A DNA stretch of 64,000 nt. Origin: Alphaproteobacteria bacterium. GTDB taxonomy: Bacteria; Pseudomonadota; Alphaproteobacteria; UBA8366; Aestuariispiraceae. The stretch spans positions 806,001 through 870,000 of the forward strand of contig JAWPMN010000001.1 in the NCBI GenBank assembly GCA_033344895.1, given 5' to 3'. Made by a program: the position numbers and the translations under genes. This document shows, one piece after another, positions 1 to 64,000 of this stretch. Position 1 is the first letter of the stretch; each line of letters begins with the position of its first letter. The notes beneath the pieces were generated by a model. The model made no database searches. It saw nothing but the letters and a program-made list of their open reading frames with translations, and was not told the DNA's origin.

Positions 1-62
1 CGGGTCTTCGTGTCGCTGTAGAGTTCGATGCGGATGTCGTTTGCACGCGTGCTGCCGGCCAT
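1..62 (-). CDS. N-terminus of a probable low-specificity L-threonine aldolase (partial)
   Basis: Only the first 20 codons lie in the window; the gene runs off the left edge. The visible peptide begins MAGSTRANDIRIELYSDTKT. A stretch of the form D-L-x-SDT-x-T near the N-terminus is characteristic of PLP-dependent beta-eliminating lyase/threonine aldolase proteins, where it is usually followed by RPT and an EVGD motif that cannot be seen here. If correct, the enzyme would cleave L-threonine or allo-threonine to glycine and acetaldehyde. The ATG at 62 is 47 nt downstream of the stop of the GlcG-like gene, so the two could be cotranscribed. The call rests on one short motif. Confidence 0.4.
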   Translation of the reverse strand, partial: MAGSTRANDIRIELYSDTKT

Positions 63-108
63 GGAAACCCCTGTTTCTGTATGGATTTATTGTTCTGAAA
101 TGACGTGG

Positions 109-552
109 CTACTCAGGATCGACGGCCAGTCCCGCAGACCGGATGCCGGCCACGGCATTGGCTTCATCGTATTCTCCGGCCTCACCCGCCACGCCCACGG
201 CCCCCATCACGGAACCGTCGGTATCGCGAATGAACACACCGCCGCGGGTCGCGATCAGCGGCATTCCCATGCGTTCCATCGAGACCCGGCTGATGCCTTC
301 GAACCATGTTGGCCACTGCTCTGCCATGTCCATCAAGGCGGCGGTCGATTTGCCATAGGCGATGCAGGTCTGTGCCTTGGCCTGGGCAATATGGCCCAGC
401 AACGGTGGCGCACCGCCTTCCCGTTCGAACGCCAGCAGATGTCCGCCCGCATCACAGACGGCAACGGCCAGTCGACGTTCCGGCGAAGATCGTGGGGCGG
501 AAAGCGCCTGATCGATAATGATCCGCGCCTGTGCCAGCGTGACGGACCGCAT
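109..552 (-). CDS. GlcG/HbpS (DUF336) family protein
   Basis: This 147-residue protein belongs to the GlcG/HbpS family, small alpha/beta proteins found beside glycolate or diol oxidation genes; some members bind heme. The first half carries the family AVCDAGGHLLAFER strand region. The C-terminal half has GGVFIRDTDGSVMGAVGV followed by an acidic DEANAVAG helix, both typical. I chose the ATG at 552 because GGAGGTGACC sits directly upstream; the frame stays open further upstream but the added residues do not look like protein. It probably lies in one operon with the downstream threonine-aldolase-like gene. The exact biochemical role is unknown. Confidence 0.8.
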   Translation of the reverse strand: MRSVTLAQARIIIDQALSAPRSSPERRLAVAVCDAGGHLLAFEREGGAPPLLGHIAQAKAQTCIAYGKSTAALMDMAEQWPTWFEGISRVSMERMGMPLIATRGGVFIRDTDGSVMGAVGVAGEAGEYDEANAVAGIRSAGLAVDPE

Positions 553-673
553 GGTCACCTCCCGTGTCGCGTTATCGTATTTTTCTGGAACGTTGAGGAG
601 GAAGTACCAATGTGTCAAACAGAACCGCCCCGGCGAAATCGAGACCGGACACAGCGACGGAGTGCTGCCAGAT

Positions 674-1045
674 ATGTTGGGACCGATCGACACGGTGCGC
701 CTGTTCACCGTCAATCTGGAAAGATCCCTGGAGTTCTATCGGGACAAGCTGGGCATGACGCCCGCCGTTTCGGACGAAGGCGTCGCGATCTTCGACACGG
801 GATCTGCAAAGCTGATGCTGGAGGCGCTGGAACCGGGCAGCGAGGAAGCCGAAGATCTGGCCGGCCGTTTCACCGGCCTGTCCTTTGCCGTTCAGGATAT
901 CCGGGCGGCATTTGCCGAACTGGAAGGCAAGGGCGTGCCCTTTGACGGGCGCCCGGAAATTCAACCCTGGGGCGGTGCGCTGGCGCATTTCTTTGACCCG
1001 GACGGCAACGTTCTGACCCTCGTGCAGTATCCGCTGCCGGACTGA
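674..1045 (+). CDS. VOC (glyoxalase/bleomycin resistance/dioxygenase) family protein
   Basis: A 123-residue single-module vicinal-oxygen-chelate protein. It has the two beta-alpha-beta-beta-beta halves of the fold: the first includes LERSLEFYRDKLGM, the second includes LSFAVQDIRAAFAELEGKGV and ends in AHFFDPDGNVLTLVQY, the classic C-terminal VOC signature. The conserved Glu-type metal position near the end is not clear, so metal chemistry is uncertain. The ATG at 674 starts the first strand; the frame is open upstream but the extension is low-complexity and unlike the family. The substrate cannot be named. It precedes the cyclase gene by 7 nt and may be cotranscribed with it. Confidence 0.8.
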   Translation: MLGPIDTVRLFTVNLERSLEFYRDKLGMTPAVSDEGVAIFDTGSAKLMLEALEPGSEEAEDLAGRFTGLSFAVQDIRAAFAELEGKGVPFDGRPEIQPWGGALAHFFDPDGNVLTLVQYPLPD

Positions 1046-1052
1046 GCGGGTC

Positions 1053-2357
1053 ATGCGCCGGGGACTGGATGCGCAGAACATTTTCGCCCGGGAGCGGGTC
1101 GCCTCCACCCGGCTTGCCATGCTGGGCCGTCTGGCCGTTCTGGCCGCCATCGCCATCTGGCTCGGCGTAACCCGGAACCCGCCCGTGGTCTACCACACGC
1201 TGGGCGCCTGCATGCTGTTCGCGCTGATCACCGGGCTGCATTACCGGCTGGCGCCTTGCTACGCGCAGATGCGATGGCTGCCCTACGTCCTCTACGGCCT
1301 CGACGTGGCGCTGGTGATCGGTGGAATCGCCCTGTCGCTGCTGCTGTTCTTCGACCATGTGCCGCCGGGCATGGTCTATCATTTCAACTATTTTCCGTAT
1401 TTCTTCCTGGTGCTGATCAGTACGGGAATGAGCCTGTCACCCCGGGTCGTGCTGTGGACCGGGCTGTGCATTGTCGCCGGCTGGATGATGCTGTTCCTGG
1501 CGATCGACCACCCGGGCAGCCTGGATTGGAATGACATCCCGCCGGACGCGACGGGGCAGGAGTTCCTGTCCTATATCCTGTCGACGGAATGGACCGGTGG
1601 ATTCGGACGCATACAGGAGTCCATCGTCATTCTGGCAACGGCTGGCATCCTGAGCCTGATCGTCTATCGCGCGCGCCGCCTGGTCGCGCGTCAGATCGAA
1701 TCGGAAAAGGGCCGGCAGGCGGTGCGGGAGGCCTTCGGGCAATATGTCCCCGACACCGTTGCCGATGCGATGATCGCATCCGGCGGCATCCTGCCCCCGG
1801 AGCAGCGACGGGCGACGGTTCTGTTCTGCGACCTGGCCGGCTTCACGGCAATGACGCAACGGCTCGGCCCGGAACGGACGGTCGCGGTCCTGAACGACTA
1901 TTTCGATGGTGTTGCGGCGTGTATCGGCAAACATGGCGGGATCATCACCCAGTATCAGGGGGATGCCGCCCTGGCGGTCTTCAATGCCCCGACCGACCTG
2001 ACGGACCACGAACGTCGTGCCCTCGACGCCGCCCGGGATATCCTGGAGACCTGTGCGGGCGCGTCCTTCGGCGGTGAGACCATGACGCCGCGGATCGGCA
2101 TTGCCACCGGTCAGCTGGTGGCGGGCTCCGTCGGTGGTGCCGGTCGCCGGGGTTATACGGTGCACGGTGAAACGGTCAATCTGGCGGCTAGGCTGGAGGC
2201 CGCAAACAAGGAGCACGGCACCCGCATTCTGATATCCGCCGAAACCGCAGGCGCCGTCGGGAACGATCATGCGCTGCGCGCGATCGATAACGTGGTTCTA
2301 CCCGGCATCGCCGAGCCGATGACCGCCTATACGCCGGTCACGGAATCTTCCGGCTGA
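1053..2357 (+). CDS. Membrane-bound class III adenylate/guanylate cyclase
   Basis: A 434-residue protein with about five hydrophobic segments in residues 22-210 and a cytoplasmic class III cyclase homology domain in roughly 250-425. The catalytic domain shows LFCDLAGFTAM with metal-binding Asp260, a second metal Asp at about 304 in YQGDAALAVF, and GIATGQLVAGSVG followed by the HGETVNLAARLE transition-state segment. The linker motif FGQYVPDTVADAM just before the domain is typical of these cyclases. It should make cAMP (less likely cGMP) in response to a signal sensed in the membrane domain, whose ligand is unknown. It lies 7 nt after the VOC gene and 75 nt before rpe. Confidence 0.88.
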   Translation: MRRGLDAQNIFARERVASTRLAMLGRLAVLAAIAIWLGVTRNPPVVYHTLGACMLFALITGLHYRLAPCYAQMRWLPYVLYGLDVALVIGGIALSLLLFFDHVPPGMVYHFNYFPYFFLVLISTGMSLSPRVVLWTGLCIVAGWMMLFLAIDHPGSLDWNDIPPDATGQEFLSYILSTEWTGGFGRIQESIVILATAGILSLIVYRARRLVARQIESEKGRQAVREAFGQYVPDTVADAMIASGGILPPEQRRATVLFCDLAGFTAMTQRLGPERTVAVLNDYFDGVAACIGKHGGIITQYQGDAALAVFNAPTDLTDHERRALDAARDILETCAGASFGGETMTPRIGIATGQLVAGSVGGAGRRGYTVHGETVNLAARLEAANKEHGTRILISAETAGAVGNDHALRAIDNVVLPGIAEPMTAYTPVTESSG

Positions 2358-2432
2358 GCGTGGGGTGCGGTTGCGTCCGGGCGAATCCGGGACTACCTAG
2401 ATACAGATCGAAACCTTGCCGAAAGTACCGAC

Positions 2433-3098
2433 GTGACGCAGCAGTCCACCCGCATTGCACCGTCCATCCTGTCCGCGGATTTCGCCGCCCTGGGCTCCGA
2501 AGTGGCGGCCATCGATGGCGCCGGTGCGGATTACATCCATATCGATGTCATGGACGGCCATTTCGTGCCGAACATCACCATCGGTCCGGCGGTGGTAAAG
2601 GCCCTGCGCCCGCATACCGAAAAGGTGTTCGATGTTCATCTGATGATCGCGCCCGTCGACCCCTATATCGAGGCTTTTGCCGCGGCGGGAGCCGATATCC
2701 TGTCGGTTCATCCGGAATCCGGCCCGCATCTGCATCGCACGCTTCAGAGCATCCGCGCCCTCGGCAAGAAAGCCGGGATTGTGCTGAACCCTGGGACGCC
2801 GATCCAGGTGGTCGAACCCGTGATGGATATGCTGGACCTGATTCTCGTCATGTCGGTCAATCCGGGTTTCGGTGGACAGAGTTTCATCGAAAGTCAGCTG
2901 GAAAAGATTGCCCGCCTGCGCGAGATGATCGACGCGACGGGCCGCGAGATCGACCTGGAGGTCGATGGTGGTATCAATTTCGAAACCGCCCCGCGCGCGG
3001 TGGCCGCAGGTGCCGACGTTCTGGTCGCCGGCACCGCGACATTCCGCGGCGGACCGGACGCATATGCACGGAATATTCGCCGTCTGCGCGGCGAGTAA
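2433..3098 (+). CDS. rpe: Ribulose-phosphate 3-epimerase
   Basis: This 221-residue TIM-barrel enzyme interconverts D-ribulose 5-phosphate and D-xylulose 5-phosphate in the pentose phosphate and Calvin pathways. The full family signature is present: [14 protein letters not shown] at the N-terminus, [17 protein letters not shown] with the metal and catalytic Asp, [20 protein letters not shown] and the C-terminal EVDGGIN phosphate-binding segment. Start is GTG at 2433, which fits the usual length of about 220 residues. It is followed 27 nt later by the heparinase-like gene, a pairing common in alphaproteobacteria. Confidence 0.97.
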
Positions 3099-3125
3099 AG
3101 CCATTCGAAAGGGCCACGGGCCATC

Positions 3126-4787
3126 ATGGAACCGGTAACGATTCCGCCCAACCCGATTGGACAGGAGGTGCGGTACAGGACCGCGCGCCTGGCGGGAATG
3201 CTGGGCCTGTACGGCATCATGCTGTCCGGGCCACGTCCCGGCGCGCCCTATCGCACGGTGCCGGACCCCTGGCCCGGTGATCCCGCCCGCGGCCGAGCCA
3301 TCGCGTCGGGCCGTTACACCTTCGCCGGCACCACCGTGACACCCGCGGAGTCCCTGTGGGACCAGAACGAAGCCGGACCCGGATGGCGCAATGCGGCGCA
3401 TTCCTTCGAATGGCTGCGGGATCTGGAGGCCGCCGGCGGCGACGAAGCAGGCGAATGCGCCCAACGTCTGACGCTGGAATGGCTGGAACGCGATCTGGCC
3501 GGAAGCAAACCGGCCAACGACCGCATCGCCTGGTCCGCCGGAACGGTCGGCCGACGGGTGCGTGCCTGGCTCTATCACTGGCGTCTGGTCACGGACGGGC
3601 TGAGCGGCGAGCGCACCGAAGCGATGCTGGAATCGCTGGGCCGGCAGATTCGCCACCTTGCACATTATGCCGGTTCGGACGGTATCGGCGCGGAACGCCT
3701 CCAGGGCATCATCGGCTATGTTCAGGCCTGTTTGATGCTGCCGATGTTTTCATCCCGTGCCGGGGCCGCGATCGGCTTGCTGGAGCGTGAGCTGTCCTTC
3801 TCCATCCTGCCGGATGGCTGTCATGCGACCCGCAGCCCGCGCATCCAGTTCGAGGTCATGCGCGATCTCGTCGGCCTGAAGGAACTGTTTCAGGAAATGC
3901 AGCGGGAGATTCCCATCGGCCTGATCACCGCCATCGATCGGATGGCGCCGGTGCTGAGATTCTTCCGGCATGGAGACGGTGGCCTCGCCCTGTTCCATGA
4001 CAGCCGCGAAGGCGATAGCGGGGAAATCGATACGGTTCTGGGGCGGGCCGATGCGCGCGGTCGGGCGCCGCTACGATGCCCGCATGGCGGCTTCGAGAAA
4101 TTGATATCCGGCAAGCTGAACGTCCTGGCGGATGCCGGCGCCCCGCCGGGCCATCCGTTCGATGCCCACGCCCATGCCGCCCCATTGGCGATCGAAGTCA
4201 GTTATGCCGCTGAACGACTGATCGTGAATTGCGGCGCCGCGCGCCTGACCGAAGGAGACTGGGCCCGGGCACAACGCAGTACCGCCGCCCATTCCACCCT
4301 GGGCATTGAAGACACGAACGCGGATGAGATCGGCAAGGATGGCCGGATCGGCCGCCGTCGCGCCAGCACCGTCGTCGAGCGCAATGAGGCCGACGGTGCG
4401 GTCTGGGTTGAAATGTCCCATGACGGTTATGCAAAACCCTTCGGCGTCACCCATACCCGCCGCCTCTATCTGGCACCGGAGGGCACCGACCTGCGTGGGG
4501 AGGATGTGCTGGACGGGCCGGAGGGGCACACCTTCACGGCGCGTTTCCACCTGCATCCGAAGGTTCAGGTCTCCCTCCTGTCGAACAACGCGTCGGCGCT
4601 GCTGAAGACCCCTTCCGGCACGGGGTGGCGCCTGCGGGTCAGCGGTGCCGCGATGTCGCTTACCGACAGCGTCTATCTGGGCGGGCCGCAGGAAACCAAA
4701 CGGACCCAGCAGATACTGCTGACCGGCGTCACCGGCCCGGAAGGAACGCGGATCAAATGGGCGCTTCAGCGTGAATCGAAGCGCTGA
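3126..4787 (+). CDS. Heparinase II/III family protein
   Basis: A 553-residue protein of the heparinase II/III-like family encoded beside rpe in many alphaproteobacteria. The N-terminal two thirds is an alpha-helical toroid-like region rich in Trp and Arg (for example AWSAGTVGRRVRAWLYHW). The C-terminal third is a beta-sandwich region containing HSTLGIEDTNADEIG and the FHLHPKVQVSL segment typical of the Heparinase_II_III domain. Family members are polysaccharide lyases, but the alphaproteobacterial rpe-linked subgroup has no assigned substrate. I see no clear signal peptide. Often purH follows in this context; here the next gene is convergent, ending 9 nt beyond. Confidence 0.82.
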   Translation: MEPVTIPPNPIGQEVRYRTARLAGMLGLYGIMLSGPRPGAPYRTVPDPWPGDPARGRAIASGRYTFAGTTVTPAESLWDQNEAGPGWRNAAHSFEWLRDLEAAGGDEAGECAQRLTLEWLERDLAGSKPANDRIAWSAGTVGRRVRAWLYHWRLVTDGLSGERTEAMLESLGRQIRHLAHYAGSDGIGAERLQGIIGYVQACLMLPMFSSRAGAAIGLLERELSFSILPDGCHATRSPRIQFEVMRDLVGLKELFQEMQREIPIGLITAIDRMAPVLRFFRHGDGGLALFHDSREGDSGEIDTVLGRADARGRAPLRCPHGGFEKLISGKLNVLADAGAPPGHPFDAHAHAAPLAIEVSYAAERLIVNCGAARLTEGDWARAQRSTAAHSTLGIEDTNADEIGKDGRIGRRRASTVVERNEADGAVWVEMSHDGYAKPFGVTHTRRLYLAPEGTDLRGEDVLDGPEGHTFTARFHLHPKVQVSLLSNNASALLKTPSGTGWRLRVSGAAMSLTDSVYLGGPQETKRTQQILLTGVTGPEGTRIKWALQRESKR

Positions 4788-4796
4788 GCCGTTTCC

Positions 4797-5279
4797 TTAG
4801 AGGTCTTTCGCCGGAATTGGTTTGATTTCCGGCCACAGCGTGTCCGCCGTCGCGATATGATCGTCACGCTTTTCCAGCCAGATCAGGCGCGTTCCCGGAT
4901 CCAATTGCAGGAACAGGCGGTCGCCGACGATCTCCCACGCATTGGGATCAATATCGAATTTCTGCTTCTGGGTAACGCCATAGGCACAATAGCCGCCATA
5001 GGCCGGGGCAAATTTCTCGGGGTCAGCCAAGAAGCGATCCCGGTTTTCCGCCGTGGAGAACAGAAACTCGGCATCCCGATAGGTCGCCTGGAAATCACTG
5101 GAACCGGCGACGGGTCGACCCTCCGTGAAATAGGCCACCGGATCGTAGCCGTGGATGGCAACATTGGCCTCGTTGGTGTTGATGGCGGTTACGGGATCCT
5201 GCTGTGTTCCGACCAGAACCCAGACCACCACTGCGACCGCAATCGCGATCCCGACCAACGACTGCACGGCGCGCTTCAT
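4797..5279 (-). CDS. YHS domain-containing membrane-anchored protein
   Basis: A 160-residue protein with an N-terminal hydrophobic anchor (about residues 6-25) followed by a periplasmic YHS-like domain. The domain is recognised by VAIHGYDPVAYFTEGRPV and by the later YRDAEFLFSTAENRDRFLADPEKFAPAYGGYCAYGV run, a pattern shared by a widespread family of YHS proteins of unknown function. The domain may bind metal. It is the last minus-strand gene in the prs-rplY-pth-ychF direction but is separated from ychF by 109 nt, so it may have its own promoter. Confidence 0.82.
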   Translation of the reverse strand: MKRAVQSLVGIAIAVAVVVWVLVGTQQDPVTAINTNEANVAIHGYDPVAYFTEGRPVAGSSDFQATYRDAEFLFSTAENRDRFLADPEKFAPAYGGYCAYGVTQKQKFDIDPNAWEIVGDRLFLQLDPGTRLIWLEKRDDHIATADTLWPEIKPIPAKDL

Positions 5280-5388
5280 GTGTCTATTCCTGTCCCGGCA
5301 ATTGAAAGACCCTTGACATTCAAAGGCGATTGTCTGCGCCTCCGGCGGGTCAAGTCAACCACGCGATGCCGTCAGACTGAATCCGGTA

Positions 5389-6489
5389 TCAGACGTTGAA
5401 ACGGAAATGGAAGACGTCACCGTCCTTTACCAGGTAATCGCGCCCTTCCAGTCTCACCTTCCCCGCTTCCTTGGCGGCCGCTTCGCCGCCCAGACCGGCA
5501 TAGTCGTCATAGGCGATGGTTTCGGCGGCGATGAAGCCTCGTTCGAAATCGGTGTGAATGACCCCGGCGGCCTGCGGCGCCTTCGCGCCACGGAACACGG
5601 TCCAGGCGCGAGCTTCCTTGGGCCCGACCGTGAAGAAGGTAATCTGGTCCAGGAGTGAATATCCAGCCCGGATGACCCGTGCGAGACCGGTTTCCTCCAG
5701 CCCCAGCGTGTCGAGAAACTCGCGGCGCTCTTCCTCGGTGTCGAGCTGAGCGACCTCGGCCTCGATCGCAGCGGAAATCACCACCGCTTCGGCACCTTCG
5801 GCCTTGGCCTTTTCGAACACCTTCGCCGAATGTTCATTTCCGACCCCTGCCGAATCCTCCTCCACATTACAGACATAGAGGACGGGCTTCGACGTGATCA
5901 GCTGCAATCGGCGAAACGGAACTTCTTCCTCCGGCGTCAGATCGGCCATGCGGGCGGGCTTGCCGTCCCGCAACAGGTCCAGCGCCTTGTTCATCAGGGC
6001 GATCTCGGCCTTGGCTTCCTTGTCGCCGGAATTCGCCTTCTTCTGGATCGGCTGAATGCGCCGCTCCAGGCTTTCCATGTCCGAAAGCATCAGTTCGGTC
6101 TCAACAGTTTCCGCATCGCGCAGCGGATCGACTGACCCTTCGACATGGGTGATGTCTCCGCTTTCGAAACAGCGCAGCACATGGCAGATCGCATCGACCT
6201 CACGGATATTGCCGAGGAACTGGTTGCCGAGTCCCTCACCCTTGGAAGCGCCCTTGACCAGACCCGCAATGTCCACGAATTCGAGCTGCGTGGGGATTAT
6301 CTTCGCGGATTTTGCCAAGTCGGCCAGCTTGTCCAGGCGCGGATCCGGCACGGCGACGCGACCGACATTCGGTTCGATCGTACAGAACGGAAAGTTCGCG
6401 GCCTGGGCGGCCTGCGTTTCGGTCAGCGCGTTGAACAGGGTCGACTTGCCGACATTGGGCAGACCGACAATACCGCAATTGAAGCCCAT
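5389..6489 (-). CDS. ychF: Redox-regulated ribosome-binding ATPase YchF
   Basis: A 366-residue Obg-family P-loop protein that hydrolyses ATP rather than GTP and binds ribosomes. The N-terminus is [23 protein letters not shown] (Walker A in residues 10-17). It continues with [19 protein letters not shown], the [22 protein letters not shown] switch II region and the NVEEDS segment that replaces the GTP-specific NKxD motif. The C-terminal TGS-like domain ends in [12 protein letters not shown], typical of full-length YchF. It follows pth by 21 nt in the conserved prs-rplY-pth-ychF operon. Confidence 0.97.
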
Positions 6490-6510
6490 GGGCCCCCTCC
6501 TAACTTTTCA

Positions 6511-7212
6511 TCACTGATCGTCCGGACCGCCGGACATCCATTTCTTCAATTGGGCCGCCAGACCGGTTTCCGGCTTCTCGGCACCAGCCCTCGCCGGGGT
6601 CACGGCAGCCGGACTGCTTTCCTTAGACTGTGGCGCCGATTTCGACGGGTTCAGATCCATGGCCAGTTTGGACATGAAATCCGAGGCCCGGCCCTGCGCC
6701 AGAAGATCGAACCGATCCGAGATTCCATCCAGCAGTCGTTCGAAATCCGGCCATTCGGCCTTGCTGAAATCCGACAGGACATGACCGACAACCCGGGATT
6801 TGTCACCGGGATGGCCGATGCCGATCCGCACGCGCCAATAATCCTTGCCGATATGCGCATCGATGGACTTCAGACCGTTATGGCCGCCATTGCCACCGCC
6901 CTGCTTCACCTTGATGCGGGTCGGGGCAAGGTCCAATTCGTCATACAGCACCGTCACGTCCGAGGGCTGCAGCTTGAAGAAGCGCATGGCCTCGCCGACG
7001 GCGCGTCCACTCTCGTTCATGAAGGTCGCCGGCTTGAGGATCAGAACCTTCTCTCCGGCGACATCGCCTTCCGAGGTCAGGCCCTGAAACCGGCTACGCC
7101 AGGCGGAAAAGGAATGGCGGCGGACGATTTCGTCCACCGCCAGAAATCCGACATTGTGGCGGTTGCGCTCGTATTTCGGTCCGGGATTGCCGAGCCCAAC
7201 GACGAGACGCAT
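6511..7212 (-). CDS. pth: Peptidyl-tRNA hydrolase
   Basis: This 233-residue enzyme releases peptides from peptidyl-tRNAs that drop off the ribosome. It starts [23 protein letters not shown], containing the catalytic Asn and His of the Pth family, and has [13 protein letters not shown] and the [12 protein letters not shown] motif. The enzyme core ends at about residue 190; the remaining 40 residues are a low-complexity tail ([20 protein letters not shown]) common in alphaproteobacterial Pth. It lies 30 nt downstream of rplY, in the same operon. Confidence 0.97.
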
Positions 7213-7242
7213 GGGATACCGCCTTTCGTCCGAAACGGAGGA

Positions 7243-7914
7243 TTACTCCTCGGACTCTTCTTCCTCTTCGCCTTCGGCTTCCGTGGCTTCTTCGCCTTCG
7301 GCTGCCACGTCCTCGTCGTCTTCCGCACCCTCGACCGGTTCCGCGATCGCGGCGGCCGCAATGTTGGCAACGACGAAATCGCGATCCTGAATGACCGGCT
7401 CGACGCCTTCCGGCAGCTTGACCATGGAGATACGGATCGTATCGCCGATCTGGGTGCCGGTCAGGTCGCAGACGACTTCGTGCGGAATGTCGTCGACCGG
7501 GCACATCAGTTCGACTTCGTCACGCGTGACGTTCAGGATGCCGCCTTCGTCGATACCCGGGCTGGCATCTTCGTTGATGAAGGTGACCGGGATGTTGACG
7601 TTGATCTTCGAGCCTTTGCGCAGGCGCATAAAGTCGATATGCAGCGGCGCATCCGTGACCGGATGGAACTGCACATCGCGCGGCAGGGCCTTCTCCTTGG
7701 CGCCGCCTTCAACTTCGACCGTGTAGATCGTGTTGAACAGCAGGCCCATTTCCAGCTGCTTCATGATATGACGCGGATCGACCGCAATCGTCAGGGGATC
7801 CTTGTTGTCGCCATAGACGACACCCGGCACAAGGCCTTCGCGGCGGACCGCACGGGCTGCCCCCTTACCTGCCCGCTCCCGCGGTTTCGCGGGGAAGATC
7901 GCTTTCTCAGCCAT
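7243..7914 (-). CDS. rplY: 50S ribosomal protein L25/general stress protein Ctc
   Basis: A 223-residue two-domain L25 (Ctc/TL5 type) that binds 5S rRNA. The N-terminal domain has RERAGKGAARAVRREGLVPGVVYG. The C-terminal domain includes QFHPVTDAPLHIDFMRL and LMCPVDDIPHEVVCDLTG. The last 40 residues are a strongly acidic tail of Glu and Asp. I chose the ATG at 7914 because the longer frame upstream overlaps prs and does not resemble L25. It sits between prs and pth, the conserved order. Confidence 0.96.
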   Translation of the reverse strand: MAEKAIFPAKPRERAGKGAARAVRREGLVPGVVYGDNKDPLTIAVDPRHIMKQLEMGLLFNTIYTVEVEGGAKEKALPRDVQFHPVTDAPLHIDFMRLRKGSKINVNIPVTFINEDASPGIDEGGILNVTRDEVELMCPVDDIPHEVVCDLTGTQIGDTIRISMVKLPEGVEPVIQDRDFVVANIAAAAIAEPVEGAEDDEDVAAEGEEATEAEGEEEEESEE

Positions 7915-8069
7915 CTTGTTTCTCCTCAATATTTTAGCATCCACCGAACCGACCTCCGATCCGGCGACCGACCTCCAGGGGTGTCGGCTGGGGCCCTTCC
8001 AGGGCCAATATTTCGCGCGCCCGGATCGGCCTTGACCGCCCGGCGCCCGAAAAGCGGCCTCTTCTACAC

Positions 8070-9005
8070 TCAATCGAAGAGGCTGGAAACCGATTTTTCT
8101 TCGTAAATCCGGCGGATCGCCTCGGCCAGAAGCGGGGCGATCGTAACCTGTCGGACATTGTGGCTGACACGCACCGCTTCGGTCGCCTGGATCGAATCCG
8201 TAATCACCAGTTGCTCCAACGGCGATGCCGCGACACGCGCCACTGCTCCGCCGGACAGGACGCCATGAGTGACGACCGCATGGACCGACTTGGCCCCGGC
8301 ATCGACCAGCGCCTGAGCCGCATTGCACAGCGTGCCGGCGGAATCGACGATGTCGTCGATCAGGATACAGGTCCGGCCCTTCGGCTCCCCGATGATGTTC
8401 ATCACCTCGGACACGCCTGCCTTTTCGCGGCGCTTGTCGATGATCGCCAGATCGCACTCCAGGCGTTTCGCCAGCGCACGCGCGCGCACCACACCGCCGA
8501 CATCGGGCGAGACGACCATCAGCTCGTCTTCATTCTTCAGCATCTCCTGCAGATCCTTGTGCAGGACCGGCAGGGCGAAGAGGTTGTCCGTCGGGACTTC
8601 GAAGAAGCCCTGAATCTGACCGGCATGCAGATCCAGCGTCAGGACGCGGTTTGCGCCCGCCGTCTCGATCAGGTTGGCAACCAACTTGGCCGAGATCGGC
8701 GTCCGGGGTCCGGTTTTCCGATCCTGCCGGGCGTAGCCGTAATAAGGAATGACCGCCGTGATGCGCCGGGCGGAGCCGCGCCGCAACGCGTCCATCATCA
8801 CCAGCAGTTCCATCAGATTGTCATTGGTCGGATAGTTCGTCGACTGAACCACGAACACGTCTTCGCCGCGCACGTTCTCCAGGATCTCGACGAATATCTC
8901 CATATCGGAGAACCGTCGGATCGAGGCCTTGGTCAGAGGAACGTTGAGGTAAGCGGAAATCGCTTCGGCAAGCGGCTTGTTCGAGTTGCCGGCAAGAATT
9001 TTCAT
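8070..9005 (-). CDS. prs: Ribose-phosphate pyrophosphokinase
   Basis: This 311-residue enzyme makes phosphoribosyl pyrophosphate from ribose 5-phosphate and ATP, for purine, pyrimidine, histidine and NAD synthesis. Visible signatures are [16 protein letters not shown] at the start, [29 protein letters not shown], the [14 protein letters not shown]/metal region with the flexible loop, [12 protein letters not shown], and the PRPP-binding loop [14 protein letters not shown]. The ATG at 9005 gives the standard length; the upstream extension of the frame is not conserved-looking. First gene of the minus operon prs-rplY-pth-ychF; the 213 nt upstream hold no gene. Confidence 0.97.
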
Positions 9006-9218
9006 GAGATGGCGTATCCCTGATGCGCCGGGACCCACCGTGTTTCGCTGAACACGGTCACCCCCGCTTTCGACTTCGTCCGCCGTTCCGCATCCCGATG
9101 CCCTCCTCCGCTCCACCCGTTTGGGAAAGACCGTGCCGGGACGCGCGAACGACCGCGCGGGTGGGATATACCAAGGGGCATGCGGACTGTAAACGGCCTG
9201 ACACGTTTCGTCGCGGCC

Positions 9219-10178
9219 TCACCGTCTGGCACGCGGATGAGCCCGCGCATACTCCGCCATCAAGCGCGCGGTATCGACTTCCGTGTATCGCTGGGTCGTG
9301 CTGAGCGAGGCATGGCCGAGCAGTTCCTGGATGGCGCGCAGATCACCGCCTCCTGCAAGAAGATGGGTCGCGAAACTGTGCCGCAGGGCGTGTGGCGTCG
9401 CAGTGTCCGGAAGCCCCAGTGCAATCCTCAGCATCCGGATCGGCTTGCGCGCCGTATCCTGGTTCATCCGCCCGCCACGTACACCGCGATACAGCGGACC
9501 GTCCGGGTCACCGGCAAACGGGCTTTCCGAAAGATAGGCGGAAAGTGCGTCCCGCACCGCCGGCAGGACCGGCACGAAGCGTTCCTTGTTTCCCTTCCCC
9601 AGCACCCGCATCGCATCGCCCGACGGTGCGTCCTTTTCATTGAGGGAAAGTGCCTCGGCTATGCGAAGACCGCACCCGTACAACATGGTCAGAAGGGCAA
9701 TATTGCGCTTCGCAACCCAGCTTTCGGTTTCGAAATCCCCTGCCGATTCGAGAAGCAGTTCCGCGTCCGGCACGCTCAACGGCTTCGGGACGGAATGGGG
9801 TATCTTGGGGGCGCGGACCAGTTGCAGGCGATCGTTTTCGACCAGACCCTTCTTGCGCAGATACCGAAAGAAGGTACGGATCGACGACAGTTTTCGGGCC
9901 CGGGAAACGTCCTGAACGCCATCTTCCGACAATCGCGCCAGCCAGGACCGGAAATCCAGTTGTCGCAGATCGGCCAGGTCGGATAGATCCGGCGGTGCGC
10001 CCAGATGCCGTGTCAGAAAGGTCAGGAAATCTTCGACGTCGTGGCTATAAGCCGCAATCGTATGGGGGCTGAGCCGCCGTTCGTCGCTCAACCAACCCAG
10101 GAAGGCGCGATAGGCCTTTGCTGTCGGACCGTCCCCGGTGACGGGATGCTGCGACAGATCGAAACGATCATCGCCCAT
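9219..10178 (-). CDS. xerC: Tyrosine recombinase XerC
   Basis: A 319-residue tyrosine recombinase of the XerC/D type, which resolves chromosome dimers at dif sites. The N-terminal SAM-like core-binding domain covers about 20-110 (FLGWLSDERRLSPHTIAAYSHD). The catalytic domain shows YGCGLRIAEAL with the first Arg, GKGNKERFVPV with Lys, HALRHSFATHLL with His and Arg, LLGHASLSTTQRYTEVD with the final His and nucleophilic Tyr. All five catalytic positions are present. It is downstream of a DUF484 gene, the same pairing seen next to xerC in many proteobacteria, which favours housekeeping XerC over a mobile integrase. Confidence 0.92.
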   Translation of the reverse strand: MGDDRFDLSQHPVTGDGPTAKAYRAFLGWLSDERRLSPHTIAAYSHDVEDFLTFLTRHLGAPPDLSDLADLRQLDFRSWLARLSEDGVQDVSRARKLSSIRTFFRYLRKKGLVENDRLQLVRAPKIPHSVPKPLSVPDAELLLESAGDFETESWVAKRNIALLTMLYGCGLRIAEALSLNEKDAPSGDAMRVLGKGNKERFVPVLPAVRDALSAYLSESPFAGDPDGPLYRGVRGGRMNQDTARKPIRMLRIALGLPDTATPHALRHSFATHLLAGGGDLRAIQELLGHASLSTTQRYTEVDTARLMAEYARAHPRARR

Positions 10179-10205
10179 GCCGCAGCCTTCCGACTAGGGG
10201 TGCCG

Positions 10206-10913
10206 CTATTCGGGCAGATCCAGCCAAATGCGCACCAGTTGGGCGAGCACCGCCGACAGGAAGCCGATCAGTTCGGTTGCCTGACCGGGATGGAACTTCT
10301 CCGGGTCGCGGTGCCCGAAGGCCAGCAGGGCCGGCGGTGACGAGTTTGAAATCTGCAGCCGGACCAGCGCATCGCTCTGCACCAGGGTTGCAGCCCCGCC
10401 GAAAAGGTCCGGATCGCCCGATATGTGGGCCCGCAGCAGCATGTCCCGGTCCGTTCCGATCAAACGGTCCACGAATCCCGGCGGGACGAGGGTCACGCTG
10501 CGCACCGGAAAGTCCTCGGCATTCGCCGATTCCACCGCCAGCGTGACGACATCCATGTCCAGCACGACCGCGACATCGGTCTGAACCAGGTTGATCAGTT
10601 GTTCGAAGGAGTTCGCGCTGAGCAGTCGCAGAACACATTCGTGAACCCGCGACTGGCTGTTCAGGTTTTCGCGACTGGTATCGATCAGTTCCCGCGCGAC
10701 ATCGGTCGTCTCTTCGATCCGGTCCCGCAGGCGCCGGATCATGGCTTCCTGAAAATCGTAGACGCCCTTCCCGCCATTGCGTTTCGGCGGGTCCAGCTCG
10801 GACAGGAGATCCGGGTGCTCGTTCAGAAACCCCGGATTGTCGCGAAGAAAACTGACAACGTCCTTGGCTTCAACGCCGGTCGGCGCGGGATGACTGCCGG
10901 GAGAGGGTTTCAT
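10206..10913 (-). CDS. DUF484 family protein
   Basis: A 235-residue DUF484 protein, a family with a GAF-like fold and unknown function. The N-terminal VVSFLRDNPGFLNEHPDLLSEL motif is the hallmark of the family. Next come a coiled-coil region around residues 55-90 (EAMIRRLRDRIEETTDVARELI) and a GAF-like second half with LLAFGHRDPEKFHPGQATELIGFL. It lies 27 nt upstream of xerC and is likely cotranscribed with it. Confidence 0.88.
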   Translation of the reverse strand: MKPSPGSHPAPTGVEAKDVVSFLRDNPGFLNEHPDLLSELDPPKRNGGKGVYDFQEAMIRRLRDRIEETTDVARELIDTSRENLNSQSRVHECVLRLLSANSFEQLINLVQTDVAVVLDMDVVTLAVESANAEDFPVRSVTLVPPGFVDRLIGTDRDMLLRAHISGDPDLFGGAATLVQSDALVRLQISNSSPPALLAFGHRDPEKFHPGQATELIGFLSAVLAQLVRIWLDLPE

Positions 10914-10977
10914 GATCGCATTCTCCTCCGTCGACGACCGGCCCGCGCCCCGACCCGTTCGGGGCCTGAAACCGGCG

Positions 10978-11631
10978 TTAAAGAATCGACTGACCCGTCG
11001 CTTCCCAGTCCTTCAGGAAGGCGGCGAGGCCCTTATCGGTCAGCGGGTGCGCAAACAGCTGGCGCAGCACTTTCGGCGGCAGCGTGGCGACGCCCGCGCC
11101 CATTTTCGCGGCCTGTACCACATGCACCGGGTGGCGGATCGAAGCGACCAGCACTTCGGTGGCGAAGCCGTAATTCTCATATATCGTGACGACGTCGGCA
11201 ATCAGGTCCATGCCGTCCTGGCCGATATCGTCCAGCCGCCCGACGAAAGGCGAGATAAAGGTCGCGCCGGCCTTAGCCGCCAGCAGGGCCTGGGCCGGGG
11301 AAAAGCACAGGGTCACGTTCACCATGACGCCATCGTCGCTGAGTGCCTTGCAGGTCTTGAGCCCCGCCTCGGTCAGCGGCACCTTGACCGCAATATTGTC
11401 GGCGATCTTCGACAGTTTGCGACCTTCCTTCAGCATGGTGTCGAAATCCGTCGCGACACATTCCGCCGAGACCGGGCCGTTCACGACGCCGCAGATTTCC
11501 TCGACCACTTCCAGGAAGTTGCGGCCGCTCTTTGCGACCAGCGACGGGTTTGTCGTCACACCGTCGACCAGGCCGGTTGAGGCCAGGTCGCGAATCTCTT
11601 CAATATCCGCCGTGTCGATGAAGAATTTCAT
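10978..11631 (-). CDS. Fructose-6-phosphate aldolase/transaldolase-like protein
   Basis: A 217-residue short transaldolase of the TalC/FSA subfamily. It starts [16 protein letters not shown], contains [13 protein letters not shown], the [19 protein letters not shown] segment with the Schiff-base Lys, and [30 protein letters not shown]. Length matches the subfamily. The short family includes both true transaldolases and F6P aldolases, which sequence alone does not separate; with rpe nearby a pentose-phosphate role is plausible. The ATG at 11631 matches the universal MKFFxDTA start; the open frame upstream is not conserved. It is divergent from priA. Confidence 0.93.
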
Positions 11632-11775
11632 ACTTTCCTCGCTTGGCGCGTCCGGCCCGCTGAAAAATCGGGCGCCGCGCCCATGGTTAGAGATCATGCC
11701 CCGATTCGCGGAAGTAAACCGCTTTCAACGCCGCTTCCGCCGTGACGTGCCCCGGTTCGGGACGGGGGCAACGCG

Positions 11776-13992
11776 ATGACGGATGGAACGCCGCCGTTGG
11801 CCCGTTCTTTGTTCCCTCCGGCCCGCCGGGTCAAGGTTCTATTGCCGCTGCCGCTGGCTGGATCCTACGATTATGGCGTCCCTCCGGGCCTTGAGCCGGT
11901 GCCTGGCAGTTTCGTCGAGGTCCCTCTGGGCGGCCGCGCCGTTGTCGGCGTCGTCTGGGACGGAGAGCCGGATCCGGACGACGTCCCCGAAGCAAAGCTG
12001 AAGGAAATCAGCGGCATCCTGCCGGCGCCACCGCTTCCCGAAGCGTCACGCCGGTTTGTCGAGCGGGTCGCCGCCTATACCCTGGCGCCACCGGGATCGG
12101 TCCTGCGCATGGCGATGAGCGCGCCAAAGGCCCTGGAACCGGCCTCCCTACGCACCGTCTACACCGCCGCCGATCCGCCGCCGGACGACCTGCGATGGAC
12201 CGCGGCACGGCGCCGGGTCATGAGCGTCGCCGCCGACGGCCCCGCCCTGCCCGCCGCGGACCTGGCGCGTGAGGCGGGGGTTACGCCCGGCGTCATCCGG
12301 GGCATGGCCGATGCCGGCGCCCTGCTGCCCTTGCGTCTGCCGGATACCGAAAACTTCGAGGAGCCCGAATGGAAGCGCCCGGGCCCTGCCCTGTCGGACA
12401 GTCAGGGCGCCGCCGCATCCGAGCTATGCGACGCCGTGCGCGCCAGGGCATTTTCCGTCACCCTGCTGGACGGGGTCACGGGATCCGGCAAGACCGAAGT
12501 CTATTTCGAAGCGGTCGCGGCGGCATTGGAAGCCGGGCGGCCGGTCTTGGTTCTGCTGCCGGAAATCGCCCTGTCAGCGCAATGGCTGGAGCGATTTGAG
12601 GAACGGTTCGGCGTACGCCCGGCGGAATGGCATTCCGACCTGCCGCCCGGCACGCGCAGGCGCACCTGGAAGGCCGTTGCCGAAGGCCGCATCAAGGTCA
12701 TGGTCGGCGCGCGTTCCGCCCTGCATCTGCCGTTTCCGGAGCTCGGCCTGATCGTTGTCGATGAGGAGCATGATGGCTCCTTCAAGCAGGAAGAAGGCGT
12801 CATCTATCACGCCCGGGACATGGCCGTTTTACGCGCGCAGGTCTTCGGCTGCCCGATCATCCTGGCCTCCGCCACGCCCAGTCTGGAGACCGTGACCAAC
12901 GCAGAATCCGGCCGGTACCGCCGGCTGCGACTGACGGAACGACATGGGGTTGCCGAACTTCCCGCCATCGACATGGTCGATCTGCGCAAGACGCCGCCGC
13001 CCCGGCAACGCTGGATTTCCCAGCCATTGCAGGACGCACTGGAAGAAACCCTGTCCCGGGGTGAGCAGGCCCTGCTGTTCCTGAACCGCCGGGGCTACGC
13101 CCCGCTGACGCTGTGCCGGACCTGCGGCCACCGTATCGAATGCCCGGCCTGCGATGCCTGGCTGGTCGAGCATCGCTTCGGGCGGAGACTGGAGTGTCAC
13201 CACTGCGGTTTCGCGATGAAGACGCCGGACCACTGCCCGGAATGCGAGGATACCGGCAGCCTCGTCGCCTGCGGCCCCGGCGTGGAGCGCCTGCATGAGG
13301 AGGCCCTGTCGATCCTGCCGGATGCCCGGATCGAGGTCGTCACATCGGATACCCTGCAGGGACCGCTGGCTGCCGCCGCCTTCGTGGACCGCATGGCCAG
13401 CGGCGAGGTCAATCTGGTGATCGGCACCCAGATCGTGGCCAAGGGCTATCATTTCCCCCTGCTGACCCTTGTCGGGGTGATTGATGCCGATCTGGGTCTG
13501 GCGGGCGGCGACCTGCGTGCGTCGGAGCGGACGTTCCAGTTGTTGAGTCAGGTCGCCGGGCGAGCCGGACGCGCAGGCCATTCCGGCCGCGTCATGCTGC
13601 AAACCGCCAATCCGGGTGCCACCGTACTCCAGGCCATCGCCACCGGCGACCGCGACGGGTTCTATGCCGCCGAGGCTGCGATGCGGGAGGAACACGGCTG
13701 GCCCCCGTTCGGCCGGCTGGCCGCGCTGATCGTCTCGGGCGAGGATGAGGACCTGGTGGAGCGGAGCGCGAGCGACCTGGCGCGGGCCGCGCCGCGCAGC
13801 GAGGGGTTGCGGGTTCTGGGGCCGGCAGCGCCGCCGCTGGCACTGCTCAGGGGTCGATACCGACGTCGACTGCTCCTCAAGACCGGGCGGGACATCAGCA
13901 TTCAACGGGTCCTGAGTGACTGGTTGTCGCGGGTGAAGCCACCGAACGCCGTAAGAGTTCAGGTGGATGTAGATCCCTACAGCTTCATGTGA
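11776..13992 (+). CDS. priA: Primosomal protein N' (replication restart helicase PriA)
   Basis: A 738-residue superfamily 2 DNA helicase that reloads the replisome at stalled forks. The N-terminal 3'-binding domain contains SYDYGVPPGLEPVPGSFVEVPLG. The helicase core has DGVTGSGKTEVYF (Walker A, about residue 232) and VVDEEHDGSFKQEEG (DEEH box, about 328). The zinc-binding region lies at about 445-500 with CRTCGHRIECPACD and CHHCGF plus CPEC. Motifs V/VI appear as IGTQIVAKGYHFPLLTLVGVIDAD and SQVAGRAGRAG. Full length for the family. It begins divergently from the transaldolase-like gene. Confidence 0.97.
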   Translation: MTDGTPPLARSLFPPARRVKVLLPLPLAGSYDYGVPPGLEPVPGSFVEVPLGGRAVVGVVWDGEPDPDDVPEAKLKEISGILPAPPLPEASRRFVERVAAYTLAPPGSVLRMAMSAPKALEPASLRTVYTAADPPPDDLRWTAARRRVMSVAADGPALPAADLAREAGVTPGVIRGMADAGALLPLRLPDTENFEEPEWKRPGPALSDSQGAAASELCDAVRARAFSVTLLDGVTGSGKTEVYFEAVAAALEAGRPVLVLLPEIALSAQWLERFEERFGVRPAEWHSDLPPGTRRRTWKAVAEGRIKVMVGARSALHLPFPELGLIVVDEEHDGSFKQEEGVIYHARDMAVLRAQVFGCPIILASATPSLETVTNAESGRYRRLRLTERHGVAELPAIDMVDLRKTPPPRQRWISQPLQDALEETLSRGEQALLFLNRRGYAPLTLCRTCGHRIECPACDAWLVEHRFGRRLECHHCGFAMKTPDHCPECEDTGSLVACGPGVERLHEEALSILPDARIEVVTSDTLQGPLAAAAFVDRMASGEVNLVIGTQIVAKGYHFPLLTLVGVIDADLGLAGGDLRASERTFQLLSQVAGRAGRAGHSGRVMLQTANPGATVLQAIATGDRDGFYAAEAAMREEHGWPPFGRLAALIVSGEDEDLVERSASDLARAAPRSEGLRVLGPAAPPLALLRGRYRRRLLLKTGRDISIQRVLSDWLSRVKPPNAVRVQVDVDPYSFM

Positions 13993-14122
13993 CCGTATCC
14001 TGTGACAATCGGGAACAGCCCTTCCGATTGCGCCGATGGCGGCAGCCGGGTAGTAAGAAACCGGATTGCCGACCCACCGAACCGGGGCGGCGGTTCGTCC
14101 GACGGAGGGGTGCCGGGTCGCG

Positions 14123-14677
14123 ATGTTGTTCAGTCTGCCGAATTTCCTCACGCTGCTGCGCATTGTGGCGATCGCACCGATCGTCGGCCTGTTCTATATC
14201 GACGAGAACTGGGCCCGCTGGACGGCCTTCGGCCTGTTTGCCGTTGCCGGAATTACCGATTTCTTCGACGGATATCTCGCCCGCGCCACCGGGCAGGTGT
14301 CGAAGCTGGGCCGCTTCCTGGACCCGATCGCGGACAAGCTCCTGATCGCCGCGGTAATCCTGATGCTGGTTGCGTCCGGCGGTTTGAGCGGGCTCGCGGT
14401 TCTGCCCGGCCTCGTCATCCTGATCCGCGAAATCACTGTTTCCGGTCTGCGCGAATACCTTGCCGAACTGCGGGTCGGCATGCCGGTATCCAACCTGGCC
14501 AAGTGGAAGACCACAATCCAGATGCTGGCGCTTGGCTTCCTGATCGTCGGGAAGGCCGGTCCGGCCATTCTGCCGACCGTGCTGATCGGCGACGTTTTGA
14601 TCTGGATCGCGGCCCTGCTGACGGTCGTCACCGGTTTCGACTATCTGCGCGCCGGCCTGAAACATATGACGGAATAG
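14123..14677 (+). CDS. pgsA: CDP-diacylglycerol--glycerol-3-phosphate 3-phosphatidyltransferase
   Basis: A 184-residue integral membrane CDP-alcohol phosphatidyltransferase making phosphatidylglycerol phosphate. The family motif D-x2-DG-x2-AR-x8-G-x3-D-x3-D is intact as DFFDGYLARATGQVSKLG followed by RFLDPIADK. The N-terminus MLFSLPNFLTLLRI is typical of PgsA, and four to five hydrophobic helices follow. I chose the ATG at 14123 on this N-terminus. In alphaproteobacteria pgsA commonly heads a molybdopterin gene group, and mobB follows here after 3 nt. Confidence 0.95.
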   Translation: MLFSLPNFLTLLRIVAIAPIVGLFYIDENWARWTAFGLFAVAGITDFFDGYLARATGQVSKLGRFLDPIADKLLIAAVILMLVASGGLSGLAVLPGLVILIREITVSGLREYLAELRVGMPVSNLAKWKTTIQMLALGFLIVGKAGPAILPTVLIGDVLIWIAALLTVVTGFDYLRAGLKHMTE

Positions 14678-14680
14678 GCC

Positions 14681-15178
14681 ATGCGGGTTCTGGGCATCGC
14701 CGGTTTCAGCGGCGCCGGCAAGACAACACTGGTAACCCGGCTGATACCGGCCCTTGTCGCGCGCGGGCTGAGCGTTTCCACGGTCAAGCATGCGCATCAT
14801 GCGTTCGACGTCGACACACCCGGCAAGGATTCCTACGAGCATCGCAAGGCAGGGGCGTCCGAGGTGCTGGTATCCTCCGACCAGCGCTGGGTCCTGATGC
14901 ATGAACATCGTGGCGCCGACGAGCCCGGCCTCGACGACCTGCTGAAGAAGCTGGCACCGGTCGATCTGGTCCTGGTCGAGGGATGGAAATTCGGCGACCA
15001 TCCGAAGCTGGAAGTGTTTCGGAGTTCCGTCGGCAAGCCGATGCTGGCGCAGCAGGATCGCAACGTCATCGCAATCGCCACGGACCTGTCGGAGCTTCCC
15101 TCCCTCACCATCCCGCGGCTGAACATCGATGACATTGATGCCATTGCGGATTTTGTCGCGGAGTATGCTAAGGTCTGA
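14681..15178 (+). CDS. mobB: Molybdopterin-guanine dinucleotide biosynthesis adaptor protein B
   Basis: A 165-residue P-loop GTPase that assists MobA in attaching GMP to molybdopterin. Walker A is GFSGAGKTTLVTRL at residues 7-20. VSTVKHAHHAFDVDTPGKDSY is the characteristic MobB segment, and DLVLVEGWKFGDHPKLEVFR holds the Walker B-like region. It begins 3 nt after pgsA and is probably cotranscribed with it. Together with moeA, moaD and moaE downstream it forms part of a molybdenum cofactor locus, interrupted by a cyclase gene and a small conserved gene. Confidence 0.95.
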   Translation: MRVLGIAGFSGAGKTTLVTRLIPALVARGLSVSTVKHAHHAFDVDTPGKDSYEHRKAGASEVLVSSDQRWVLMHEHRGADEPGLDDLLKKLAPVDLVLVEGWKFGDHPKLEVFRSSVGKPMLAQQDRNVIAIATDLSELPSLTIPRLNIDDIDAIADFVAEYAKV

Positions 15179-15220
15179 TCCGTCCCGGCCGGCATTCGGC
15201 CGTCCAAATGGAGCAACCGA

Positions 15221-16945
15221 ATGCTGAAATCCTTTTCCATCGGCGGCAAGATCTACTCGATTGCCCTGGGTCTGGTGATCCTGATGGTCGCGGTCTCCGC
15301 CGCGTCCCTTTACATGGTCGAGCGGGTCCGGGAGGAACTGCAACTCCAGTCTGCGATATTTCTGCCCCTCAGCAACCGGATCGCCTCGATCGAAGCCCGT
15401 GTGCTGGATGGCGAAGTACATATCGAGCGGTTGCGCCATGCGCTGGAAGAAGGCCGCCGGACGGCGATGTCGGACGACATCCATCGCGAGATCCAACGGA
15501 TCGGCGCCACCGCCGACGAAGAATTCCAGAGAGCCTATGCGATTCTGGAAAACATCGATCAGGATACCCTGACCAAGGAAAGCGCTGTCGCCGCCGCCCA
15601 GGTCGAAGCCGCGCTGCATCAGGTCGATGCCGAATATCGCGACTATCGCATGAAGCTGGAACGCCTGCTGAAGGCGGAATTGAGCGGGGCCCTGTCCGAC
15701 GTCCAACTGCTGAACGACCTGGTGATTCAGGACGAGCAGGAAATCTACGCCCATGCCGAAAAGGTGCGGGCCCAGATGCAGAACCATGTCACGGCATCCC
15801 TGAACCATGTCGTGGAACTGGACGAGATCCTGGATCGCCTGATCTTCACATTGACCGGGCTCGCCGCGCTGTTGGGGCTGATCCTGTCCGCCGTCGTAAC
15901 GCGCTGGATCGTGAACCCGATGCGGGCCCTGGTATCGGGACTGAAGCGGGTGGAGGATGGCGACCTGGAGACGGAGTTGCGAATCGACACCCGCGACGAG
16001 ACCGCCACCATGGCCCGCAGCTTCAACGAAATGATCGCCGGACTGCGGGCGAAGGAACGCATAACCGAGACCTTCGGGAAATATGTCGATGCCCGTGTCG
16101 TCGACTCGCTGATCGGCAATCCATCGCTGACCAAGCCGGGCGGGGACCGGCGGCACATGACAGTGCTGTTCACCGATATGAGCGGCTTTACCGGCCTGTC
16201 GGAAGCACTGTCCCCGGACCTTCTGGTGCGCCTGCTGAACGAATACTTCACCGAGATGTCCGACCCGATCACGCGCCGGGAAGGCGTGATCGACAAGTAT
16301 ATCGGCGATGCGATCATGGCCTATTGGGGACCGCCCTTCACCGATCCATTGCATCAGGCGGAATGGGCCTGCGCGGCGGCCCTGGACCAGTTGGATCGCC
16401 TGGAGGGATTCCGGAAGGCCGTACCCGAAATCATCGGCGTGAAGCTTCAGGCCGATCCGATCGACATCCACAGCGGCATCGCCAGTGGCCCGGCCCTGGT
16501 CGGTACGGTCGGATCGCATCAGCATCGGAACTACACGGTGATGGGCGACACGGTGAACCTGGCGGCCCGCCTGGAAGGCGCCTGCAAGGCCTATCGCGTC
16601 CGTATCCTGGTGGATGAGGCAACCCAGGCGGATTGCAAGAACGTGCTGTTCCGCGAGATTGATTTTCTGCGCGTCAAGGGGCGTGGCGAGCCGGTGCGCG
16701 CCTATCAGCCGATGGCCCGACTGCCCGCACCGGATGTGGACCAGCAGCTTGCGAAGACCTATGCACAGGGCCTGACCGCCTTTCGAAAGCGGGATTTCGA
16801 CGGCGCGATCCGTCTGTTCGACAAATGCCTTGAAATCGTCCCGAACGACGCGCCGAGCCAGGTCCAGAAGGAGCGTGCGGAGGCCCTGCGCAACGCACCG
16901 CCACCGGAAGACTGGGATGGCGTTTGGGAGATGCGAAGCAAGTGA
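15221..16945 (+). CDS. Transmembrane HAMP-domain class III adenylate/guanylate cyclase
   Basis: A 574-residue receptor-type cyclase. A first membrane helix (about 12-32) and a second (about 206-230) flank a helical periplasmic sensor of about 170 residues. A HAMP linker (about 228-282, starting WIVNPMRALVSGLKRVEDGDL) leads to the cyclase domain (about 310-480). Metal-binding Asp319 lies in VLFTDMSGFTGL and Asp363 in KYIGDAIMAYWGPPF; NYTVMGDTVNLAARLEGA follows. The last 60 residues contain a TPR-like helix pair (YAQGLTAFRKRDFDGAIRLFDKCL). It should convert an external signal into cAMP or cGMP. Its position between mobB and moeA is unexplained. Confidence 0.9.
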   Translation: MLKSFSIGGKIYSIALGLVILMVAVSAASLYMVERVREELQLQSAIFLPLSNRIASIEARVLDGEVHIERLRHALEEGRRTAMSDDIHREIQRIGATADEEFQRAYAILENIDQDTLTKESAVAAAQVEAALHQVDAEYRDYRMKLERLLKAELSGALSDVQLLNDLVIQDEQEIYAHAEKVRAQMQNHVTASLNHVVELDEILDRLIFTLTGLAALLGLILSAVVTRWIVNPMRALVSGLKRVEDGDLETELRIDTRDETATMARSFNEMIAGLRAKERITETFGKYVDARVVDSLIGNPSLTKPGGDRRHMTVLFTDMSGFTGLSEALSPDLLVRLLNEYFTEMSDPITRREGVIDKYIGDAIMAYWGPPFTDPLHQAEWACAAALDQLDRLEGFRKAVPEIIGVKLQADPIDIHSGIASGPALVGTVGSHQHRNYTVMGDTVNLAARLEGACKAYRVRILVDEATQADCKNVLFREIDFLRVKGRGEPVRAYQPMARLPAPDVDQQLAKTYAQGLTAFRKRDFDGAIRLFDKCLEIVPNDAPSQVQKERAEALRNAPPPEDWDGVWEMRSK

Positions 16946-16978
16946 CGGATCGGGTCCTTGCCGTTATGCTGTGCCACC

Positions 16979-17218
16979 ATGTCCGATCGAAAACGCATAG
17001 ACCCCAGACTGGTCCCCCCCGGTATAGGCCATAACGGCGGCCCGCCGCTGGAAAGCCGCTATACCTGGAAGGCAGTCTGCTGGCGCAAGGCGCAGGCTAA
17101 GGCTTGGAAAACGCCCCCGCCGGAAGTCGTGCGCCGCCGCTGCAAACGGGCGGAAGAACTGGGCATGACCTACCGGGAATACACGCTGGAAATCCTGGAA
17201 CGCGGCCGGCACCTCTAG
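16979..17218 (+). CDS. Small conserved GHNGGPPL-motif protein
   Basis: A 79-residue basic protein beginning MSDRKRIDPRLVPPGIGHNGGPPLE. The GIGHNGGPPLE motif near the N-terminus occurs in many small alphaproteobacterial proteins of unknown function, some phage-linked. The rest, WKAVCWRKAQAKAWKTPPPEVVRRRCKRAEELGMTYREYTLEILERGRHL, looks like a short DNA- or nucleic-acid-binding helix bundle but this is a guess. The inner ATG at 16979 is preferred over an in-frame ATG 7 codons earlier because the added MPLCCAT does not fit. It lies between the cyclase and moeA. Confidence 0.65.
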   Translation: MSDRKRIDPRLVPPGIGHNGGPPLESRYTWKAVCWRKAQAKAWKTPPPEVVRRRCKRAEELGMTYREYTLEILERGRHL

Positions 17219-17248
17219 GCCGAACTCGCGACTGGGAATGGATCAGGC

Positions 17249-18547
17249 ATGGCGCAGCTGACCGATGACTGTTTTGCCTTCGACGGGCCGCTGATAACGG
17301 CGTCCGAAGCGCTGGCGCGTATTCGTGATGGCCTGACCGCGGTTGCCGGGGTGGAATCCGTTCCGATTCGCGACGCGCTGCACCGCATTCTGGCCACCGA
17401 TATTGCCGCACCGCACGCCATTCCGCCCTATGCAAACTCCGCCGTCGACGGATTCGCCGTGTATCACGCGGACCTTAATCCGGATGCCGAGACGGTTCTG
17501 CCGGTGGTTGGACGCGTTGCGGCCGGTCGCCCGCTGGGCCGCCCCCAGAAACGGGGGGAAGCCGTCCAGATCTTCACCGGTGCTCCCATGCCGGACGGTA
17601 CCGACGGCGCCGGCCCCGACACCGTGATGATGCTTGAAGACTGCCGCGCCTCTGACGACGGGGCACGGGTTGCCCTGCAGCCGGGTATTAAGCCGGGGGC
17701 AAACCGTCGGCTGGCCGGCGACGATGTCCCTTCCGGCGAAACCGTTCTGACCACGGGAACACGGCTGGGCCCGGCAGAGCTGGGCATGGCCGCCGCCTGC
17801 GGATTGACGCACATGTCGGTCCGGCGCCCGCTATCCGTCGCGCTGTTCTCCACCGGGGATGAGGTAACGGAGCCAGGCAGCCCCCTGCCGAACGGCGCGC
17901 TTTACGACGCGAACCGCTATGCGATCGGCGCAGCGCTGCGTGCCATCGGCTGTACGGTCGACGATCTGGGTATCCTGCCCGACGATCCGGCCCGTATTCG
18001 CGAGACCTTGCGGCATGCGGCCGGCCGCCATTCAGCCATCCTGACCTCTGGCGGGATGTCGATGGGCGAGGAAGATCACGTCCGCGCCGCTGTCGAGGCC
18101 CTGGGTAGTCTGAATTTCTGGCGGGTCGCCATCAAGCCGGGCCGCCCCGTGGGAATGGGCCTGATTCGCGGCGAAACCGGCGAAAACACGGTTCTGATCG
18201 GACTCCCCGGCAATCCCGTCGCGGCGATGACGACCTTTATCGCCATGGCGCGGCCGGTTCTGCTGACGCTGGCGGGTGCGACATCAACCGACGTGCCGAG
18301 ATTTCGGGTCGTCGCCGATTTCAGCTATAAGAAGAAATCCGGACGCCGCGAGTTCGTCCGCGCGAGACTGGACGGTCGGGATGCGGCGACTTCCCTGCCG
18401 CGTGCGGTGAAGCACGGCCGCAGTGGGGCTGGCGTTCTTTCATCCATGGTCGGTGCGGACGGATTTGTGGAACTTCCGGAGGAAGACACCCATCTGGAAC
18501 CGGGTACAGCGGTGGATTTCCTGCCGTTTGCGGAGGTATTTCGATGA
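17249..18547 (+). CDS. moeA: Molybdopterin molybdenumtransferase
   Basis: A 432-residue MoeA that inserts molybdate into adenylylated molybdopterin. Domain signatures include SAVDGFAVYHAD and VLPVVGRVAAGRP near the N-terminus, the IFTGAPMPDGTDGAGPDTVMM block, and the MoCF-binding domain with LFSTGDEVTEPGSPLPNGALYDANRY. ILTSGGMSMGEEDHVRAAV and KPGRPVGMGLI are further MoeA hallmarks. The C-terminal beta domain ends GTAVDFLPFAEVFR. Its stop overlaps the moaD start by 4 nt (ATGA), indicating translational coupling. Confidence 0.97.
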   Translation: MAQLTDDCFAFDGPLITASEALARIRDGLTAVAGVESVPIRDALHRILATDIAAPHAIPPYANSAVDGFAVYHADLNPDAETVLPVVGRVAAGRPLGRPQKRGEAVQIFTGAPMPDGTDGAGPDTVMMLEDCRASDDGARVALQPGIKPGANRRLAGDDVPSGETVLTTGTRLGPAELGMAAACGLTHMSVRRPLSVALFSTGDEVTEPGSPLPNGALYDANRYAIGAALRAIGCTVDDLGILPDDPARIRETLRHAAGRHSAILTSGGMSMGEEDHVRAAVEALGSLNFWRVAIKPGRPVGMGLIRGETGENTVLIGLPGNPVAAMTTFIAMARPVLLTLAGATSTDVPRFRVVADFSYKKKSGRREFVRARLDGRDAATSLPRAVKHGRSGAGVLSSMVGADGFVELPEEDTHLEPGTAVDFLPFAEVFR

Positions 18548-18795
18548 AAGTTCTGTATTTTGCCTGGCTGCGCCAGCGGATCGGTACCGGCGAGGAAACC
18601 CTCGACCTGCCGGAAGACGTCACCAATGCCGGGGAACTGATGGAATGGTTGAAGACCCGCGGTCCTGGCTACCAGCAGGCATTTCAGAACGCCGATGCGG
18701 TGAAGATCGCCGTCAATCAGGCGTTCGGGTCACGGGACACGCCAGTCGCGGCCAATGACGAGGTCGCCTTCTTCCCGCCCGTGACCGGTGGCTGA
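18544..18795 (+). CDS. moaD: Molybdopterin synthase sulfur carrier subunit
   Basis: An 83-residue ubiquitin-like protein ending in the essential Gly-Gly (FFPPVTGG), which is thiocarboxylated and gives sulfur to cyclic pyranopterin monophosphate in complex with MoaE. It starts MKVLYFAWLRQRIGTGEETLDLP, typical of MoaD. It overlaps moeA by 4 nt and precedes moaE by 3 nt, so all three are probably made from one transcript. Confidence 0.96.
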   Translation: MKVLYFAWLRQRIGTGEETLDLPEDVTNAGELMEWLKTRGPGYQQAFQNADAVKIAVNQAFGSRDTPVAANDEVAFFPPVTGG

Positions 18796-18798
18796 TCG

Positions 18799-19251
18799 AT
18801 GAGCATCACCGTTCAGGCCGGGGATTTCGATGTCGGGGCGGAGCTGTCCGCGATGACAGACGGCAATGTGTCCATCGGCGGCGTCTGCAGCTTCGTCGGG
18901 CTTGTCCGGGATATGAATGACGACGCAGGGGTCGGGGCGATGACCCTGGAACATTACCCCGGCATGACCGAGCGGATGCTTGAGGAAATCGAGGCGGAGG
19001 CCCATCGACGCTGGCCGCTGGAAGCCAGCCGCATCATCCACCGTTATGGACGGCTGGAGCCGGGCGATCGCATCGTTCTGGTGGCAACCGCCAGTCCGCA
19101 CCGGCTGGCCGCATTCGAAGCCTGTCATTTCCTGATCGACTGGCTGAAGACAAAGGCGCCGTTCTGGAAGGCCGAGGAACTGGCCGACGGCGATACAAGA
19201 TGGGTGGAAGCCCGCGACGGAGACGAGGAGGCAGCGGCGAAATGGCGCTAG
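18799..19251 (+). CDS. moaE: Molybdopterin synthase catalytic subunit
   Basis: A 150-residue MoaE, the large subunit of molybdopterin synthase. It shows GGVCSFVGLVRDMNDDAGVGAMTLEHYPGMTERML, the family core, and HRYGRLEPGDRIVLVATASPHRLAAFEACHFLIDWLKTKAPFWK, which contains the catalytic Lys region. It follows moaD by 3 nt and overlaps the next acetyltransferase gene by 10 nt. Confidence 0.96.
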   Translation: MSITVQAGDFDVGAELSAMTDGNVSIGGVCSFVGLVRDMNDDAGVGAMTLEHYPGMTERMLEEIEAEAHRRWPLEASRIIHRYGRLEPGDRIVLVATASPHRLAAFEACHFLIDWLKTKAPFWKAEELADGDTRWVEARDGDEEAAAKWR

Positions 19252-19730
19252 AAACGAACCTGGATACCGGCCCGCTGGAAATCGTCCGCGCCGGCGAGAA
19301 TGACGCAGATCTGGTGGCCATCATGGTCCACCGACTGCTGCATGAGGTCGGGGCCTGGCACGGCGCGCCCGACGACGAACGGATTCATGAAGTCTGCCGC
19401 GAACTGATGGAAGGGGATTCCCGCTTCATCGCGCTGCTGGCTTTTGACGCGGAGCGCCGTCCGGTCGGCGTCATGACGATCACGGAAGCCGTCGCGATCT
19501 ATGCCCAGGGTCGCCTGGGCATCATCATGGAGCTCTACGTCGTGCCCGATGCGCGATCGGCAGGGATCGGCGACCGCCTGATCCAGGAGGCACGGACTAT
19601 CGGCCTGTCCCGCGGCTGGACAATTTTGGAAGTCAATACACCGAACGGTGAAAAGTGGGCGCGGACCCAGTCGTTCTATGAACGCCAGGGCTTCCGGCAT
19701 GTCGGCCCGTTCATGAAGCTGAAGCTTTAG
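19242..19730 (+). CDS. GNAT family N-acetyltransferase
   Basis: A 162-residue acetyl-CoA-dependent acyltransferase. The acetyl-CoA-binding motif A is GIIMELYVVPDARSAGIGDRLIQEA, with the RxxGxG-like turn as RSAGIG. The C-terminal motif B contains TPNGEKWARTQSFYERQGFRHVGPFMKL. The ATG at 19242 lies inside the end of moaE; the overlap suggests cotranscription. The acceptor substrate is unknown and a functional link to molybdopterin is not implied. Confidence 0.82.
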   Translation: MALETNLDTGPLEIVRAGENDADLVAIMVHRLLHEVGAWHGAPDDERIHEVCRELMEGDSRFIALLAFDAERRPVGVMTITEAVAIYAQGRLGIIMELYVVPDARSAGIGDRLIQEARTIGLSRGWTILEVNTPNGEKWARTQSFYERQGFRHVGPFMKLKL

Positions 19731-19737
19731 CCCGGAA

Positions 19738-20244
19738 TTACAGGTAGGCGAACGCCTTTTCCTTACCCAGTTCCTTGCCAAGCTTCTTGCCGACCCGATT
19801 AATCAGCTTGGTTCCCGCCTTGGAAATGCCGAGTTGATCCGGGAAGGGCGGCCCCTTGCTGACCCGGTCTACCAGCCCATGCTGCGACAGCAGGATCAGC
19901 AACCGGCGAATGGTTTCGCGCGACACGCCGATATTGCCGAAGATCTCGAACAGCGCCGACTGGCTGAGATTCGGATAGATCTTGAGGTTGCCCGGCGTGT
20001 CGACTTCATGCCGTGCAAGGAGTGACGCAAACTGCTTCTCGGTCAGATCCGACGAAGAGAAATCCGCCAGAAACAGCAGGATGGTGTAACTGTGGATACT
20101 CGACAGCTGGACAGCATCCTGACGCGCCAGCGGTGTCCCCGATCCTTCCAGCAATTTTTCGATCTCCCGCTCGAACGCACGCAGTGCGAGGGCAGGGGCT
20201 CGTAGGTTCGCGTCGATGGGGGTCGCTTCCTTGGTCTTCGCCAT
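19738..20244 (-). CDS. Hypothetical winged-helix-like protein
   Basis: A 168-residue cytoplasmic protein I cannot place in a named family. Residues about 55-150 read as a helical DNA-binding region: SYTILLFLADFSSSDLTEKQFASLL is followed by SQSALFEIFGNIGVSRETIRRLLILLSQHGLVDRVSKG, which resembles a helix-turn-helix with the sequence GVSRETIRRLLILL as recognition helix. The C-terminus is Lys/Gly-rich (GKKLGKELGKEKAFAYL). I prefer the ATG at 20244, which has AAAAAGGA upstream, over a TTG at 20265. It is divergent from gpmI across 140 nt and convergent with the GNAT gene. Confidence 0.6.
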   Translation of the reverse strand: MAKTKEATPIDANLRAPALALRAFEREIEKLLEGSGTPLARQDAVQLSSIHSYTILLFLADFSSSDLTEKQFASLLARHEVDTPGNLKIYPNLSQSALFEIFGNIGVSRETIRRLLILLSQHGLVDRVSKGPPFPDQLGISKAGTKLINRVGKKLGKELGKEKAFAYL

Positions 20245-20384
20245 GTCCCGATCCTTTTTCAGCAACGAATAGGCCGCAGACTTTCAACACCCCCGCGTCT
20301 GCGGTACAACCTCCCCTCCGGCACTCATTATAGTATGGGGACGCCGAAATTGCATTACCAGGATCAGAAAATAGCGCTGAAGCC

Positions 20385-21944
20385 ATGACGACAAACGCTT
20401 CGAAACCTCGCCCCGTTGTCCTTTGCATCCTCGACGGATGGGGCGAGAGGGCCGAGACAAAGGACAACGCGATCGCCGCCGCGAAGACACCCGTTTTCGA
20501 CCGGCTGAAAGGGTCCTTGCCTTTTGCCACGCTCGAGGCATCAGAGACCTTTGTCGGCCTGCCCAGCGGACAAATGGGCAATTCCGAAGTAGGGCATATG
20601 AACCTGGGTGCCGGGCGTGTGGTCATGCAGGACCTGCCGCGCATCGACGCCGCTATCGAGGCGGGCGAACTGGCTGCCAATCCGGAACTGAAGGATTTCG
20701 CGGACAGGCTCCGTCAGTCCGGCGGCACGGCACATCTTCTTGGGCTGCTCTCGGATGGCGGCGTGCACAGCCACCAGAACCATATTGCCGCCCTCGCCAA
20801 GGAACTGACCGGTCTGGGCATTCCCGTGATCGTTCATGGTTTCCTGGACGGCCGCGATACCCCGCCACGCAGCGCCGCCACCCTGGTCGCCGAATTCGAA
20901 GCCGCGACACCGGGTATCCGGATCGGCACCCTGTGCGGGCGCTACTGGGCCCTGGACCGTGACAAGCGCTGGGACCGGGTCCGCAAGGCCTATGATCTGC
21001 TGGTAGACGGTGTCGGCGCGGAAGCGAAAGACTCCGAAACGGCGATTGCGGCTTCCTATGCCGCCGATATCGGCGATGAATTCGTCGAGCCGGTCGCCCT
21101 CGGCGGCTATGACGGCATGCGCGACGGAGACGGCATTCTGATGGCAAATTTCCGTGCCGACCGGGCCCGTGAAATTCTGTCCGCTCTGCTCGACCCGGCT
21201 TTCGACGGGTTTCAGCGCGGACGCCGCGTCACGTTTGCCGCCAGCCTGGGCATGATCGAATACTCGGAGGCGCATAATGCCTTCCTGAAGACCCTCTTCC
21301 CGCCCGAAACCCTGGACGATGTGCTGGGGGCGGTTGTCGCCGATGCCGGTGGAAAGCAGCTGCGCATTGCAGAAACCGAGAAATACGCGCATGTCACCTT
21401 CTTCCTGAATGGCGGGCGCGAAGCGGTTTTCGAAGGCGAGGACCGGATTCTCGTGCAGTCGCCGGATGTCGCGACCTATGACCTGAAGCCTGAAATGTCA
21501 GCGCCTGAAGTCACGGACAAACTGGTCGCCGCCATCGAATCCGGGACCTACGACCTGATCGTCGTGAATTACGCCAATACGGACATGGTCGGGCACAGCG
21601 GGGTGTTTGAAGCCGCCGTCGCCGCGGTCGAGGCGGTGGATACCTGCCTTGGACGGCTGGAAGCCGCGGTCCTGGCAGCCGGCGGCCGTATGCTGGTGAC
21701 AGCCGATCACGGCAATGCCGACATGATGGTCGATCCGGAAACGGGCGGCACGCACACGGCGCATACGCTCAGCAAGGTTCCCCTGCTGCTTGTCGGGGCA
21801 CAGGACGACGCGATCGATGGACTGGGCGACGGGCGCCTGGCCGATGTTGCGCCGACCCTGCTGGACCTGATGGGCTTGGCACAACCGGCCGCCATGTCAG
21901 GACGGAGCCTCATCCGGCGCTCCGCCCGCCATGCCGCGGAATAG
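20385..21944 (+). CDS. gpmI: 2,3-bisphosphoglycerate-independent phosphoglycerate mutase
   Basis: A 519-residue manganese-dependent enzyme of the alkaline-phosphatase superfamily interconverting 3- and 2-phosphoglycerate. The N-terminus RPVVLCILDGWGERAETKDNAI holds the first metal Asp. LPSGQMGNSEVGHMNLGAGR contains the phosphoserine nucleophile. SDGGVHSHQNH, HGFLDGRDTPPRSA, VNYANTDMVGHSG and VTADHGNADMM complete the metal and substrate sites. Length is standard. Its stop overlaps the start of envC by 14 nt, in a typical alphaproteobacterial order. Confidence 0.97.
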   Translation: MTTNASKPRPVVLCILDGWGERAETKDNAIAAAKTPVFDRLKGSLPFATLEASETFVGLPSGQMGNSEVGHMNLGAGRVVMQDLPRIDAAIEAGELAANPELKDFADRLRQSGGTAHLLGLLSDGGVHSHQNHIAALAKELTGLGIPVIVHGFLDGRDTPPRSAATLVAEFEAATPGIRIGTLCGRYWALDRDKRWDRVRKAYDLLVDGVGAEAKDSETAIAASYAADIGDEFVEPVALGGYDGMRDGDGILMANFRADRAREILSALLDPAFDGFQRGRRVTFAASLGMIEYSEAHNAFLKTLFPPETLDDVLGAVVADAGGKQLRIAETEKYAHVTFFLNGGREAVFEGEDRILVQSPDVATYDLKPEMSAPEVTDKLVAAIESGTYDLIVVNYANTDMVGHSGVFEAAVAAVEAVDTCLGRLEAAVLAAGGRMLVTADHGNADMMVDPETGGTHTAHTLSKVPLLLVGAQDDAIDGLGDGRLADVAPTLLDLMGLAQPAAMSGRSLIRRSARHAAE

Positions 21945-23295
21945 GCGTACAGACATTTTCCTTCCGGCCGTCCTGTGGCTGACGGCAAGCCTGGTATGGC
22001 TGCCTCACCCTGCTGCAGCGCAGACCAATCCCGAGGCCGAAGCGGAGCGGATCGAAGCCGAACTGGAAAGCGAACGTGCGCGCAGCCGCGAATTGGAGAA
22101 GCAGGCGCAATCCCTGGCCCGGGAGCTGGAAGAGTTGCGCATGCAACTGGTCAGCGTCGCCCGCGACACGCAGGAGCGCGAGAATCTGGTCAGCAATCTG
22201 GAAGTGCAGATCGCCGACCTGAGGGCCGAAACCGAGCGACGCCGTCAGGTTCTGACGGAGCGTCACAGCCAGTTGACCGGTACCCTGAGCGCCCTGACAG
22301 GTCTGTCCGCCGACGCGCCGCGCGCCTTCTTCCTGTATCCCGGCGAACCGATGGATGCGGTGCGCGGTTCGATCCTGCTGCAATCGGCGGCCCCGGTTCT
22401 GGGGCGCCGGGCCGGCGTCCTGCGCGACGACCTAGCGGCGCTTGAAGCGGTTCGCGCGGATCTCAACGACAAGCTGGACCGGCTGAGCCAGCAGGACGCT
22501 GCCTTGACGCAGGATCGCGCCCGACTGGAATCCCTCATGGTCAAGAAGCGCGCCCTCTATGAGCAGACCGCGCAGCAATCCCGGGCCGCCAACGAAAGAC
22601 TGCGCGAGTTGACCGAGAAGTCAGCCGATCTCAAAGAATTGATGGCCGCCCTGGAAGCCGAACGCATTTCCCGTGAGGTCGAAGAGGCCGAACGGTTCCG
22701 TGCGCAGCAGGAGGCTCTCGCCGCAGCGGAAGCAGCCGCAAACCGAGCCTCGGAACAGGCCGCGCCGCCGCAGGCAGACGGCACGGATGCCGCACAGCTC
22801 GCCGCACTTGCCATCGCGCCGACGCGGCGACCCGACGGAATCCGGGCCTTTCCCGCCGAGGGAGTCATCACACCGCCTTCAGTCGGAGATCTGATCCAGC
22901 GATATGGACAGGATACCGGCTACGGCCAGACCGCAAAGGGCATCGTCATAGAGACCCGCCCCGATGCCGCAGTTTTGTCACCTTTCGATGGAAAGGTGGT
23001 CTTCGCGGGACCGTTCCGCGACCTTGGCCCGATCTTGATCATAGAGCATGACGGTGGATATCATACGGTTCTGGCGGGGTTTGCGCGCATCGACGTCGCC
23101 GGCGGACATTGGGTACTGGCCGGGGAGCCGATCGGCATCATGCCGCACGCGAATACCGTCGTCTCCGAATTTACGGGCGGAAAGAGTTTGGGTAGCGGAA
23201 CGCGTCCGCGGCTCTATATGGAACTGAGGCGCGAGGGGCATCCCGTCAATCCGCTTCGATGGATCACGGCTGGCAGCATTAGGGTGAACGGATGA
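21931..23295 (+). CDS. Murein hydrolase activator EnvC family protein (LytM/M23)
   Basis: A 454-residue exported protein: signal peptide in residues 1-31 (ending PHPAAAQ), a long coiled coil from about 35 to 270 rich in Glu, Arg and Leu, then a C-terminal LytM/M23-like domain (about 310-450). That domain has KGIVIETRPDAAVLSPFDGKVVFAG and GPILIIEHDGGYHTVLAGFARIDV. The canonical zinc ligands of active M23 peptidases are incomplete, as in EnvC, which activates amidases for cell separation rather than cutting itself. It overlaps gpmI by 14 nt and ctpA by 4 nt. Confidence 0.92.
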   Translation: MPRNRRTDIFLPAVLWLTASLVWLPHPAAAQTNPEAEAERIEAELESERARSRELEKQAQSLARELEELRMQLVSVARDTQERENLVSNLEVQIADLRAETERRRQVLTERHSQLTGTLSALTGLSADAPRAFFLYPGEPMDAVRGSILLQSAAPVLGRRAGVLRDDLAALEAVRADLNDKLDRLSQQDAALTQDRARLESLMVKKRALYEQTAQQSRAANERLRELTEKSADLKELMAALEAERISREVEEAERFRAQQEALAAAEAAANRASEQAAPPQADGTDAAQLAALAIAPTRRPDGIRAFPAEGVITPPSVGDLIQRYGQDTGYGQTAKGIVIETRPDAAVLSPFDGKVVFAGPFRDLGPILIIEHDGGYHTVLAGFARIDVAGGHWVLAGEPIGIMPHANTVVSEFTGGKSLGSGTRPRLYMELRREGHPVNPLRWITAGSIRVNG

Positions 23296-24632
23296 TTTCT
23301 CAGAATGACGTATGTGCCATTTCGAACCGCGCCGGCTTGCCCGCCGTTCGATCCTTCCTGGCGGCTGCGGCCCTGGGCATCGCCTTTATGGCAGCGCCGG
23401 CACCGGACGCCTTCGCGCAGGATACCGACAAGGACCAGCCCGACACTTTCGAAATGCTCGATCTGTTCGGTGAGGTCTTCAACCGGGTGCGCGAGGATTA
23501 CGTCGAGGAGATCAGCGACAAGGATCTGATCGAGGCCGCGATCAAAGGCATGCTGAACAGTCTGGATCCGCATTCGGCCTATATGGACGAGGAAACCTTC
23601 CAGGCCATGCAAACCCATACCCGCGGCGAGTTCGGCGGGCTTGGGATCGAGGTCAGCATGGATGAAAGTGGATTTGTCCGGGTCGTCTCGCCGATTGACG
23701 ACACGCCGGCGGACCGGGCCGGTATCGAGGCCGGGGACCTGATTTCCCATCTCGACGGTGATGCGGTGAAGGGCCTGACACTGAACGAGGCCGTCGAGAA
23801 GATGCGCGGCCCGGTCGGTGCCGAAATCGTGCTGACCATCCTGCGGGAAGGCGTCGCGGAGCCCTTCGATATCACCATTACCCGCGACAAAATCCAGATT
23901 CAGTCGGTGCGCAGCCGTCTGGAAGGGGATGTCGGATATATCCGCATCACCAGCTTCTCCGGTCAGACGCAAAGCGGCCTGGAACGCGCAATCGATGAGA
24001 TCAAGCAGGAAGCCGGCGACGGCCTCTTGGGCTACGTCCTGGACCTGCGAAACAATCCGGGTGGCCTGCTGAACCAGGGCGTGTCCGTTTCCGACACCTT
24101 CCTGGAGCGCGGCGAAATCGTCTCCACCCGCGGTCGCGACCCGGAGGAAATCCAGCGCTTCCAGGCGACGCCGGGCGATCTTACCGACGGCCTGCCGATC
24201 GTGGTGCTGATCAATGGCGGCTCCGCCAGTGCATCGGAAATCGTTGCCGGCGCCCTTCAGGATCAGCAGCGGGCCATCCTTCTCGGCACACCGACCTTCG
24301 GCAAAGGGTCCGTTCAGACGATCACCCCGCTAAGCCGCAACAACGCCGCCATCAAGCTGACCACCCAGCGCTTCTACACCCCCAGCGGCACGTCGATCCA
24401 GCAGTTGGGCATCAAGCCGGACATCACCGTCGAACGCGCCCGGGTAGAGGTGATCGACGGCGGTCAGCGGCGTTTCGAGCGCGATCTGGACGGCTCTCTG
24501 GAAAACGAGAACGGCGACGTCGAGAATGACGACCGGGCGGCGACCGATACGACGATCGACGACTACCAGCTTGCACGCGCACTCGACCTTGTGCGCGGAA
24601 TCAGCTTGTATCGGACTCAGTCGTCCAACTAA
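23292..24632 (+). CDS. ctpA: S41 family carboxy-terminal processing peptidase
   Basis: A 446-residue periplasmic serine protease with an N-terminal signal region (about 20-42), a PDZ domain (about 95-175, containing GLGIEVSMDESGFVRVVSPIDDTPADRAGIEAGDLI), and an S41 catalytic domain. The catalytic Ser lies in INGGSASASEIVAGALQD and the Lys in GTPTFGKGSVQTITPL. FYTPSGTSIQQLGIKPDI is a conserved C-terminal stretch. It overlaps envC by 4 nt; the envC-ctpA pair is conserved and likely acts in envelope remodelling. Confidence 0.95.
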   Translation: MISQNDVCAISNRAGLPAVRSFLAAAALGIAFMAAPAPDAFAQDTDKDQPDTFEMLDLFGEVFNRVREDYVEEISDKDLIEAAIKGMLNSLDPHSAYMDEETFQAMQTHTRGEFGGLGIEVSMDESGFVRVVSPIDDTPADRAGIEAGDLISHLDGDAVKGLTLNEAVEKMRGPVGAEIVLTILREGVAEPFDITITRDKIQIQSVRSRLEGDVGYIRITSFSGQTQSGLERAIDEIKQEAGDGLLGYVLDLRNNPGGLLNQGVSVSDTFLERGEIVSTRGRDPEEIQRFQATPGDLTDGLPIVVLINGGSASASEIVAGALQDQQRAILLGTPTFGKGSVQTITPLSRNNAAIKLTTQRFYTPSGTSIQQLGIKPDITVERARVEVIDGGQRRFERDLDGSLENENGDVENDDRAATDTTIDDYQLARALDLVRGISLYRTQSSN

Positions 24633-24664
24633 GTCGCGGCGGGCATTGACGCGGACTCGCATCC

Positions 24665-24699
24665 TCATCGCGCGGTTCGGTCGCCTGACCGCGCGATGA
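24665..24699 (+). terminator. Perfect 12-bp stem-loop after ctpA
   Basis: The arms TCATCGCGCGGT (24665-24676) and ACCGCGCGATGA (24688-24699) are perfect reverse complements around an 11-nt loop. The structure lies 32 nt after the ctpA stop and 9 nt before the GTG of the next gene. The sequence behind it, GGTTTGTTGT, is only weakly T-rich, so it may be an attenuator or mRNA stability element rather than a full terminator. Confidence 0.55.
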
Positions 24700-24708
24700 G
24701 GGTTTGTT

Positions 24709-26019
24709 GTGCAGAAGCCGAACATGGCCGCCATTATCGAGAAGTTGAAAGGGATCGGACCCGCCCTGCGTGCCCGATTGCCCGGAAAGCTGGGCGGCGG
24801 CCGTGACAAGGAAGTGGAACCCGATCCCTACGCGGACGTTCCCGACCATCTGAAGCCGACCTTCTTCGAGCGCAACGCTCATATCCTGCCGGTCGTGGCG
24901 GCCTATGCGGCACTCTTCCTCGCAGTGGTGGGCATCGGCACCTACCTGTTGCTGAAGTCCGAATCCATCGAAGCAGAACTGGAAGCCAAGATTCCGCGGG
25001 TCGAGATGACCGAATTCGATCTCGTCGACAAACGCGGTCAGTCATCAGAGGATTCAGGTGCTGGTGAGGCTGCGGTTCCCGGCGCAGCGTCGGAGGCCCA
25101 ATCGGACAACACTCCGACCTCCCAGGCGACGGAGACGCAGGAGGCATCGACGACCGAAACCGAGCAGGCGCCCGTCCGGTCGGTCGATGAGCCGGACCCC
25201 TACGCCGGCAATCTTGCGCCGCATCCCGATCCCGGACTTGTGGAGCAGATCGCAACCATCGGAAGCCTGCCGAAAATCGGGGAGGACGGTCGGCTGCCGT
25301 GGAAGGTCTATGCCCGGCCATCCAGCAGTCTGGAAAACCGACCCCGCATTGCGGTGGTGGTCACCAATCTGGGCCTGTCGGAGCGCAGCACGGAGGCAGC
25401 GATCGCCCTGCCCGGCGCGGTCACCCTCGCCTTCTCGCCTTACGCGCCGCGGATCGAGGAATGGATCGCAAGGGCGCGGGAAGCGGGACACGAGGTTCTG
25501 CTGGGACTGCCGATGGAGCCGCGAGACTTTCCGCGCAGCGACGCCGGTCTTCTCTCACTCATGACCTCAGTCGATGAGGAGCAGAACCTGCTCAACCTCC
25601 AGCGGGTCCTCAGTGTCGGGTCCGGCTATATCGGCGTGGTCAATTTTCAGGGATCCGGCTTCACGGCCAGTCGCGCCGCGATGCAGCCCGTTCTGGAGGC
25701 CCTGACCAACCGCGGGCTGGTCTATCTCGATACCTTGGAGAACGCGACCAGTGTCGCGCCGGAACTGGCCGAGATTCTGAGCACCCCCTTTGCAACGGCC
25801 GATCTGGTATTGGACCAGAGCCTTTCGCGGCCTATGGTGACGTCGCGATTGAGCCAGCTGGAACTGGTCGCAAAGAACCAGAAGACGGCCATCGTCGCCG
25901 TTCAGGCCTTTCCGATGTTGATGGAACGTGTTGGATCCTGGACCCGGGACCTCGCCGGAAAATCGATGGTCCTGTCGCCGTTATCCGGCATAATAACGGC
26001 CCGCAATCGCGGAAGCTGA
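24709..26019 (+). CDS. Divergent polysaccharide deacetylase family protein
   Basis: A 436-residue membrane-anchored protein. A single hydrophobic helix at about residues 63-85 (ILPVVAAYAALFLAVVGIGTYLLL) is followed by a disordered Ala/Thr/Glu-rich linker to about 165. The C-terminal domain contains RIAVVVTNLGLSERSTEAAIALPGAVTLAFSPYAP, EVLLGLPMEP and GVVNFQGSGFTA, typical of the divergent polysaccharide deacetylase (YibQ-like) family. The catalytic activity of this family is not established. The GTG at 24709 is the longest start; an ATG five codons later is an alternative. It follows ctpA and precedes rppH, the usual order. Confidence 0.88.
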   Translation: MQKPNMAAIIEKLKGIGPALRARLPGKLGGGRDKEVEPDPYADVPDHLKPTFFERNAHILPVVAAYAALFLAVVGIGTYLLLKSESIEAELEAKIPRVEMTEFDLVDKRGQSSEDSGAGEAAVPGAASEAQSDNTPTSQATETQEASTTETEQAPVRSVDEPDPYAGNLAPHPDPGLVEQIATIGSLPKIGEDGRLPWKVYARPSSSLENRPRIAVVVTNLGLSERSTEAAIALPGAVTLAFSPYAPRIEEWIARAREAGHEVLLGLPMEPRDFPRSDAGLLSLMTSVDEEQNLLNLQRVLSVGSGYIGVVNFQGSGFTASRAAMQPVLEALTNRGLVYLDTLENATSVAPELAEILSTPFATADLVLDQSLSRPMVTSRLSQLELVAKNQKTAIVAVQAFPMLMERVGSWTRDLAGKSMVLSPLSGIITARNRGS

Positions 26020-26089
26020 TCGTTCGTCACAGAACGGCGTTGTTCAATAATCAGGCCGGTGAACCGGTCGAACAGTGTTTGGAGCAGGG

Positions 26090-26644
26090 ATGTCGGGACG
26101 GGAACAATCGGATGTACCAACACGTACGGGTCCGGTCGCAATCACCGATTCCGTCGATCCCTATCGGGACGATCCCCGCCCCTATCGCCCCTGTGTCGGG
26201 TTGATGCTGTTCAACCGGACCGGTGCCGTCTTTGTCGGCAATCGTATCGATGTCCCGGGCGACCATTGGCAGATGCCACAGGGCGGGATCGATCCGGGCG
26301 AATCTCCCGATCAGGCCGCCTGGCGCGAACTGCGCGAAGAAGTCGGCACCGATCAGGCGGAAATCCTGGCTGAAAGCAAGACCTGGTACCCCTACGATCT
26401 GCCTGTCGGCCTGTCACGACGGATATGGAAGGGAAAGTATCGCGGCCAGACACAACGCTGGTTCGCATTCCGCTTTCTGGGTCAGGACGATGACATCGAC
26501 CTGACCCACCACAAGCCGGAATTCAGCGAATGGCGATGGGTCTCGCTCGACAAGCTTCCCGACCTGATCGTGCCGTTCAAGCGGCCGATCTATGAACGCG
26601 TGATCCGCGAGTTCTCGGAATTCGGTCGCCAGGCTTCCGGATAA
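26090..26644 (+). CDS. rppH: RNA pyrophosphohydrolase
   Basis: A 184-residue Nudix hydrolase that removes pyrophosphate from 5'-triphosphorylated RNA or from dinucleoside polyphosphates. The Nudix box reads GGIDPGESPDQAAWRELREEVG, matching GX5EX7REUXEEXGU. YRPCVGLMLFNRTGAVFVGNRID and HWQMPQGGID upstream are typical of RppH/IalA, as is KGKYRGQTQRWFAFRF. The ATG at 26090 gives family-like length; an ATG five codons earlier is possible. Last gene of the gpmI-envC-ctpA group. Confidence 0.95.
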   Translation: MSGREQSDVPTRTGPVAITDSVDPYRDDPRPYRPCVGLMLFNRTGAVFVGNRIDVPGDHWQMPQGGIDPGESPDQAAWRELREEVGTDQAEILAESKTWYPYDLPVGLSRRIWKGKYRGQTQRWFAFRFLGQDDDIDLTHHKPEFSEWRWVSLDKLPDLIVPFKRPIYERVIREFSEFGRQASG

Positions 26645-26662
26645 TCCGGCCCTGAATCGCCG

Positions 26663-26688
26663 GGGGCTCCCGCCGATGCGAGAGCCCC
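26663..26688. terminator. Hairpin between convergent rppH and cysH
   Basis: GGGGCTC (26663-26669) pairs with GAGCCCC (26682-26688). An inner CGC/GCG pair closes on a CGAT tetraloop, leaving one mismatch. It lies between two genes that end towards each other, where a shared terminator is expected. Neither flank has a clear T-run, so function is uncertain. Confidence 0.4.
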
Positions 26689-26740
26689 ACTGTAGTATTG
26701 GCTTAATTCCGCTCTCGCCGGGCCGGCACGGCGCGGTCGG

Positions 26741-27454
26741 TTATGCCGCGCGCTCGCCGTAGCGGTGGATGCCGCATTCGGTCTTTTCCTGACCGACCCA
26801 GCGCCCGGACCGGTCATCGCCGGCCGCAACCGGCTTTCCGGTGCAGGGGCCGCATCCGATCGAGCGATATCCGCGGTGCCACAACGGATGGCGCGGCAGC
26901 GCGAAGTTTTCGAAATAGGCATCGATACGATCCGGCGTCCAATCCGCCAGGGGATTGAGCTTCAGCCGGTTCGGCCCGTCCGTTTCCGCTGTCGGCAGAA
27001 CCGCGCGGGCGCCGCCCTGGAAGCGCTTGCGTCCCGTGACCCAGACATCGAACTGCGCCAGCGCCTTGTCCAGCGGTTGAACCTTTCGCAGATCGCAGCA
27101 CGCGTCCGTGTCCGTCTTGTGCAGCAGCCCGTCAGGATCGCCCGGAGTTGCGTCACGGGCGGGACCGATACTGCGCACATCCTCAAGCCGAAGCCGGTCG
27201 ATCAGCATGTCCCGGTAATCCAGCGTTTCCTGGAAATGCTTTCCGGTGTCGATGAACAGGACCGGCGTCCGCCGATCGATCCGGGCGACAAGATCCAGCA
27301 CGACCGCCGATTCCGCGCCGAAGGCGGAAACCACGCAGGCCCGACCCGGAAAAATCTCCTCCAGGGCCTTACTGAGCAACGGCGTGTCTGAAAGGCCGCT
27401 CAGCGCCTGCAGGGCGGTTTCCAGACGATGGGGACTGTGGGCGTCGTGGCTCAT
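26741..27454 (-). CDS. cysH: Adenylylsulfate reductase, assimilatory (CysH family, Fe-S type)
   Basis: A 237-residue CysH-family reductase that reduces activated sulfate to sulfite with thioredoxin. The nucleotide-binding part shows VVSAFGAESAVVLDLVARID and VLFIDTGKHFQETLDYRD. Two cysteine pairs, in DACCDLRKVQPL and in SIGCGPCTGKP, are the 4Fe-4S ligands that mark APS-using enzymes and are absent from the enterobacterial PAPS enzyme. The catalytic Cys is in TECGIHRYGERAA at the C-terminus. Other sulfate-assimilation genes are not in the window. An AT-rich 278-nt region precedes it. Confidence 0.93.
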   Translation of the reverse strand: MSHDAHSPHRLETALQALSGLSDTPLLSKALEEIFPGRACVVSAFGAESAVVLDLVARIDRRTPVLFIDTGKHFQETLDYRDMLIDRLRLEDVRSIGPARDATPGDPDGLLHKTDTDACCDLRKVQPLDKALAQFDVWVTGRKRFQGGARAVLPTAETDGPNRLKLNPLADWTPDRIDAYFENFALPRHPLWHRGYRSIGCGPCTGKPVAAGDDRSGRWVGQEKTECGIHRYGERAA

Positions 27455-27732
27455 CTCATCTCTCCAAACTGTATTTTCATAATCTATACACTGTGTTTGT
27501 GTGATTCAATGATTTCCACACTTTCAAACGATCTATTTTTGGAAGACTCGTTTCAGAGTCGCCATTTCCCCGCATTTCCGCTAATCTGACGTCTGATCAG
27601 GGGCAGAATTGCCTTTCAACCCGACCGTCAGCAATGATCCGACGTCCAGTCGACACGCAGACGATCAGCAGGATCGGGCACCGAACGGCATCGAATTGCG
27701 ATGCGCACGGGTGTGCCGTCAGAAGACGAGCA

Positions 27733-28722
27733 ATGCAGATCGACGGGGCCGGATCGGCCGCACTGGCAGCAGTTCAACAGATCGGATCGCTTCGCGAACC
27801 GCCTTCTGCTGCCCCTGTACCGTCCACGCCGATCCAATCGACTGCCACCCAACAGTCTCAATCACTGCAGCATTCGGGCGCGCCGATTGTGGGGCTGTCA
27901 GGATCTCACCTTAGTGCCCAGGCGGTCACGACCCTGCAGCAAAGCGATGGTTCCGGGCTGACCCGACAGATTGTCGGGGGCCGAGCGGGTGATGACACCC
28001 GTGGCGGAGCCGGAGCAGAGGACGCCTCCGACGCGTCATCACGGCAACCGCAACCCCAGGTCGGGGAAGATGGTTCGGACGGGCTGACGACCGAAGAAGA
28101 GGCCGTTGTCCGGGAACTGCAACGTCGGGACGCGGAAGTTCGGCGGCATGAACAGGCCCACGCCGCCGCCGGCGGCCGCTTCGCCGGGGCACCAAGCTAC
28201 GAATATGAGCGGGGGCCGGATGGACGGCTTTACGCCATAGGCGGCGAAGTCAGCATCGACACCAGCCCGATCCCGGGTGACCCGCAGGCCACCATCGCCA
28301 AGGCACAACAGGTGCGTCGCGCGGCATTGGCGCCTACCCAGCCTTCGCCGCAGGACCGGCGCGTCGCCACGGAGGCACAGCAGCAGATTGCCCAGGCCCG
28401 GGCGGACCTGAGAACCGAGCAAGCCGAGGCCCGCGCCGAAGAGGCGGAAAGCCGTCGGGAGAGTTCGGAATCCGTGGAGGCAACCCGAGGTGATTCCGAA
28501 GGTGGGAACGCATCCGCCCTGGGCGAGGCGACACAGCGCGCCGATGCCGTTCGACAGGCCGCGGGCACGTCCCAGCCCTCGATCGAGAACGGACAACAGC
28601 CCGCTGCCATCGTATCGACCGACCTTGCATCCCGCAGCCTTCAAGCCGGTCAGGCCTTCAGCCAGTCCCTCGCACTGAACGACACGGCGGGGTCACCGCG
28701 TCAGGCCCGCGGCTTCTTCTAG
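27733..28722 (+). CDS. SprA-related putative metalloprotease
   Basis: A 329-residue protein of the SprA-related/putative metalloprotease CJM1_0395 type. The diagnostic core is RDAEVRRHEQAHAAAGGRFAGAPSYEYERGPDGRLYAIGGEVSID followed by IPGDPQATIAKAQQVRRAALAP. HEQAH is an HExxH-type zinc motif. The N-terminal 120 residues are Gln/Ser/Gly-rich and probably disordered; the C-terminal third is a Glu/Arg/Ala-rich coiled coil. There is no signal peptide. The start is the ATG at 27733; earlier in-frame codons give a peptide of unlikely composition. The target of this family is unknown. Confidence 0.8.
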   Translation: MQIDGAGSAALAAVQQIGSLREPPSAAPVPSTPIQSTATQQSQSLQHSGAPIVGLSGSHLSAQAVTTLQQSDGSGLTRQIVGGRAGDDTRGGAGAEDASDASSRQPQPQVGEDGSDGLTTEEEAVVRELQRRDAEVRRHEQAHAAAGGRFAGAPSYEYERGPDGRLYAIGGEVSIDTSPIPGDPQATIAKAQQVRRAALAPTQPSPQDRRVATEAQQQIAQARADLRTEQAEARAEEAESRRESSESVEATRGDSEGGNASALGEATQRADAVRQAAGTSQPSIENGQQPAAIVSTDLASRSLQAGQAFSQSLALNDTAGSPRQARGFF

Positions 28723-28755
28723 CCTTCGCCACCACGGCCCTAATTCCTAACGCCC

Positions 28756-29214
28756 CTAATCCCGGTGATACGGGTGCCCATCCAGTATCTGGCGGCACCG
28801 ATAGATCTGCTCTGCCAGCATCGGCCGAACCAGCATATGCGGCCAGGTGACCCTCCCGAAACGGATCTTCAGACTGGCCGATTGCTTCAAGCCTTCCGAC
28901 AGACCATCGGCACCGCCAATCAGGAAGACCAGGTCGCCGACACCGCCGTCCTGCCATTCCCGAAATCGCGCCGCGAGTTTTCGGCTGGTGAGATCATCCC
29001 CGGTTTCATCCATCGCCACGATCACCGCGCCGTCGGGAATCTTCGCGCGGATCAGTTCGTCCTCCCGGGCGATGCGCTGGTCGGTGGGAAGCGGTCGCTT
29101 CTCCTCCACTTCGATCAGGTCGAGGGGCCAGGCGATGCGCTTGCGATAGACATCATAAAGACTTTGTTCGGGCCCGCGCTTGGCGCGCCCCACCGCGATG
29201 ATGCGTATCCGCAT
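28756..29214 (-). CDS. rlmH: 23S rRNA pseudouridine(1915)-N3-methyltransferase
   Basis: A 152-residue SPOUT methyltransferase modifying helix 69 of 23S rRNA. It starts MRIRIIAVGRAKRGPEQSLYDVYRKRI and has the knot region VFLIGGADGLSEGLK and the C-terminal HMLVRPMLAEQIYRCRQILDGHPYHRD, which is nearly invariant in the family. It is the last gene of the obgE-proB-proA-nadD-rsfS-rlmH group, 46 nt after rsfS. Confidence 0.97.
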   Translation of the reverse strand: MRIRIIAVGRAKRGPEQSLYDVYRKRIAWPLDLIEVEEKRPLPTDQRIAREDELIRAKIPDGAVIVAMDETGDDLTSRKLAARFREWQDGGVGDLVFLIGGADGLSEGLKQSASLKIRFGRVTWPHMLVRPMLAEQIYRCRQILDGHPYHRD

Positions 29215-29260
29215 CGACCCCTCTCCGTTCCGGCGGTCCGAAGCGGGCCGCCCTCATCCG

Positions 29261-29692
29261 TCAGGCGTGCAGGCCCATCGGTTCCGGCATTGCCACGCCC
29301 CACATCTTCTCCAGATTGTAGAAGCTTCGGACCTCCGGACGGAACAGGTGTACGACCACGTCGCCGGCATCGATCAGGACCCAGTCGCCCTGACTCAAAC
29401 CTTCAACGGTCGCCCCCTGGACGCCCTCGGCTTTCAGCTTTTCCAGAAGATGGTCGGCCATGGAAACGACTTGCCGGCTGGAAGTGCCGGACGCGATCAC
29501 CATGTGATCCGCGATTGTCGTCTTGCCGCGCAGTTCGATGACGGTCACGGCCTGGGCCTTGTCGTCATCAAGAGAGGTTTCGATCAATCCCAACAAGGCG
29601 TCGGGATCCGGTTGCTGCGCAAGGTTGGTAGCGATCTTCGGTCTCTCCTTCTCAAACCGCCGACGCGCCTGCGGCCGGTTTCCGGGTCTCAT
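29261..29692 (-). CDS. rsfS: Ribosomal silencing factor RsfS
   Basis: A 143-residue RsfS/Iojap protein that binds L14 and blocks subunit joining when nutrients run low. The domain from about residue 30 has IETSLDDDKAQAVTVIELRGKTTIADHMVIASGTSSRQVVSMADHLLEKLK and the C-terminal GDWVLIDAGDVVVHLFRPEVRSFYNLEKMWG. The ATG at 29692 overlaps the nadD stop by 4 nt; the first 25 residues are basic and poorly conserved, so a slightly later start is possible. Confidence 0.96.
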   Translation of the reverse strand: MRPGNRPQARRRFEKERPKIATNLAQQPDPDALLGLIETSLDDDKAQAVTVIELRGKTTIADHMVIASGTSSRQVVSMADHLLEKLKAEGVQGATVEGLSQGDWVLIDAGDVVVHLFRPEVRSFYNLEKMWGVAMPEPMGLHA

Positions 29693-30330
29693 GACTGATC
29701 CGATTCGGGTTCTGTTGAGGGAAACCCGCCGGAAGCCCTGATCGCGGTGGCCGACGCCGCATGTCGGCGTATCGCCAAAAACACCCAGGCCGGCGGCGCT
29801 CTGTATGCCAGGGTCGAGGCGAACCTTTCCGGCAGCTGCGATCTGGCAAACCGGGTTGCCGCCAACCCGGCCAACGCTTTGGAATCATACGTAGGTCTTG
29901 CAAAAACGGCAAGGGGAACGGTCATGAAGATTTTGTGCCAGCGATACCAGCGGTGAATTTGCAACAGATTGTCCGCCCCCATCAGCCAGACGAACCGCAC
30001 CCCGGGCACCGCGCGTTGCAGTCGTTCCAGCGTCAGCGCCGTCTGTGCCGTCCCCAGGCGGCGCTCCAGATCGGTGACCCGGATGCGGGGGTCGCGGGCG
30101 ACAGCCCGGGCGGAGCCCAGCCGCTGCTCAAACGACGCCATGCCGGATGTCGACTTCAGCGGGTTCTGCGGCGAGACCATCCACCAGACCTGATCGAGCC
30201 TGAGCCGCTTCAGCGCCTCGCGCGATATGTGCAGGTGCCCCTCATGGGCCGGATTGAACGATCCGCCCAGCAGACCGACGGTCATCTGTTTCCGGCGATG
30301 AACAGGTATCCGGGGCGGAATCTTGCGCAT
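29689..30330 (-). CDS. nadD: Nicotinate-nucleotide adenylyltransferase
   Basis: A 213-residue nucleotidyltransferase that adenylates nicotinate mononucleotide in NAD synthesis. It contains VGLLGGSFNPAHEGHLHISREAL with the GSFNPxHxGH motif, VWWMVSPQNPLK, and RFVWLMGADNLLQIHRWYRW. The C-terminal ISxTxxR-like motif is altered to ASATAIR. The start at 30330 gives a basic 15-residue extension before MTVGLLGG, as in many alphaproteobacterial NadD; the inner ATG at 30285 is an alternative. It begins 10 nt after proA. Confidence 0.94.
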   Translation of the reverse strand: MRKIPPRIPVHRRKQMTVGLLGGSFNPAHEGHLHISREALKRLRLDQVWWMVSPQNPLKSTSGMASFEQRLGSARAVARDPRIRVTDLERRLGTAQTALTLERLQRAVPGVRFVWLMGADNLLQIHRWYRWHKIFMTVPLAVFARPTYDSKALAGLAATRFARSQLPERFASTLAYRAPPAWVFLAIRRHAASATAIRASGGFPSTEPESDQS

Positions 30331-30340
30331 CGCCGACGGG

Positions 30341-31621
30341 TCAGCCTCTGATCTGCCCGGTGCCGCGAACGCGGTATTTGAAACTGGTCAGCTGCTCCGC
30401 CCCAACCGGGCCGCGGGCATGCATGCGGCCGGTGGAAATACCGATCTCCGCCCCCATGCCGAATTCACCGCCATCCGCAAACTGGGTTGAGGCATTGTGC
30501 ATCACGATCGCCGAATCCACCTCGTTCAGGAAACGCTCCGCGGCAGCGGCATCCTCGGTCACGATACAGTCCGTATGATCCGACCCGTAACGTCCGATAT
30601 GGGCCATCGCCTCATCGAGACCGTCCACGATCCGGACCGACAGGATGGCATCCAGATATTCCGTCGACCAGTCTTCCTCGCCGGCGGGTGCCATCCCCTC
30701 CACGAGGGCGGCCGCCTCCTCGTCACCACGAAGCGCGCAGCCTGCATCGACAAGGGCGGCCGCGACCCTGGGCAACAGGTCCGCCGCAATGGCGCGATCC
30801 ACCAGGAGGGTTTCGGTGGCGCCGCAGATGCCCGTCCGGCGCATCTTGCCGTTGACCGCAATGGCAACCGCCTTTTCCGGGTCGGCCTTCGCATGAAGAT
30901 AGAGATGAACAAGCCCTTCCAGATGGGCGAAGACCGGAACGCGCGCATCGCTCAGCACGCGTTCAATCAGGTTGCGACCGCCGCGCGGTACGATCACGTC
31001 GATCAGTCCCGCGGCCCCCAGCATGGCACCGACAAAGCTACGGTCGCGCGTCCGGGCAATCTGCACCGAATCCTCGGGCAGCCCCGCCTCCGCCAGCCCC
31101 TGCCGCAGGCAGTCGGCAATCAGACCCGATGAATGAAGACTCTCGGAGCCACCCCGCAGGATCGCCGCATTCCCCGCCTTGACGCAGAGGGCACCGGCGT
31201 CGGCGGTTACATTCGGGCGGCTTTCATAGATCACTCCGATCACACCCAGCGGCGTGCGGACCCGTTCGATCTTCAGCCCGTTCGGGCGGTCCCAGGCATC
31301 GATCACCTTGCCGACCGGGTCCGGGAGATCCGCGACGGCATCCAGCCCCGACGCCATCGCCTCGATCCTGTCGGGGGTCAGCAACAGCCGGTCCAGCATG
31401 GCGGTGCTCAGCCCCTTGTCGCGGCCGAATGCCATATCCCTGGTGTTTGCCGCCTCGATCTCGGACGCCCGCGCCCGAACGGCCGCCGCGGCCCGGCGCA
31501 GCCCCTCGGCCCGCTGGTCCGGCGTGGCAAGCCCAAGCGACCGGCACGCATTCCGCGCCCTTCCCGCCATGGCCTCCAGATCCGCCTTCGCGTCTTCCGC
31601 TGCCGCCGTCACACCGTCCAT
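30341..31621 (-). CDS. proA: Glutamate-5-semialdehyde dehydrogenase (gamma-glutamyl phosphate reductase)
   Basis: A 426-residue NADPH-dependent enzyme, the second step of proline synthesis. Signatures include [54 protein letters not shown], the catalytic Cys in [16 protein letters not shown], and [36 protein letters not shown] at the C-terminus. It lies 46 nt downstream of proB. Confidence 0.97.
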
Positions 31622-31667
31622 GATCTCAACTCCCTCGGCAAATCGGCGCCCAGCCTAGGCCCGTGCC

Positions 31668-32801
31668 TCATTTCTCTGCAACCGCAAACTCGGCGGGATC
31701 GATCGACATGTCGTCCCGATGAATCAACTCCGATCGCCCGTCATAGCCCAAAATCTCGCCGATCTCTGCGGATCGCTTGCCGATAATCCGGATTGCGTCC
31801 TCGGAGGAATAGGCGCTGAGACCCTTGCCGACGATCCGTCCGTCCGGCCCCTTGATCTGCAGCGCGTCGCCTCGCTCGAACGCGCCCGACACCGACCGGA
31901 CCCCGGCTGGCAGCAGACTCTTGCCCCGCCCCAGCGCCGCCAGGGCGCCGGCGTCCACGGTGACTTCTCCCACGGGTTTAAGGGTGCCGGATATCCAGCG
32001 CTTGCGGGCGGTCACCGGCTGGTCGGACGGCACGAACCAGCTTGCCTTCGCCCCCTGTGCCAGCATGCTCAGCGCATGCGGCTCCCGTCCCAGCGCAATC
32101 GCCATGCGGCAGCCACCGGCCAGCGCAATCTTCGCGGCATCCAGCTTGGTGATCATCCCGCCGGTGGATACGCCCGGCACCGCGTCGCCCGCCATGGCTT
32201 CGATTTCCGGCGTTACCGCGCGAATCTCCGGGATGTGGCGGGCATCGGGATTCTTGCGCGGGTCGGCGGTATAGACGCCGTCGATATCCGACAGCAGAAC
32301 CAGCAAATCCGCGCTTGCCATCGTCGCCACCCGGGCCGCCAGCCGGTCATTGTCGCCATAGCGGATTTCGCTGGTGGCAACCGTATCGTTCTCATTGATG
32401 ACGGGCACGGCGCCGAGCTTGAGGAGCTGCAGAACGGTCGCGCGGGCGTTCAGGTGGCGGCGACGTTCCTCGGTATCCGACGGGGTCAGCAGGATCTGCG
32501 CGACGGTGATATCGTGCTGCGCCAAGGCCGTCTGATAGGCATGGGCCAGCCGAATCTGTCCGGTCGCGGCGGAAGCCTGCTTTTCCTCAAGTTTCAACGT
32601 GCCGTCGCCCAGCCCCAGAATGCGGCGTCCGACCGCAATCGAACCGGAGGAGACGATCAACACTTCCTGCCCCGCAGCCCGGAAGGCCGCGATGTCCTCC
32701 GCCAGGGCATCCAGCCAGGCCTGGCGGATCGTCCCGTCCGGATTGACCAGAAGGGCGGAACCGATCTTCACAACAATGCGGTTGGCGTCGGTCAGGCGCA
32801 T
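31668..32801 (-). CDS. proB: Glutamate 5-kinase
   Basis: A 377-residue amino-acid kinase with a C-terminal PUA domain; it phosphorylates glutamate in the first step of proline synthesis and is usually inhibited by proline. The kinase domain has [55 protein letters not shown] and [21 protein letters not shown]. The PUA domain spans about 280-365 ([23 protein letters not shown]). The ATG at 32801 matches the family start; the open frame upstream overlaps obgE. Confidence 0.97.
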
Positions 32802-32818
32802 GGACGCTGTCCCTTCCC

Positions 32819-33913
<1,095 letters not shown>

Positions 33914-33924
33914 CTACGGCACCG

Positions 33925-33989
33925 GCCCTCTCCCCCACCCGGCCACCCACATTGTAAGCTGCCGTTGGGTGGCCGGGTGGGGGAGAGGG
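33925..33989. repeat. Perfect 25-bp palindromic intergenic element
   Basis: The left arm (33925-33949, beginning GCCCTCTCCCCCACCC) and the right arm (33966-33989 plus C33990, ending GGGGGAGAGGGC) are perfect reverse complements around a 16-nt loop ATT-rich at its centre. It lies between obgE and rpmA. The core CCCTCTCCCCCA recurs at 62124-62135 in another palindromic region, so this looks like a dispersed alphaproteobacterial palindromic repeat rather than a gene-specific terminator. Confidence 0.75.
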
Positions 33990-34011
33990 CTGGCGCCGCG
34001 ATACCATGCAG

Positions 34012-34048
34012 AAAATACGAAAAGGGGAACGGCCCGGCCGTTCCCCTT
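34012..34048 (-). terminator. Rho-independent terminator of rplU-rpmA
   Basis: AAGGGGAACGG (34022-34032) pairs with CCGTTCCCCTT (34038-34048) around a 5-nt loop. Read on the minus strand, the stem is followed by TTCGTATTTT, a fair T-tract. It lies 41 nt past the rpmA stop. Confidence 0.8.
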
Positions 34049-34089
34049 CTCATCACCCGATCGACGCGCTGTCGGGTCCGGGACCGGCC

Positions 34090-34356
34090 TTACTCGGCGG
34101 CCTCCGGCAGCGGTCGCACCGAAACGTAGGTGCGTTCGCGCGTCTTCTTGAACTCGACGTTACCGTTCACCAGCGCGAACAGCGTGTAGTCACGACCGAC
34201 GCCGACATTGTCCCCGGCATGCCATTTGGTGCCGCGCTGACGGACCAGAATGTTGCCGGCCAGGACGTTTTCGCCGCCGAACTTTTTGACACCGAGGCGT
34301 TTGCCGATGGTATCGCGGCCGTTCCGGGAACTACCGCCTGCTTTCTTATGAGCCAT
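34090..34356 (-). CDS. rpmA: 50S ribosomal protein L27
   Basis: An 88-residue L27 starting [29 protein letters not shown], with [32 protein letters not shown]. The N-terminal tail that reaches the peptidyl transferase centre is the mature short form, without the cleaved leader found in Firmicutes. It follows rplU by 30 nt and is terminated by a strong hairpin. Confidence 0.98.
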
Positions 34357-34386
34357 GGTTCAAGCTCCTTCTGGCTAGCCCGCGCC

Positions 34387-34869
34387 TTACTCGGCGTCGG
34401 ATTTCTTGGCCGCGGCCTTCTTGGCGGCGGTCTTCTTCGCGGTTTTCTTGGCAGCGGCCTTCTTCGGCGCGGCCTTCTTGGCTTCCTTTGCCTCTGCGGC
34501 GGCCGGGGCGGCTTCGGTCTTCGCCTTGGCCGGGGCCTTGGCTTTCTTCTTCGAGCCGTCCAGCGAGATGTCCACCACCTTCAGAACGGTCACCTGCTGA
34601 CGGTGGCCCTTCTTGCGGCGGTAATTCTGGCGCCGCTTCTTCTTGTAGATGATGATCTTCTTGTTGCGGGTCTGCTCGACCACTTCAGCTTCGACAGCCG
34701 CGCCTTCCAGCAGCGGGGTGCCGGTCTTCGCGCCGTTCTCGTCGGAGACCATCAGGACTTCGTCCAGGATCACCGTCTCACCGGCTTCGGCGTCGAGCTT
34801 CTCGACACGGATCACATCGTCTTTGGCGACACGGTATTGCTTGCCGCCCGTCTTCACTACCGCGAACAT
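34387..34869 (-). CDS. rplU: 50S ribosomal protein L21 with Ala/Lys-rich C-terminal extension
   Basis: A 160-residue L21. The conserved part (about 1-103) begins [31 protein letters not shown] and includes [20 protein letters not shown]. The last 57 residues are almost entirely Ala and Lys with some Glu (for example [21 protein letters not shown]), a tail absent from the roughly 100-residue enterobacterial protein but seen in several alphaproteobacteria. First gene of rplU-rpmA. Confidence 0.97.
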
Positions 34870-35149
34870 GGGTCTCTTCCTTTATCTTCGCTTCACGCGT
34901 CCTGTGGTGCCGTCCCGGGGCCGCGCTGTTACGGCCGGGCGGACGGGCTTTCCTTCATGCGGCGGCCGGGAACCCTGATCCCCGCCGAACCTCGGACAGC
35001 GCAGTCACGCAAAATGTCCCACGACCCGTTTCCTGATGAAGCCGGGCTGCGAGACGCGCGGAATATACGGATCACCCCTCGCAAGTCAACGGCAAACTGG
35101 GATTTTTCACATCGCCCCCCGCCTGTCGCAAATCCGCCATGATTGGGAC

Positions 35150-35178
35150 TTGGCAGCCCGCGGCCCATCGTGTAGACA
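35150..35178 (+). promoter_or_regulatory. Candidate sigma-70 promoter for tRNA-Ser
   Basis: TTGGCA (35150-35155) and TAGACA (35173-35178) are separated by 17 nt, and the tRNA begins about 40 nt downstream. The -35 matches consensus at five of six positions and the -10 at three. It is the best candidate in the region, from inspection only. Confidence 0.45.
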
Positions 35179-35217
35179 GGCGCGCGTTTCGACCGGGGTA
35201 TCCCCATGCCCTATCGC

Positions 35218-35307
<90 letters not shown>

Positions 35308-35766
35308 CTGCTTTTCCGGGCAGCCCTGGAAAGCCCACCCTGAAGCCAATGAAATCTATCCAACGGCGACCGTCATGATGTCGACGACCGCCGCAAGCCG
35401 ATGGCGCGTTCGTGTCGGAATCACGCGGGTCAGGGTTGACGTTTTTCATTTAACCCCTATTTGTTCTCACTCACATTGCCAACTCAGCCCCGGGAGCGCT
35501 CAGTTCTCGGGATAACTGCGCGATATGTGGTCAGCCCGGTGCCTTACCGTTCCATGCCGGGTGGTTGATACGGAACGGGCGCGTGCCCGCAGGGCCGGAG
35601 GCTGAAGGATCGGCGCTCCGACAACCCGCGGCGGACAACACCCCCGAACAATCAGGACGGATTTCACGGGATCCCGCAGAGGCGGGTTCCCAACCGACAC
35701 GATTTGTCTCGGCCCCGGCTTCCCTCGCTGTCCGGAGATCCGGGACAGGGGAAAGGAGCACGCATA
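35308..35766. other. 459-nt stretch without a supported gene
   Basis: No frame here resembles a protein. A weak promoter-like pair starts with TTGACG at 35436-35441 with ATTTGT 17 nt later, and CGGGC/GCCCG around 35577-35590 can form a small hairpin. It probably holds the promoter and leader for the membrane protein that starts at 35767. Confidence 0.4.
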
Positions 35767-36504
35767 ATGAACACGGCACGTCTTCGTCTTCGCGGCAAGG
35801 TCAGCCGTCGGCACGGCGTCACGCCGGACGACACCCGCGGCGTCAAACTGGCGCTGCGCGATGTCGGATACTACCAGGAACCTGCCTTCGGGATTACGCC
35901 CTATCCCGATGAGCCCCTGTTTGAAGGCATTGCGAATTTCCAGAAGGACTTCGACCTTCAAAAAGACAGCCTGATGGCACCGGGCGGTGAAACCGAGCGC
36001 AAACTGAATGAGATCATTGATCTCCGGGAGCGTTCCACGCACACCGGTTCGTCATCCGGACCGTCCAGCCCGGCCCTGCCAACGGTCGGCTCACCCCCCG
36101 GCGCGAAGGACGGTGCCTCCCCGTCAAATCCATCCGGAGAGAACCGGCAACAGCATGCGGCGCTGCCGGCGGTCGTCCCTGTCATCGTCTACCACGTTGC
36201 CGTTTTCTTCGGGATGACGATCTCCGCCGCCTATGCCTGGTGGATATCCCTGTCACCGGAAGAAAAGGAAACCATAGAAGAACATATAAAGAACTATTCG
36301 AGGGACGATGGATCCCAGAGCCCCAGTGACGCCCAGTGCGACGAACTGTACGAGATGGACGGCAACACCTGCCGACAGATCAAAAAGAGGCGGGGCGAGG
36401 CAGCTGCCAGAAGGTGCTGGGCGACAGCTGCGGATCGATATGCTGCATGCCTGAAGGGCAGATCGCTGGACGAGCTTCCGCCGCTGGATGTGTGGAACAA
36501 TTAG
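35767..36504 (+). CDS. Hypothetical membrane protein with peptidoglycan-binding-like N-terminus
   Basis: A 245-residue protein without a confident family. The N-terminal 75 residues (GVTPDDTRGVKLALRDVGYYQEPAFGITPYPDEPLFEGIANFQKDFDLQKDSLMAPGGETERKLNEII would be the span) resemble a peptidoglycan-binding helical repeat: a variable-length chain leading to FQKDFDL and a closing helix. A Pro/Ser/Gly-rich linker follows, then one membrane helix at about 140-160 (VIVYHVAVFFGMTISAAYAWW). The C-terminal region has four cysteines and may be outside the membrane. The start at 35767 has AAAGGAG upstream. It could be a secreted or phage/envelope-type protein; I see no partner gene. Confidence 0.6.
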   Translation: MNTARLRLRGKVSRRHGVTPDDTRGVKLALRDVGYYQEPAFGITPYPDEPLFEGIANFQKDFDLQKDSLMAPGGETERKLNEIIDLRERSTHTGSSSGPSSPALPTVGSPPGAKDGASPSNPSGENRQQHAALPAVVPVIVYHVAVFFGMTISAAYAWWISLSPEEKETIEEHIKNYSRDDGSQSPSDAQCDELYEMDGNTCRQIKKRRGEAAARRCWATAADRYAACLKGRSLDELPPLDVWNN

Positions 36505-36656
36505 ACCCATGGTTTCGTCACGGCGATTGCGCGCAGAGAGGATGGGTCTCTAGCCGGTCAACCCGGCCCTGCACACCGGCTTCCGGGCCATGACAGCGGC
36601 AGGCCAGGGCGGCGCGGATCGCCTCCGCACCCTTCTGGCCTGCCCCGATGCGCATT

Positions 36657-36872
36657 CTAGGACGCGGTCTCCCGGCGCCCCTTTCCTGTGTAAGGCAGGA
36701 AGAAGAGATAAAGGCCGGACAACAGCATCAGGATCAGTGGGACGAGGGCTGTCAGACCGATCCAAAGCGGGGGCTCCCCCTGTGTCATCATGGCGAGGTT
36801 GGCGATCACCGCCAGGGTGAAGACGATCGACAGCCAGCGGTGGATCTGGCGCACCCATTTGTTCCAGGTCAT
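36657..36872 (-). CDS. Small two-helix membrane protein
   Basis: A 71-residue protein with two hydrophobic helices, about 12-32 (LSIVFTLAVIANLAMM) and 37-62 (LWIGLTALVPLILMLLSGLYLFFLPY). The N-terminal MTWNKWVRQIHRWLSI resembles the start of PepSY-associated TM proteins, where an HRW motif precedes the first helix, but the periplasmic domain is absent. It lies 27 nt after the SRPBCC gene and may be in the ArsR operon. Function is unknown. Confidence 0.7.
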   Translation of the reverse strand: MTWNKWVRQIHRWLSIVFTLAVIANLAMMTQGEPPLWIGLTALVPLILMLLSGLYLFFLPYTGKGRRETAS

Positions 36873-36899
36873 TGGCGAATTCCTTCCATCTCGTGCGGC

Positions 36900-37331
36900 T
36901 CAGGTTGGCGGTTGCGCCTCAAGGCGCGTGAGGAGAGCTTCCATGGCGTCGAGGAACCGCGGCCAGCCCGCCCGGGCACCGTGATAGAACCGAGCCTGGC
37001 CCTTGTCCCGTCCGAAGCCGGTCTGTTCCATCAGCAAGCGGGTGCCGGTCTCCGTCGCGCTCAGATACCATGTCACCGTGCTGTCCAGTTCACCGGAGGC
37101 CCAGGTGTAGGACAGAATGGTCGGCGGCTCGATTTCGAGGACCCGGCAGTCGACGGCGCCCCAGTCGAACCGGGCCGAGAAACGATGTCCGACTTCCGGC
37201 AGGAAATCGTTCTGGACCAGCCATTCCGCGATTAGATGGGGCTGGGTCAGGGCCCGCCAGACCTTTTCCGGGGGATGGGCGAAATCACGCTCCACGACAA
37301 CGGTGCGCATCTCCGTGTCTTTATCCGTCAC
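36900..37331 (-). CDS. SRPBCC (AHSA1/START-like) domain protein
   Basis: A 143-residue START-like protein. Family features are VVVERDFAHPPEKVWRALTQPHLIAEWL near the N-terminus, RFDWGAVDCRVLEIEPPTILSYTW in the middle and GTRLLMEQTGF before the long C-terminal helix (FYHGARAGWPRFLDAMEALLTRLE). Such proteins bind hydrophobic ligands. The gene overlaps the upstream ArsR gene by 4 nt, a very common pairing in which the regulator controls the operon. Confidence 0.88.
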   Translation of the reverse strand: MTDKDTEMRTVVVERDFAHPPEKVWRALTQPHLIAEWLVQNDFLPEVGHRFSARFDWGAVDCRVLEIEPPTILSYTWASGELDSTVTWYLSATETGTRLLMEQTGFGRDKGQARFYHGARAGWPRFLDAMEALLTRLEAQPPT

Positions 37332-37651
37332 TGGTCCATCCTGTTCAGCAGCGCGTCGAGCGCATCAAGGCGCTGGTCCCAGAAGCCGCGCATCTGTTCC
37401 GTCCAGTCCGTCAGCGGGGCCAGTGCCTCCAACTGCGCGCTGTAGTGGGTCCGGCGACCGGACGGACGGTCGCGCACCAACCCGGCCTGCTTCAGCATGC
37501 CGAGATGCTTGGACACAGCTGGTTGCGAAATGCCGGCCCTTTCCGTCAGGGCGGACACCGTCATTTCACCGTCCCGACAAAGATCTTCAAAGATCGCTCG
37601 TCTGGTCGGATCCGACAGTGCGCGGAAGAGCATGTCATGGGGCTGGGTCAT
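37328..37651 (-). CDS. ArsR/SmtB family transcriptional regulator
   Basis: A 107-residue winged-helix repressor. It has MLFRALSDPTRRAIFEDLCRDGEMTVSALTERAGISQPAVSKHLGMLKQAGLVRDRPSGRRTHYSA spread over residues 7-72, covering the ArsR helix-turn-helix and wing. The metal-binding ELCVCD motif is absent, so it probably senses a non-metal ligand, like other ArsR proteins paired with SRPBCC genes. Two ATAAC-N6-GTTAT palindromes lie just upstream and fit autoregulation. Confidence 0.92.
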   Translation of the reverse strand: MTQPHDMLFRALSDPTRRAIFEDLCRDGEMTVSALTERAGISQPAVSKHLGMLKQAGLVRDRPSGRRTHYSAQLEALAPLTDWTEQMRGFWDQRLDALDALLNRMDQ

Positions 37652-37659
37652 CTGAATTC

Positions 37660-37702
37660 ATAACTCAACAGTTATTTAACAGATCAATAACCAATCCGTT
37701 AT
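37660..37702 (-). promoter_or_regulatory. Tandem ATAAC-N6-GTTAT operators before the ArsR gene
   Basis: Two identical-arm palindromes occur at 37660-37675 and 37687-37702, each ATAAC, six variable bases, GTTAT. They are centred 27 nt apart and begin 9 nt upstream of the ArsR ATG. Spacing near two to three helical turns and location favour ArsR autorepression sites; this is inference. Confidence 0.65.
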
Positions 37703-37759
37703 GTTTCGTCAATTCCCGCAATGCCAGACCGTGCGAACTTGATCTTCGGTGCGGACTCA

Positions 37760-37790
37760 CTTAAATACGCATCTAAGATATTTATTTAAG
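37760..37790. promoter_or_regulatory. 31-bp imperfect palindrome in front of the truncated hemoglobin gene
   Basis: CTTAAATACGCATCT (37760-37774) and AGATATTTATTTAAG (37776-37790) match as reverse complements at 12 of 15 positions around a single A. It ends 8 nt before the ATG and overlaps the ribosome-binding region. The ATCT/AGAT and AAAT/ATTT blocks recall half-sites of Rrf2-family nitric oxide or iron regulators, but arm order differs from classic NsrR sites. Confidence 0.6.
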
Positions 37791-37798
37791 AGAGGCCC

Positions 37799-38272
37799 AT
37801 GGAAGCGCAGCATAAAGAGCCGGTCCCGAATGCCGGGAGCCGGGCCGGGATCGACGAGGCCCTGATCGAACGCGTTGTCCGTGCCTTCTATGATCGCATT
37901 CGCGCGGACGCCCTGCTGGGCCCCGTCTTCGAAGACCGGATCACAGACTGGGAACCGCACCTTCAGCGCATGTTCGCCTTCTGGTCATCGGTCACGCTGA
38001 TGAGCGGCCGGTACAGCGGGCAGCCCATGGCAAAGCATGCCTTCCTGCCCGTGGATGCCCGACATTTCGACCGCTGGCTCCAACTGTTCGGCGAAACGGT
38101 GCGGGAGCTGTGCCCGCCTGCGGCGGCGGAGATCTTCGAAGACCGTGCCGGTCGCATCGCCGCCAGTCTCGAACTGGGCATCTCCATGCAGTGCGGAAAG
38201 ATGCTGCGAAAGGGAGAACGACTCCGCCGCCCCGACGACGAGGTGCATCTGCCCTCGGCACAGATACCGTGA
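37799..38272 (+). CDS. Group III truncated hemoglobin
   Basis: A 157-residue globin of the truncated group III (P) class. Residues typical of the class are visible: ALIERVVRAFYDRIRADALLGPVFEDRITDWEPHLQRMFAFWSSVTLMSGRYSGQPMAKH, followed by the proximal His region HFDRWLQLFGETV. Such proteins bind oxygen or nitric oxide and are often controlled by nitrosative-stress regulators. The C-terminal helix is followed by a charged tail. A palindrome at 37760-37790 next to the start suggests dedicated regulation. The closest neighbour downstream, 70 nt on, is a HisC-like aminotransferase. Confidence 0.93.
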   Translation: MEAQHKEPVPNAGSRAGIDEALIERVVRAFYDRIRADALLGPVFEDRITDWEPHLQRMFAFWSSVTLMSGRYSGQPMAKHAFLPVDARHFDRWLQLFGETVRELCPPAAAEIFEDRAGRIAASLELGISMQCGKMLRKGERLRRPDDEVHLPSAQIP

Positions 38273-38342
38273 CCGGATAGCGCTATCGCGCGGTCGCCGG
38301 TTCGGCATAGACTTCGGGGATACTGATCAGTCGAGAGTCCCG

Positions 38343-39446
38343 ATGCCGCCCCGCCCAGTTGCCAGCATTGCCAGCCTTCCCATCCTTCCCATCGGCGACT
38401 CCGGCGCCGACGGCGTCTCCCGGATCGTCGGTCTGGCGAATAACGAGAACGCCGAACGCCCGTCGCCAGCGGTGCTTGCCGCCATCGCCGAAGGCGGCCG
38501 CCATGCAAACCGCTACCCCGATGTTGGGCAAACCGCATTGCGCGAAGCCATCGCCCGCCGGTACGGCGGCCTGAATCCGGACCGGATCGTCTGCGGCGTC
38601 GGGTCCAGCGACCTGATCGCACTGTTGGCTCAATGTTATTGCGGGACGGGGGATGAAACCCTGATCGGCCGCCAGGGCTATCTCTACTTTGCCATCGCGA
38701 CCAGGGCGGCGGGCGGAACCCCGGCCCTGGCCGGATCGGATGTCATCGGAAACCGGCCCGGCTTCGACCCGGATGCCATTCTGGCCGCGGTCACACCAAG
38801 GACACGGATCGTGTTTCTGGACAATCCCAGCAACCCGCTCGGCACCATCGTTGATCGCAACGAGCTGCACGCCTTTCGGGCCGCGCTGCGCGAAGACATT
38901 CTTCTGGTGCTCGATGCGGCCTATGCGGACTATGTCATCGATCCCGATTTCGACGCCGGCGATTCCCTCGTCGATCAGGGTGACAACACCGTTGTACTGA
39001 GAACTTTTTCCAAAATTTACGGATTGGCCGGCTTGCGCGTCGGCTGGGCCCATGCCTCCGCCGGGATTGCGCAGACATTGCGGCGTATCATCCGTCCCGG
39101 CAGCATCGCCAGCCCGTCGCTGGCAGCGGCGGTGACGGCCGTCGGGGAGGCGGAACTGATCGCGGCACGGCGGCAACGCAATGCGGATATCCGGGATCGG
39201 TTCGCCGCCGAGCTGTCGGCCCTGCCCGGGGTATCCGTTCTGCCAAGTCACACAAATTTCGTCTTCACGACCTTTCACGAGACGGCCCGGCATCCAGCCG
39301 CGGCGGTCTGCGACATGGCAAAAGCTGAGGGCGTCCTTTTACGTCCCATGGGGCCCTACGGTCAGCCGAACAGCCTGCGCATCACCATCGGCACGGCGGA
39401 GGACATGGAGATCGCAACGCAAGTGTTGCGCGGAATTCTTACCTAG
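38343..39446 (+). CDS. Histidinol-phosphate aminotransferase family protein
   Basis: A 367-residue fold-type I PLP aminotransferase of the HisC branch. It shows RIVGLANNENAERPSPAV at the N-terminus, VCGVGSSDLIALLAQ, FLDNPSNPLGTIVD with the substrate/cofactor Asn, LVLDAAYADYV with the PLP Asp and Tyr, and the Schiff-base Lys in RTFSKIYGLAGLRVGWA. The gene is isolated from other his genes, so it could act on histidinol phosphate or on another aromatic or amino substrate. The start is the ATG at 38343. It is convergent with the flavoprotein gene and overlaps it by 8 nt. Confidence 0.88.
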   Translation: MPPRPVASIASLPILPIGDSGADGVSRIVGLANNENAERPSPAVLAAIAEGGRHANRYPDVGQTALREAIARRYGGLNPDRIVCGVGSSDLIALLAQCYCGTGDETLIGRQGYLYFAIATRAAGGTPALAGSDVIGNRPGFDPDAILAAVTPRTRIVFLDNPSNPLGTIVDRNELHAFRAALREDILLVLDAAYADYVIDPDFDAGDSLVDQGDNTVVLRTFSKIYGLAGLRVGWAHASAGIAQTLRRIIRPGSIASPSLAAAVTAVGEAELIAARRQRNADIRDRFAAELSALPGVSVLPSHTNFVFTTFHETARHPAAAVCDMAKAEGVLLRPMGPYGQPNSLRITIGTAEDMEIATQVLRGILT

Positions 39447-40821
39447 AACGGGCGGCGTGGCTGCCGGCCAGGTTCCCCAGGGTCACTGCCGTCAGAAGGC
39501 CGTTTCCGGACAGGTATCCGTCGACAAAGGGCCCCGAGACACCGCAGGCCGCCCCGCCCCCGGCATAGAGATTGCCGATCGGACGATCCGTGCCGCGTCG
39601 AAGAACACGGCCATTTGCATCGACCCGCAAGCCACCCTGGGTATGAAACAGTGCCCCGGTAACCTTCACCGCATAGAAGGGTGCTTCCAGCGGCGCCTGC
39701 AGCCCCATGCGACGACCGAAGCGATCCGGTCCGGGCTGGGCGGTTTCAGCCACGGATCGGCGAAGAGCCTCCACCGGGACGCCGATCGTTTCCGCCAGTC
39801 CGGCAATGTCATCGGCCTCCCGCACCGCGCCTTGCGCCAGGGCTGCACGGTAATCGTCAAAATCGAGGCCGAGTTGATGACGGCGCGCATCGTAAATGTT
39901 CCACGCGACACCGCCAGGTTGCGCCAGCACGGAAACCGCCTGTTCGGAATAGCCGGCATGCTCGTTGGAAAACCGGTGCCCGGCAGCATTCACCTGTATC
40001 CCGCCCTCCATCATCAGGGCCCAAGTGATCAGGATGCCATGTGGGGTCGCAACCGATCCGTGCCCCTGATAGGCGGACATGTGCTTGGCTTCACCGCCCA
40101 GGGTCAGCCCCCAGGTGACGGCGTCGCCCTGATTGCCGGGATGGCCGAAATAGTCGGCGCTGGACATCTCCGGGATGTGCTCCGCGACCATGTCCGGATT
40201 TCCACCGAAGCCGTTGCAGGCAAGGATCAGGGCCTCGCAGCCGATATCCTCCGCCGTGCCGTCCGGTCGGACAATCCGCACGCCGGTCACATGGCCGTCA
40301 TCGCGAGCATACAGATCCGTGACGGTCGCCCCGGTCATAATGTCGATCTGTCGGGCAGTGGCCGCCGCGTGCAGCATGCCGATCAGGCTGCGCCCCGTCC
40401 GGTCCGGCGGGGCATGCATGCGCATGACCGAATGGCCCGGATAGAGAAACCCTTCGACCAGTTGAAGGTCGATCTCCGGCATACCGTTCAGCCAGTCGAC
40501 GGTCCTACCCGATGCTTCGGTGACCGCCTTCAGGATGACCGGATCGGAGCGTCCCTTCGACTTGCCCTGGATGTCGCCTGCAAACCCTTCGGCACTATCC
40601 GTTACGCCGCGCGCCTTCTGGCGCACCGTTCCAGCGGCCGGAATCATGCCGGAGGACAGAGCCGTCGATCCCGAAGGCACCGCGTCCCGCTCCAGCACCA
40701 GGACCTCGCCGCCCGCCTCCACCGCACGGAGCGCCGCGACCAGTCCGCAGGCACCGGCTCCGACAATGACGATCGGTACGGTCACCGCGGGGTTCGCATC
40801 GCTCGCCAGGCGAATCGTCAC
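39439..40821 (-). CDS. FAD-dependent oxidoreductase, fumarate reductase/succinate dehydrogenase flavoprotein-like
   Basis: A 460-residue flavoprotein of the FAD-binding-2 type. The N-terminal FAD site is PIVIVGAGACGLVAALRAVEAGGEVLVLERD, followed by GSTALSSGMIPAAG. The substrate domain includes RTGRSLIGMLHAAA and ALILACNGFGGNPDMV. The C-terminus has FHTQGGLRVDANGRVLRRG and NLYAGGGAACGVSGPFVDGYLSGNGLLTAVTLG. Related enzymes add or remove hydrogens across a C-C bond next to a carboxylate or ketone. The GTG start at 40821 overlaps the hydrolase stop (GTGA). It is the last gene of the GntR operon. Confidence 0.88.
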   Translation of the reverse strand: MTIRLASDANPAVTVPIVIVGAGACGLVAALRAVEAGGEVLVLERDAVPSGSTALSSGMIPAAGTVRQKARGVTDSAEGFAGDIQGKSKGRSDPVILKAVTEASGRTVDWLNGMPEIDLQLVEGFLYPGHSVMRMHAPPDRTGRSLIGMLHAAATARQIDIMTGATVTDLYARDDGHVTGVRIVRPDGTAEDIGCEALILACNGFGGNPDMVAEHIPEMSSADYFGHPGNQGDAVTWGLTLGGEAKHMSAYQGHGSVATPHGILITWALMMEGGIQVNAAGHRFSNEHAGYSEQAVSVLAQPGGVAWNIYDARRHQLGLDFDDYRAALAQGAVREADDIAGLAETIGVPVEALRRSVAETAQPGPDRFGRRMGLQAPLEAPFYAVKVTGALFHTQGGLRVDANGRVLRRGTDRPIGNLYAGGGAACGVSGPFVDGYLSGNGLLTAVTLGNLAGSHAARSR

Positions 40822-41429
40822 CGGCCTGCCCCGATCTCTGCCAGGGCCTCGGCACAGGTCATCTGACGTCCAACGCTGCGCAGGCCCGCCAGGTTGTCGG
40901 CGTGGACCTCCCGGGAAAAGGCAGCGCAACCGTCGCTGAGGATCGTCACGTGAAAGTCCCGGACATGTGCATCGCGCGCCGTCGAGGCGACTCCGCCATT
41001 GGTCACGATCCCGGCAATCATCAGGTGTTCGATCCCCGCACGCTTCAGAACCCATTCGAGTCGCGACATGTAAAAGGCTGAATAGGCGACCTTTTCGACC
41101 GACAGATCGGCCGGCTTCAGTTCATCGACCAGATCCTGGCCGAAACTGCCCGGCGCGAAATCTCCCTTCTCCAGAAACGGGCGCAATCTCTTCAGATGGG
41201 GGGAGATGAAGGGCTCGCCTCCCTTTCCGGGTACCAGGGTGAACTGTGTGGACACGATCCAGCCACCCGCAGCGCGCATGGCTTCGGTCAAGGGACGCAG
41301 CCGTTCCGGCAGCGCCGCGATATCCTTCGCTCCGACGCCGGCCCGGGCGTAGGCTCCTTCAGGATGGATGAAGTCGTTCTGCAGATCGACCAGCAGCAGG
41401 GCCGTCCGCGTCCAGTCGGAACCCGTCAC
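40818..41429 (-). CDS. Isochorismatase-family hydrolase lacking the canonical nucleophilic Cys
   Basis: A 203-residue isochorismatase-fold protein. The catalytic Asp is in TALLLVDLQNDFIHPEGA and the Lys is in LSVEKVAYSAFYMSRLEWVLK. The third position, normally Cys in TNVCVESTARDA, is Gly in IVTNGGVASTARDAHVRDFHV. The same replacement occurs in true isochorismatases such as EntB and PhzD, which use a different mechanism, so it may hydrolyse an ether, or a non-amide bond, rather than act as an N-carbamoyl amidase. It overlaps hyuA and the flavoprotein gene by 4 nt each. Confidence 0.88.
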   Translation of the reverse strand: MTGSDWTRTALLLVDLQNDFIHPEGAYARAGVGAKDIAALPERLRPLTEAMRAAGGWIVSTQFTLVPGKGGEPFISPHLKRLRPFLEKGDFAPGSFGQDLVDELKPADLSVEKVAYSAFYMSRLEWVLKRAGIEHLMIAGIVTNGGVASTARDAHVRDFHVTILSDGCAAFSREVHADNLAGLRSVGRQMTCAEALAEIGAGR

Positions 41430-43507
41430 GCCGTCCCTTCCTTTCTTTCGATGATCAGATTTCCGTAATCGTCGACCCGCCCGCGCAGATCCGGTTCCAC
41501 GAAGATCGTCGTATCCGCCTGTTCCAGAACCGCCGGTCCCTCGACCTGTGCCCCGACCGGCAGGGCCAGTCGGTCATACACCGTCGCCTCGTGCCAGGCG
41601 CCGTCCGCCCAGATCTGGCGCGTGCCGGTCCTCGCCGCCTCCATCGTGAGACCGGCCGCCGGGGCCAGAATGGAGAGATCGAATTTGGGCCGAAGCCCGA
41701 TGCAGGCGACCCGAAGATTCATGACACGGATCGGAATGCCATCCAGAAGCCGGCCGAAAGCCGATTTGTAAGCCGCCTCGAAAGCCTTTCGGATCAGCGA
41801 CGCGCTGATACCAGCCCTGCCATTCTCCACAGTGACGGGCAGCGGCACGGCAACAGTATGGGTCTGCCCAAGATACAGCATGTCCAGTTCCACCTGACAG
41901 GTGCGCCCCTCGAACCCGACACCGGCCCGGTCGAGAAGCGCATCGCTATCCTCTGCGATCCCGACGATCCGGCGATCCAGCGCCGCGACGTCAAGCTCAT
42001 CCAACATCGCGTTCAAGGTTTCGACCCGGTCGTGCCGCATGTCGGCGATCACACACCCCAGGGCGCTGGTCACGCCGGGATAGCGCGGCACCAGCGCACG
42101 GGCGAGGCCGATCTCCTTGATCAGCGCACCGGTATGCAGCGCACCGCCGCCGCCGAACGGCATGGCGACGAAGTTCTTCGGATCATGGCCCCGCTCAACG
42201 GATACCAGCCGGATCGCGCCGGCCATCCGCGCATTGGCAACGCGGATGATGGCCTCCGCCGCCGCCATCACATCGATGCCCAAAGGTTCGGCAATGTGCT
42301 TGCGGATCGCTTCCTTCGCGGCATCGAGGTCCAGCCGGTCCAGCTTGCCGCCGATCGGACTTGCGGCGTCGATCCGGCCCAGCACCGTATTGGCATCGGT
42401 CACGGTCGGTCGGTCATTCCCCAGACCGTAACAGACAGGCCCCGGATCCGATCCGGCGCTTTCCGGGCCGACCTGCAGGATGCCGCCCCGGTCAACATGG
42501 GCGATGGACCCGCCACCGGCCCCGATTGTCGTGATCTCGATCATCGGCGTCCGCACGACCATGCCGAAATCGATCTCCGTCTGGGCGGCCAGGGCGCTTT
42601 GTCCCTCGGCCACCAGGGACACATCGAAACTGGTGCCCCCCATGTCACAGGTGATGATGTTCGGATAGCCCGCCTTTTCGGCGATATAGGCCCCGGCGAT
42701 AACCCCCGCGGCCGGTCCCGACAGGGCCGTTCGAACCGGAAGGCGGCGCGCCGTGTCGACCGACATGACGCCGCCGTTGGACTGAACGATCAATACTTCG
42801 CCGGCAAACCCGCCGTCACGCAGCCCTGCCTCCAGCTTCTGGAGGTAAGACCCCACGGGTGGTTGGAGATAGGCGTTCAGCGATGCCGTCGATCCGCGCT
42901 CGAACTCTCTTATCTCCGGCAGGATGTCGGAAGCCACGCTGATATGATCGTTCGGCCAGACCGACTTCAACGCCGCCAGCGCCGCCTGCTCATTGGCCGG
43001 ATTGGCATAGGCGTTGATGAAGAACAGGCAGACGGATTCCGCGCCGCGGGCCAACAGCGTCTGCGCGGCACGCTGCACGGCGTCGACATCGACCGGCGTA
43101 TGGACCGTGCCGTCCGCCAGCACCCGCTCCGGCACTTCCAGCCGCAGATCCCGCGGCACGACCGGATCGAAGGTTCCCCACAGCCCCCAGGTCTTGGGCC
43201 GGTCGCGGCGTCTCATCTCCAGGACATCGCGAAAGCCCTCGGTCGTGATCACGCCGGTGCGCGCGCCCTTGCGTTCCAGCAGGGCGTTGGTGCCGACCGT
43301 CGTCCCATGAACAATGGTTGCGATCGCTGCCAGATTATCGACGCGCTGTCCGATCCCCTCACGAATTCCGATCGACTGATCGCCCCGCGTCGAGGGCACC
43401 TTGGCAACGGTGCAGGAGCCATCCGCCTCATTCAGAAAGAACAGATCGGTGAAGGTTCCCCCGACATCGACACCAACGACGGTCCGGTTCGCACCTGTCC
43501 CGGTCAT
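41426..43507 (-). CDS. hyuA: Hydantoinase/oxoprolinase family protein, HyuA-type subunit
   Basis: A 693-residue HyuA subunit. The N-terminal actin-like ATPase part begins VVGVDVGGTFTDLFFLNEADGSCTVAKVPST. Mid-protein motifs include VQSNGGVMSVDTARRLPVRTALSGPAAGVIAGA, ITCDMGGTSFDVSLV, and the IGAGGGSIAHVDRGGILQVGPESAGSDPGPVCYGLG block. VSVERGHDPKNFVAMPFGGGGALH is also diagnostic. With HyuB it forms ATP-dependent enzymes acting on hydantoins, 5-oxoproline or ketones; the substrate here is unknown. It overlaps hyuB by 4 nt. Confidence 0.94.
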   Translation of the reverse strand: MTGTGANRTVVGVDVGGTFTDLFFLNEADGSCTVAKVPSTRGDQSIGIREGIGQRVDNLAAIATIVHGTTVGTNALLERKGARTGVITTEGFRDVLEMRRRDRPKTWGLWGTFDPVVPRDLRLEVPERVLADGTVHTPVDVDAVQRAAQTLLARGAESVCLFFINAYANPANEQAALAALKSVWPNDHISVASDILPEIREFERGSTASLNAYLQPPVGSYLQKLEAGLRDGGFAGEVLIVQSNGGVMSVDTARRLPVRTALSGPAAGVIAGAYIAEKAGYPNIITCDMGGTSFDVSLVAEGQSALAAQTEIDFGMVVRTPMIEITTIGAGGGSIAHVDRGGILQVGPESAGSDPGPVCYGLGNDRPTVTDANTVLGRIDAASPIGGKLDRLDLDAAKEAIRKHIAEPLGIDVMAAAEAIIRVANARMAGAIRLVSVERGHDPKNFVAMPFGGGGALHTGALIKEIGLARALVPRYPGVTSALGCVIADMRHDRVETLNAMLDELDVAALDRRIVGIAEDSDALLDRAGVGFEGRTCQVELDMLYLGQTHTVAVPLPVTVENGRAGISASLIRKAFEAAYKSAFGRLLDGIPIRVMNLRVACIGLRPKFDLSILAPAAGLTMEAARTGTRQIWADGAWHEATVYDRLALPVGAQVEGPAVLEQADTTIFVEPDLRGRVDDYGNLIIERKEGTA

Positions 43508-45240
43508 CGGCCGCTCTCCGCTCTCAGGGCTTCCGTCGCCGCAGCATCGTATTCCCCATCGGCGCTGACCACGCAGGCATAGTCCCGCCGGGCTGCGTCG
43601 GGCGAGAGATAGCCGAGCCGGACATCACGTGCGATCGCTTCGGCAGGCCGCTGTCGCGGATTGCCGTAGCCGCCGCCGCCGGGCGTCTCCAGGCGGACCC
43701 GTCGACCCCGGGACAGTTTCATACCAAGCATCTTCGACGTCATCGGCGGCTCTCGCCATCCGTCACCGTCCTGATAGGCGAACCGGTTGGCAGCCGCGGC
43801 GCCACCGCCGACAACCCCCGGCGGGCGATAACGCCCCCTTTCACCGAACAGAAAGGCATCGGCTTTCTCTTCCAGCAATTCGATTTCATAGACCGCGCCG
43901 CAGCCTCCCCGGGTTTCTCCCGCCCCGCCGCTGTCAGGGCGCAACGCCCATTCCGTAAACCGCACCGGATAGGCGGATTCGAGGATTTCCAGTGGCGGGA
44001 TCGTCGCCGTCGAGATCGGCGCGTTGCCATGGTTCAGGCCGTCCCCTTCCGGATGACCGCCATGCCCGCCACCAAAGAAGGAGAACATGACCCAACGCCG
44101 CCCGTCCTTACGGTGGCCCGCCAGGGATAGCGCATTAATCGTTCCGTAGGCACAGCCGTTCACCCGCTCCGGCGCTGCAGCCGCCAAGGCGACGAAGACC
44201 GTATCTATGACCCGCAGGATTGTTTCCGTATAACCACCGACGGGCTTTGGCGCCTGAACCGACAGCAGACAATCCTCCGGAATGGTAAAATCGATGGGCT
44301 CCAGCACGCCGGCATTCGCCGGCACGTCCTGAAAGACATGCTTCAGGGCGACATAGCAGGACGCGATCGCCGTCGACCGCGCGATATTGACCGGTCCGGC
44401 ACAAGCCCCGGAGGTTCCGGAGAAATCCAGATGCATCCGGCCCCCCGACACTTCGATCGCCAGGGCGATCTTCAGCGGGACATCGTCAATACCGTCATTG
44501 TCCAGAAAATCCTCGGCCTCGTAGCGGCCATCCGGCAGGGAGGCGATCAGGTCGCGCATCAGGGTTGCCGCCCGCGTCTTCAGTTCCTCCAGCGCATCGG
44601 CAACCGTCTGCGCACCGTACTCGTCGAGCAGAAGCGCGAGACGCCGCTCACCCAGTTCCAGCGCATTGATCTGACCATTCAGGTCACCGTAGAGAGAACC
44701 GGGCAGTCGGGAATTGGCCTGCAGGATCGCGACGATGTCCGGACGGTAGCTTCCGGCGTCATACAGCTTGACCGGCGGAATCAACATGCCTTCCTGAAAG
44801 CATTCGGTCGCCGCCGGGTTGTAGTTACCGGGCACGGCCCCGCCAACATCGTGCCAGTGTCCGACAGACGCCAGCCAGCAGAACAGGTTTCCGTCATGAA
44901 AGAACGGGCGCACCAGCTTGAAGTCCGACAGATGCGTGCCGCCGTCATAGGGGTCATTGAAAATCCAGACATCACCTGGCTGGGGCCCGCCCTGTGCCGT
45001 AGCCCGATCGATCACCGCCTTTACCGCGAAGGCCATCGCGCCGACAAAAACCGGCAGCCCGGACTTCCCCTGAACCAGGGTTTCGCCGGTTTCCGCATGA
45101 TAGAGACCATGGCTGGCGTCATGCGCCTCTGCAATGATCGGGTTGAAGGCACTGCGGAACAGGGTCGCATCCATCTCGTCCGCGATCTGCTCCAGCCGGC
45201 CGCGCAACACGGCCAGGGTTACCGGGTCCAAAGCGGACAT
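43504..45240 (-). CDS. hyuB: Hydantoinase/oxoprolinase family protein, HyuB-type subunit
   Basis: A 578-residue HyuB subunit beginning MSALDPVTLAVLRGRLEQIADEMDATLFRSAFNPIIAEAHDASHGLY. It has GDVWIFNDPYDGGTHLSDFKLVRPFFHDG, DFSGTSGACAGPVNIARS, and the C-terminal SGGAGETRGGCGAVYEIELLEEKADAFLFGERGRYRPPGVVGG. The start at 45240 is one nucleotide past the stop of the upstream lyase gene; an earlier in-frame ATG would overlap it. HyuA and HyuB together form the catalytic complex. Confidence 0.94.
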   Translation of the reverse strand: MSALDPVTLAVLRGRLEQIADEMDATLFRSAFNPIIAEAHDASHGLYHAETGETLVQGKSGLPVFVGAMAFAVKAVIDRATAQGGPQPGDVWIFNDPYDGGTHLSDFKLVRPFFHDGNLFCWLASVGHWHDVGGAVPGNYNPAATECFQEGMLIPPVKLYDAGSYRPDIVAILQANSRLPGSLYGDLNGQINALELGERRLALLLDEYGAQTVADALEELKTRAATLMRDLIASLPDGRYEAEDFLDNDGIDDVPLKIALAIEVSGGRMHLDFSGTSGACAGPVNIARSTAIASCYVALKHVFQDVPANAGVLEPIDFTIPEDCLLSVQAPKPVGGYTETILRVIDTVFVALAAAAPERVNGCAYGTINALSLAGHRKDGRRWVMFSFFGGGHGGHPEGDGLNHGNAPISTATIPPLEILESAYPVRFTEWALRPDSGGAGETRGGCGAVYEIELLEEKADAFLFGERGRYRPPGVVGGGAAAANRFAYQDGDGWREPPMTSKMLGMKLSRGRRVRLETPGGGGYGNPRQRPAEAIARDVRLGYLSPDAARRDYACVVSADGEYDAAATEALRAESGR

Positions 45241-45241
45241 G

Positions 45242-46126
45242 TCACTCCGTCTCCTCACCATCATAACGGCGGCCGCGTTCCAGCATTTCGGGTGTGCCGA
45301 TGGCCGCGTTCAAATCCTTGAAATCCAGCATCCGGTCCCGGAACGGCCCGGTGGTTCCGGCGCTTTTCAGCGACGAGAAATAGTTGCGCATCGTATGGCC
45401 GACGGCGCGGGCCAATCCGCCCGGAAAGATCGCGATCTTGTAGCCCTGCGCCTGCAACTCCTCGGCACTGCGCAGCGGCGTCTTGCCTCCCTCCACCATA
45501 TTGGCCAGCAGCGGAACGCGTCCCCGGAACCGGTCGACGATGGCCGCGACCTGGCCGTCATCCTGCGGTGCCTCGATGAACAGAACATCGCATCCAGCCT
45601 CGGTGTAGGCTTCGGCCCGGTCCAGGGCCGCATTCAGACCTTCAACGCCGATGGCATCGGTGCGGGCGACGATCACCGTATCCGGGTCGCGCCTTGCATC
45701 CAGTGCAGCGGCAATCTTTCCCGCCATTTCCTTCTGCGAAACCAAGGCCTTGCCATCCAAATGCCCGCACCGCTTGGGCATGGACTGGTCCTCGAGCTGG
45801 ATTGCCGCGGCCCCGGCCCGCTCCAACTGGCGAACGGTCTGCTGCACATTCAGCGCATTGCCAAAGCCGGTATCGGCATCGACGACCAGCGCGGCGTCCA
45901 CCCGGTCGGAAAGCCGCGCCACCGTATCCGTCAGTTCCGCCAGTCCGAACAGGCCGATATCGGGACGGCCCAGCCTGGAATAGGCAATCGACGCGCCCGA
46001 TACGTAAAGCGTGTCGAACCCCGCCTCAGACGCGAACAGCGCCCCCATCGCATCATAGGCGCCGGGCGCTACGATGATTCCGTCGCTTTCCAGGCGCTGT
46101 CGCAGTTTCCGTTGCGGCGTCGTCAT
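45242..46126 (-). CDS. Isocitrate lyase/PEP mutase superfamily C-C lyase
   Basis: A 294-residue TIM-barrel lyase. It shows APGAYDAMGALFASEAGFDTLYVSGASIAYSRLGRPDIGL, the ALVVDADTGFGNALNV metal-binding segment, AAIQLEDQSMPKRCGHLDGK with the catalytic KRCGH loop (active lyase form), VIVARTDAIGVEGLNAAL and LFIEAP. KRCGH is seen in methylisocitrate and 2,3-dimethylmalate lyases as well as other carboxylate lyases, so cleavage of a 2-hydroxy, methyl-branched dicarboxylate to pyruvate or oxaloacetate plus an acid is likely. It overlaps the dehydratase small subunit by 4 nt. Confidence 0.9.
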   Translation of the reverse strand: MTTPQRKLRQRLESDGIIVAPGAYDAMGALFASEAGFDTLYVSGASIAYSRLGRPDIGLFGLAELTDTVARLSDRVDAALVVDADTGFGNALNVQQTVRQLERAGAAAIQLEDQSMPKRCGHLDGKALVSQKEMAGKIAAALDARRDPDTVIVARTDAIGVEGLNAALDRAEAYTEAGCDVLFIEAPQDDGQVAAIVDRFRGRVPLLANMVEGGKTPLRSAEELQAQGYKIAIFPGGLARAVGHTMRNYFSSLKSAGTTGPFRDRMLDFKDLNAAIGTPEMLERGRRYDGEETE

Positions 46127-46611
46127 CCGGTCCTCCGGAAGCGTTGTTCGAGATAAGGCACGAGCCCGCCCAGGGCGACGATCTCCAGCAGATGGGCCGG
46201 GACCGCATCGCAGGTCAGGGTCGCCTCCGTGTTCCGGTTGAAGAGTCTGCCCGCCGCCGGATTCAATTCGATTTCGTGACCGGTTTCGATGCTGTCGGCT
46301 GCCTCACAGACCAGCGCCGGCAGCCCAAGATTGAAGGCGTTGCGATAAAAGATGCCGCCGAAACTCCTGGCCACGACCGCGCTCACCCCCAGGATTTTCA
46401 GTGCCTGGGCCGCCTGTTCCCGACTTGAGCCAATGCCGAAATTGCGGCCCGCCACAACGATGTCGCCGGGCCCAACATGTGCCGCGAATTTTGGGTCGAC
46501 GGATTCCAGGCAATGCTTTGCCAGTTCCTCGACAGGCCCCTTCATATAGGCTCCGGGGGCCAACAGATCGGTATCGATGCCATCCCCGAACTTCCAGACC
46601 CGCCCCATCAT
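46123..46611 (-). CDS. Aconitase-type dehydratase, small (LeuD-like) subunit
   Basis: A 162-residue swivel-domain subunit. Family features are VWKFGDGIDTDLLAPGAYMKG, VAGRNFGIGSSREQAAQALKILGVSAVVARSFGGIFYRNAFNLGLPALVC. This is the pattern of 3-isopropylmalate/homoaconitase-like and dimethylmalate/citraconate hydratase small subunits. It starts ATGATG; the first ATG (46611) overlaps the large subunit stop by 4 nt. The leucine-pathway isomerase would normally lie with leuB; here the context is catabolic, so the substrate is probably another hydroxy-dicarboxylate. Confidence 0.9.
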   Translation of the reverse strand: MMGRVWKFGDGIDTDLLAPGAYMKGPVEELAKHCLESVDPKFAAHVGPGDIVVAGRNFGIGSSREQAAQALKILGVSAVVARSFGGIFYRNAFNLGLPALVCEAADSIETGHEIELNPAAGRLFNRNTEATLTCDAVPAHLLEIVALGGLVPYLEQRFRRTG

Positions 46612-47909
46612 GTGTGCCCCTCCGCCAGGAAGGGACGTGGATCGGCGATCTGACCTGCAACCGCAGTGGCCGCCACCGTATAGGGGGAGCCCAGAAACAC
46701 GGTCGCCGATCGGGCCCCCATTCGGCCCTGAAAGTTGCGCGCAGTCGATGCCATGCATCGCTCGCCCTCAGCCAGGACGCCCGCTCCATACCCCGCGCAG
46801 GCGCCGCAGCCCGACGGTAGCAGAATCGCCCCCGCCGCGGTCAGCGTTGCCAACGTGCCGTCGGCCGCCGCTGCGGCGGTAATCCGGGTCGAAGCCGGCG
46901 CAATCATCAGTCGGGTGCCCGACGCGACCTGCCGTCCCTTGAGAACCCGGGCGGCCATCTGAAGGTCCTCCAGCTTGGCACCTGTACAGGCACCGATGTA
47001 GCACTGGTCGATCGCCTTTCCGTCGGCGACTGCGTCGACATCGCCGGCATTGGCAGGGCTGTGCGGAGCGGCGACCTGAGGGGCCAGATCCGATCCGTCA
47101 AACTCGTGGACCGCCCGATAGGAGGCACCGGGATCGGGCTGCCAGAACTCCGTGTCGACAGGCTCGCCGCCCGCCTGAACGACGTAGTCCGCCGTTACGC
47201 CGTCCGGTGCGATCAGCCCGGTCATCGCGCCCAGCTCGGCCGCCATGTTGCTGAGCGTCATTCGCTCCGTCATGGACAGGGCGCGAACGGCCTCGCCCTC
47301 ATACTGCACGACCTGATAATCACCGCCATCCATGCCGAGCCGAGTGCAGGCGCGCAGCATCATGTCCTTTGCCGAGACACCATCGGCCAGGGTTCCCGAC
47401 CAGCGGATCAGAATGGTTTCCGGCATTTTCAACCAGGTTTCACCGGTCGCCAGCACGCCCGCCATGTCGGTCGCCCCGACACCGAACATAAAACATCCGA
47501 AAGCGCCGCCGGTCGGCGAATGGCTGTCGCCACCGACCACGAAAAGGCCGGGCCGCAGATTGCCGCGCTCCGGCAGGACCACATGACAGATACCCTGCTG
47601 ATCGTAGAATTTGCGGATCGCCTGCGCCTTCACCCAGTCCCGTGTCAGCTTCAGAATGGCCGCGCTGTCCGCATCCACTGCCGGGACGTAGTGATCCGAC
47701 ACCACCACAACACGGTCCGGGTCCCAAACCGTCACGCCGAGCCGCTCCAGAATCGGCTTCACGCGGCGCGGACCGCCGGAATCGTGGATCATCGCCAGGT
47801 CGACATTACAGATCACGATTTCGCCCGGCGCCACGGAGTCGCGTTGAGCGGCGCGGGCTACAATCTTCTGCGCCAGGGTTTGCGGATTGCCGGCAGCGAC
47901 CGTGCTCAT
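46608..47909 (-). CDS. Aconitase-type dehydratase, large (LeuC-like) Fe-S subunit
   Basis: A 433-residue aconitase-family subunit. NVDLAMIHDSGGPRRVKPIL near the N-terminus and LFVVGGDSHSPTGGAFGCFMFGVGATDMAGVLATGETWLKMPET are typical of the fold. The 4Fe-4S cysteines appear as C in YIGACTGAKLEDL and two in LLPSGCGACAGYG. The usual GSCTNGR is replaced by GACTGAK, a variant outside standard leucine-pathway LeuC. The ATG at 47909 overlaps the GntR stop by 4 nt. Likely hydrates or isomerises an unsaturated branched dicarboxylate. Confidence 0.9.
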   Translation of the reverse strand: MSTVAAGNPQTLAQKIVARAAQRDSVAPGEIVICNVDLAMIHDSGGPRRVKPILERLGVTVWDPDRVVVVSDHYVPAVDADSAAILKLTRDWVKAQAIRKFYDQQGICHVVLPERGNLRPGLFVVGGDSHSPTGGAFGCFMFGVGATDMAGVLATGETWLKMPETILIRWSGTLADGVSAKDMMLRACTRLGMDGGDYQVVQYEGEAVRALSMTERMTLSNMAAELGAMTGLIAPDGVTADYVVQAGGEPVDTEFWQPDPGASYRAVHEFDGSDLAPQVAAPHSPANAGDVDAVADGKAIDQCYIGACTGAKLEDLQMAARVLKGRQVASGTRLMIAPASTRITAAAAADGTLATLTAAGAILLPSGCGACAGYGAGVLAEGERCMASTARNFQGRMGARSATVFLGSPYTVAATAVAGQIADPRPFLAEGHT

Positions 47910-48736
47910 GACAGTCGGTATCCGGTTCGGCTCGGCGACCACACCCGGGCCTTGCCATCGGCCTGGCGCGTCAGGTTCATGTGATACTGGTAGCGATCCG
48001 GCCGGTAGAGCGCGGTGATGTACTCGACGGGGCGGCCGGTCTTGTCCTGTACGATCCGCACCACCTTGATCAAAGGCGCCCCGACGGTCGTGTCGAGACG
48101 GCGTGCCGTACCAGCATCGGCCAGCGTCGCCGTGATCGTCTGTTCCGCCGCATCGACATGGACACCGGACTTTTCAAGCAGTGCCAGAAGCGGGCGTTGC
48201 GCCAGATCCTGCTCCCCGAAACTGCGTCCGACATCTCCGGGAACATAGGTCGTCAGATGAGAGAACGGCTCGCCGCGTACACTGCGCACGCGAACCGACA
48301 TCTGCACCTCGTCACCGGCTGAACACGCCAAGGCGGAGGCCACCTCAGCGGATGCGGGCATATAGGCAAATTCCAGCAGGTCGACCGATGTCTCCAGACC
48401 CATGGCGAGCAGGTCTTCCAACTGTCCCTCGAACTGGGCCTGCATCGGACCGTCTTCGCGTCGATGAGAGACGGTTGTGCCCCGTCCACGCTCCCGGCGA
48501 ACCAGCCCGTCCTTGGCCAGCTCGTCCAGAGCCCTCTTCGCAGTAATGCGGGAAACGCCGTACATCTCGGCCAGATCGAACTCTCCGGGAAGAAGGTCGC
48601 CTTCCGAGAATTCCCCATCGATGATGCGCTGCCGCAGAACGAGATAGATCTGATGATAGAGCGGCGTACGGGCGGGTTCCGCCGGACGGATTCCGCCCGC
48701 GTCGAACCGATCCAACGAAACCGCCCTTCTTTCCAT
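47906..48736 (-). CDS. GntR family (HutC/UTRA) transcriptional regulator
   Basis: A 276-residue regulator. The winged helix is at about 25-95 with TPLYHQIYLVLRQRIIDGEFSEGDLLPGEFDLAEMYGVSRITAKRALDELAKDGLVRRERGRGTTV. The UTRA effector domain follows (about 115-260), including EPFSHLTTYVPGDVG and DKTGRPVEYITALYRPDRYQYHMNL. UTRA domains bind small carboxylates, sugars or urocanate-like ligands. I chose the ATG at 48736, which has GGAGG 9 nt upstream, over a TTG three codons earlier. It is the first gene of the eight-gene operon and is therefore probably autoregulated by the pathway substrate. Confidence 0.93.
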   Translation of the reverse strand: MERRAVSLDRFDAGGIRPAEPARTPLYHQIYLVLRQRIIDGEFSEGDLLPGEFDLAEMYGVSRITAKRALDELAKDGLVRRERGRGTTVSHRREDGPMQAQFEGQLEDLLAMGLETSVDLLEFAYMPASAEVASALACSAGDEVQMSVRVRSVRGEPFSHLTTYVPGDVGRSFGEQDLAQRPLLALLEKSGVHVDAAEQTITATLADAGTARRLDTTVGAPLIKVVRIVQDKTGRPVEYITALYRPDRYQYHMNLTRQADGKARVWSPSRTGYRLS

Positions 48737-48798
48737 CGCGCGCAACCTCCAGCGGGCCGCCGGGTCTTTGCCCGACCTCCATCAAAACCACTATTGAC

Positions 48799-48827
48799 AT
48801 AACAGTATAACATTTGCAGGATTTCAA
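48799..48827 (-). promoter_or_regulatory. Candidate promoter of the GntR operon
   Basis: Read on the minus strand, TTGAAA (48827-48822) and TGTTAT (48804-48799) are 17 nt apart, upstream of the GntR gene. The -10 region sits in the repeated GTTATACTGTTATG, which contains two GTTAT units and could also be an operator. The opposite strand carries TTGACA at 48794-48799 facing the divergent gene. Both are visual calls only. Confidence 0.4.
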
Positions 48828-48866
48828 CATCTTTATTGCTGGTCGCAGCGGAGGGAGGCCCTGATT

Positions 48867-49169
48867 GTGACGCGCGCGGTGCCCGAGGATGAAGAGGGAC
48901 GACCGGAACAGCGGTTCTTCGATGACCCGGCGCTCGACAGGCTGTACGGCCTGACCTGGGCGCTCGCGACTGAGGTCTATGTCCTGCGCGACCGCGTCGA
49001 CGTGCTGGAATCCGCGCTGGCCGCGAACGGGAGTGTGGACCTGGAGGCGCTACGCGCCGAGGCGACGCCGGAGGAACTCATGGCGCGCTCCGCGGACCGA
49101 AAGGCCTTCATCGACGGGCTGTTCGTCAACCTGACCGGGCGCCAGCAATCCAAGGGGGCGTCGTCGTGA
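48867..49169 (+). CDS. Small hypothetical protein, divergent from the GntR operon
   Basis: A 100-residue acidic protein of no recognised family. It starts GTG after GGAGGGAG. Residues 30-70 (LYGLTWALATEVYVLRDRVDVLESALAANGSVDLEALRAEA) suggest a short coiled coil, and the remainder is helical with a C-terminal basic tail. Its stop overlaps the methyltransferase start by 4 nt, so the two are translationally coupled and probably work together, for example as a methyltransferase partner subunit. This is inference from overlap only. Confidence 0.65.
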   Translation: MTRAVPEDEEGRPEQRFFDDPALDRLYGLTWALATEVYVLRDRVDVLESALAANGSVDLEALRAEATPEELMARSADRKAFIDGLFVNLTGRQQSKGASS

Positions 49170-50260
49170 GCGAGCAAGGTGCCGCTAACAGGCCGCCCGG
49201 AGACCCCGGACTGAACGGCCGCTCCTTCACCGCCGCACAGGCCTTTCTTCTTGAAGCGAAGCTGCGCTGGACCCACGACCTGTTTCCGCGACTGAGAGCC
49301 AAGGCCGAGGCCTATCCGGAGGCGGTGGAAGGTGTCGCCGCGATCCTGGAAAGCGATCCGGACTATCGGATTTTTGCCTGGCTGGAACGCCATCTGCAGC
49401 GGTTCAAATATAGTGGCCGCTACGGCTTGCAGGTCTATCATGCGGCGCACAGAGAAGGCCTGGAGGCGTCGCTGAACGACCGGGGCCTACCCGACGGCAT
49501 GTTGACCCTCGACCCGGATCTGGAAATGCCGCGCTATTACACAAGCACGGACATTCATCAGCACCCGGGCGGTGTCTGGAGCGACCCGATCGCCGGCTAT
49601 GTCTATGAACGCGGCGCGCGTTCGACGACCCCGACATTGGGTGCCAAGCATCCCGACCTGCATACGCGGTTTACCGATCAGGTTGCGGCCTTGATGCCCG
49701 TGCCGCCCGGCACGATCTTCGACATGGCCTGCGGATTCGGCAAAAGCACCCTGCCTTTCGCCGAGGCCTACCCCGATGCGGAAATCATCGCGATGGACCT
49801 TTCGGAACCATGCCTACGGCTCGGCGCGCATACCGCCGCGAACGCGCAGCGCCGCAATGTGCGCTTCGTTCAGGGCGACGCGACCGAAAGCGGGCTGGAA
49901 GACGAATCCCAGGACCTGGTAACGTCGACCATGTACCTGCACGAAATGCCGCCGAACCGGGTGGAAAAGGCGCTGCAGGAGAGTTTCAGGGTTCTGAAGC
50001 CGGGCGGCCGAATGGCGCATCTGGATTTCTATCACCTGCCCGATGCGTTCGCGCGGTTCATCCACTACGGACACGGACGGCGCAACAACGAGCCGTTCAT
50101 GCAGCCCCTGGCGGAGATGGATCTGCCGACCATCCTGACACAAATCGGCTTTACCGATATCGAAATCGAGCCGTTTGAAGAATCCCCCGGCGCCTTGGCG
50201 GCGGAGAACCGGTCCTGGCGTTTCCCCTGGACCACAATAAGCGCTGCCAAACCGGGATGA
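49166..50260 (+). CDS. Class I SAM-dependent methyltransferase
   Basis: A 364-residue protein whose C-terminal half is a class I methyltransferase. SAM-binding motif I is GTIFDMACGFGKSTLPFAEAYPDAEIIAMDLS; motif II/III appear as VRFVQGDATESGLEDESQDLVTSTMYLHEMPPN and FRVLKPGGRMAHLDFY. The N-terminal 165 residues are unusual, with several aromatic residues (YSGRYGLQVYHAAH, YYTSTDIHQHPGG), and probably form a substrate-binding or dimerisation part. The start is GTG overlapping the upstream gene. The methylated substrate is unknown; it precedes the TRAP transporter by 72 nt. Confidence 0.86.
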   Translation: MSEQGAANRPPGDPGLNGRSFTAAQAFLLEAKLRWTHDLFPRLRAKAEAYPEAVEGVAAILESDPDYRIFAWLERHLQRFKYSGRYGLQVYHAAHREGLEASLNDRGLPDGMLTLDPDLEMPRYYTSTDIHQHPGGVWSDPIAGYVYERGARSTTPTLGAKHPDLHTRFTDQVAALMPVPPGTIFDMACGFGKSTLPFAEAYPDAEIIAMDLSEPCLRLGAHTAANAQRRNVRFVQGDATESGLEDESQDLVTSTMYLHEMPPNRVEKALQESFRVLKPGGRMAHLDFYHLPDAFARFIHYGHGRRNNEPFMQPLAEMDLPTILTQIGFTDIEIEPFEESPGALAAENRSWRFPWTTISAAKPG

Positions 50261-50332
50261 CCGGTCAAGGCGCAAGACAAATGTGTGAAACTCACGCACA
50301 ATCGAAGGCAATGAACGAAGGGAGTTAGGGAC

Positions 50333-51337
50333 ATGCGTAAGGGGTTCAAATCGGTATTGGCCGCAGCGGGCTTTGCTGCGGCCCTGACGGCCGGCGCAAA
50401 CGGGCCGGCACAGGCGGAGACCACTCTGTCGATGGTTTATCCGTTCCCGGATTTTCTGGTCTACACCAAGAGCTGCAAGGAACTGGCGGACAAGCTGAAC
50501 GCCGCCGGCGAAGGCGTCGTCAGCGTCGACGTGAAGCCGTTCAACTCGATCGGCATGTTCGAACAGGCGACGGCGATCCAGAAGGGTGTGGTCGACATCA
50601 GTTGCCTGCCCGCAGCCTTCTACGCGCGCAGTCTGCCGGAGAACGAGGCGATCTCGACCTCCAACAGCAGCCCGTCTGCGGTGCGTGCGAATGGCGGCAT
50701 GGACATCATCGACAAGCTCCACCAGGAGCGGGTGAACATGAAGTATCTCGGCTGGGTCGACAGCGGCGTGCGTTTCCACATCTATCTGAAGGACGCGCCG
50801 GTCTTCAACGATGAAGGCATGCCGGATTTCAGCGATGTGAAGATGCGCGACAACCCGATCTATGGCGCCTTCTTCCGGGCGATGGACGCGGAAACGCATC
50901 AGATGCCGGTCACCGATGTCTACGGTGCGATCCAGAAGGGCGTGGTCAATGCCAGCGCCTGGACCTCGATCGGTGTGAAGGGCCTGAAATGGGATGAATT
51001 CCTGACCCATCGTCTGGATCCGGAATTCTATCAGACGGATATCGGCGTCATCATGAATCTGGATACCTGGAATGGTCTGTCGGACGAAGCGAAGAAGATC
51101 GTCGCCGACACCGTCATGGCGCATGAGGAATCCAGCCGCGCCGCCCGCATGGCCGAGGTCGGCCAGGAAAAGGCGGAACTCGAGGCCGCTGGCATGCAGG
51201 TTCATACCGTTCCGGCGGCAGAGAAGTATCTGAACCTGGCCATCGAATCCGCCTACGGCCGGATGACGGAACGACTGACCAGCGACGGAACGTCCCTGGA
51301 GCACGCCGAAAAGCTGCGCGGCCTTTACATCCAGTAA
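50333..51337 (+). CDS. dctP: TRAP transporter substrate-binding protein (DctP family)
   Basis: A 334-residue periplasmic binding protein of a TRAP system. Residues 1-28 are a signal peptide (GANGPAQA). The mature part has VYPFPDFLVYTKSCKELADKLN and FNSIGMFEQATAIQKGVVDISCLPAAFYA, typical DctP sequence. The conserved Arg region is IYGAFFRAMDAETHQMPVTDVYGAIQKGVVNASAW. The ligand is probably an organic acid; the region shows no signature for ectoine, sialic acid or C4-dicarboxylate binding that I recognise. It is followed by a hairpin and then the permease genes. Confidence 0.9.
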   Translation: MRKGFKSVLAAAGFAAALTAGANGPAQAETTLSMVYPFPDFLVYTKSCKELADKLNAAGEGVVSVDVKPFNSIGMFEQATAIQKGVVDISCLPAAFYARSLPENEAISTSNSSPSAVRANGGMDIIDKLHQERVNMKYLGWVDSGVRFHIYLKDAPVFNDEGMPDFSDVKMRDNPIYGAFFRAMDAETHQMPVTDVYGAIQKGVVNASAWTSIGVKGLKWDEFLTHRLDPEFYQTDIGVIMNLDTWNGLSDEAKKIVADTVMAHEESSRAARMAEVGQEKAELEAAGMQVHTVPAAEKYLNLAIESAYGRMTERLTSDGTSLEHAEKLRGLYIQ

Positions 51338-51354
51338 GCCGCGACATCGAAAGT

Positions 51355-51381
51355 CGGGCGGCCCCGGACGGGGGCCGCCCG
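51355..51381 (+). promoter_or_regulatory. Perfect hairpin between dctP and dctQ
   Basis: CGGGCGGCCCC (51355-51365) and GGGGCCGCCCG (51371-51381) form an 11-bp stem around a 5-nt loop, 18 nt after the dctP stop. It is followed by CATCGTTCTAGA without a strong T-run. The location fits partial termination or mRNA stabilisation giving more binding protein than permease. Confidence 0.7.
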
Positions 51382-51402
51382 CATCGTTCTAGACGGGTCC
51401 AG

Positions 51403-51930
51403 ATGGGAATGTCGACACTCGCAACAATCGACAGGGGTTATACGCTGCTGGTCCGTGCCCTGATGGTCGCGGCCTGTCTTTACATCGCAGCGATGATGAT
51501 CCTGATCATCTACTACACATCCTTCCGCAGCATGGGATGGAGCTATAACCGCTATTCCTTCACGGTGATCGAATACGGGTTCATCTATGCCCTGATGCTG
51601 GGCTGTCCGTGGCTGGTTCGGCAGAAGGCCCATGTCTATATCGAACTGGTCACCGCGCTGTTGAGTGACCGCATCCGCCGCCTCTGGTCACGCGGAGTGG
51701 CGCTGATCTGTGCGGTAGTCTGCCTGACCCTGGCCTATTACACCGGACTGCTGACCTGGGAAGACTACTCCTGGAACCGGTTCGACGAGTTGCGCGGTCA
51801 GTTGGATATCAAGCGCTGGGTCGTGATCGCGGCAATGCCTGTCGGGTTCGGCCTGTCCGGGGTCGAGTTCCTGCGGTTCGTCTTCGGCCAGTCAGTGATC
51901 CATGTCGGCGAACCCGGCGTCCATGAATAA
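51403..51930 (+). CDS. dctQ: TRAP transporter small permease subunit (DctQ family)
   Basis: A 175-residue four-helix membrane protein. Segments are visible at about 14-38 (ALMVAACLYIAAMMILIIYYTSFRSMGW), 47-68, 88-110 (GVALICAVVCLTLAYYTGLLTW) and 127-150. RQKAHVYIELV is the DctQ-like periplasmic loop region. It sits between the binding protein and the large permease, in the standard order. Confidence 0.9.
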   Translation: MGMSTLATIDRGYTLLVRALMVAACLYIAAMMILIIYYTSFRSMGWSYNRYSFTVIEYGFIYALMLGCPWLVRQKAHVYIELVTALLSDRIRRLWSRGVALICAVVCLTLAYYTGLLTWEDYSWNRFDELRGQLDIKRWVVIAAMPVGFGLSGVEFLRFVFGQSVIHVGEPGVHE

Positions 51931-51966
51931 TCTCGACACCTCTTTTCGGGCGGGGCGGTAAGCGCA

Positions 51967-53307
51967 ATGGAATGGTACTGGACACTCACGGTCCTGCTTG
52001 GCGCCATCCTGGTATTGATGGCGGTCGGTTTCCCGGTCGGTATTGCCTTTCTGGCGGTCAACATCGTCGCTGCGATGATCTATTTCGGCGGCAACGGATC
52101 CTTCCTCGATCAGCTTGAACTGGGCATCGCCACGCTGGCCGACAATGCTTTCGGCTCGATGGCGAACTTCGCACTGGTACCGATCCCGATGTTCCTGCTG
52201 ATGGGGGAACTATTCTTTCATACCGGGCTCGCAAACCGGATGTTTTCCGGTGTGGAACGTTTGATGGGCCGCGTTCCGGCGCGGCTGTCCTATGTCACCG
52301 TGGCAGGCGGCACGGCCTTTGCCACCCTGTCCGGATCGTCGATGGGCAGCACCGCCCTGCTGGGGACCCTGATGGTCCCGGAAATGTCCCGACGCGGCTA
52401 CAAGAAGGTTCTGTCCATCGGCCCGATCCTGGGAACGGGCGGTATCGCAATGCTGATCCCCCCCTCGGCACTGGCCGTGCTCCTCGGTACGCTGGCGGAA
52501 CTGGATATCGGCGCCTTGCTGATCGCAGGTGTGGTTCCGGGCCTGTTACTGGCAGCAATGTACGCGGTTCTGATCTATGCGATCGCCCGGCTGGACCCGG
52601 ACGCGGCGCCGGCCTATGCGGTCGACATCGCGCCCTGGTCGGAGCGAATTGTCATTCTGATGCGCGATATCCTGCCCATGGTATCGGTCGTGATCGGCGT
52701 CATCCTTCTGATCATGGTCGGCTGGGCCACCCCGTCGGAAGCAGCGGCGTTCGGCTGCCTGGGCGTGCTCGTGCTGGCCATTGCCTTCCGTTCCCTGTCA
52801 CTGGCGGCGATCTGGAAATCGCTGGAAGGGGCGACCCGGGTAACCGTCGTTGCCCTGCTGATCATTTTCGGATCGGCGACCTTCTCGAAGACCCTGGCTT
52901 TTTCCGGCGGCAGCGCGGGACTGATCACCTGGGTCACCGGGCTCGACATCTCCCCGATGGTCATGCTGGGGGTCATGTTCCTGATCCTGCTGCTGCTCGG
53001 CATGTTCATGGATCAGTTGTCGATGATGCTGCTGACCGTACCGATCTTCTTCCCGTTGGCGCAGAGCTTCGGGTTCGACATGATCTGGTTTGCCGTCATT
53101 GTCCTGCTGGCGATGGAGATCAGTTTCACCACGCCGCCCTTCGGTCTGTTGCTCTTCGTTATGCAGGGGGTAGCGCCACCGGGCACCAAATTCTGGGACA
53201 TCTGTCTGGCCGCCCTGCCCTTCATGGGCTGTGCGATGCTGCTGGTCGTGCTGATCGTGGTCTTCCCTGAGATCGCGACCTGGCTGCCATCCGTCAGCAG
53301 ACCCTAG
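51967..53307 (+). CDS. dctM: TRAP transporter large permease subunit (DctM family)
   Basis: A 446-residue permease with about 12 hydrophobic segments. GGTAFATLSGSSMGSTALLGTLMVPEMSRRGYKKVLSIGPILGTGGIAMLIPPS is the diagnostic DctM core (family signature GSGPAT-like and LIPPS). It lies 36 nt after dctQ and couples uptake to a sodium gradient. The total DctPQM set is complete. Confidence 0.93.
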   Translation: MEWYWTLTVLLGAILVLMAVGFPVGIAFLAVNIVAAMIYFGGNGSFLDQLELGIATLADNAFGSMANFALVPIPMFLLMGELFFHTGLANRMFSGVERLMGRVPARLSYVTVAGGTAFATLSGSSMGSTALLGTLMVPEMSRRGYKKVLSIGPILGTGGIAMLIPPSALAVLLGTLAELDIGALLIAGVVPGLLLAAMYAVLIYAIARLDPDAAPAYAVDIAPWSERIVILMRDILPMVSVVIGVILLIMVGWATPSEAAAFGCLGVLVLAIAFRSLSLAAIWKSLEGATRVTVVALLIIFGSATFSKTLAFSGGSAGLITWVTGLDISPMVMLGVMFLILLLLGMFMDQLSMMLLTVPIFFPLAQSFGFDMIWFAVIVLLAMEISFTTPPFGLLLFVMQGVAPPGTKFWDICLAALPFMGCAMLLVVLIVVFPEIATWLPSVSRP

Positions 53308-53321
53308 CGCGGGATACCGGC

Positions 53322-53885
53322 ATGCCAATCGTCGAAATCACCCTGATCGAAGGCTATGACGAAGACACCAGGCGGCGCCTGACCAGGGCGCTGCATCAGG
53401 CGGTTCAGAGCGTCATCGCCGCGCCCGACGAAGGCGTGACGATTGTCGCCCGCGAAGTGCCCTCGGCAAACTACCGGCGCGGCGGTACCGACAAGGTGCC
53501 CGGGCCGCCTGTTCCCGACCCGGTCGAAGTGGTGCGACGCTTCCTGAAATGTATGGAATCGCGCGATCTCGACGGCGCGAAGGCCCTCACGGCGGACGGT
53601 TTCGAGATGATTTTCCCCGGCGGTCGTCGGTTCACCGAGTTTCAACAACTGATCGACTGGGCCAAGCCGCGATACCGCTGGGTCGGCAAGCGGTTCGAAC
53701 GGTTCGATGCCGCCCCGGCTGAGGACGGAACGGCCGTGACCTGTTACGGCACGCTTTACGGCGAATGGCCGGACGGAACGGCCTTTGAGGGAATTCGTTA
53801 TGCGGACTGGTTTCTGCTGCGCGGCGGCAAGATTCTGCAGCAGCATGTCTGGAACGATCTCGCGGAATCGGCGCGTACGGGTTAG
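53322..53885 (+). CDS. Tautomerase-SnoaL/NTF2-like fusion protein
   Basis: A 187-residue fusion. Residues 1-60 are a 4-oxalocrotonate tautomerase-like module: the chain begins MPIVEITLIEGYDEDTRRRLTRALHQAVQSVIAAPDEGVTIVARE, with Pro2 as the catalytic N-terminal proline after Met removal. After a Pro-rich linker (PGPPVPDP, about 63-70), residues 68-187 form a SnoaL/NTF2-like domain with VVRRFLKCMESRDLDGAKALTADGFEMIFPGG and WFLLRGGKILQQHVWND. Two enolising folds in one chain suggest isomerisation of an oxo acid. It follows dctM by 14 nt. Confidence 0.85.
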   Translation: MPIVEITLIEGYDEDTRRRLTRALHQAVQSVIAAPDEGVTIVAREVPSANYRRGGTDKVPGPPVPDPVEVVRRFLKCMESRDLDGAKALTADGFEMIFPGGRRFTEFQQLIDWAKPRYRWVGKRFERFDAAPAEDGTAVTCYGTLYGEWPDGTAFEGIRYADWFLLRGGKILQQHVWNDLAESARTG

Positions 53886-53894
53886 ACCAGTTTC

Positions 53895-54836
53895 ATGTTA
53901 TCCAATGTTCTGAACGCCCTCTCCAGACGGGCACCGCTGCTACTCGCCCTAGGCGTCATGATCGGACTGGCCGCGCCCGGCCTTGCCGAGATTGCGCGGC
54001 CGCTCCTGGCACCGTCGATCTGGATCCTGCTGACGCTCGCGGCCGTCCGGATCGATCCAGCCCAATCCATTGCCCATATCCGTCGACCCGGTGCCGTTCT
54101 GGCGACACTGCTCTGGATGCTGGTCGTAACCCCGCTACTGGCCTGGGGCATTCTGACAATGCTGCCGGTGGACAGTCCCGGACTGGCGGCTGCACTGGTT
54201 CTGATGGCCGGGGCGGCGCCGCTGATGTCGACCCCGTCGCTGGCTCAGATCCTTGGACTGGACGATGCGCTGGCCATGCTGGTCATGGTCATTGCCACCA
54301 TGCTGTCGCCCTTTACGCTGCCCTTCATCGCGCTCCACCTCCTGGGCTTCGATCTCGGCATCGACCCGATGGTGTGGAGCCTGCAACTCACGCTCTTCAT
54401 CGGCAGCGCCGTGGCCGTTGCACTGATCCTGCGCCGGATGCTGGGCGCGGACCGTATCAAGGCCGCCCGACAGTCGATGGACCTTGCCATGGTGGCACTT
54501 CTTTTGACCTTCTCGGTCGCGATCATGGACGGGGTGACCGACCGTTTGCTGACCGAAACGGCCTATGTGCTGGGCATGACCGGAATTGCCTTCCTGGCCT
54601 ACGGTCTGTTCCTCGCCGCAGGCACCCTGGCGGGGCTGTCCTTTGGAAAGCGGGTTGCGCTGACCATCGGCTTCGTCGGATCGAACCGCAATGTCGGCGT
54701 GATCCTTGCCGTTCTGCCCGCCGGGGCCCATCCCGACATCTTCCTGTACTTCGCGATCTGGCAGTTGCCGATGTACATCATGCCGGCCATCCTGACCCAT
54801 CTGTACAAGCGGACGGCGGTCGCGGGCGTGCCCTGA
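53895..54836 (+). CDS. Bile acid:sodium symporter (BASS/SBF) family transporter
   Basis: A 313-residue integral membrane protein with eight to ten helices. Features include IARPLLAPSIWILLTLAAVRIDPAQSIAHIRRPGAVLATLLWMLVVTPLLAW and ALVLMAGAAPLMSTPSLAQILGLDDALAMLVMVIATMLSPF, typical of the BASS fold with its cross-over helix region. Substrate is probably an organic anion. It starts 9 nt after the tautomerase fusion and closes the divergent group. Confidence 0.82.
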   Translation: MLSNVLNALSRRAPLLLALGVMIGLAAPGLAEIARPLLAPSIWILLTLAAVRIDPAQSIAHIRRPGAVLATLLWMLVVTPLLAWGILTMLPVDSPGLAAALVLMAGAAPLMSTPSLAQILGLDDALAMLVMVIATMLSPFTLPFIALHLLGFDLGIDPMVWSLQLTLFIGSAVAVALILRRMLGADRIKAARQSMDLAMVALLLTFSVAIMDGVTDRLLTETAYVLGMTGIAFLAYGLFLAAGTLAGLSFGKRVALTIGFVGSNRNVGVILAVLPAGAHPDIFLYFAIWQLPMYIMPAILTHLYKRTAVAGVP

Positions 54837-54854
54837 ACACACGGCAAACAGGCT

Positions 54855-54868
54855 CCTGCTTTCGCAGG
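54855..54868. terminator. Small hairpin between convergent BASS transporter and doeB
   Basis: CCTGC (54855-54859) and GCAGG (54864-54868) pair around a TTTC loop, midway in the 54-nt gap between two convergent genes. It is short and lacks a T-run, so it is only a possible terminator. Confidence 0.3.
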
Positions 54869-54890
54869 CGCGCGGTGATGATTGTCAGAT

Positions 54891-55880
54891 CTAAACAGGA
54901 ACGGCGATGACGGCGACAATGTCGCCCATATTGATCATCCCGGGATAGTGACGGCCGGTGAAGATGCCGCTGATCCCGGCGCGATACAGCGCCGGCGGAC
55001 GGCCGGTCCGGGTGATCTCATGCACGACGGCGACGACCTGGTCCTCTTCGACTTCATCGCCCAGTTCGACGGTGTATTCGATCAGGCCCGGCGTCTCGCA
55101 GGAGACATAACAGCGGCCGTCCGGCATATCGAGGTTGACCGTCGGCTCGATCAGCGGTTCGCCCGCCAGAATGCCGGCATGTTTCAGGAAATTCTCGATT
55201 CCCTTCTTGGCGATCCGGATCGTCGTGGCACTGGCCGAACCGCCGCCCCCCAGTTCCGTCGACACGAAGACGCGCCCCAGATCCTCCGCGGCCGTGTCGT
55301 ACATTCCGACGGAATCGATCTCCAGGAGCATCAGCGAATAGGGCGCATTGAATGCCTGCATCGCCTCGACACAGCGTTTTTCCTGGCGCTTGTCCTGCAG
55401 CACATGGCAGGCGGCGAATGGAACGAATTCCAGCGTCCTGCCACCGGAATGAATGTCCAGAACGTAATCCGCCCGTGACAGAATCTGGTGCTGAAAGAAA
55501 TCGGCGATCTTTTCCGTTACTGTACCGTCCGGGCGACCCGGAAAAATCCGGTTCAGGTTCCCGCCGTCGATCGGTGACGTACGGGTCCCTGACAGAAAGG
55601 CCGGATAGTTGAAGGCCGGAACGATGATGATCCGACCGCTGACATCCACCGGATCGATCTTCGCGGCCAAATCATACAACGCGATCGGCCCTTCGTATTC
55701 GTCACCGTGATTGGCGCCGGTCAGCACGGCGGTCGGCCCGGTGCCGTTCTTGACCACGGTAATGGGGATCATGATCGACCCCCACGCCGACTGGTCATGG
55801 CTGTAGGGCAGTTTCAAAAAGCCATGCTGAACGCCGTCCTGGTCGAAATCGACCGTCGGCGAGATCGGATTAATCACCAT
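54891..55880 (-). CDS. doeB: N-alpha-acetyl-L-2,4-diaminobutyrate deacetylase
   Basis: A 329-residue zinc hydrolase of the succinylglutamate desuccinylase/aspartoacylase group, which removes acetate in ectoine degradation. Zinc ligands are in TAVLTGANHGDEYEGPIALYDLA and YVLDIHSGGRTLEFVPFA. GGNLNRIFPGRPDGTVTEKIADFF includes the Arg needed for carboxylate binding, and FVSTELGGGGSAS is typical. The N-terminal DoeB pattern KLPYSHDQSAWGSIMIPITVVKNGTG is also present. Last gene of the minus-strand doe group. Confidence 0.92.
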   Translation of the reverse strand: MVINPISPTVDFDQDGVQHGFLKLPYSHDQSAWGSIMIPITVVKNGTGPTAVLTGANHGDEYEGPIALYDLAAKIDPVDVSGRIIIVPAFNYPAFLSGTRTSPIDGGNLNRIFPGRPDGTVTEKIADFFQHQILSRADYVLDIHSGGRTLEFVPFAACHVLQDKRQEKRCVEAMQAFNAPYSLMLLEIDSVGMYDTAAEDLGRVFVSTELGGGGSASATTIRIAKKGIENFLKHAGILAGEPLIEPTVNLDMPDGRCYVSCETPGLIEYTVELGDEVEEDQVVAVVHEITRTGRPPALYRAGISGIFTGRHYPGMINMGDIVAVIAVPV

Positions 55881-55925
55881 TCCACAAGACCTCCCGTCTC
55901 ACGACACTAAGCGAGAGGCCGTGGA

Positions 55926-57302
55926 TCAGCCAAGCACCGCTTTGACCGCCGCGGCAGCCATTCCCACGATCTTGTCCGCCTCGTCCCGGGTCAGGCACAG
56001 CGGCGGCGCAAAGCCCAGAATGTCGCCCTGCGGCATGGCGCGGGTAATCAGCCCCTGCTCCAAAGCGGCGGCGGACAGGGTCGGCCCCATCTTCTTCGAC
56101 GGATCGAAGAAGGTGCGGCTATCCTTGTCCTCGACGAATTCCACGGCGCAGAGCAGGCCCTCCCCGCGCACCTCGCCGACATTCGGATGGTCGGCCAGTG
56201 CGTCCTTCATCGCCTTGTTGAAATAGGCACCGGTCTCGCCGGCGTTGGCTACGAGATCGAGACGATCGATCAGTTCCAGATTCGCCACACCGGCAGCAGC
56301 GCAAAGCGGATGCGCGGAATAGGTCCAGCCATGCCCGATCGGCCCCAGCTCGTCCGATCCCTGTTCCAACACCTTCCAGACACGGTCATGGACGATCGTG
56401 CCGGACAGCGGCGCATAGGCGGAGGTCAGGCCCTTTGCGATGGTGATCAGATCCGGATCCATGCCGTAATGGACAGAACCGAACATGGTCCCCAAACGGC
56501 CGAAACCGGTTACCACCTCGTCCGCGATCAACATCACGTCGTATTTCTTGAGGACGGCCTGGATCTTCTCCCAATAGCCCGGCGGCGGCGGCACCAGGCC
56601 GCCGGTGCCCAGCGCCGGTTCGCCGATGAAGGCAGCGACCGTGTCCGGCCCTTCGGCCAGGATCAGTTCCTCCAGTTTGTCGGCGCAATGCTGCGAAAAC
56701 TCCTCCGGCGACTGATCCAGGTTTTCCCGGCGATAATAGTAAGGCGCCTCGGTGTGCAGGATCGGTGCGCGCGGCAGATCGAACTTGTTATGGAACAGCG
56801 CAAGTCCAGTCAGCGAGCCGGTCATCACGCCCGACCCGTGATAGCCGCGCCAGCGCGAGATGATCTTCTTTTTCTCCGGCCGCCCCAGGATGTTGTTCAC
56901 ATACCAGACCAGCTTGATGTTGGTCTCGTTGGCATCCGACCCGGACAGACCGAAATATGTATGGTTCAACCCTTCCGGCGCGCGCTCCGCAATCATCTGG
57001 GACAGGCGGATCGCCGGTTCGGAGGCATGACCGACATAGGAATGATAATAGGACAGCTTGTGCGCCTGTTCGGAAATCGCGTCGGCGATCTCGCTGCGGC
57101 CATAGCCGACATTCACGCAATACAGGCCGGCGAAACCGTCCAGGCTGGTCTTGCCGTTGCTGTCGGTGATGTAGACACCGCTGCCGCCTTCGATGATGCG
57201 GTGCGGGGTCTCGCCCCGGGCATGGGCACCCATCGCGGTCGACGGATGAAAGAAGTGGTCGCGGTCCCAGGCTTCGAGCGGTTCGTTTTTTAGCATCGTC
57301 AT
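55926..57302 (-). CDS. doeD: Aminotransferase of ectoine degradation (diaminobutyrate to aspartate semialdehyde)
   Basis: A 458-residue class III PLP transaminase. It begins LKNEPLEAWDRDHFFHPSTAMGAHARGETPHRIIEGGSGVYITDSNGKTSLDGFAG. PLP-binding features include DEVVTGFGRLGTMFGSVHYGMDPDLITIAKGLTSAYAPLSG with the Schiff-base Lys. DoeD converts 2,4-diaminobutyrate to aspartate semialdehyde. The ATG at 57302 overlaps the doeC stop by one base (TAATG), with a second ATG two codons later. In context with doeB, doeC and doeA the assignment is strong. Confidence 0.9.
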   Translation of the reverse strand: MTMLKNEPLEAWDRDHFFHPSTAMGAHARGETPHRIIEGGSGVYITDSNGKTSLDGFAGLYCVNVGYGRSEIADAISEQAHKLSYYHSYVGHASEPAIRLSQMIAERAPEGLNHTYFGLSGSDANETNIKLVWYVNNILGRPEKKKIISRWRGYHGSGVMTGSLTGLALFHNKFDLPRAPILHTEAPYYYRRENLDQSPEEFSQHCADKLEELILAEGPDTVAAFIGEPALGTGGLVPPPPGYWEKIQAVLKKYDVMLIADEVVTGFGRLGTMFGSVHYGMDPDLITIAKGLTSAYAPLSGTIVHDRVWKVLEQGSDELGPIGHGWTYSAHPLCAAAGVANLELIDRLDLVANAGETGAYFNKAMKDALADHPNVGEVRGEGLLCAVEFVEDKDSRTFFDPSKKMGPTLSAAALEQGLITRAMPQGDILGFAPPLCLTRDEADKIVGMAAAAVKAVLG

Positions 57303-58798
57303 TACTCCACTAGGGTGAGGTCGCCGTAGTCGCGACAAACGTATTTCACATCGGTGAAGGCTTCCATGCCCTGACGCGCACCTTCGCGGCCCAGACCGGA
57401 TTGCTTCATACCGCCGAACGGGATCGGCGCGCCGGTCACCTTGGTCCGATTGACCGCCACCATGCCATACTGCAGCCCCCGGCTGAGCCGGAAGATGCGG
57501 CGCGGGTCGATCGTATGGACATAGGCGATCAGCCCGTATTCGGTGTCGTTGGCCCGGGCCAGCACTTCGCCTTCGGTTTCGAAGGATGTGATCGCGGCAA
57601 CCGGCCCGAATGTCTCCTCTCGGAAGATCTTCGCATCGGGCGGCACATCGGCCAGAACGGTCGGCTCGAAATAGAGCGGCCCCAGATCGTCCCGCGCTTT
57701 CCCCCCGGTCAGGATTCGCGCCCCCTTCTCCGTGGCGTCGGCGACATGTTCGACCTGTTTGGCAACGGCATTCGCATTCATCAGCGGGCCGATATCCGGA
57801 TCATCCATACCATAGCCGATGCGCAGGTCGGCGGTACGCGCGGCAAAGCGCTCACAAAAGGCGTCATAGACGCCGCGTTGCACATAGATGCGGTTGGCGC
57901 CAAGGCAATCCTGGCCGGAGGTCGCGAATTTCGCGGCCATCGCGCTGTCCACAGCAATATCCAGATCGGCGTCATCGAACACCACAAAGGGCGCATGTCC
58001 GCCCAGTTCCAGGACCAGGCGCTTCACGGTCTGCGCGCTGCGCTCATACAGCAGGCGACCGATTTCCGTCGACCCGGTAAAGGACAGGGCGCGGACGCGG
58101 GTATCGTCGGTCCACGGACGGACCACGGTTTCCGGATCGCCTGTGACGACGTTGAACACACCGTCGGGAACACCGGCGCGCCGCGCGGTTTCGGCCAGTG
58201 CCAGGGCGGAGAAAGGTGTTTCCTTCGATGGATGGACGACAACGGTGCAGCCCGCCGCCATCGCCGCCGTCGCCTTGCGGGTGATCATCGCGCAGGGGAA
58301 GTTCCAGGGGGTGATAAGGGCGGCCACGCCGACCGGCTCCCGCCACAGTTCCACCTCGGCATCGGGCAGGTGGGACGTCACGCCTTCGATATTCGGACGT
58401 TTGGTTTCCTCGGCGTAAAACTCCATGAAGGAAGCGGCATAATCGATTTCGCCGCGTGCCTCGGAAATCGGCTTCCCCTGTTCCAGGACCATGATCCGGG
58501 CCAGATCTTCCTTGGCATCGCGCACCGCCTCGAACCAGCGGCGCAGGATCGCCGCGCGGTCCTGGGGCAGCATCACCGACCAGGACGGGAAGGCACGCTG
58601 TGCCGCGTCCACGGCGCTGCGGCTCTCCTCACCGGACATCGACGGAACGCTGCCGATCGAATTCCCGTTGCCGGGATCGGTGACGGAAATTCTGCCGCCC
58701 GAAGCCGCATCCTGCCAGGCGCCTGCGATAAAGCAGTCTGCCTTGAACAAGGACGGATCGGACAGGCTCTCGCGCGGAGAGACGGGCTCCTGCGTCAT
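57302..58798 (-). CDS. doeC: Aldehyde dehydrogenase of ectoine degradation
   Basis: A 498-residue NAD(P)-dependent aldehyde dehydrogenase. It has ITPWNFPCAMITRKATAAMAAGCTVVVHPSKETPFSALALAE, the FTGSTEIGRLLYE cofactor segment, the catalytic Glu in LELGGHAPFVVFDDADLD and the catalytic Cys in SGQDCLGANRIYV (about residue 296). By the context of doeD it should oxidise aspartate semialdehyde to aspartate. It resembles succinate-semialdehyde dehydrogenases closely. The ATG at 58798 has AAGAGG upstream. Confidence 0.9.
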   Translation of the reverse strand: MTQEPVSPRESLSDPSLFKADCFIAGAWQDAASGGRISVTDPGNGNSIGSVPSMSGEESRSAVDAAQRAFPSWSVMLPQDRAAILRRWFEAVRDAKEDLARIMVLEQGKPISEARGEIDYAASFMEFYAEETKRPNIEGVTSHLPDAEVELWREPVGVAALITPWNFPCAMITRKATAAMAAGCTVVVHPSKETPFSALALAETARRAGVPDGVFNVVTGDPETVVRPWTDDTRVRALSFTGSTEIGRLLYERSAQTVKRLVLELGGHAPFVVFDDADLDIAVDSAMAAKFATSGQDCLGANRIYVQRGVYDAFCERFAARTADLRIGYGMDDPDIGPLMNANAVAKQVEHVADATEKGARILTGGKARDDLGPLYFEPTVLADVPPDAKIFREETFGPVAAITSFETEGEVLARANDTEYGLIAYVHTIDPRRIFRLSRGLQYGMVAVNRTKVTGAPIPFGGMKQSGLGREGARQGMEAFTDVKYVCRDYGDLTLVE

Positions 58799-58911
58799 GA
58801 CGCACCTCTTGAATTGTCGGGGTCGCATTGCGAACTGACCGAAACTGTAGCCGCTCTTGCGGCGAAGAACTTACCGATCCGCCGCGACGACCACGAGGAT
58901 TCTTCGAAAGT

Positions 58912-59415
58912 TCAGCCGACCCGCCGAGGATTCCTCGGCAGCACGGATTCGACCCGGGCCAGTGGGACCGGCCCATGCTTGATGGATTTGGTTACCACAT
59001 AGGTATAGTAACGGCGCACACCAAGTTCCGCGCTCAGGATCTCGTCCACAAGGGTCTGATAGGCCTTGATATCGCTGGTCACGATACGCAACAAATAGTC
59101 GATTCCACCGCCGACGGCCCAACAGTCGACGACCTCTGGAATTTCATGGATTCCATCTTCGAAAACCCTGAAATCCTGGGCCTTGTGACTATCGAGCTCG
59201 ACCGACATCATGACCTCGGCCGCACCACCCAGAAGTTGTGGATTGAGGCGTGCTTCATACCCCGTAATCAGCCCCGCCCGCTCCAGTCGCTGAAGGCGTT
59301 CCCAGCAGGCCGTGGGGGACAGGTGAACACGCTCCGCCAGGGCCGCTTTCGTGATGCGTCCATCGGCCTGAAGCACGGTCAGAATTTTAAGATCCCGGTC
59401 GTCCAATGCGATCAT
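58912..59415 (-). CDS. doeX: Lrp/AsnC family regulator of ectoine catabolism (DoeX-like)
   Basis: A 167-residue Lrp/AsnC regulator. The N-terminal HTH contains LDDRDLKILTVLQADGRITKAALAERVHLSPTACWERLQRLERAGLITGY. The RAM/AsnC domain follows with MMSVELDSHKAQDFRVFEDGIHEIPEVVDCWAVGGGIDYLLRIVTSDIKAYQTLVDEIL. DoeX in ectoine-degrading bacteria is a regulator of this family that responds to ectoine-derived amino acids. It is divergent from doeA, with 136 nt between, and 113 nt upstream of doeC; the divergent region is the likely operator. The ATG at 59415 gives a standard length. Confidence 0.9.
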   Translation of the reverse strand: MIALDDRDLKILTVLQADGRITKAALAERVHLSPTACWERLQRLERAGLITGYEARLNPQLLGGAAEVMMSVELDSHKAQDFRVFEDGIHEIPEVVDCWAVGGGIDYLLRIVTSDIKAYQTLVDEILSAELGVRRYYTYVVTKSIKHGPVPLARVESVLPRNPRRVG

Positions 59416-59551
59416 GTGCACTCCCCAACGGCGCATCATGGCCGCCGCCCAGCCTCTTGTCACGCATCGGCGGCATATGCAATCTGCCTCGCGCCGAAGT
59501 AGTTCCTTCGCGCATCCCTGCAGGTTGCCATTCGTCTTTGAGGAGTTTGCG

Positions 59552-60736
59552 ATGCCCGCTGCCGATCTGCCGTTCACCATTGAGGAATATGCCGACCGTC
59601 TCGCCAAGGTGCGGGCGTCCATGGAGGAGAAGGGCATCGAACTTCTCTACATCACCGACCCGTCGAACATGGCCTGGCTCACCGGCTATGACGGCTGGTC
59701 GTTCTATGTCCATCAGGGGGTGATCGTGCCGCCGGACGGTCTGCCCCTGTGGTGGGGCCGGGGCCAGGATGGCAACGGCGCGGTCCGCACCGTCTACATG
59801 CCCGACGAATGCGTCCTGCCTTATCCCGACATTTATGTGCAGTCGACCGAGCGCCACCCGATGGACCACCTGTCGGACAAGTTCAAGGACCGTGGCTGGG
59901 ACAAGCTGCGCATCGGGGTGGAGATGGACAATTACTATTTCTCCGCCGCCGCCTATGCCTCGCTGCAGACCAACCTGCCCAACGCGACCTTCACCGACGC
60001 GACCGGTCTGGTGAACTGGCAGCGGGGTGTCAAATCCGCAACAGAGATCGACTACATGCGCAAGGCCGCGACCATTGTCGGCCGGATGCACACGATGATC
60101 GCGCAGCGGATGGAACCGGGCGTGCGGAAATGCGATATCGTCGCCGACATCTTCAAGACCGGCATCGCAGGAACGGAGGAATTCGGCGGCGACTATCCCG
60201 CCATTGTGCCGTTGCTGCCGACCGGGCCGCATGCCGCCGCGCCGCACCTGACCTGGGACGATCAGCCGATGCAGTCCGGCGCCGGCACGTTTTTCGAGAT
60301 TGCGGGCTGCTACAAGCGCTATCACGCGCCGCTCAGCCGCACCGTCTTCCTGGGTGAGCCGCCGCAATACATGCTGGATGCCGAAAAGGCGCTGCTGGCC
60401 GGGCTGGAAGCCGGGATCGATGCCGCCCGTGCCGGCAACCGCGCCTGTGACGTCGCCATCGCACTGGCCGACGAGTTGATGAAGGGCAAGATCGAACGCT
60501 CCGCCCGCTGCGGTTATCCGATCGGTCTGTCCTACCCGCCCGATTGGGGCGAGCGCACCATCAGCTTCCGCGAAACCGACCAGACCGAACTGAAACCCGG
60601 CATGACCTTCCATTTCATGCCCGGCCTGTGGATGGAAAACTGGGGCCTGGAAATCACCGAAAGCATCCTGATCCGGGATTCCGGCCCCGCCGAATGCCTG
60701 ACCAACCATCCGCGCGAGATGCTGGTGAAGCGGTAG
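59552..60736 (+). CDS. doeA: Ectoine hydrolase
   Basis: A 394-residue enzyme of the M24/creatinase fold that opens the ectoine ring to N-alpha-acetyl-diaminobutyrate. It starts MPAADLPFTIEEYADRLAKVRASMEEKGIELLYITDPSNMAWLTGYDGWSFYVHQ. Later segments include RMEPGVRKCDIVADIF, LPTGPHAAAPHLTWDD, GAGTFFEIAGCYKRYHAPLSRTVFLG and ARCGYPIGLSYPPDWGERTISFRETDQTELKPGMTFHFMPGLWMENWGLEITESILI. This matches EutD/DoeA proteins. The ATG at 59552 has GAGGAG upstream. It is divergent from doeX. Confidence 0.92.
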   Translation: MPAADLPFTIEEYADRLAKVRASMEEKGIELLYITDPSNMAWLTGYDGWSFYVHQGVIVPPDGLPLWWGRGQDGNGAVRTVYMPDECVLPYPDIYVQSTERHPMDHLSDKFKDRGWDKLRIGVEMDNYYFSAAAYASLQTNLPNATFTDATGLVNWQRGVKSATEIDYMRKAATIVGRMHTMIAQRMEPGVRKCDIVADIFKTGIAGTEEFGGDYPAIVPLLPTGPHAAAPHLTWDDQPMQSGAGTFFEIAGCYKRYHAPLSRTVFLGEPPQYMLDAEKALLAGLEAGIDAARAGNRACDVAIALADELMKGKIERSARCGYPIGLSYPPDWGERTISFRETDQTELKPGMTFHFMPGLWMENWGLEITESILIRDSGPAECLTNHPREMLVKR

Positions 60737-60739
60737 ACC

Positions 60740-61087
60740 GTGGACGCCCCGGAAACCCAAAAACTTCGGGAAATCTGTTTGGACCTCCCCGAAGCCAGCG
60801 AGAAACTGGCTTGGGGAAATCCGACCTTCCGGGTTCGCGACAAGATTTTCGCGATGGAGAAGCGCGGCGATGGTCGCGCCTCCGTATGGTGCAAGGCCCC
60901 GCCGGGCAGCCAGGACGTTCTGGTTTCCGCCGATCCGGAACGGTTCTTCGTCCCTCCCTATGTCGGCCACAAGGGTTGGGTTGGAATGCGCTTGGACGAG
61001 GATCCCAACTGGTCGGAAGTGGCGGCCATTGTTCGACGAAGCTACCGGTTGATCGCACCGAAACGATTGGCCTCACGCGTTGACTGA
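60740..61087 (+). CDS. MmcQ/YjbR family protein
   Basis: A 115-residue MmcQ/YjbR protein with a CyaY-like fold, often described as DNA-binding. Features are LREICLDLPEASEKLAWGNPTFRVRDKIFAMEKRG, VSADPERFFVPPYVGHKGWVGMRLDEDPNWSEVAAIVRRSYRLIAPKRLASRV. It begins GTG 3 nt after the doeA stop, so it is probably read with doeA, but no role in ectoine use is known. Confidence 0.88.
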   Translation: MDAPETQKLREICLDLPEASEKLAWGNPTFRVRDKIFAMEKRGDGRASVWCKAPPGSQDVLVSADPERFFVPPYVGHKGWVGMRLDEDPNWSEVAAIVRRSYRLIAPKRLASRVD

Positions 61088-61264
61088 CTGGAGGTCCGTC
61101 GTCGGGAGACCAGAAAACCGTCAATTTACTCGTTTTAGTTAGGTGGGGTATCTTGCACAATTGGTCAATGTTACGGAATAATGCAGCATTGGGTTTTCTC
61201 ATCAGAAATCAATATAATGTTTGGGGCATTCTTATAGGACAATGAGGCCCTCCATACGGATCTC

Positions 61265-61657
61265 ATGGATACACAGGATTTTGAAAGCATAATCAGAATC
61301 GGCGTCACCGCGATTGCGGTGATGGGATTTGCCCAAATCATGAGAAAATTTTATTGGTTCTACCTTGTTTTATTTCTTTTTCCAGCCATAGCTTCTTTAT
61401 TTATTGCTTTAATTGTTAATTTTTACTTCATTCTTATTTTTCTGGAGATGCCCGCTTTTGACTTGGTGACAGAGCAAAATATCAACTCATTTCTCGCTAA
61501 GGAGCACCCCAAAACCGCTGCCATCTCGCTCTGTGCCGTAAGTTGGTTATTCTGTATGGTGGCTTCGACCCCAAGCATATTGCTAGTTCGAAAAATTCGA
61601 AAAAAAGGAAGAGTAGTTCGGCCAATTAACTTCAAAATAGAAGATTTTTTCAAATAG
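61265..61657 (+). CDS. Orphan AT-rich membrane protein
   Basis: A 130-residue protein of no recognised family with three hydrophobic segments, about 8-27, 32-63 (FYWFYLVLFLFPAIASLFIALIVNFYFILIFL) and 85-105. Two Lys/Arg-rich patches (RKIRKKGRVVRPINFK) follow the last helix. The gene and its flanks are clearly richer in A and T than neighbouring genes, with codons ending in A or T. This suggests recent acquisition. A ribosome-binding site is not obvious before the ATG at 61265. Confidence 0.55.
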   Translation: MDTQDFESIIRIGVTAIAVMGFAQIMRKFYWFYLVLFLFPAIASLFIALIVNFYFILIFLEMPAFDLVTEQNINSFLAKEHPKTAAISLCAVSWLFCMVASTPSILLVRKIRKKGRVVRPINFKIEDFFK

Positions 61658-61695
61658 AAATTTCAATTGTTATTAGATATAAGTTCAGAACACCA

Positions 61696-61928
61696 TCAGA
61701 TCAACTCAAATTGTTTCCGTTCCTGCCTCAGCGGAAACCCAAACTTCCGGTCGCGTTCCCAGCTGAACTGGATCGGGCTTTCGTAACCGACGGCAAAGGC
61801 GATTTCGGCGACGGGGCGGGTTGTGACGATCAGGTGCCTGCGGGCTTCCAGCAGGCGCAGGTCCTTTTCTGATTTTGCAGCGGGATCGTCGCGGTGACGG
61901 CCTTGAAATGGGTGTGGAAGCTGAACGG
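61696..61928 (-). pseudogene. Remnant of an AraC-family regulator (C-terminus, frameshifted)
   Basis: On the minus strand the DNA-binding domain of an AraC regulator can be read in two frames. From 61928 down to about 61875 it reads PFSFHTHFKAVTATIPLQNQK; after a shift of two bases near an AAAA run it continues DLRLLEARRHLIVTTRPVAEIAFAVGYESPIQFSWERDRKFGF to the stop at 61696. Both halves match the AraC helix-turn-helix pair. The N-terminal effector domain is missing, so the gene is dead. Confidence 0.75.
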
Positions 61929-62046
61929 ACTCGTCCTCACCGGACAACCGGACAATTTCGGCGGCGCAATGGCCGCGCTGCTGACCGGCGAGATGCAATG
62001 AATGACCGGCCAGCGGATCGAAGTGTCCGGCGGACAGAATCCTTAG
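61927..62046 (+). pseudogene. Remnant of a short-chain dehydrogenase C-terminus with in-frame stop
   Basis: One plus frame reads GLVLTGQPDNFGGAMAALLTGEMQ, then TGA, then MTGQRIEVSGGQNP and the natural stop at 62044-62046. The pieces are the typical SDR C-terminus (xMTGQRIEVSGGQNP). The TGA replaces what is usually a Trp or Tyr codon before MTGQ, so it may be a TGG to TGA change. No Rossmann domain is present upstream; that part was replaced by the AraC remnant. Confidence 0.7.
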
Positions 62047-62079
62047 GATCGCGCGGTGGCGCGTCCTTCACCCCGGCCC

Positions 62080-62170
62080 ACTCCCTCCAGGGAGAGGGAG
62101 TTGCCGAAGCGCGGCCTGGTTATCCCTCTCCCCCAACGCGAGTGTGGCGCGTAGGGTCGGGTGAGGGTCC
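62080..62170. repeat. Palindromic repeat region overlapping the LysR 3' end
   Basis: ACTCCCTC (62080-62087) pairs with GAGGGAGT (62094-62101). A second pairing links GGGAGAGGGA (62090-62099) with TCCCTCTCCC (62123-62132). The CCCTCTCCCCCA block is shared with the palindrome at 33925-33989. The section from about 62120 to 62165 is translated as the end of the LysR protein. Confidence 0.65.
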
Positions 62171-63082
62171 CCGCAGCAAAAGCTCCGGTGAAGCGCGGAA
62201 CCAGTCGCGGATGAAGTCGACCAGCAGGCGGACGCGGCGGGGCAGGCGGCTTTCGCGGATGTAGACCAGATAAATCGGACTGGTCGGAGAGCGGTAATCC
62301 GGCAGCAGTTCCACCAGACGGCCCGCGGCAATCTCCGGTACCGCGAGGTAGCGCGGCAGCCTGGCCACCCCCTGCCCTGCCAGGGCCGCGGTCCGGATCA
62401 AGGGGAAATGGTTCAGGCTGAGCGCGGCGTCCACGGCGACGGAGAAGGCACTTTCGCCCTGAAAGTAGGTCCAGCGTCCGTCCGGACAGGAATGGTGATT
62501 GACCAGACAGGCATGGCCGCGCAGATCGTCTGGCGCCCGGACCGGTGTGTCGTTTCGGCCGGTCAGATAGGACGGCGCGGCGCAGGTCACCTCCGAATAC
62601 TCGCCAAGCGGTATCGCAACCTGATCCGGATCGTCCGACAGTCCCGCCCGTATCGCGATATCCGCCTCTGCCTTCTTCAGGTCGCGATACCGATTGTCCA
62701 GTTCCAGCCGGATCCGCACATCGGGATAGCGGGCCCGAAAGGCCGCGGCGATATCGGTCAGAAACATTTCGCCGAATGAGACAGGGACCGTGATCCCGAC
62801 CGGCCCGGCCGGCAGCGCCGCCAGGGCCTCGACCGCGTCAAAAGCCTCTTCCTGGGCGGTCAGGACCTGTCGTCCATGGGCGAGCATGACCTCCCCCGCC
62901 CGGGTCAGGCTCATGCTGCGGGTGGAGCGATGCAGAAGCTGCGCCGAAACAGCCTCTTCAAGGCGGCTGACATGTTGGCTGAGGCGCGCCTTCGAGACAC
63001 CGGCCGCCCGTGCCGCAGCCGAGAACCCGCCATGTTCCACGACCAGAGCGAAGCTGCGCATTTCACTGAGGAGGTTTGGCAT
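62120..63082 (-). CDS. LysR family transcriptional regulator
   Basis: A 320-residue LysR regulator, divergent from a short-chain dehydrogenase gene that it probably controls. The N-terminal HTH is MRSFALVVEHGGFSAAARAAGVSKARLSQHVSRLEEAVSAQLLHRSTRSMSLTRAGEVMLAHGRQVL. The effector domain includes VGITVPVSFGEMFLTDIAAAFRARYPDVRIRLELDNR and RRVRLLVDFIRDWFRAS, after which the sequence ends in LLLRGPSPDPTRHTRVGGEG. The final residues derive from the palindromic repeat and are unlike the family, so the natural C-terminus was probably replaced. The ATG at 63082 has GAGG nearby. Confidence 0.9.
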   Translation of the reverse strand: MPNLLSEMRSFALVVEHGGFSAAARAAGVSKARLSQHVSRLEEAVSAQLLHRSTRSMSLTRAGEVMLAHGRQVLTAQEEAFDAVEALAALPAGPVGITVPVSFGEMFLTDIAAAFRARYPDVRIRLELDNRYRDLKKAEADIAIRAGLSDDPDQVAIPLGEYSEVTCAAPSYLTGRNDTPVRAPDDLRGHACLVNHHSCPDGRWTYFQGESAFSVAVDAALSLNHFPLIRTAALAGQGVARLPRYLAVPEIAAGRLVELLPDYRSPTSPIYLVYIRESRLPRRVRLLVDFIRDWFRASPELLLRGPSPDPTRHTRVGGEG

Positions 63083-63193
63083 TGTTCGTGTTTCCGAACG
63101 TTCTGTTCAATATCTGCATACTTATCAAAACAATCAGGGAGAGACCATATTGCGCTCACCACAAACCGAAAATCTCTACAAGGAAGCACGAAC

Positions 63194-63793
63194 ATGAAGA
63201 TTCTCCTCGTCGGCGCCTCTGGCACCATTGGTCAGGCCGTCTCATCGGAACTGGGCGCCCGCCACGACATCATCACCGCCGGGCGGTCCAGCGGCGATGT
63301 CACCCTGGACATGACCGATACGAACAGCATTCGCGCAGCCTTCGAAAAAGTCGGCGCCGTCGATGCCGTCGTGTCGACAGCGGGCGGTGTAAAGTTCGGT
63401 GATTTCTGGGAAATGGAAGACGCGGATTACCGTATCGGCATCAATGACAAGCTGATGGGTCAGGTGAATCTGGTTCTGATCGGCCGGCACCACGTCGCCC
63501 CGAAAGCGTCCTTCACCCTGACAACCGGGATCCTGACCCGGGATCCGATCCGCTATGCCAGTTCCGCCTCCATGGTCAACGGCGCGATCGAGGCCTTCAC
63601 CCGGGCCGCCGCAATCGAGTTCGGCAACGGCATGCGCATCAATACGGTCAGCCCCGGGGTGCTGGTCGAATCCATGGAAGGCTACGGCCCCTACTTTCGC
63701 GGTCATGAGCCCGTGCCGGGTGCCCGCGCGGCGCTGGGATACGCCAAGAGCGTTGAAGGTCTGCAGACCGGGCAAATTTTCGAGATTTTCTGA
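63194..63793 (+). CDS. Short-chain dehydrogenase/reductase, short form
   Basis: A 199-residue SDR-like protein. The N-terminal Rossmann motif is MKILLVGASGTIGQAVSSELGARHDIITAGRSSGDVTLDMTD. The catalytic Tyr-x3-Lys is altered: the region reads RYASSASMVNGAIEAFTRAAAIEFG, so Tyr is kept in the form YASSASMVN but the Lys position holds Asn, which is typical of an atypical SDR clade that includes proteins next to LysR regulators. The end is INTVSPGVLVES. Activity is uncertain. It is divergent from the LysR gene across 111 nt. Confidence 0.85.
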   Translation: MKILLVGASGTIGQAVSSELGARHDIITAGRSSGDVTLDMTDTNSIRAAFEKVGAVDAVVSTAGGVKFGDFWEMEDADYRIGINDKLMGQVNLVLIGRHHVAPKASFTLTTGILTRDPIRYASSASMVNGAIEAFTRAAAIEFGNGMRINTVSPGVLVESMEGYGPYFRGHEPVPGARAALGYAKSVEGLQTGQIFEIF

Positions 63794-63817
63794 CGCCGGA
63801 TCCGGACCCAAATGTGA

Positions 63818-63843
63818 AACGGCCCGCCATATGGCGGGCCGTT
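63818..63843. terminator. Perfect palindromic bidirectional terminator
   Basis: AACGGCCCGCCAT and ATGGCGGGCCGTT are exact reverse complements with no spacer, 25 nt after the SDR stop and 24 nt before the stop of the minus-strand gene. It sits between convergent genes, as expected for a shared terminator. Confidence 0.8.
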
Positions 63844-63867
63844 CCGTACCTTCCAAATGGAAGTAAC

Positions 63868-64000
63868 TTACTTGTAGGCCGGGCTCTGCGCCGCCTGGAT
63901 CTTTGCTTCAGCAATCGCCAGGGCGAGTTCGGCCTTGGCCTTGTCGTCGTCATTTTTGGCGTGGCTGACGTCTTCGCTCAGATCCTTGGCTTCGGTCTGG
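63868..64000 (-). CDS. C-terminus of an Ala/Lys/Asp-rich protein (partial)
   Basis: The last 43 residues are visible before the right edge: they contain EAKDLSEDVSHAKNDDD, then AKAELALAIAEAKIQAAQSPAYK and a TAA stop. The composition is that of an amphipathic coiled coil, common in small periplasmic or lipoprotein-type proteins. No family can be named from this fragment. Confidence 0.55.
   Translation of the reverse strand, partial: QTEAKDLSEDVSHAKNDDDKAKAELALAIAEAKIQAAQSPAYK

Follow-up and report, generated by a model that had tools for sequence, protein, structure and literature searches.

A recurrent bacterial operon with a likely role in the catabolism of a cyclic imide

What compound is degraded by an operon in which a hydantoinase-type enzyme pair is coupled to an aconitase-type hydratase and a lyase of the ICL/PEPM superfamily? 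The question is raised by a window of 64,000 nucleotides (the whole stretch of alphaproteobacterial DNA analysed here), in which eight tightly coupled genes span positions 48736-39439. A first-pass annotation had recognised this coupled operon and knew of no described pathway with such a gene set; none matching was found in the literature searches that we made. The eight genes indeed all lie on the minus strand and recur together in relatives, with the 4-nt overlaps reported at six of the seven junctions and a 1-nt gap at the lyase/HyuB junction only. The operon and the block divergent from it comprise:

48736-47906, minus strand: GntR-UTRA regulator gene at the head of the operon (PF00392 and PF07702, both above cut-off)
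47909-46608, minus strand: aconitase/IPMI-type large subunit, type a (PRK00402 subfamily, hacA_fam)
46611-46123, minus strand: aconitase/IPMI-type small subunit of the LeuD/DmdB family, loop YMKG (TIGR02087)
46126-45242, minus strand: ICL/PEPM superfamily lyase with KRCGH and NMVEGG motifs (PF13714 and PF00463 above cut-off; alignment)
45240-43504, minus strand: HyuB, hydantoinase B/oxoprolinase subunit (PF02538, 563.4 bits)
43507-41426, minus strand: HyuA, hydantoinase A/oxoprolinase subunit (PF01968, PF05378, PF19278)
41429-40818, minus strand: isochorismatase-fold protein without the catalytic Cys (PF00857)
40821-39439, minus strand: soluble FAD_binding_2 oxidoreductase (flavoprotein), GTG start (PF00890)
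49166-50260, plus strand: methyltransferase-domain protein (Pfam)
50333-51337, plus strand: TRAP solute-binding protein DctP (PF03480)
51403-51930, plus strand: TRAP small permease DctQ (PF04290)
51967-53307, plus strand: TRAP large permease DctM (PF06808)
53322-53885, plus strand: tautomerase-SnoaL fusion protein (PF01361 plus SnoaL)

The whole divergent block (49166-53885) also adjoins the operon in a Hwanghaeella MAG (locus L087), so the span of 39439-48736 assigned at first held the right genes but was drawn too narrowly. Homologues of the methyltransferase-domain protein lie by the module in L087 (62%) and L066 (53%); L163 (34%) and some further loci have weaker ones. TRAP genes accompany it in L087, L071, L089 and L112 and on the Sulfitobacter plasmids L044, L045 and L047, and a tautomerase-SnoaL homologue is present in 24 of the 95 loci in which the lyase is flanked by 6.5 kb or more on each side. 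The gene grouping is not a chance one. Among 385 genomes sampled from the class, the large subunit was detected in 29 (E ≤ 1e-100) and the lyase in 45 (E ≤ 1e-90); at these thresholds neither was found in the four genomes listed for the genus and family of the window (G105, G211, G301 and G379). The conservation of gene order on which the first-pass annotation depended is borne out, as the seven-enzyme order of the window occurs in 17 of the 66 loci (window counted) that have the lyase, HyuB, HyuA and the isochorismatase-fold protein. The last three are adjacent in 64 of these 66, and the other two carry one gene between HyuB and HyuA. The wider set of 137 lyase loci was picked by similarity to the operon, and counts within it are not measures of prevalence.

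HyuA and HyuB belong to the HyuAB/oxoprolinase superfamily by their Hydantoinase_A and Hydantoinase_B domains (PF01968, PF05378, PF19278 and PF02538) and score 530.8 and 336.4 against caprolactamase CapAB equivalog cut-offs of 1000; ATP would be used by analogy with the family. A ring-opening gene is present in 89 of the 137 lyase loci. Since HyuAB is replaced beside the same lyase by two unrelated ring-opening families, one PuuE-like (9/137) and one allantoinase/D-hydantoinase-like (7/137), the entry step probably opens a cyclic amide or imide, and these substitutes lend independent backing to the ring opening proposed in the first-pass annotation. At least nine changes among the three ring-opening states are required on the lyase tree, in which a starred clade groups the Amidohydro_1 locus L155 with two HyuAB-bearing loci. 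The PuuE-like proteins score far below the PuuE cut-off (131.2, 118.7 and 63.6 bits against 424.6), and as a group they are related to cyclic imidases, among them HxnM, for whose role the evidence comes from gene deletion and from metabolites according to the excerpted part of PMC9304392. Counting against the route favoured below, no ring-opening gene lies in the available stretch of 48 of the 137 loci (27 of 95 among well-flanked loci); three of the 48 have the isochorismatase-fold protein without HyuAB, namely L099 with full flanks and L132 and L142, which are cut short.

The large subunit scores 536.7 bits to the PRK00402 subfamily (cut-off 385) and 470.1 to hacA_fam (385.7), and the small subunit 174.7 bits to TIGR02087 (cut-off 108.95), placing the pair in the aconitase/IPMI/homoaconitase superfamily, LeuD/DmdB type. 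The scores for 3-isopropylmalate dehydratase of leucine synthesis fall short (LEU2 and leud equivalogs, 391.8 against 610.65 and 140.1 against 245.85), and across loci the hydratase slot is occupied by LeuCD of either type a or type b, or by MmgE/PrpD. The lyase retains C120 and H122 in 137/137 sequences, within the KKCGH/KRCGH loop that we take to be catalytic, together with the acids D56, D83, D85 and E112 (137/137), presumably the metal site. The hydration and subsequent C-C cleavage proposed earlier are supported. The lyase scores 293.3 against a methylisocitrate lyase (PrpB) equivalog cut-off of 354.4 and carries NMVEGG, a motif that we take to resemble 2-alkylmalate lyases such as the petal death protein, whereas methylisocitrate lyase has NITEFG; the motif thus gives no assurance that the lyase can accommodate a long carboxylate side chain. 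Arg51 is present in 117/137 lyases and Arg54 in 121/137. In the recognition loop of the small subunit, Lys (Lys24) occurs in 74 of 78 type-a relatives and Arg in two more, at a position taken to be that of the homoaconitase Arg motif. The role of this loop is as described in the excerpted part of PMC7308503.

A housekeeping role in leucine or propionate metabolism was rejected, because the genome holds separate aconitase-family copies (C1:3203785, 1025225 and 1500256) as well as further ICL/PEPM-type matches (C1:1687382 plus three of lower score) and because the equivalog cut-offs are missed. The lyase and dehydratase are therefore not the organism's only enzymes of these families, the case that the first-pass annotation had set against its own proposal.

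The gene for glutaryl-CoA dehydrogenase (GCDH) lies beside the module in five of the 137 loci, two of them from one genus, which suggests that glutarate is one product of the module, a proposal not made blind, as the GCDH model was already among the below-cut-off matches. Comparison with solved structures covered the L077 protein only and gave 4w9u on top (named only as an acyl-CoA dehydrogenase), followed by glutaryl-CoA dehydrogenases; the other four proteins are 65-91% identical to that of L077 and keep the YRS and NTYEGT motifs, which we presume to be GCDH markers. GCDH occurs in 41 of the 45 lyase-bearing genomes and in 218 of the 385 class-sample genomes, a contrast that is given little weight because genome size is a confounder. 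The first-pass annotation had the pathway end in a methyl- or dimethyl-malate cleaved to pyruvate and a short acid; such products are possible, but the basic residue of the hydratase loop and the GCDH genes beside the module point to a third carboxylate and glutarate instead. In a search of the mapped loci for other glutarate genes, the L103 protein assigned on inspection as CaiB-like had its best match besides itself in L182 (42%).

On balance we favour, with some confidence, a route that breaks down a cyclic imide, probably with a carboxylate side chain, by opening, deamidation, hydration and cleavage; we infer every substrate and product in it. The TRAP transporter would import the cyclic imide, and HyuAB would open its ring at the expense of ATP. 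The resulting half-amide would then be deamidated with the assistance of the isochorismatase-fold protein, which perhaps acts as an acid catalyst in the self-hydrolysis that dialkylmaleamates typically undergo. The aconitase-type pair would hydrate the resulting substituted maleate, and the lyase would cleave the 2-hydroxy acid in two; of the fragments, the 2-oxo acid is probably pyruvate and the other acid probably glutarate. Feeder roles may fall to the flavoprotein and the tautomerase-SnoaL protein, for example the formation of the maleimide by dehydrogenation of a saturated succinimide. The natural substrate that fits best would be hematinic acid (carboxyethyl-methylmaleimide), in which the oxidation of heme, bilins and chlorophyll ends. 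That the operon is a bacterial hematinic acid pathway, perhaps acting also on the dihydro compound derived from chlorophyll's reduced ring, is a tentative identification and less likely than not. HyuAB and the isochorismatase-fold protein would then yield 2-methyl-homoaconitate, the aconitase-type pair 2-methylhomoisocitrate, and the lyase pyruvate and glutarate, with GCDH taking on the glutarate and the flavoprotein, with Tyr for the fumarate reductase Arg, dehydrogenating the succinimide form.

A simple dialkyl imide (dimethyl- or ethylmethylmaleimide, or methylsuccinimide), degraded to pyruvate or 2-oxobutyrate with propionate, butyrate or acetate, is close to the view of the first-pass annotation. 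It follows the same gene logic and suits the likeness of NMVEGG to 2-alkylmalate lyases such as the petal death protein; the loop Lys and the two lyase arginines, which suggest a further carboxylate, and the GCDH linkage nevertheless make it unlikely.

Of 73 loci with HyuAB, 68 also carry the isochorismatase-fold protein and five are cut by a contig end. The protein is found with neither the PuuE-like (0/9) nor the allantoinase-like (0/7) substitute, which, as regards deamidation in the allantoinase-like form, counts against the favoured route. Its predicted model (pLDDT 92.0) matches RutB, TrtA, BiuH and NicF by Foldseek at E below 1e-11. Known half-amidases of this fold use a Cys nucleophile, as part of an Asp-Lys-Cys combination that we take to be the catalytic triad of cysteine amidases (NicF, RutB, BiuH). 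Asp and Lys are kept in 70/70 sequences, the Cys in none (0/70), its position being Gly; in the window protein, one of the 70, these residues are D15, K113 and G146. Given this replacement, deamination by a standard cysteine amidase, as first supposed, is not supported. True isochorismatases also lack the Cys, and the invariant D, K and G could accordingly fit an unsaturated lactam, which HyuAB would open to an enamine that the isochorismatase-fold protein would protonate and hydrolyse to a carbonyl and ammonia. A 6-hydroxynicotinate reductase close by in one relative (L047) agrees with such a substrate, but a homologue is seen in that one mapped locus only; moreover, the carbonyl product would not feed the aconitase-type hydratase directly, the substitute families resemble imide or ureide openers, and the nearest folds, RutB, TrtA and BiuH among them, are amidohydrolases, all of which renders the lactam improbable. 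A hydantoin or ureide would be opened to an N-carbamoyl amino acid and the amino acid deaminated before hydration, in keeping with hydantoin or allantoin openers in all three ring-opening families and with the joint use of HyuAB and an isochorismatase-fold amidase in creatinine breakdown. We consider it quite improbable, given that the carbamoyl-cleaving Cys is missing, that the eight genes include no ammonia-lyase or aminotransferase, and that the recurrent neighbour clusters gave none assignable to such families, with a Pfam scan covering the allantoinase-like gene only. An ATP-dependent carboxylase that opens no ring, as in acetophenone carboxylase, shares the superfamily but is hardly credible, as HyuA reaches 335.6 bits to ApcC (cut-off 1500), scores higher to caprolactamase, and is substituted by families resembling hydrolases rather than carboxylases.

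The flavoprotein has the FAD_binding_2 fold (PF00890; Foldseek TMq 0.85 to Fcc3), and its model (pLDDT 93.8) matches Fcc3, urocanate reductase and 3-ketosteroid dehydrogenase, whereas its flavocytochrome c subfamily score is 244.1 against a cut-off of 285.45. The position of Fcc3 Arg402, presumably the proton donor, is Tyr in 74/74 flavoproteins, and Arg544, which we take to bind the carboxylate, is absent, its stretch being replaced by GYLSGNG in the window protein. Neither catalytic Arg of fumarate reductase/flavocytochrome c is thus present, which argues against the fumarate-reductase-type dicarboxylate reaction of the first-pass annotation. As six of the 27 well-flanked loci without a ring-opening gene carry the flavoprotein, it may act on an acyclic acid.

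Several known systems share parts of this logic. In the dimethylmaleate branch of anaerobic nicotinate breakdown in Eubacterium barkeri, an aconitase-type hydratase acts on a substituted maleate and an ICL/PEPM lyase then gives pyruvate and an acid, but the upper part consists of a pyridine reductase, an enamidase and a B12 mutase in place of HyuAB and the isochorismatase-fold protein; among the mapped loci, a 6-hydroxynicotinate reductase homologue (≥35%) was found in L047 and not in the window locus. The 2-methylcitrate cycle (PrpD/AcnD/PrpB) likewise pairs hydratase of a methylated aconitate with a PrpB-type lyase, and some module relatives carry MmgE/PrpD, although the module lyase lies below the prpB cut-off and ring opening is added. 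Caprolactamase CapAB, N-methylhydantoinase and 5-oxoprolinase share HyuA and HyuB subunits with full-length family matches; the module HyuAB falls well under the caprolactamase cut-offs and sits with a hydratase and a lyase. The creatinine route (N-methylhydantoinase, N-carbamoylsarcosine amidase) also joins HyuAB to an isochorismatase-fold protein, but its amidase uses the catalytic Cys. In nicotinate use by Aspergillus nidulans, a cyclic imide is opened to a half-amide and then deamidated (HxnM, HxnN), and HxnM resembles a protein whose nearest characterised relative is PuuE, the family that the substitute enzyme of nine module relatives also resembles; this imide is six-membered and the system fungal, and the excerpted part of PMC9304392 describes no aconitase-type or lyase step.

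The yearly synthesis and breakdown of chlorophyll is on a scale of 10^12 kg, and in one study leaves held hematinic acid in amounts similar to propentdyopents, other chlorophyll products, with simple maleimides undetectable (excerpted part of PMC7318184). The module is possibly a recycling route for chlorophyll and heme fragments of which we found no description, and no bacterial gene set using hematinic-acid-type compounds emerged from the literature searches made. Should hematinic acid be the substrate, the module would supply a missing piece of carbon and nitrogen cycling; even with another substrate, it is a catabolic module whose entry enzyme was swapped for unrelated families, and for its genes the automatic annotations leuC, leuD, cysteine hydrolase and fumarate reductase mislead.

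The count of recurrent extra genes drew on 2046 unassigned ORFs in the vicinity of modules that have two or more core genes, a subset of loci, with GCDH, PuuE-like and transporter genes assigned beforehand. Of the 18 clusters present in at least four loci, the allantoinase-like gene and the ORF antisense to it account for two, 15 reflect Achromobacter synteny, and one small cluster, SnoaL-like by eye only, occurs in L057, L089, L100 and L105. Upstream of the GntR gene no usable common palindromic operator was found, the top exact dyad being a 6-base one in 3 of 49 loci, the close kin L174, L176 and L177 (at most 1 in shuffled sequences); a GntR homologue itself adjoins the module in many relatives.

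The eight minus-strand genes predicted by the first-pass annotation are present at 48736-39439, overlapping by 4 nt at six junctions and leaving 1 nt at the seventh, and Pfam-type scans assign the products to GntR-UTRA, the aconitase large and small subunits, PEP_mutase/ICL (the lyase), Hydantoinase_B (HyuB), Hydantoinase_A with N and C domains (HyuA), Isochorismatase and FAD_binding_2 (the flavoprotein). A housekeeping role is rejected, since the 4.64 Mb genome of the organism (one contig) contains further aconitase-family genes and four further ICL/PEPM-type matches outside the operon, and none of the eight proteins reaches an NCBIfam equivalog cut-off among the models listed (for GntR and the flavoprotein, the best 25). 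Known enzyme families would here form a widely spread pathway of which no account was found among the open-access papers listed; an earlier description in subscription journals may exist.

In a sample of 385 genomes of the class, the large subunit is found in 29 (E <= 1e-100) and the lyase in 45 (E <= 1e-90); at these thresholds neither is present in the four genomes listed for the window's own genus and family. Loci were gathered from plasmids (11 out of 402 records in which the lyase was matched), genome assemblies and named genome contigs (best 80 of 586 relatives), giving a final set of 137 with the lyase at 45% or above (11 plasmid, 45 genomes, 80 named contigs and the window); these were picked by similarity and include contigs of one genome and near-copies (two identical rows), such that the counts are not independent. 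Lyase, HyuB, HyuA and the isochorismatase-fold protein occur together in 66 of the 137, with HyuB-HyuA-isochorismatase adjacent on one strand in 64; at loci L061 and L086 HyuB and HyuA lie ~1 kb apart with a TctC-like gene in between. The gene order, which the first-pass annotation had proposed to look for in other genomes, recurs complete from large subunit through small subunit, lyase, HyuB, HyuA and isochorismatase to flavoprotein in 17 of the 66 (window counted), and another 17 have the lyase in last place. The flanking transporters, which it had also proposed to tabulate, are variable (TRAP, Liv-type ABC or TctC-type). The HyuA of Sulfitobacter pontiacus BL28 (L045:9334-11399) is split in its annotation into two hypothetical proteins that overlap, reflecting a frameshift or an annotation fault. 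The organism's own genome carries a second HyuBA pair (L082:8065-11723, C1 near 2150112), 46-47% identical to that of the operon, with no further module marker in the 18-kb stretch covered. A locus of Pigmentiphaga (L099:7500-10846) has both subunits, the isochorismatase-fold protein and the lyase without HyuAB.

The ring-opening gene at the 137 lyase loci is HyuAB in 73, PuuE-like in nine and Amidohydro_1 in seven, and was not found within the stretch covered in 48 (27 of the 95 flanked by 6.5 kb or more on each side). The PuuE-like proteins scanned (L064, L080) pass Polysacc_deac_1 and score 131.2, 118.7 and 63.6 bits against a PuuE cut-off of 424.6; that of L163 has PuuE allantoinase as its closest solved structure, and the remainder were assigned by tblastn. 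Two Amidohydro_1 enzymes were scanned (L152, L155), and L152 is closest to allantoinases and D-hydantoinases. On the lyase tree, a short search with SH-aLRT only in which 43 of 132 inner branches are open, the three ring-opening states require at least nine changes, and L155 (Amidohydro_1) groups with L111 and L127 (both HyuAB) in a starred clade; the Amidohydro_1 label alone clusters no more strongly than under shuffling (54 of 500 shuffles gave a value as low). Because three unrelated families fill the slot, each including cyclic-amide openers, the entry step is probably the opening of a cyclic amide or imide, and this exchange provides the strongest evidence on the nature of that step. Related to the PuuE-like substitutes is HxnM of Aspergillus nidulans, to which cyclic-imide opening was assigned via gene deletion and metabolites (PMC9304392). 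On the other hand, a ring-opening gene is missing from some lyase loci; among the 27 such loci with good flanks, six carry the flavoprotein (L060, L103, L166, L174, L176, L177), and the allantoinase-like form has no evident half-amidase. The hydratase slot is likewise exchanged, between LeuCD type a, LeuCD type b and MmgE/PrpD. L174, L176 and L177 combine MmgE/PrpD, lyase and flavoprotein homologues with two Asp/Glu-racemase-family genes, without HyuAB or LeuCD in the stretch covered.

The annotations of the isochorismatase-fold protein and the flavoprotein are misleading. The former retains Asp and Lys, but Gly occupies the catalytic Cys position in all 70 sequences; the folds nearest to its predicted model (pLDDT 92.0) are amidohydrolases, most of these hits being Cys enzymes. 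It accompanies HyuAB in 68 of 73 loci (the other five stop at a contig end), and the Cys-less form is found in 0/9 PuuE-like loci, 0/7 Amidohydro_1 loci and 3/48 without a ring-opening gene. Seven of the nine PuuE-like loci also encode an isochorismatase-fold protein of another kind, which has the Cys in 7/7. For the flavoprotein (model pLDDT 93.8), structural matches include flavocytochrome c3, urocanate reductase and also ketosteroid dehydrogenases, with Tyr at the flavocytochrome c3 Arg402 position in 74/74 and the Arg544 stretch replaced; its reaction would be a ketosteroid-type dehydrogenation adjacent to a carbonyl.

Hints at the substrate come first from the type-a small subunit, whose recognition loop (window sequence YMKG) contains Lys in 74 of 78, at a position taken by Arg in homoaconitase and Val in isopropylmalate isomerase. 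This loop governs substrate preference (PMC7308503). Both subunits are slightly nearer the homoaconitase than the isopropylmalate equivalog model (large, 405.0 versus 391.8 bits; small, 159.4 versus 140.1 bits). The lyase has Arg51 in 117/137 and Arg54 in 121/137, positions held by Ser and Leu in methylisocitrate lyase. Glutaryl-CoA dehydrogenase (GCDH) is encoded close to a gene of the module, at a distance of 80 to 1569 bp, at L074 and L077 (one genus), L079, L131 and L163; four of these are PuuE-like or without a ring-opening gene in the stretch, and L131 has HyuA. The L077 enzyme (614.0 bits to glutaryl-CoA dehydrogenase 1sir) is a second copy in its genome, G014. Together, the Lys, the homoaconitase-leaning scores, the lyase Args and the adjoining GCDH fit cleavage of 2-methylhomoisocitrate, which the lyase would convert to pyruvate and glutarate; the starting compound may therefore be a carboxyethyl-methylmaleimide, which is hematinic acid. 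Against this reading, the GCDH link is limited to 5/137 loci, the window organism's GCDH is distant from the operon (C1:3794420), and the lyase motif NMVEGG departs from NITEFG. One Sulfitobacter plasmid carries, ~6 kb away from its module, a cluster of 6-hydroxynicotinate reductase, molybdopterin dehydrogenase and UPF0280 (L047:20668-22158); L047 is the only mapped locus with a homologue of that reductase.

Beside the operon, the divergent strand encodes a methyltransferase-domain protein, a TRAP transporter and the first of the following features:
53322-53885, divergent strand, tautomerase fused to SnoaL, found by modules of both HyuAB and PuuE-like form
53895-54836, adjoining the tautomerase, hydrophobic 313-aa protein that matches no Pfam family at E 0.001 and by eye resembles a bile-acid-symporter-type transporter
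54891-60736, distinct catabolic set (AspA-like, class III aminotransferase, aldehyde dehydrogenase, AsnC regulator, M24 peptidase), probably an ectoine degradation cluster
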